From assembly GCA_030685015.1 (NCBI GenBank), contig JAUXWS010000101.1:1-17195 (forward strand): a DNA stretch of 17,195 nucleotides, given 5' to 3'. A model generated the notes under the pieces. It made no database searches. It saw nothing but the letters and a program-made list of their open reading frames with translations, and was not told the DNA's origin. The position numbers and the translations under genes were made by a program. This document shows, in pieces, positions 1 to 17,195 of the stretch; the first letter of the stretch is position 1; every line of letters begins with the position of its first letter. Source of the DNA: a bacterium. Lineage in GTDB: Bacteria; CAIWAD01.

Positions 1-1112
1 TTGAGCCCCACCGGCGGCGTCATGTAGCCGATCTCGAGGTTGGCCAGGAAGATGACGCCCAGATGGAGCGGGTCCACTCCGAAGCTGGCGGCCACCGGCA
101 CGATGAGCGGCACCACGACGATGATGGCGCTGAAGATGTCCATCAGGCAGCCCACCACCAACAGGAAGAGGTTGAGCGCGAGGAGAAAGGCCCAGCGCGA
201 GCCGATCCAGGTCTCCATCCACTCCAGCATGCGCTGAGGGATCTCCATGTCAACCAAGTAATTGGTCAAACCGAGGGCCACGCCCAGGATGGCGAGGACG
301 GCCCCCACCATCGCCATGCTCTCGCCTGTCAGGCGGACCAGGCGGGGCCAGGGCAGCTCGCGGTGGATCAGTCCCTCGACCACCAGCACGACCACGGCCG
401 TCACCGCCGCCGCCTCGGCCGCCGTGACCAGCCCGCCGTAGATGAGGATGAGGACGAGGGGCGGGATGGGCAGCTCCCAGGCCGCCTCGCGCAGGGCGGC
501 CCTCAGTTCCGCCCAGGAGAAGGGTGGGCGGGCCACCCGGGCCCGCTGGGCCACGAACATGGCATAGGCGCCGAGGATGACCAAGATGAGAAGGCCAGGC
601 AGCAGGGCGGCGCGGAAGAGGGCGTCCACGCTGACGCCGGCGATCAGTCCGTAGAGGATGAGGGGCAGGCTGGGGGGAAAGAGCAAGCCGAGGCTGCCCG
701 AGGTGGTCATCAGGCCCAGGGAGAAGCGCTCCGGGTAGCCCTCCTTCAGCAGCACGGGAAAGAGCAGGCCGCCCAGGGCGATGATGGTCACGCCGCTGGC
801 GCCGGTGAAGGCCGTGAAGAGGGCGCAGGCGAGCAGGCTGACCAGGGCGAGGCCGCCCGGCAGCCAGGAGAGGGCGGCGTGGCTGAGGCGGACGACGCGG
901 CGCGGCAGACCCGACTCCGCCATGACGAAGCCGGCGAAGGTGAAGAGGGGGATGGCCACCAGGACGGGTTGGGAGGCCATGCGGTAGAGTTCGATGATGA
1001 TGGCGGCCGGATCGATCCCCTCCGCCCCGAAGGCGATGAGGGCGATCCAAGCGATCAGCACGAAGAGGGGCAGGCCGAGCAGGGCCGCCAGGCTGAGACC
1101 CAGGATGGTCAT
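1..1112 (-). CDS. dctM: TRAP transporter large permease (DctM), 3' end cut by window edge
   Basis: This is the large membrane subunit of a tripartite ATP-independent periplasmic (TRAP) transporter. It forms the ion-coupled translocation channel in the inner membrane. I translated the reverse complement by hand: it begins MTILGLSLAALLGLPLFVL and stays open for 370 codons to the window edge. The protein is almost entirely hydrophobic helices. Family-typical segments are FTFAGFVMAESGLPRR near residue 60, FTAFTGASGVTIIALGG near residue 100, LMTTSGSLGLLFPPSLPLI near residue 140, and the C-terminal GVIFLANLEIGYMTPPVGL. DctM proteins are usually about 425-430 residues, so roughly 55 C-terminal residues lie outside the window. 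The start codon overlaps the dctQ stop as ATGA, which implies translational coupling. Being incomplete, it is easily missed by an ORF finder that requires a stop codon. Confidence 0.95.
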   Translation of the reverse strand, partial: MTILGLSLAALLGLPLFVLIAWIALIAFGAEGIDPAAIIIELYRMASQPVLVAIPLFTFAGFVMAESGLPRRVVRLSHAALSWLPGGLALVSLLACALFTAFTGASGVTIIALGGLLFPVLLKEGYPERFSLGLMTTSGSLGLLFPPSLPLILYGLIAGVSVDALFRAALLPGLLILVILGAYAMFVAQRARVARPPFSWAELRAALREAAWELPIPPLVLILIYGGLVTAAEAAAVTAVVVLVVEGLIHRELPWPRLVRLTGESMAMVGAVLAILGVALGLTNYLVDMEIPQRMLEWMETWIGSRWAFLLALNLFLLVVGCLMDIFSAIIVVVPLIVPVAASFGVDPLHLGVIFLANLEIGYMTPPVGL

Positions 1113-1699
1113 GCCGCCTTGCCCGCCACCGGAGCCTCCACCGGCTCCCCATCCCCCGCTTCGGCGCCAGGGGGATCCACCCAGCGCAAGGGCATGTTGA
1201 GGGCGAAGTGGAAGGCCATCAGGAAGAAGCCGGCGGGGATCACCGCCTGCAGGGGCCAGGCCGGCCAGGGCTGCCCGGCCAGGGCACCCAGCACGGACCA
1301 GTCCGGCCAGGCGAGGGGATCGAGCAGGTCGCCGAACTCCCGCGTTTGTCCGACGAAATCCCGCGCGGCCAGGGCCAGGCGGGCGCAGATCCAGGCCGAG
1401 AGGCCGTCGAGGACCATGCCCGTCCAGCGCCCCACCGTCGGGGAGAGCAGGCGGCCCAGGGCATCGATGCGGATGTGGCGGGAACGGGCGGCGGCCAGGC
1501 CGGCGCCCACCATGCCGATCCAGAGGACGAAATGGCGGATCAGCACTTCGCCCCAGTCCAAGCCGCCCTGGAACTGGCGCAGCACCACCTGCAGAAAGGA
1601 CAGGACCATCAGCAGCGCGAGCAGGACGAGCAGCAGCATCGCCTCCGCGCGATCAAGGGCGGCTCGCAGTCGGACCAGGCTGTGCAGGACGCGGCTCAT
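1109..1699 (-). CDS. dctQ: TRAP transporter small permease (DctQ)
   Basis: This is the small integral-membrane subunit of the TRAP transporter, which pairs with DctM in the inner membrane. The product is 196 residues with four predicted membrane helices at about 20-40, 53-72, 90-112 and 150-168, the standard DctQ layout. The motif RSRHIRIDALGRLL (72-85), after the second helix, matches the conserved 'H-I-x-I-D' region of the family. The C-terminus is a short Pro/Glu/Ala-rich cytoplasmic tail. I chose the ATG at 1699 because it overlaps the dctP stop in a TGATG arrangement and gives the right family length. The same frame stays open to 2209, but those upstream codons only shadow dctP. No good Shine-Dalgarno is visible, consistent with coupled translation. 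Confidence 0.93.
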   Translation of the reverse strand: MSRVLHSLVRLRAALDRAEAMLLLVLLALLMVLSFLQVVLRQFQGGLDWGEVLIRHFVLWIGMVGAGLAAARSRHIRIDALGRLLSPTVGRWTGMVLDGLSAWICARLALAARDFVGQTREFGDLLDPLAWPDWSVLGALAGQPWPAWPLQAVIPAGFFLMAFHFALNMPLRWVDPPGAEAGDGEPVEAPVAGKAA

Positions 1700-2700
1700 C
1701 AGGGCTGGGCGCGACGGGCCCGGATGAGCACCCGCGCCCGCTCCAGCAGGGCGGCATCGTAGAGGGAACCGGCCAGTTTGTCCTGGACGCGGATGCCGAT
1801 CGTCTCGAAGCCGCGCGCTTCCGCCTCGCTGACGGGGGTGACGCGCTGGATGCCCGCCTTGAGGAAGGCCTCGAGGGCGGCCTGGTTGTCGTGGCGGCTG
1901 GCCGCGGTCAGCTGGCGCAGGCGCCGGCGGGCGATCTCCTTCACCGTGGCCTGATGGGCGGCGGGGATCTCTTCCCAGATCCGGCGGCTGACCAGCACGG
2001 CGCCCGCGGCGCAGGCCATGGGCGGATCGCTCACGTACTTGACGCGCGATTGCCATTGCAGCACGCTGGCGCCGTAGGGGGAGGCGTAGGCGCCATTGAT
2101 GAGGCCGGTCTGGAAGCTGGTCAACACATCGGGCAGGGCGAGGGGGATGGGCTTCAGGCCCAGCTCGCTGAAGTAGGCCCCGGCCAGGGGGTCGCCCTCC
2201 CAGATCCACAGCTTCTGCCGCCCAAGGTCGGCCAGGCTGCGCACCGGATCGCGGGTGAAGAAGTGGACGAAACCCACCTCGGCCCAGCCCAGCAGGATGA
2301 AGTCCTTTTCCTCAAAGAGGGTGGCGAAGGTGGGAAAGAGGCCTTCCAGCACGGTGTCCACCTCCGCCGCCGAGCGGAAGAGGTAGGGGAGGTCCAGCAG
2401 GCGCGCGTTGGGCTGGATGAGACCCATCCCGACGCCCGTGAAGCCGCCGCCATGGAGCTGTCCGATCCGCATCTTGCGGATGACGTCCTTCTCGTCGCCC
2501 TGTACCCCGCCCGGATAGAACTTGAACTTGACGGCCCCGCCCGTCGCCTGTTGGACCTCGGCGTCCAGTTGCTCCATGATGGTCATCCAGGTGGAGTTGC
2601 GCGGCGCCACGGTGGCGAACTTGATGACGGTCTCGGCCCGGGCGGTCGTCCCCAAGACCAGGAGCAGCAGCAAGACGGTCAAGGCAAGGCGTCGCGGCAT
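1699..2700 (-). CDS. dctP: TRAP transporter substrate-binding protein (DctP family, TPAT type)
   Basis: This is the periplasmic ligand-binding subunit that delivers substrate to DctQM. The product is 333 residues with a clear Sec signal peptide (MPRRLALTVLLLLLVLGTTARA, probable cleavage before E23). The mature start ETVIKFATVAPRNSTW (23-38) is typical of the DctP family. Other family segments are GGFTGVGMGLIQPNARLLDLP (85-105), EGDPLAGAYFSELGLKPIPL (168-187) and FQTGLINGAYASP (196-208). The usual 'G-x-K-x-R' segment with the carboxylate-binding Arg here reads RQKLWIWEGDP (161-171), with Trp164 at the Arg position. The ATG at 2700 is preceded by GGAAGGA with a six-base spacer (2707-2713). The frame extends to 2850, but that part lacks a signal peptide and overlaps the intergenic hairpin. 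The gene follows tatT and overlaps dctQ. The substrate is unknown and probably not a simple dicarboxylate. Confidence 0.94.
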   Translation of the reverse strand: MPRRLALTVLLLLLVLGTTARAETVIKFATVAPRNSTWMTIMEQLDAEVQQATGGAVKFKFYPGGVQGDEKDVIRKMRIGQLHGGGFTGVGMGLIQPNARLLDLPYLFRSAAEVDTVLEGLFPTFATLFEEKDFILLGWAEVGFVHFFTRDPVRSLADLGRQKLWIWEGDPLAGAYFSELGLKPIPLALPDVLTSFQTGLINGAYASPYGASVLQWQSRVKYVSDPPMACAAGAVLVSRRIWEEIPAAHQATVKEIARRRLRQLTAASRHDNQAALEAFLKAGIQRVTPVSEAEARGFETIGIRVQDKLAGSLYDAALLERARVLIRARRAQP

Positions 2701-2793
2701 GGTCCATCCTTCCGATTGTGCCGGGACAAGGTAGAAATGCGGGGGGCGACTCGGGCGGCCAAGCCCGGGCGAGAAAGATAGTCCGGGATTGGT

Positions 2794-2812
2794 CGGGCTG
2801 CCCCGCAACCCG
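2794..2812 (-). terminator. Stem-loop abutting the tatT stop codon
   Basis: On the transcribed strand CGGGTTGC, loop GGG, then GCAGCCCG forms an eight-pair stem with one G-U wobble. It begins at the base after the tatT TGA. No U-tract follows, so it is not a classical intrinsic terminator. It sits in the 112-bp tatT-dctP gap and could protect or process the mRNA, or attenuate between the T and P genes. The structure is direct from the sequence; the role is inferred. Confidence 0.45.
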
Positions 2813-3679
2813 TCAGAACAGCTCGCCCCTCCGCGCAGCCAGAAACTCAAGCTGCTCCAGGCACCAGGAGTTGAGCAGGGCCTGGGGGTGGTCCAGATAG
2901 CGCGCGGGGTCCTCGTCCAGTACCAGGAGGATCTCTTCGAAGCGCTCCTCGTCCAGGGCGGCAGGACAGTAGTGGCGGGCCTCGAAGAGGAGGGGCAGCA
3001 GGAAATCCGCTCCGCCCAGCCGGGCCGCCGTCTGGAAGCGCGCCCGTCCCGCGTCGGGGTCGCCGCCCACGAAGCGGGGCCGCGTGCAGGCCAGGGCGCC
3101 CAGGAAGAGGTGGCCGGCGCCGAAGAAGTAGCCCTCCTCCAGTTCCAGGCAGCGCTGGATCATGGCCTCGACGCGTGGCAGGTGGAAAAGGGCCTCCTGG
3201 GAGCCCAGGTTGAGGTTCATCCAAGCGCCATAAGGGAATGCGGTCCAGAAGAGGGCAGGCAGGTCGGCGGCGCGGCAGCTCCTCAACCAGGCCTGGAAGG
3301 CCTCCTCATCCCCGGCGAAGGGATCCCGCCCCAGCAGCTCGCGGCCCAGGTCCCGCGCCCGCAGATAGAAGGCGCCGGCCCGCAGATCGTCCACGCCTTC
3401 CCAATAGACAAGCCCATAGCCGGTGAGAGCCATCGCCTGAAGTTCCTGCAGCCGCGCCTGGTCATGGGTGCGGCGCAGGCCCGCAATGAGGTGCAGGTCC
3501 GTCTCGAAGGCGCTGCGGGCCAGGCGCAGGTCCGGCTCGGCGAAGAGGGCCGCCACAAAATGGTCGAGCGTGGGGGTGATCCCCCTGACCGCCATCCGTC
3601 TCACCGAGCAGCCGGCCAGGTTGAAGAGGAGCAGCGACACCAGCGTGAGGCTCCATGCGGCGCGTCCCGGATTCGTCAT
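2813..3679 (-). CDS. tatT: TatT-family lipoprotein (TPR-type TRAP-associated component)
   Basis: This is the periplasmic T component of TPR-protein-associated TRAP transporters (TPATs), known from Treponema pallidum, where an oligomeric TPR-like lipoprotein binds the P subunit. The product is 288 residues. It has a lipoprotein signal peptide with lipobox LAGC (Cys24), followed by an alpha-helical body. Diagnostic regions are PALFWTAFPYGAWMNLNLGS (141-160) and the TPR-like FGAGHLFLGALACTRPRFVG (186-205), followed by GDPDAGRARFQTAARL (206-221). The ATG at 3679 overlaps the upstream lipoprotein's stop as ATGA and has an AGGAG Shine-Dalgarno seven bases upstream (3687-3691). The gene lies directly upstream of dctP, the expected TPAT order. 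The annotation rests on motif recall and context, not on a search. Confidence 0.9.
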   Translation of the reverse strand: MTNPGRAAWSLTLVSLLLFNLAGCSVRRMAVRGITPTLDHFVAALFAEPDLRLARSAFETDLHLIAGLRRTHDQARLQELQAMALTGYGLVYWEGVDDLRAGAFYLRARDLGRELLGRDPFAGDEEAFQAWLRSCRAADLPALFWTAFPYGAWMNLNLGSQEALFHLPRVEAMIQRCLELEEGYFFGAGHLFLGALACTRPRFVGGDPDAGRARFQTAARLGGADFLLPLLFEARHYCPAALDEERFEEILLVLDEDPARYLDHPQALLNSWCLEQLEFLAARRGELF

Positions 3680-4377
3680 GGTCGTGCTCCTCCCTCCAGC
3701 AGGCGGGCCACGTCACGGGCCCCCTTCATCATCAGGCGACCGGCCCGGTCCGTCCGGGCCGACATCATGTGCGAATCGGCTTCGCGGCTCACCAGCCGGC
3801 GAAGGCCGCTGTGCCCTCCCCGGGCCGGCTCGTGCACCTCGTAGTCCAGCTCCAGCCAGCCGAACTCCCGTCCGCTGTCGTCCAGGAGATTGATCGACTC
3901 GAAGAAGCGCAGGAAGACATTGCGGCGGAGGGACTCCAGCCGCAGGGCGCGCACCTCCAACACGCGGCTGCGCTCGCCGGGAACCAGGCCGTAGAGGTCC
4001 AGCCAGCGGCCGGCCGCGCGCTCGCCGGGAAAGGCGGCCACGGCCAGACTGTCGCTACGCAGGGGCCGCACCAGCACCCAGGAGCGGCGCTTGCACTCCT
4101 CTTCAAGAAAGCCCTGCCAGACGCGCAGATAGGCCTCTCCGTCGCCCCGGCTTTTCTCCAGGCGACGGTCCATCTGGAAATTGCCGCCCGACCCGAAGCA
4201 GACGGGGGAAAGGAAGAGCGTGTCAGGCTGGGTATTGAAGGGGAGCGCGCCGGACGTGCCGAAGGGGATGCGCGGGGCGCAACCGCTGGCCAGGATCAGG
4301 ACCACCAGTCCCAGGAGGACGAGCGACGTCGACTTGGGCGCCGGTACCGGCTCACCGGAGTGTCGGGTCGAGAACAT
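3676..4377 (-). CDS. Small lipoprotein of unknown function leading the TRAP operon
   Basis: I do not recognise the family. From the ATG at 4377 the product is 233 residues with a lipoprotein signal: a hydrophobic run STSLVLLGLVVLILASGC (16-33) ending in lipobox ASGC (Cys33). The mature part has an amphipathic stretch EAYLRVWQGFLEEECKRRSW (81-100) and likely beta strands around RVLEVRALRLESLRRNVF (138-155) and EFGWLELDYEVHE (171-183). The C-terminus is basic and helical. The pattern loosely resembles ABC- or Mla-type auxiliary lipoproteins, but this is weak. Its stop overlaps the tatT start by four bases (ATGA), so it is probably translated with tatT and may be an accessory TPAT component. The frame is open to 4605, but residues encoded upstream of 4377 look non-coding and the signal peptide fixes the start. 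No clear Shine-Dalgarno is visible. Confidence 0.75.
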   Translation of the reverse strand: MFSTRHSGEPVPAPKSTSLVLLGLVVLILASGCAPRIPFGTSGALPFNTQPDTLFLSPVCFGSGGNFQMDRRLEKSRGDGEAYLRVWQGFLEEECKRRSWVLVRPLRSDSLAVAAFPGERAAGRWLDLYGLVPGERSRVLEVRALRLESLRRNVFLRFFESINLLDDSGREFGWLELDYEVHEPARGGHSGLRRLVSREADSHMMSARTDRAGRLMMKGARDVARLLEGGARP

Positions 4378-4585
4378 GTTCAGTTTCGATGAATGGGGTT
4401 CGCCCTCCCACCACCCCCCACCCACCCGGGGCACGCTGTCTCTCCCAAAATGTTTCCGTACAAAGGGGCCAAAAAGCAGGGAATGGGAGGGACTGGCCCG
4501 GACGCTTGACAGCAGTAGCCTCCATCTGGCCATCGCCGACGAGAGCTGTCGCGCCGGGGTGACGGTCCAGTCGGCGGCCGGCCGC
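4378..4585 (-). other. 208-bp intergenic region between envelope cassette and TRAP operon
   Basis: This gap separates the propeller-like lipoprotein from the TRAP operon. It is the widest gap in the window and the most likely place for a transcription end and a new promoter. It holds the only clear AT-rich patch (about 4446-4476) and a 14-bp perfect GC palindrome at its right end. I see no small gene in it: the minus-strand frame that reads through from 4605 has no family features before the lipoprotein signal at 4377. Confidence 0.6.
4446..4476 (-). promoter_or_regulatory. AT-rich patch, candidate promoter of the TRAP operon
   Basis: Read on the minus strand, this patch contains TTTTTGG, CTTTGTACG and AACATTTTGG in otherwise very GC-rich DNA, about 70-100 bp upstream of the lipoprotein start. 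A loose match to the Bacteroidota-type promoter (TTTG, then TAnnTTTG) can be drawn with ACATTTTG as the downstream element, but its TA pair is missing. No convincing sigma-70 hexamer pair is visible. The assignment rests mainly on base composition and position. Confidence 0.25.
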
Positions 4586-4586
4586 C
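4573..4586 (-). terminator. 14-bp perfect GC palindrome at the end of the propeller lipoprotein gene
   Basis: GGCGGCCGGCCGCC is its own reverse complement and touches the TAG stop codon of the upstream gene. As RNA it can form a five-pair stem (GGCGG/CCGCC) around a CCGG loop. No U-tract follows, so intrinsic termination is doubtful. The palindrome is certain; the function is a guess from its position at the end of the cassette. Confidence 0.3.
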
Positions 4587-5962
4587 TATTGGATGGGAAG
4601 ATCATCTGTCGAAACCGAGAGCATGAAAAGCTTGATGCGGTCGCCGTCCGCCACGTACACGATCTCCTCCTCCGTGCCGGCGCGGACGCTGCGGTTGCCG
4701 TAGACGGCCACGCTGCGCGGGTTGCCCAGCTGGTCGTAGCGCCAGACCTTGAGCAGGGTGTCCACCGGTGCGCCGTTCACAACCAGGGTCGTGTCCACCA
4801 GGATCTTGCGCGCCCCCAGGGGCAGCAGAAAGTCCCCGTTGCGCCGGTAGACCTGCACGCGGTGCGCCGGCCTCTCCTCCGGCAGGGCGGATTCGCGCCG
4901 GTCAAGGACGAAGATGCCGGTGGCCGTGTAGGTGATGTCGCGGGCCTCCCAGAACCGCTGCGGGGCCATGATCGCCCGCCCCTGGAGCCCGAAATCGAAG
5001 GACCAATAGTCGACCCCGGCGTACTCCTCCACCGTCAGGCGCTGCACCTTCCAGTAGCCCACGGTGGGCGCCGCCTGGGTGAGATAGAGCGTGCCCGCCC
5101 CGTCGGCGTCCAGGGAAAGGGGCCGGTCCACCGTGCCCAGGCCCGTGCCCGAGCCGCTGACCACTTCGCTGCCCGCCTCCTCGTAGAGGTAGACGACGGC
5201 CACGTCGGGATTGGCGGTGAAGAGCACGGCGCTGGGCTTGAGGCGGATGCGGCTCAAACGGTTGCCGAAGGTATTGTTGTTGGCGACGAAGACCTCGCGC
5301 TTCCCGGCGCGGCCGCGGGCCACCGCGTCCAGGCGTGTGGAGGGGGCGCCTGCCCACAGCGGGTGAGGGCGCAGTTTGGCCTGGAAATCGGCCGTGCTTA
5401 GATCCAGGCTGTCCACGCGCAGGAACTCCCACTGCGGCAGGGTGCGGTTGGCCATCCGGTCGGCGATCCCGGCCGCGTCCAGGGTGTCGATGATCCCGCT
5501 CTGGCGGTGGCGCGCCACGCCCCCGCTCAGGCCCCAAACGAGGGGCTCGCGGGCGGCCGCCAGGTTGTGGGCCCACAGCACGTTGTCCCCCGCCACGGCG
5601 AAGAGAAGCTGTTCGGGACCCACCGCCACGCCTTTGACGCCGGGCAGCGAAAAGTCCGTCAGGCCCGCCGTCGCCACCGGGTTGAGGGCCTGGTCCCAGA
5701 CGCTGATCCGGCCGCTGCCCGCCTCCGCCACGTAGATGTGGCCGTCGTCGTTGATGAAGAGGTCGGTCGGGACGGCGCTATCCGCCAGGACGATCTGGCG
5801 GTTGAGCAGAAGGTAGCTGGAGTCCCCGGCGCCGAAGCCCGTCTCCCCCACCTTGGCCACGCTGGGCAGGGGAAAGCGGTCCACGTCGCAGCCGGCCACC
5901 GCCACCAGCAGGGCGGCCAGGGCCAGCGGCCGCAGGCGGGAAGGGAGATGGGGTCGCATCAT
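4586..5962 (-). CDS. Lipoprotein with NHL/beta-propeller-like repeats
   Basis: This is a probable envelope lipoprotein of unknown specific role. From the ATG at 5962 the product is 458 residues. It has a lipoprotein signal (RPLALAALLVAVAGC, lipobox VAGC, Cys25) and a body rich in short beta strands of the propeller type. Examples are VPTDLFINDDGHIYVAEAGS (64-83), followed by GRISVWD; LPGVKGVAVGPEQLLFAVAG (106-125); REVFVANNNTFGNRLSRIRL (222-241); LSLDADGAGTLYLTQAAP (282-299); and NPRSVAVYGN with EEIVYVADGDRIKLF (414-446). This resembles NHL-repeat or 6-bladed propeller proteins. It is last in the cassette, just downstream of the PorV-like gene. An alternative ATG at 6010 follows the upstream stop closely and has GGTGAGG before it, but would add 16 residues before the signal peptide. 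Two adjacent ATGs exist at 5962 and 5959. Confidence 0.8.
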   Translation of the reverse strand: MMRPHLPSRLRPLALAALLVAVAGCDVDRFPLPSVAKVGETGFGAGDSSYLLLNRQIVLADSAVPTDLFINDDGHIYVAEAGSGRISVWDQALNPVATAGLTDFSLPGVKGVAVGPEQLLFAVAGDNVLWAHNLAAAREPLVWGLSGGVARHRQSGIIDTLDAAGIADRMANRTLPQWEFLRVDSLDLSTADFQAKLRPHPLWAGAPSTRLDAVARGRAGKREVFVANNNTFGNRLSRIRLKPSAVLFTANPDVAVVYLYEEAGSEVVSGSGTGLGTVDRPLSLDADGAGTLYLTQAAPTVGYWKVQRLTVEEYAGVDYWSFDFGLQGRAIMAPQRFWEARDITYTATGIFVLDRRESALPEERPAHRVQVYRRNGDFLLPLGARKILVDTTLVVNGAPVDTLLKVWRYDQLGNPRSVAVYGNRSVRAGTEEEIVYVADGDRIKLFMLSVSTDDLPIQ

Positions 5963-6016
5963 GGGTGCCACTCGCTTGGATTCACCGTGGGCTGCCGGGC
6001 TGCCGGGCATGGGGCC

Positions 6017-7015
6017 TCACCAATTGAACTGGCTGGAAAGGCGGCGGCTGTGGTCCAGCAGGCCGAAGTCGCTGTAACTGATATCCATGCGCACGCCCAG
6101 GCCCCAGCGTTCGAAGGAGAGGCCGGCGCCCAGGGTCCACTTCTCCTCGCCGCCGTTGAAGCGCCATCCGCCACGCAGGAAGGCCGCCTGCCGCCAGCCG
6201 TACTCCAGGCCCAGGGCATAGCTCTCCAGGTTGTCGACGGGATGGTTGATCTGGGCCGCGGCCAGCACCTTGTGGTCCACATCGTCCCAGACGTGCAGGG
6301 AGCTGCCCAGGCGGAAGACGGTGGGCGCCGAGAAATCCTCCCAGGAGCTGCGCCGGGAGCCGTCCGCCGTGGTCCAGCCGCCCTCCGGCTGGAACTGCCC
6401 GCCGAAGTTGACCAGGGCCACGGCCACGGACAGGTCGCGCCAGCCGGTCCGGTAGAAGGTGCCCAGGTCCAGCAGGAGGCCGTCCATCGTCACCTCGGCG
6501 ATGTCCTCCCGCACGTAGCGGGCCGTCAGGCCGCAGGAGAACTGGTTGGTCAGCTGGAGGGCGCCCGTCACCTGGAGGAACTGGTCGGTGAAGCTGAAGG
6601 TGCGGCCGTCCCCGTCGGGGTGCTGCTCCGTGGTGACGGCCATCTCGTCCGTGCCCAGCTGGCCGTAGGCGAGGCCCAGGTGGAGGATGGGGCTCATCTC
6701 CCGCGAGTAGCCCAGCCAGGTGTAGGTGATGTCGGCCGGCCAGCGCAGATGGTTGACGGCCACCTGGTTGCCCTTCAGGTGGCTGAGCCCGGCCGGATTC
6801 CAGTAGAGGGCGGTGGCGTCGTCGGCCACGCCGGCGAAGGCCTGGCCCATCCCTTCGGCGCGTGCGCCCACGCCGATCTTGAGAAAGCCCAGCACGGTGG
6901 TGGCGGCCCGCTCCTCGCCGAAGTTGTGGATCAACTGCTGGCCCCGGGCGGCGGGCTGTGCCGCCAGCAACAGAAGCAGCCCCAGGACCAGCCGCACTGT
7001 GTCGCGAGGAATCAT
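6017..7015 (-). CDS. PorV/PorQ family (UPF0164) outer-membrane beta-barrel protein
   Basis: This is a FadL-like barrel family protein. PorV is a type IX secretion component and outer-membrane shuttle partner in Bacteroidota, and paralogues occur widely in FCB genomes. From the ATG at 7015 the product is 332 residues with a signal peptide (MIPRDTVRLVLGLLLLLAAQ, cleavage near Ala22-Gly25). The family signature is plain at 44-79: FLKIGVGARAEGMGQAFAGV, then ADDATALYWNPAGLS. The rest alternates amphipathic strands and ends in an aromatic residue (SSQFNW), as barrels do. In-frame ATGs at 7045 (TGATG overlap with the receptor stop) and 7036 are alternatives. They would put an acidic MAGMEEDGAP stretch before the signal peptide, so I prefer 7015, which has AGAGGA ten bases upstream. 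Which PorV/PorQ subgroup it belongs to cannot be told. Confidence 0.9.
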   Translation of the reverse strand: MIPRDTVRLVLGLLLLLAAQPAARGQQLIHNFGEERAATTVLGFLKIGVGARAEGMGQAFAGVADDATALYWNPAGLSHLKGNQVAVNHLRWPADITYTWLGYSREMSPILHLGLAYGQLGTDEMAVTTEQHPDGDGRTFSFTDQFLQVTGALQLTNQFSCGLTARYVREDIAEVTMDGLLLDLGTFYRTGWRDLSVAVALVNFGGQFQPEGGWTTADGSRRSSWEDFSAPTVFRLGSSLHVWDDVDHKVLAAAQINHPVDNLESYALGLEYGWRQAAFLRGGWRFNGGEEKWTLGAGLSFERWGLGVRMDISYSDFGLLDHSRRLSSQFNW

Positions 7016-7044
7016 GGGCGCGCCATCCTCTTCCATGCCTGCCA

Positions 7045-9891
7045 TCAGAACTGCACCGCCACGCCGAACATCACCTGGCGCGGCTCCTTGAAGCGGGCCG
7101 GCGTGCCCGGCGGCCGCACACGGTCGCGGCTCAGCTCGCTGGACCACTCGTAGTAGACGCGGCGGTTGGCGATGAAGGGATCGCCCTCCTCCCACACCTC
7201 GCCCGTCAGGGGGTTGATCCATCCCGAGGAGGCGGCGCTCTTCACGTTGAAGATGTTCTCCACCTCGCAGAAGAAGCGCAGGTCCAGGGCGCCGGCCCGC
7301 CAGTCCTTCCAGCCCTTGAAGTCCACCGTGTGCTGCATGGGCGTCATGTGGGTATAGGGCTTGGACTCCCGGTCCCGCGGCTCGTCGTCGTCGGGGTTGG
7401 CGGGGTCGCCCATGTCAATGTACTGCGGCGTGTAGCGCTGGCCGCTCTCCAGCTCCAGGCGCAGGTTGGCGCCCCAGCGGTCGGGCAGTCGCCAGGAGCC
7501 GATGGAGGGCGCCTTGCCCCGGGCGACATGGTAGCCCAGGTCGAAGCTGGTCTGCAGGGGCTTGTCCCAGCGCAGGAAGCTCTCGCTCAGATCCTCGTCG
7601 CGGCTGCCCACCCGTACCTCGTTGAGCAGGTTCTCGGCGGGGGAGCTGCTCTTGCCAGTGAGCACGCTATAGGACAGGTTCCAGTTGAAACTCCACCAGC
7701 GCTCGAAGCGATGGCGCCAGGAAAGCTCCAGGCCGCGGCTGCGGGCGTAGTCGATGTTCCAGTACTGGGTGTAGCTGATGTTGCCGTAGCGCGGGTGCTT
7801 GCTGTTGACGTTGAAGGCCGTCACGTAATTGAACATGTCCTTGTAGAAAGCCGTCAGCTGCAGCACGCTGTTGGAGTTGAACTTGTGCTTGAGTCCCAGC
7901 TCGTAGGCCACGGTGGTGGTGGGACTCAGGTTGGGGTTGCCGAAGAGCTGGTAGCTTCCCTGTCCGGCCGTCTGCAGCTTGGCGTAGACATAGGCGTATT
8001 TGGGCCGCTGGCTGAAGTGGCCGTAGCTGAAGAAGAGCATGTCGTTGTCGGTGACGGGGTGGCTGATCCCCAGCCGCGGGCTGAGCTGCGCCTTCCAGCG
8101 CCCGCCGAAGAGGCCGAAGGTCTCGTCACGGAAGAGGGCGCGGGCATCCTCGGTGAGGATGGCGGTGGCGGGGTCCTCCACCACGCGCTCCACGTAGCTG
8201 CCGGGCCGCCAGTAATCCAGGCGCAGGCCCAGATTGGCGTTCATGCCCTTGTAGCTGATCTTGTCCTGCACGTAGAAGGCGCCGGCCACCGTCCAGGCGC
8301 GGTACATGTCGAAGGAACGGCCCGGGGCCTCCGCCGTGGCCAGCCAGGGCGCCGTGATGTGGAGCAGCTGCAGCTCCGTGTTCTCCACCTCGAAACCCGA
8401 CTTCAGCTCGTGGGCTCCCGCGCTGCGGGTGATGGCCCCCTTCAGGCTGTGGGTCAGGGCGTGGTGGTCATGCCAGAAGTCCGTGTCGCCGTAGTCCCAG
8501 AAACCGTCCCCCTGGTAGATGGTGATGGAGCCGTCGGGGTTGAGCAGGTACCAGGTGGGTTCGATGTCCAGCGGGCGGTCGTACTGGGTCCAGTGCTTGC
8601 CGGCGTCGGCGTGCTGGTTGATGAAGAACATGCCGTAGGTGAAGTCGACGTAAGAGCGCTCGCTCAGCGTCTCCTTCCAGTTGAAGCTGGTCTGGCGCGA
8701 CTCCTGGCTGAAGGTGTTGTAGTTGTCCAGGTTCCGCTGGTACTCGTAGGGGTAGAAGCGCCGGTCCTCCACCAGGGTGGTGAAGTAGCCCTGGTTGACC
8801 TGCATGCTGCGGCCCCACGAGGCGGTCAGCTTGCGCGTGGGTTTGGGGCGCCAGGTCAGCTTGGCCAGCAGCGAGGCGTTGTTCTCCTGGCGCAGGGTGT
8901 AGGGCTCCATCCAGTCCTGGGAGGGCTGCAGCTCCGTGGCGTGGGGCAGGTGCGTGTCGCCGAAGGAGCCGTAGCCGTTGAGGAACCAAGTCAGGGCGCC
9001 GGGCAGGCCAATGTTGGGCAGCGGCCCTCCCACGCTGGCCTCCACCACGTCCTGGTTCTGGTTGAGGCGGGGCCAGGCGCCCAGGTTGTCCCGCTTCCAG
9101 GAGACGCTGCCGAAGAGTTCGTCGTCCCCCTCGCGCGTCTCCACGTTGATGACGCCGCTCATGGCCTCGCCGTACTCGGCGTTGAAGCCGCCCGTGATCA
9201 CCTCCACCTGCTTGACGGCGGAGGCGGAGAGGAAGACGCCCGTCCCCTGTCCCGAGACCGGGTCCTTGACGCTGAGCCCGTCGATGATGTAGAGGTTCTC
9301 GTCGGCGCGCCCGCCGCGGATGTGCACCTCGTTGTCCGACTTGGTGACCCCCGCCTGCTGGCTGACCACGTCCACGATGTTCTCCACCACCTTGGTCTGG
9401 ATCGACTCCAGGTCGAGGGTGGTGCTCGAGCTGGTGTTGTCCACCTGGTAAAGCGGCTTCTTGCCAATGATGACGATGTCCTCGCCCTTGAGGAAGCTCT
9501 TCTCCAGGGCGATGTCCTGCTGGAGCGCCTGGTTGTCCAGGACGAGCACGCCGGTCACCAGCACCGTCTTGTAGCCCAGCATGCTGAACTCGAGGTCCAC
9601 CGTGCCCGGCTTCAGCTGGCCCACGATGTAGGCGCCGTCCAGGTCGGTGGCCCCGCCACGGTAGGTGCCCTTCACCACCACGTTGACGCCGGCCAGCGGC
9701 TGCCCCGTCTCCTTGTCCGTCACCCGGCCGCGCAGGCGGCCGTCGGCCGCGGCTTGGCCGGCCAGGCCGAGCGACAGGGCCACAAGGATGATCAAGGCCG
9801 CCGCCCGCGACCACAGCCCCGTCCGCCCGGCACGGCCCGCCCAGGGACGCGGGGCGGGCGCGGTCAAGGCCCTACCAGTTGAAATCATCAT
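7045..9891 (-). CDS. TonB-dependent receptor with carboxypeptidase-regulatory-like N-terminal domain
   Basis: This is an outer-membrane TonB-gated channel of the SusC/CirA-like type. The product is 948 residues. It has a signal peptide (LWSRAAALIILVALSLGLAG, 26-45), then a CarboxypepD_reg-like beta-sandwich (RLRGRVTDKETGQPLAGVNV, 52-71, to about 125) and a TonB-box-like EDIVIIGKK (137-145). The plug domain spans about 155-250 and includes EVHIRGGRADENLYIIDGLS (188-207) and QVEVITGGFNAEYGEAMSGV (228-247), followed by INVETREG. A long aromatic-rich barrel runs to the terminal Phe (MFGVAVQF). The first 20 bases overlap the end of the upstream lipoprotein gene, and no good Shine-Dalgarno is visible, so coupled translation is likely. 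The ATG at 9891 is followed by a second in-frame ATG. The substrate is unknown. The neighbouring PorV-like gene and lipoproteins suggest an outer-membrane complex. Confidence 0.95.
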   Translation of the reverse strand: MMISTGRALTAPAPRPWAGRAGRTGLWSRAAALIILVALSLGLAGQAAADGRLRGRVTDKETGQPLAGVNVVVKGTYRGGATDLDGAYIVGQLKPGTVDLEFSMLGYKTVLVTGVLVLDNQALQQDIALEKSFLKGEDIVIIGKKPLYQVDNTSSSTTLDLESIQTKVVENIVDVVSQQAGVTKSDNEVHIRGGRADENLYIIDGLSVKDPVSGQGTGVFLSASAVKQVEVITGGFNAEYGEAMSGVINVETREGDDELFGSVSWKRDNLGAWPRLNQNQDVVEASVGGPLPNIGLPGALTWFLNGYGSFGDTHLPHATELQPSQDWMEPYTLRQENNASLLAKLTWRPKPTRKLTASWGRSMQVNQGYFTTLVEDRRFYPYEYQRNLDNYNTFSQESRQTSFNWKETLSERSYVDFTYGMFFINQHADAGKHWTQYDRPLDIEPTWYLLNPDGSITIYQGDGFWDYGDTDFWHDHHALTHSLKGAITRSAGAHELKSGFEVENTELQLLHITAPWLATAEAPGRSFDMYRAWTVAGAFYVQDKISYKGMNANLGLRLDYWRPGSYVERVVEDPATAILTEDARALFRDETFGLFGGRWKAQLSPRLGISHPVTDNDMLFFSYGHFSQRPKYAYVYAKLQTAGQGSYQLFGNPNLSPTTTVAYELGLKHKFNSNSVLQLTAFYKDMFNYVTAFNVNSKHPRYGNISYTQYWNIDYARSRGLELSWRHRFERWWSFNWNLSYSVLTGKSSSPAENLLNEVRVGSRDEDLSESFLRWDKPLQTSFDLGYHVARGKAPSIGSWRLPDRWGANLRLELESGQRYTPQYIDMGDPANPDDDEPRDRESKPYTHMTPMQHTVDFKGWKDWRAGALDLRFFCEVENIFNVKSAASSGWINPLTGEVWEEGDPFIANRRVYYEWSSELSRDRVRPPGTPARFKEPRQVMFGVAVQF

Positions 9892-11335
9892 GGATCACCG
9901 TCATGAAGAGGCTGTCCAGATTGGTCGCCTTGTGCAGGGGCAGGGCGAAATAGAGCTGCTTGGCCTTGCCCGGCCGGCCGTCCGCCTCGACGCGGGCCGC
10001 CACCGTCACGCGGGGACGGTCCGGATTGCCCTGCACCTCGGGCACGAAGTAGAGTTCCGTGGCGGAACTGTCGGGCAGGAAGCCGTGGCGGGGATACTCG
10101 CTGCCCGGACTGACGAAGGAGATGGCCTCCCGCATGGCCAGGCTCGGGTAGTGGGCGAAACCGGCGCCCGGTAGCAGCGGATGGCTGGGCAGGATGCGGT
10201 CGCGTTGGTCGGTGAGGGAGTCCACCGGCACGCAGATGCCGTCGAAGATGTAGGTGCCGCCGGTGCTGCGCCGGCGTCCGATGTCGGTCGTGGTCATGAG
10301 GAGGCGGCCGCCCCGGGCCATGAAGAGGTCCAGGTTGTCGCAGGCCAGCTCGTTCTGCGTCCTCTTCCAGCTGAACCAGAAGACCATGGCGAAGTCATCC
10401 ATGATGGCCTGGAAGTCCTGGTCATCGTAGGGCAGCCAGTTCGTCGCCACCCAGAAGGTGAAGTCCTCGTGCTCCTGGTAGCCCATGGCGTCCAGGCCGG
10501 CCCGCACGTAAGGCACGCCCTCGGTCACCTCGGCCGGATCGTCGAAGACGACGAGGAGATGGCCCTCCAGCGGGCGCACGGCCCACACCTGGGCGCGGCC
10601 GTCGGCCAGCGTGTCACCGGGCCGCGGATAGCCCAGGGTCTCGCTCCAGGCCTGGGCGATGTCCTGGGCCTTGACGAAGACCCGGTGCGGACCGGGCGTC
10701 AGCTGGGCCGGCGTGAGCGAGATGGAGCCCAGGCCGGGGGGCAGGTCCTGCCAACTGCTTGTGTCGTCCAGGGCCCACACCACCCGCGTGATGGTGGCGT
10801 TGCCGTCCAGGTCCCAGGCGTTGAAGTGGAAGGTGTTGAAGCCGAAGGTCCAGCTGGTGTCGGCCGTCGTGTTGGAGAGGAGTTCCTGGCTCTGCGCCAC
10901 CCAGTCCACGCGCGGCTTCTGGTTGTAGGCCGGAAAGACCGTGACGGCGGGGCTCGGGTCCACCGCCCCCTCGTTGTCCACGGCGCGGATCTCGAAGCGG
11001 ACCAGCTCCACGTCCTGCGTCAGCAGCACGACGAAAGTGTCGCTCTCGGCCTCCGTCCGGTGCCAGACCGGGTTCCCGGCGCTGTCCACGTCGCTGGACC
11101 AGCGGTAGAGGTAGTGGTCGATCCAGCCGTCGGCGTCCTCGCCCCACCAGGCGAGGCCCACCCGCGAGGTGCTGAGGCCCAGGGTGTCCACCTGGGCGGA
11201 GTCCGCCCGGAAGAAGCCGACGGAGAGGTGGGTTTGGGGCGGCCGGTTGTCCAACCGGCTGCCGCCCCCCTCGCGGGGTTCGCAGCCAAGCTGCCAGGCC
11301 AGCGCCGGCACAATCAGGAGGATCCAGCGGGACAT
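9872..11335 (-). CDS. Large lipoprotein with Ig-like and GATase-like regions
   Basis: No named family is recognised for the whole protein. The product is 487 residues and starts with a short lipoprotein signal (MSRWILLIVPALAWQLGC, lipobox QLGC, Cys18). Residues about 30-135 and 140-250 look like two Ig/fibronectin-like beta-sandwiches (NRPPQTHLSV; VRFEIRAVDNEGAVDPSPAV; WDLDGNATITRVVWALDD). Residues about 258-487 resemble a class I glutamine-amidotransferase-like Rossmann fold: GHLLVVFDDP, VPYVRAGLDAMGY, FQAIMDDFAMVFWFSW and LDLFMARGGRLLMTTTDIG, with no obvious catalytic Cys in a nucleophile-elbow motif. The ATG at 11335 has GAGGAAGG just upstream (11337-11344). The stop lies inside the start of the TonB-dependent receptor gene, so the two are probably translationally coupled. 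It is likely an outer-membrane lipoprotein partner of that receptor (inference). Confidence 0.82.
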   Translation of the reverse strand: MSRWILLIVPALAWQLGCEPREGGGSRLDNRPPQTHLSVGFFRADSAQVDTLGLSTSRVGLAWWGEDADGWIDHYLYRWSSDVDSAGNPVWHRTEAESDTFVVLLTQDVELVRFEIRAVDNEGAVDPSPAVTVFPAYNQKPRVDWVAQSQELLSNTTADTSWTFGFNTFHFNAWDLDGNATITRVVWALDDTSSWQDLPPGLGSISLTPAQLTPGPHRVFVKAQDIAQAWSETLGYPRPGDTLADGRAQVWAVRPLEGHLLVVFDDPAEVTEGVPYVRAGLDAMGYQEHEDFTFWVATNWLPYDDQDFQAIMDDFAMVFWFSWKRTQNELACDNLDLFMARGGRLLMTTTDIGRRRSTGGTYIFDGICVPVDSLTDQRDRILPSHPLLPGAGFAHYPSLAMREAISFVSPGSEYPRHGFLPDSSATELYFVPEVQGNPDRPRVTVAARVEADGRPGKAKQLYFALPLHKATNLDSLFMTVIHDDFNW

Positions 11336-11354
11336 GCCTTCCTCGCGCAGGAAT

Positions 11355-11376
11355 GGGGCGGGCCGGAGCCCGCCCC
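11355..11376 (-). terminator. Nine-pair GC stem with UCCG (UNCG) tetraloop between cassette genes 2 and 3
   Basis: On the transcribed strand GGGGCGGGC, loop UCCG, then GCCCGCCCC gives nine perfect G-C/C-G pairs closed by a cUCCGg tetraloop, a member of the very stable UNCG class. It lies in a 52-bp gap, 12 bases downstream of the OB-fold gene's stop and 10 bases upstream of the next gene's Shine-Dalgarno. No U-tract follows. It may be an mRNA-stability or processing element, or a weak terminator or attenuator. Confidence 0.6.
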
Positions 11377-11387
11377 GTCGTCGGTCC

Positions 11388-13352
11388 TTACTTGACCAGC
11401 AGCAGCTTCAGCTGGCTGGAGCGGCCCTCCGCCTCCAACCGGGCCAGGTAGAGTCCGCTGGCGAGACGGCTGCCGTCGAAGACCACGCTGTGCCCGCCGG
11501 CCGGCCGCCGGCCGCTGGCCAGCAGGGCCACCTCCTGCCCCGCCAGGTTGACCACGCTGAGGCGCAGCTCGGTCTCCCGCGACAGCTCGTAATGGATGGT
11601 CGTGGCCGGGTTGAAGGGGTTGGGCACGGCCGCGGCCAGGCTGAACTCCACCGGCCGGGTCGGCCGGGCAAGGCTGCTCAGGTTGATGAAATCGTCGTTC
11701 TGGCGCGGGGCGATCTTCCAGGCGTTGAAGTTGTAGGTGATGACGCCGCGCAGGCCGTCCATGTGGGCGCCCACGGACAGCTGGACATCCCAGGTGCCCA
11801 GGTTGTCCACGATGATGGGGTTGCCCTGGCCGTCCTGGACCAGCCACTCGCCGAAGCCGGCGTCCGCCGTCACGGTCAGGTTGGACAACTCCACCAGCAC
11901 GCTCTCCCAGGGCTCGGGACCGGCCAGGAAGCTGCCCAGCGACAGGGGCGTGACGGGAGAATCGTTGCCCGGGGAGTGCAGAGTGAAGCTGCTGATGCTG
12001 GTCAATTCCGTCAGGCCGTTGTACTCGGTGACCATGCCCCCCAGGGTGACGAGGTCGCCCCGCTCCAGCTGCTCCAGCCAGACGCCGTGGCTCTGGTTGT
12101 TGTAGATGTAGATGGCGTGGTTGGCGCCCCCCGCCTCGGCAATGATGTAGTTGCGGTAGGTGTCCTCCACCGTGAAGCCGAAGTCCGTGTAACCGAAGGT
12201 GACCACGCCCGTGATGGTGGCCGGTCGGCACTGGTAGAGGCTGGCGCCGTCGGCATAGGTCTCGCTCTGGATCTGCAGGCAGGTGGTGGGCGTCACGCTG
12301 CTCACGTATAGCTGCGGGAAGGAGGGCGAGCCGGCGCCGTCGGCGGGATGGTGGCTGGGGTTGCCCTCGTCGTCCATGGCGTAGATGTAGAAGTCCACCA
12401 TGGAGCCTTCGGGCTGGGCGGGCAGGTCGGCCGTGTAAAGGATGGGGTTGGAGAGGTCGCGCGTGAGCGGGAAGTCGATGAAGGCCCCGCCGTTGACGCG
12501 ATAGTAGACGAAGGCCTCGTCGATGGCCGTGTTGTCCGAGATGTTCACGGCGATGTGGATGAGATCGGCGGGCGTGGCGCCGCAGGGGCCGATCGTTGTG
12601 CCGCTGATGATGGGCGGGCCCACCGCCAGGATGAGGTCGTTGATGTCGCGGGGCATCACGTTGTAGTTGCTGTAGACCTGGTAGATGACGCCGCGGATCA
12701 TCGAGAAGGTGGAGCCCAGGGGCGGGCGTCCATAATTGGAGAGGCCGTAGGCCGCCGTGCGGATGACCGCCCTGTTGCCCTCGGGATCGGCCACCGTGAA
12801 CTGCCGCCAGGAGGGCGGCGCGCTGATGTCCACCACCACCGCGTCGTGGATCTCCATCAGCATGGCCTCGTAGCGCTCGGCCACATGGTCCTCGTGGCGG
12901 ATGGGGTCCAGGTACCACATGTCCACGAAGACGGGATCGGGCAGGGGCTGCTCATAGTCCAGCACCTCCACATCCACGGAGGGATCATTGGGGACGATCT
13001 CCGTCATGTGGGAGTAGCGGCCGGATTCCTGGGTGCGGTACTCGGCCACCGTGCCCGTGACGCGCAGGCGGTCCCCCACGAAGACGTCGAAGGCGCCGCC
13101 CACGTTCTTGAAGACGAGCACGCCGCTGTAGTCGCCGCCGTTCTCGTCAATCAGGTAGAAGCTGGAGTTGCTTCCAGCGTAAAAATGTTCCGACGAGGAG
13201 AGGGCGACGCCCTCCACCGTCACCAGTTGGCCGACAGTGCCGGCGCTGTCCGGGCCGAAGATGGTGGGCAGCTGCATCTCGGCGATGGTCATCTCCTCCT
13301 GGGCCGTGGCCAGGCCGGCCAGGCAGAAGAACAGGGCAATCCAGGACCTCAT
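11388..13352 (-). CDS. Secreted OB-fold-like protein with T9SS/FlgD-type C-terminal tail
   Basis: This is a secreted, probably surface-directed protein of unknown activity. From the ATG at 13352 the product is 654 residues with a signal peptide (MRSWIALFFCLAGLATA). Residues about 30-130 (GQLVTVEGVA; SSFYLIDENGG; VFVGDRLRVTGTVAEYRTQ) and 375-460 (ATITGVVTFGYTDFGFTVED; ERGDLVTLGGMVTEYNGLTE) look like OB-fold modules of the DUF5689/YhcR nuclease-associated kind. Weaker copies lie at about 165-245 and 485-560. Residues about 250-350 look like an Ig-like insert. The last 80 residues (VPNPFNPATTIHYEL, then ASGLYLARLEAEG and KLLLVK) match the T9SS type-A/FlgD Ig-like sorting tail. No nuclease catalytic domain is visible. 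The strong AAGGAGGA ribosome site at 13357-13364 fixes this start over the frame's upstream ATG at 13409. Confidence 0.85.
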   Translation of the reverse strand: MRSWIALFFCLAGLATAQEEMTIAEMQLPTIFGPDSAGTVGQLVTVEGVALSSSEHFYAGSNSSFYLIDENGGDYSGVLVFKNVGGAFDVFVGDRLRVTGTVAEYRTQESGRYSHMTEIVPNDPSVDVEVLDYEQPLPDPVFVDMWYLDPIRHEDHVAERYEAMLMEIHDAVVVDISAPPSWRQFTVADPEGNRAVIRTAAYGLSNYGRPPLGSTFSMIRGVIYQVYSNYNVMPRDINDLILAVGPPIISGTTIGPCGATPADLIHIAVNISDNTAIDEAFVYYRVNGGAFIDFPLTRDLSNPILYTADLPAQPEGSMVDFYIYAMDDEGNPSHHPADGAGSPSFPQLYVSSVTPTTCLQIQSETYADGASLYQCRPATITGVVTFGYTDFGFTVEDTYRNYIIAEAGGANHAIYIYNNQSHGVWLEQLERGDLVTLGGMVTEYNGLTELTSISSFTLHSPGNDSPVTPLSLGSFLAGPEPWESVLVELSNLTVTADAGFGEWLVQDGQGNPIIVDNLGTWDVQLSVGAHMDGLRGVITYNFNAWKIAPRQNDDFINLSSLARPTRPVEFSLAAAVPNPFNPATTIHYELSRETELRLSVVNLAGQEVALLASGRRPAGGHSVVFDGSRLASGLYLARLEAEGRSSQLKLLLVK

Positions 13353-13356
13353 GGTG

Positions 13357-13364
13357 TCCTCCTT
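13357..13364 (-). promoter_or_regulatory. Strong Shine-Dalgarno for the OB-fold/T9SS-tail gene
   Basis: On the minus strand AAGGAGGA lies four bases before the ATG at 13352. It is the best ribosome-binding site in the cassette. It decides the start in favour of the Met that opens a clean signal peptide, rather than the upstream ATG at 13409. Confidence 0.75.
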
Positions 13365-13373
13365 GGCTTGAGG

Positions 13374-13388
13374 GCCGCCGCGGGCGGC
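13374..13388 (-). terminator. Short GC stem-loop between cassette genes 1 and 2
   Basis: On the transcribed strand GCCGCC, loop CGC, then GGCGGC forms a six-pair perfect stem in the 67-bp gap, about 10 bases upstream of the next gene's Shine-Dalgarno. It has no U-tract. In DNA this GC-rich such a short stem can arise by chance, so the functional call is weak. Confidence 0.3.
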
Positions 13389-13419
13389 GCTTGGATGATT
13401 CGTTGCCACAGGGGGGCGG

Positions 13420-15594
13420 TCATTTGATCACGGCGAACTTGCCGATCTCGACCTTGCCCGTGGCCTTGTCCTCCACCGTGAAGAGGTAGAGGCCGGTGGC
13501 GATGGCCTGGTTGTGGCGGCTGACCAGATCCCAGGCGTGCTCGCCCCCGGAGAAGACAAAAGGTGTCTCGCCGATGCTGCTGCCCGCCACCTGCTCCTGC
13601 GTCTTGCGGATGAGGGCCACGTCCAGGCCCTGGTAGGTGGCGGCATCGTGCTCGACGGAGTCGACGAAATCGCCGGCCAGGGTGAAGATGCTCACCGTGC
13701 AGCGCGCCGGCAGGTGGGTGAACCAGATCATGCGATCGTAGGGACCGCTGCCGTCCCACGAGGCGCGGCCCCGGTAGGGGTTGGGGTAGACGCCGGGCTT
13801 GCGGTCGCGGCCGTCGGCCAGGCCGTCGGGCAGGCTGCCCGGGAAGACGAAGACCCAGTTCTCGGTCACGGCCGACTCCAGACTGGGCAGGTTGTTGGCG
13901 GGCAGGCCGTGGTCGTAGGCGGAAACGGCCAGCCAGTTGCCCTGGGGACGCCCGGAGAGCAGGTTCTCCATGCGGAAGGCGTAGTGGTACCAGACGCCGC
14001 CCAGCTCCATCGAATCCGCGTCCACGCCCAGGGCCCGGCGCACGGTGATGTCATCCAGCCCGGTGTTGGGCCAGATCTCGTTGATGATGTCGAACTGGGC
14101 CACCAGCGTGCGCGTCCCGCCGGCGCCCGGGGTGCGCAGGCTGCTGTAGATGCGGTAGCCCTCGAAGTCCTGCTCCCCGAGAATGGGGTCGACGAAGGAT
14201 TCGGGATCGTTGCGCCAGTAGAGGGTCAGCTCGCGCTCGCCCACCTCCACGGCCAGGCGCGGCGCCGGGGGCGGATTGGGCAGGAGGTAGCGGTCGAGGA
14301 CACCATCGCCGTCCAGGTCCTCCTCGGGCTGGAGAATGCCGTCCCGGTTCTTGTCCTCCCCGTCCCAGGCGATACGGGCCCAGGTGGTGTTGGCGACCAG
14401 GGGGGCGGCCTTGCGCTGCAGGCGTTCGAGACCAGTCAACAGCTCGCCCTCGGGCACGAAGTCCTGCCGGCCGCAGCCGATGGCGAAGACGGCGTTCAAG
14501 CTCTCGCCGGGGGCCAGACGCCCGAAGGAGCCGGCGCTGGCCAGCATCATCCAGCTGCTGCTGTTGGCCGTGCCGTAGGGAAAACTGGCGTCGCTGAGGG
14601 AGGGGCGGGCCTGCATGGCGGCGTAGCGCGCCGCTTCGTTGTTGGGCATGACCAGGGCGGGGAAGCTCTGGTTGTAGTCGCGGTTCCAGATCCAGGTGTT
14701 GGCGCGGGGCTTGATGCGGCGGGGATCCGCCACGTGGGGGGCGGAGCCGCCCAGGAAGCGGCAACCCAGGATGCTCTCGGCATAGCCGTTGTCGCCGTCC
14801 GCGTCGTAGCCGACCGCCATCCAGATGCTGTCCCCCGCCGCCGGGCTGGCCTGGTCGGTCAGGACGACGCCGGCCAGGTTGTCGTACCACAACCAGCCGC
14901 CCCGGCCCGGGGCGTAGTAGTTGTGCAGGTTGAAGTTGCCCACCGCCTCGTCGATCCAGTAGCCCACGAAAAGCGAGTCGATCGTCCAGCCCGTGCCGGC
15001 GGGATCCAGGGCGTGGCTGATGTTGGTGATGGTCAGGTCCAGGATGACAAAGGCGTTGGCATAGCTGTAGTTCCAGGCGTGGCTGTCCAGATCCACCCGC
15101 AGTCCCAGCGGCGTGTGGCCGGTGATGACTTCCCCCGTGCCGGGCACGACGCGGCTGGTGTCCGTGAAGGACATGAGGAAATCCTGGTGGCTGACGGCCT
15201 CCGGATGGAAGTTGGGGCTGTCCGGAAATGTGGAGCGCACCAGGATGGCGCCGCTGCGGTCCTGGGCGGCGGGCACGTTGTTCCACTCCCAGCCCGCCCC
15301 GCCGAAACTGCCGTCCATCACGGCGGTGGAGACGCGGGGCTCCCCGCCCACCACGCCCCCCACCCACAGGCCGCCATAGGAGAAATGCTCCACTTGTTCG
15401 AAATCCAGATCGGAGTACTGCTTGTAGAGGCAGGACGGCTGGCCCTCGATGTTGTAGCCGTGTCCAATCACACCGAAGTTGGTGATGGTCATGCCCAATT
15501 CCCCCACCGAGGTGAAGGTGCCGAAATCGTCGGCGGCGGGCGCGGCCAGGGGGGCGGCCAGCAGGGCAAGGGCCAGGATCCGCAGATTCATCAT
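13420..15594 (-). CDS. Large secreted protein with EF-hand loop and C-terminal sorting-like tail
   Basis: The family is not recognised beyond general features of secreted FCB proteins. From the ATG at 15594 (a second ATG follows at 15591) the product is 724 residues with a signal peptide (MMNLRILALALLAAPLAAPA, cleavage near Ala20-Ala21). The N-terminal 400 residues are beta-rich, with many Trp/Tyr/Gly (FSYGGLWVGGVVGGEPRVST, 71-90; AFVILDLTITNISHALDPAG, 181-200). Residues 414-425, DKNRDGILQPEE, fit a canonical calcium-binding EF-hand loop, followed by a partial second one (DLDGDGVLD, 426-434). A fibronectin-like region follows (RLAVEVGERELTLYWRNDPE, 446-465). The tail (GVYPNPYRGRASWDG; VSIFTLAGDFVDSVEHD; ATGLYLFTVEDK) resembles FlgD/T9SS sorting tails. 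The frame runs to 15675, but that extension delays the signal peptide and is rejected. It is the first gene of the envelope cassette. Confidence 0.82.
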   Translation of the reverse strand: MMNLRILALALLAAPLAAPAADDFGTFTSVGELGMTITNFGVIGHGYNIEGQPSCLYKQYSDLDFEQVEHFSYGGLWVGGVVGGEPRVSTAVMDGSFGGAGWEWNNVPAAQDRSGAILVRSTFPDSPNFHPEAVSHQDFLMSFTDTSRVVPGTGEVITGHTPLGLRVDLDSHAWNYSYANAFVILDLTITNISHALDPAGTGWTIDSLFVGYWIDEAVGNFNLHNYYAPGRGGWLWYDNLAGVVLTDQASPAAGDSIWMAVGYDADGDNGYAESILGCRFLGGSAPHVADPRRIKPRANTWIWNRDYNQSFPALVMPNNEAARYAAMQARPSLSDASFPYGTANSSSWMMLASAGSFGRLAPGESLNAVFAIGCGRQDFVPEGELLTGLERLQRKAAPLVANTTWARIAWDGEDKNRDGILQPEEDLDGDGVLDRYLLPNPPPAPRLAVEVGERELTLYWRNDPESFVDPILGEQDFEGYRIYSSLRTPGAGGTRTLVAQFDIINEIWPNTGLDDITVRRALGVDADSMELGGVWYHYAFRMENLLSGRPQGNWLAVSAYDHGLPANNLPSLESAVTENWVFVFPGSLPDGLADGRDRKPGVYPNPYRGRASWDGSGPYDRMIWFTHLPARCTVSIFTLAGDFVDSVEHDAATYQGLDVALIRKTQEQVAGSSIGETPFVFSGGEHAWDLVSRHNQAIATGLYLFTVEDKATGKVEIGKFAVIK

Positions 15595-15785
15595 GGTGCA
15601 GCCATCGTCCACGTTGAGGGGCGGGGACTTCGCCGACCACGGCGGGGCGGCCGATGCTCTCGCCAGTTGAATCATGGTCCGAAAGGGCCGTTAATGTAGC
15701 ATGAGGAGTGTCACGGAGCGAGGACAGCGGCCGGGAAGAAGGGCCGCCGGCCCTCTGCGGAAGCCGTTTCGGCCCCGGCCGGCGC
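15595..15785 (-). other. 191-bp intergenic region upstream of the envelope cassette
   Basis: This gap lies between the pabB stop and the first cassette gene. It holds GC-rich stems next to pabB and a less GC-rich stretch near 15685-15705 (minus strand TGACACTCCTCATGCTACAT). TACATT there resembles a -10 hexamer, but no -35 is visible at proper spacing. The cassette promoter is expected somewhere in this region. No small gene was found. Confidence 0.45.
15740..15754 (-). terminator. Candidate terminator hairpin downstream of pabB
   Basis: On the transcribed strand AGGGCC, loop GGC, then GGCCCT forms a six-pair stem followed by UCUUCC. It lies about 30 bases after the pabB stop. The pyrimidine-rich but not U-only tail makes it a weak intrinsic-terminator candidate. 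Confidence 0.35.
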
Positions 15786-15795
15786 TCAACCGGGG
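15773..15795 (-). terminator. Stem-loop enclosing the pabB stop codon
   Basis: On the transcribed strand CCCCGG (15795-15790) can pair with CCGGGG (15778-15773) around an 11-base loop that holds the pabB TGA. Flanking GGCCGGC/GCCGGCC runs allow alternative pairings. The pairing is visible; a role in 3'-end formation of the pabB mRNA is inferred. Confidence 0.3.
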
Positions 15796-17114
15796 CGGCC
15801 GGCCAAACCGGCCAGGGCCGCCACGTAGGAGGCCGTCTTGAGCCGGCTTTCCTCCTCTTCCGCCGCCGGCGTGCTGTCGATGGTGATGCCGCCTCCCGCC
15901 AAGAGGCGCAGACCACCCCGCTGATGGAGGGCGGTGCGGATGGCCACGGCGAACTCGAAGTCCCCCGCCGCGTCCACCCACCCCACGGCGCCGAAGCAGG
16001 GGCCGCGTGGCCGGGATTCCAGGCCGGCGATGCGCTCCATGGCCCGGCGGCGGGGGCAGCCCGTCACGCTGCCGCAGGGGAAGGCGGCCTGGAAGATCTC
16101 CTGCAGTCCCCGTCCCGGGCGCAGTTCCCCCTCGACCAGGGCACAGGTGTGCAGCAGGTGGGGCAGCCACATCAGCTCGGGAAAGGGGCCGGTCCGCACG
16201 CTGCCCGGCCGGCAGACCCGGCTCAGGTCGTTGCGGAGCAGGTCGACGATCATGGCCAGCTCGGCACGGTCCTTGCCCGAGGCGAGCAGGCGGGCCGCCA
16301 CCGCCTCATCGGCAGGGCCGGCCCCGCGCACCGGGGGCAGGTCCATCCGTCCGCCGGTCTCGCGCCGCACCGTCCCCTTGATGGGCCGCGTCCAAAGGTG
16401 CGCGCCGCGCCGAGCCAGGAAAAGCTCCGGGGAGTCGCAGACCAGGGCGCGACCGCGCCATTCCAGCAAGGCCCGATAACCCCCGTCCGCCGGATCGTGG
16501 CGGCGCAGGGCGGCGAAGAGGGCGGGGGCGCCGCCCGGAGCCAGGGCGGCGGCAAAGGCCTGCACAAGATTGATCTGATAGCAATCGCCGGCGCGGATCA
16601 GATCCCGCACCCGCTGCACGCCTCGCCGGAAGTGGTCCCGCGGGTCCTCGGGCTCCAGCGGGCCGGCCGGGCCGGACCAGCCGCGGGGTCCGGCCCAGGC
16701 CGCCGGATGGGAATCGAAGCCCGGTTCGAGCCGCTCCTCCACCCGATGAAAGTCGAAGCGCAGCAGGGGCCAATCCAGGGATGGGCCGGGGGGGGGCGGC
16801 AGCTCCTCCAACAAGCCGGCGTAATCGTAGGAGACAAAGCCCATGCCGGTGCGGCCCAGAGCGCGGGCCCGCTCCTCGACCAGCGTCAAGGGCGGCGCAT
16901 CGCGGCGGCGGCGGTGGCGGCCGGTCAGCTGCCACATCCGCGCGGCCTGGGGCGGGCCGGTCAGCACGATGCTCTCCAGCAGTCCGCTGCCCCGCCAAGC
17001 GCGTCCGCCAAAGGGCCCCAACCAGGCGCGAGGCCGGGGGGAGGCCAGATGGCGCTGCCAGAGGGCGGCCAGGTCCTCATGTTGACTGGCGGCTGGGTGG
17101 CCTGCGGCGTTCAT
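15786..17114 (-). CDS. pabB: Aminodeoxychorismate synthase component I (PabB)
   Basis: This cytoplasmic enzyme converts chorismate plus ammonia (normally from a PabA/TrpG glutaminase) to 4-amino-4-deoxychorismate for folate synthesis. The product is 442 residues, normal for PabB. Chorismate-binding motifs appear in order: GDCYQINLVQAF (176-187), PIKGT (244-248), DRAELAMIVDLLRNDLSR (282-299), FPCGSVTGCPRRRAMERI (345-362) and GGGITIDSTPAAEEEES (407-423). Lys246 in PIKGT is the residue used by PabB for covalent chemistry; anthranilate synthase TrpE has Ala there (PIAGT), which favours PabB. The start at 17114 has AAAGGA four bases upstream. No pabA or pabC lies next to it within the window, since the downstream genes are unrelated envelope genes. 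It is probably its own transcription unit or the last gene of an upstream operon. Confidence 0.93.
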   Translation of the reverse strand: MNAAGHPAASQHEDLAALWQRHLASPRPRAWLGPFGGRAWRGSGLLESIVLTGPPQAARMWQLTGRHRRRRDAPPLTLVEERARALGRTGMGFVSYDYAGLLEELPPPPGPSLDWPLLRFDFHRVEERLEPGFDSHPAAWAGPRGWSGPAGPLEPEDPRDHFRRGVQRVRDLIRAGDCYQINLVQAFAAALAPGGAPALFAALRRHDPADGGYRALLEWRGRALVCDSPELFLARRGAHLWTRPIKGTVRRETGGRMDLPPVRGAGPADEAVAARLLASGKDRAELAMIVDLLRNDLSRVCRPGSVRTGPFPELMWLPHLLHTCALVEGELRPGRGLQEIFQAAFPCGSVTGCPRRRAMERIAGLESRPRGPCFGAVGWVDAAGDFEFAVAIRTALHQRGGLRLLAGGGITIDSTPAAEEEESRLKTASYVAALAGLAGRPG

Positions 17115-17160
17115 CGGATCCTTTGTTTGTCAAGAGCGTGCCCTGGACTGGAGCCTGGTG

Positions 17161-17195
17161 GGTGCCAGGCCGGTGCCAGGTCGGTGCCAGGTCGG
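17161..17195. repeat. 11-bp direct tandem repeat, at least three copies, cut by window edge
   Basis: On the plus strand GGTGCCAGGCC, GGTGCCAGGTC, GGTGCCAGGTC and then GG follow each other without spacing; the copies differ only at base 10. The array starts 46 bp upstream of the pabB start and runs off the window, so the true copy number is unknown. Just before it, CCTGGTG can pair with the first copy's CCAGG. The 11-bp period is close to one helical turn, so side-by-side protein binding is possible, as is a simple replication-slippage repeat or a REP-like element. Confidence 0.8.

Follow-up and report, generated by a model that had tools for sequence, protein, structure and literature searches.

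A conserved six-gene envelope cassette of FCB bacteria as a candidate T9SS-linked outer-membrane uptake unit

Several described outer-membrane systems resemble parts of the locus considered here. In Bacteroidota, SusCD uptake systems and utilisomes combine a TonB receptor that has a CarboxypepD_reg domain with surface lipoproteins, binding proteins and degrading enzymes, all encoded together. The Pi-starvation PusCD loci of Flavobacterium tie TonB-dependent import to phosphodiesterases; they are SusCD-based and polyphyletic within one genus, and the part of the source available to us shows no PorV-family barrel in them (PMC8115612). According to a study of the T9SS in Flavobacterium, all type A cargo is recognised by PorV; type B cargo there is a surface protein with a tail, and a candidate shuttle barrel of its own, a PorP/SprF protein, is encoded in linkage with it (PMC12618676). 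Extracellular nucleases of the ExeM/NucH type contain OB-type regions, and DNA degradation by ExeM requires its OB-like region (PMC6085458). Finally, barrels of the FadL/PorV family hold surface proteins in the pairs PorQ-PorZ (PMC10202324) and BamG-BamH (PMC12611786, PMC12578637).

We analysed a window of 17,195 nucleotides, the whole stretch of bacterial DNA referred to below. On its minus strand, from 15594 to 4586, ORF analysis gave six co-directional genes, A to F, whose products are all exported. The genes, with three that follow them, are:

Gene A, 13420..15594, minus strand: 724-aa secreted protein with a beta-supersandwich N-domain, an FN3-like region and a long type A-like T9SS tail
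Gene B, 11388..13352, minus strand: secreted, 654 aa; its OB-fold regions are of the ExeM/NucH and EEP-nuclease type, and it ends in a type A T9SS tail
Gene C, 9872..11335, minus strand: 487-aa lipoprotein in which two Ig/FN3-like domains precede a class I GATase/flavodoxin-like C-domain
Gene D, 7045..9891, minus strand: 948-aa TonB-dependent receptor with CarboxypepD_reg, plug and barrel domains
Gene E, 6017..7015, minus strand: 332-aa outer-membrane barrel of the PorV/PorQ family
Gene F, 4586..5962, minus strand: 458-aa lipoprotein, NHL-type beta-propeller
Gene G, 3676..4377, minus strand: lipoprotein of unknown family without Pfam match, kept behind F only within the genus and family
Gene H, 2813..3679, minus strand: TAtT (TRAP transporter T-component; PF16811, 1.3e-34), followed by DctP in the genus
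Gene DctP, 1699..2700, minus strand: TRAP solute-binding protein (PF03480, 2e-39) with solved TRAP homologues, a genus-level appendage

The original prediction had described six co-directional genes for exported products with gaps below 70 bp, and the junctions agree with it: A-B 67, B-C 52, C-D -20, D-E 29 and E-F 54 bp. A third-position GC content of 0.92-0.95 gives all six ORFs a strong coding character. Scanning 4300-15900 for promoters and terminators was uninformative: it revealed no promoter-like site, and terminators were no more frequent than in shuffled sequences. At the genus level the conserved neighbourhood runs beyond 4586 through the lipoprotein gene, the TAtT gene and DctP; G and H are lineage-level appendages of the cassette and DctP is a genus-level one.

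The gene order is not particular to this contig, which is the result that the original prediction had named as its refutation. Among 144 loci from many FCB phyla, 101 had the exact order A-B-C-D-E-F, so that the grouping is more than chance. One of the remaining loci was permuted and one had B inverted; the others were shorter subsets, many of them truncated by contig ends. In 80 named loci C and D usually overlapped by a few bp and E and F abutted. A is usually present as a single copy, and 89 of the 296 Bacteroidota genomes sampled contained it. In several Bacteroidota A and B stand alone together, with C elsewhere and no D-F around it; the expectation that C-D-E-F would cluster in such genomes was dropped, as C lay among housekeeping genes instead. 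The cassette is an ancient and probably largely vertically inherited unit, of which we found no description in the open-access literature searched.

The domain content was resolved by family models and structure comparison. For A no Pfam or NCBIfam model matched, tail included. In the AlphaFold model (pLDDT 83.5) its N-domain (about residues 22-438) resembled the supersandwich domain of GH116/GH94 type with a Z-score of about 19. Its tail stayed below TIGR04183 membership, without a family match in the C-terminal sorting domain, and aligned with type A tails in profile-profile comparison (probability 94.9%, E 4e-8); since this match is distant, we call the tail type A-like rather than type A. 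The tail of B reached 27.5 bits against TIGR04183 (cut-off 23), which makes it a type A T9SS sorting domain, and 26 bits against Pfam PF18962 (cut-off 27). Thus both T9SS-like tails that had been predicted were recovered, for B by the family model and for A by profile-profile match only. B matched the ExeM/NucH model NF033681 partially (2e-16; 59.9 bits, cut-off 300), and its best-matching segment extended only over positions 2-118 of the 546 in the profile; the catalytic EEP domain is absent, and B is not a member of this family. The B family profile matched residues 4-233 of the EEP nuclease 9sf8 (1.6e-8), the nucleic-acid-binding lipoprotein 3f1z (1.6e-3) and the T9SS tail 8glj. The cassette shares OB-type regions with ExeM/NucH, and at some loci an EEP or LTD-EEP protein is encoded alongside A and B; unlike in ExeM/NucH, the nuclease and OB parts lie on different T9SS-tailed proteins.

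C and F were confirmed as the two lipoproteins by conserved lipobox cysteines: of the 42 orthologues of C, at least 90% retain Cys18, and the cysteine of F is invariant. The F profile matched NHL structures at 2e-38. C had no Pfam or NCBIfam match; in its predicted model (pLDDT 86) the C-domain resembled HisH with a Z-score of 13.7 and, as a weak fold match, the levan utilisome chain 8aa2_G with 9.7. We discarded the latter as functional evidence, as it ranks under generic GATase-fold matches. D matched PF00593 (2e-23), PF13715 (2.5e-16) and PF07715 (1e-10), with plug (PF07715) and barrel (PF00593) over cut-off, and is therefore a TonB-dependent receptor of the anticipated carboxypeptidase-regulatory type. 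It scored 67 bits against the SusC/RagA subfamily model TIGR04056 (cut-off 368) and is not SusC. Its solved relatives gave only weak, partial matches to YncD/PqqU, so that no ligand is predicted from D. A SusD-type lid was sought as well, and A, B, C, F and G gave no SusD family match. In contrast to SusCD systems, the cassette showed no SusD-like protein, has two T9SS-tailed partners and includes a PorV-family barrel.

This barrel, E, exceeded the cut-off of the PorV/PorQ family model NF033709 (about 170 bits, cut-off 90), as predicted, and stayed below those of the equivalog models for PorV (NF033710; 60.7 bits, cut-off 250) and PorQ (NF033711; 75.5 bits, cut-off 220). The PorV candidate of the genome is another gene, at C68, with 209 bits against NF033710, and C69 is PorQ-like. 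In the tree the cassette E sequences formed one clade (93/91): E is a PorV paralogue clade apart from canonical PorV. Its profile matched the PorV structure 6h3i (6.6e-14); BamG was not found in the PDB copy searched, in which the inclusion of BamG entries is uncertain, and the search gave E no support as a BamG. We infer that E partners with A, probably as its dedicated shuttle or anchor. The cassette differs from type B cargo with PorP/SprF in its type A-like tail and its PorV-family barrel.

The genome carries core T9SS genes, as a search proposed with the original prediction established: SprA scored 633 bits (cut-off 200) and the sortase PorU 492.6 bits (cut-off 420). GldL/PorL was not matched in the genome, and the control likewise matched nowhere. 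Among the 296 sampled Bacteroidota all 89 genomes with A were SprA-positive and none of the 69 SprA-less genomes had A (Fisher p 3e-13, uncorrected for phylogeny); SprA was also present in 49 of 50 named A-bearing genomes. Conversely, A occurred in 89 of 227 SprA-positive Bacteroidota (about 39%), so that the cassette is not a core part of T9SS or BAM. In four further modules of the same genome, a TonB receptor gene stands with genes for an A-like tail protein and a PorV-family member. Together with the conserved order, these data support the hedged proposal of a dedicated secretion, display or uptake unit. A role in secretion alone is weakened by the TonB receptor and by the patchy presence among T9SS-positive genomes.

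Hints to the substrate come from the neighbours. In other lineages the cassette has phosphodiesterase genes next to it that belong to three unrelated families, the recurrent neighbours being T9SS-tailed EEP nucleases, OB-plus-PLD proteins and NPP-type phosphodiesterases. Half of the sampled Bacteroidota cassettes (30/60) had a phosphodiesterase neighbour, a trait that changed state 15 times on the A tree, and 53 of the 61 phosphodiesterases in cassette flanks directly adjoined the cassette. Several of the PLD proteins share the OB-type domain of B. Neighbours with non-nucleic-acid enzymes were single cases (one GDPD, one patatin). The copy in the window has no adjoining nuclease gene; in its genus the TRAP transporter takes that place. 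Given the nuclease-type OB folds of B and the adjoining phosphodiesterase genes, nucleic acids or related phosphodiesters would be the likeliest substrate.

As the best explanation, which we regard as an evenly balanced proposition, A-F may form an outer-membrane scavenging or uptake unit, likely for nucleic acid or a related phosphodiester, with A and B displayed by T9SS. A and B would be exported to the cell surface via SprA, where E would collect or anchor A through its unusual long tail, in a role modelled on PorV with type A cargo and on PorP/SprF barrels, whose type B cargo is encoded in linkage. D might be the centre around which A, B and both lipoproteins (C, F) assemble as ligand-binding, lid-like parts. 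The nucleic acid or related phosphodiester compound would be captured and cleaved outside the cell, on its surface, and D would import the fragments with energy from TonB.

The same machine could instead take up a polysaccharide or glycoconjugate, with the supersandwich of A binding sugar, the OB folds of B binding oligosaccharide, and the EEP, PLD and NPP neighbours cutting phosphodiester-containing glycans or lipids. OB folds bind sugars and proteins too, residues 22-438 of A resemble the N-domains of the carbohydrate enzymes GH116, GH94 and GH65 (Z 14-19), and the weak levan utilisome match of C points the same way. However, a fold alone shows no function, the recurrent neighbours are phosphodiesterases, with several PLD proteins among them sharing the OB-type domain of B, and recurrent glycoside hydrolases were not observed next to the cassette. 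We consider a glycan substrate unlikely.

Quite unlikely, in our judgement, is a surface assembly or attachment module in which E and the surface proteins serve T9SS cargo attachment or outer-membrane protein assembly. The precedents PorQ-PorZ and BamG-BamH speak for it, as does the place of the cassette in Thermaurantimonas, immediately downstream of gldKLMN. These pairs are, however, different proteins and complexes, linked to the cassette by analogy; the cassette is missing from most SprA-positive Bacteroidota, and the E profile matched PorV rather than BamG among solved structures, with the above proviso on BamG entries. To our knowledge, TonB receptors have no role in T9SS cargo attachment or BAM assembly. 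Independent envelope genes that are kept together by shared regulation and form no joint machine would agree with the separation of A-B from C in some Bacteroidota. Yet order and tight spacing are kept across phyla, and C tracks A even when unlinked: it occurred in 8/8 genomes with A, including cases with C outside the operon, and in 0/8 SprA-positive genomes lacking A. This makes shared regulation alone very unlikely.

Returning to the scavenging unit, a more specific and more tentative proposal is that of an undescribed, FCB-wide extracellular nucleic-acid scavenger, in which displayed OB/nuclease proteins would feed a TonB receptor and a dedicated PorV-family shuttle would serve a distinct long type A-like tail. 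According to one report, Bacteroidota play a major role in degrading the extracellular DNA of sediments; the part of that report available to us does not describe how the DNA products cross their outer membrane (PMC8289736). If the proposal is true, nucleic-acid fragments would have a route across the outer membrane, and the cargo-specific shuttles of the T9SS would gain a second class. The passage of nucleic acids could be tested through the conserved six-gene unit in a cultured carrier, for example Thermaurantimonas aggregans, as could T9SS shuttle specificity beyond a single PorV for type A-like tails. As more than a third of the sampled Bacteroidota with SprA have A, which is also present in many uncultured phyla, establishing the function of the cassette would annotate hundreds of hypothetical genes.

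We read the six genes A-F as a putative outer-membrane uptake unit, with nucleic acid or phosphodiester as the likeliest substrate. The window is one whole contig (C101) out of the 105 that make up a 3.6 Mb genome, and its minus-strand gene order is pabB, A, B, C, D, E, F, G, H (TAtT) and a DctP TRAP gene:

15594-4586, minus strand: cassette A-F
4377-3676, minus strand: G, a lipoprotein outside the known families, whose place behind F is conserved in the genus and family
3679-1, minus strand: TRAP transporter operon with the TAtT lipoprotein; H and DctP are found after the cassette in the same genus too

Counted from ATG starts, the intergenic gaps within A-F are 67, 52, -20, 29 and 54 bp, and the GC3 of each gene is 0.92-0.95. 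A scan of the cassette found no sigma-70-like promoter inside it and terminator-like sites at chance level, both uninformative in DNA of this kind.

For B, the type A T9SS tail scores over the NCBIfam cut-off. The protein also contains OB-type regions common to ExeM/NucH nucleases; the OB-like region of ExeM is required for DNA degradation (PMC6085458). The B family profile matched the N-terminal part (residues 4-233) of the EEP-nuclease structure 9sf8 at 1.6e-8 and a nucleic-acid-binding lipoprotein at 1.6e-3, as well as structures of T9SS tails. A gave no family match. In a profile-profile alignment its last 125 residues matched type A tails (probability 94.9, E 4e-8), and the tail bears an extra stretch that ends in a conserved SGGEHAWDL motif. 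The structure model of A (pLDDT 83.5) predicts a beta-supersandwich domain resembling GH116/GH94 N-domains (Z about 19) and lacks the catalytic barrel of these enzymes. In C, a lipoprotein, two Ig/FN3-like domains are followed by a GATase-like C-domain; D is a TonB receptor, E a PorV/PorQ-family barrel and F an NHL-propeller lipoprotein.

We found no description of the cassette in the open-access papers that were searched, and one may exist elsewhere. The genome collection yielded at least 566 stretches with relatives of A; their record titles name Neomarinimicrobiota, KSB1, LCP-89, Fermentibacteria, Eisenbacteria, Ignavibacteria and Bacteroidota; the cultured Thermaurantimonas aggregans is among the carriers. 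Using profiles of A-F, with assignment cut-offs of our own choice, an identical order was obtained in most loci with enough room. A-E were in order in 46 of the 56 loci having at least 9.5 kb downstream. Exact ABCDEF was seen in 101 of 144 loci, CDEFAB in one and an inverted B upstream of A in another, the remainder being subsets; these and the other counts given here are phylogenetically non-independent. A single search supplied the 80 named loci, as its best-scoring matches. The permuted locus (L091) has a nucleoside hydrolase gene upstream. The full cassette was present in 17 of 20 Bacteroidota genomes drawn from the A-positive list, their neighbourhoods not viewed beforehand. C was found in 8/8 A-positive versus 0/8 A-negative genomes, and where A and B alone stay together it lies elsewhere in the genome.

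The genome of the window encodes the T9SS translocon SprA (633 bits) and the sortase PorU (492.6 bits), with 74 T9SS tail and 15 PorV-family matches; GldL gave no match there, the control being equally silent. Among 296 Bacteroidota genomes A was found in 89, all 89 with SprA, and in none of the 69 lacking SprA (p 3e-13, relatedness ignored). One sampled genome (G182) was left out of the A count because it passed the search threshold through the C-terminal part only. A is mostly present once per genome, and a clear gap separates its score from those of other tail proteins. In Thermaurantimonas aggregans (L135:2916-20939) the cassette and its EEP gene are found immediately downstream of a porP-like gene, gldK, gldL, gldM and gldN, of which GldK was assigned by family search and the others were read from sequence. 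In the window's own genome an EEP-family gene adjoins the PorU gene (C13:63978-68700).

Phosphodiesterase neighbours provide the clue to the substrate. In Flavobacteriales and Marinimicrobia, genes for T9SS-tailed EEP proteins lie upstream of A, and in other relatives they follow F. Ignavibacteria encode OB-plus-PLD proteins at the downstream side of F, and NPP-type phosphodiesterases flank the cassette in another group of relatives; single loci have a nucleoside hydrolase or GDPD. Within 1.28 Mb of flanks, 53 of 61 phosphodiesterase genes lay less than 1 kb from the cassette on the same strand, as detected with nuclease models that derive from proteins first spotted beside the cassette and are biased toward their close relatives. 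Such a neighbour accompanied 30 of 60 cassettes in the Bacteroidota sample. Because the neighbour states require 15 changes on the A tree, the association was gained or lost repeatedly. The window's own cassette has a TRAP operon in place of a phosphodiesterase neighbour, and its substrate is therefore proposed from orthologues. One report describes Bacteroidota as noted DNA degraders (PMC8289736).

We infer every protein-protein step of the uptake mechanism. A and B would be exported first by Sec and then by the T9SS via SprA, and E may collect or anchor A through its tail. The extracellular binding layer over D would consist of A, B, C and F, and D would import with TonB the fragments made by a surface phosphodiesterase.

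By its sequence, E is distinct from the housekeeping PorV: a gene on contig C68 scores 209 bits with the PorV model versus 61 bits for E, and the cassette E proteins form a single clade (support 93/91). PorU-like sortase paralogues below the PorU cut-off adjoin PorV-family paralogues at C87:7613-12345 and C41:32733-37135 of the same genome. This genome also holds four paralogous modules (L043, L044, L045 and L046, on contigs C100, C95, C28 and C40), in each of which a TonB receptor is accompanied by an A-like protein with a long tail and by a PorV-family gene. In Flavobacterium, type B cargo is linked to PorP/SprF shuttles, while type A cargo is said to use PorV alone (PMC12618676); the former parallels the pairing of tailed protein and PorV-family gene seen here. 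The modules suggest, as a general rule, that each such TonB receptor has a tailed partner and a barrel of its own.
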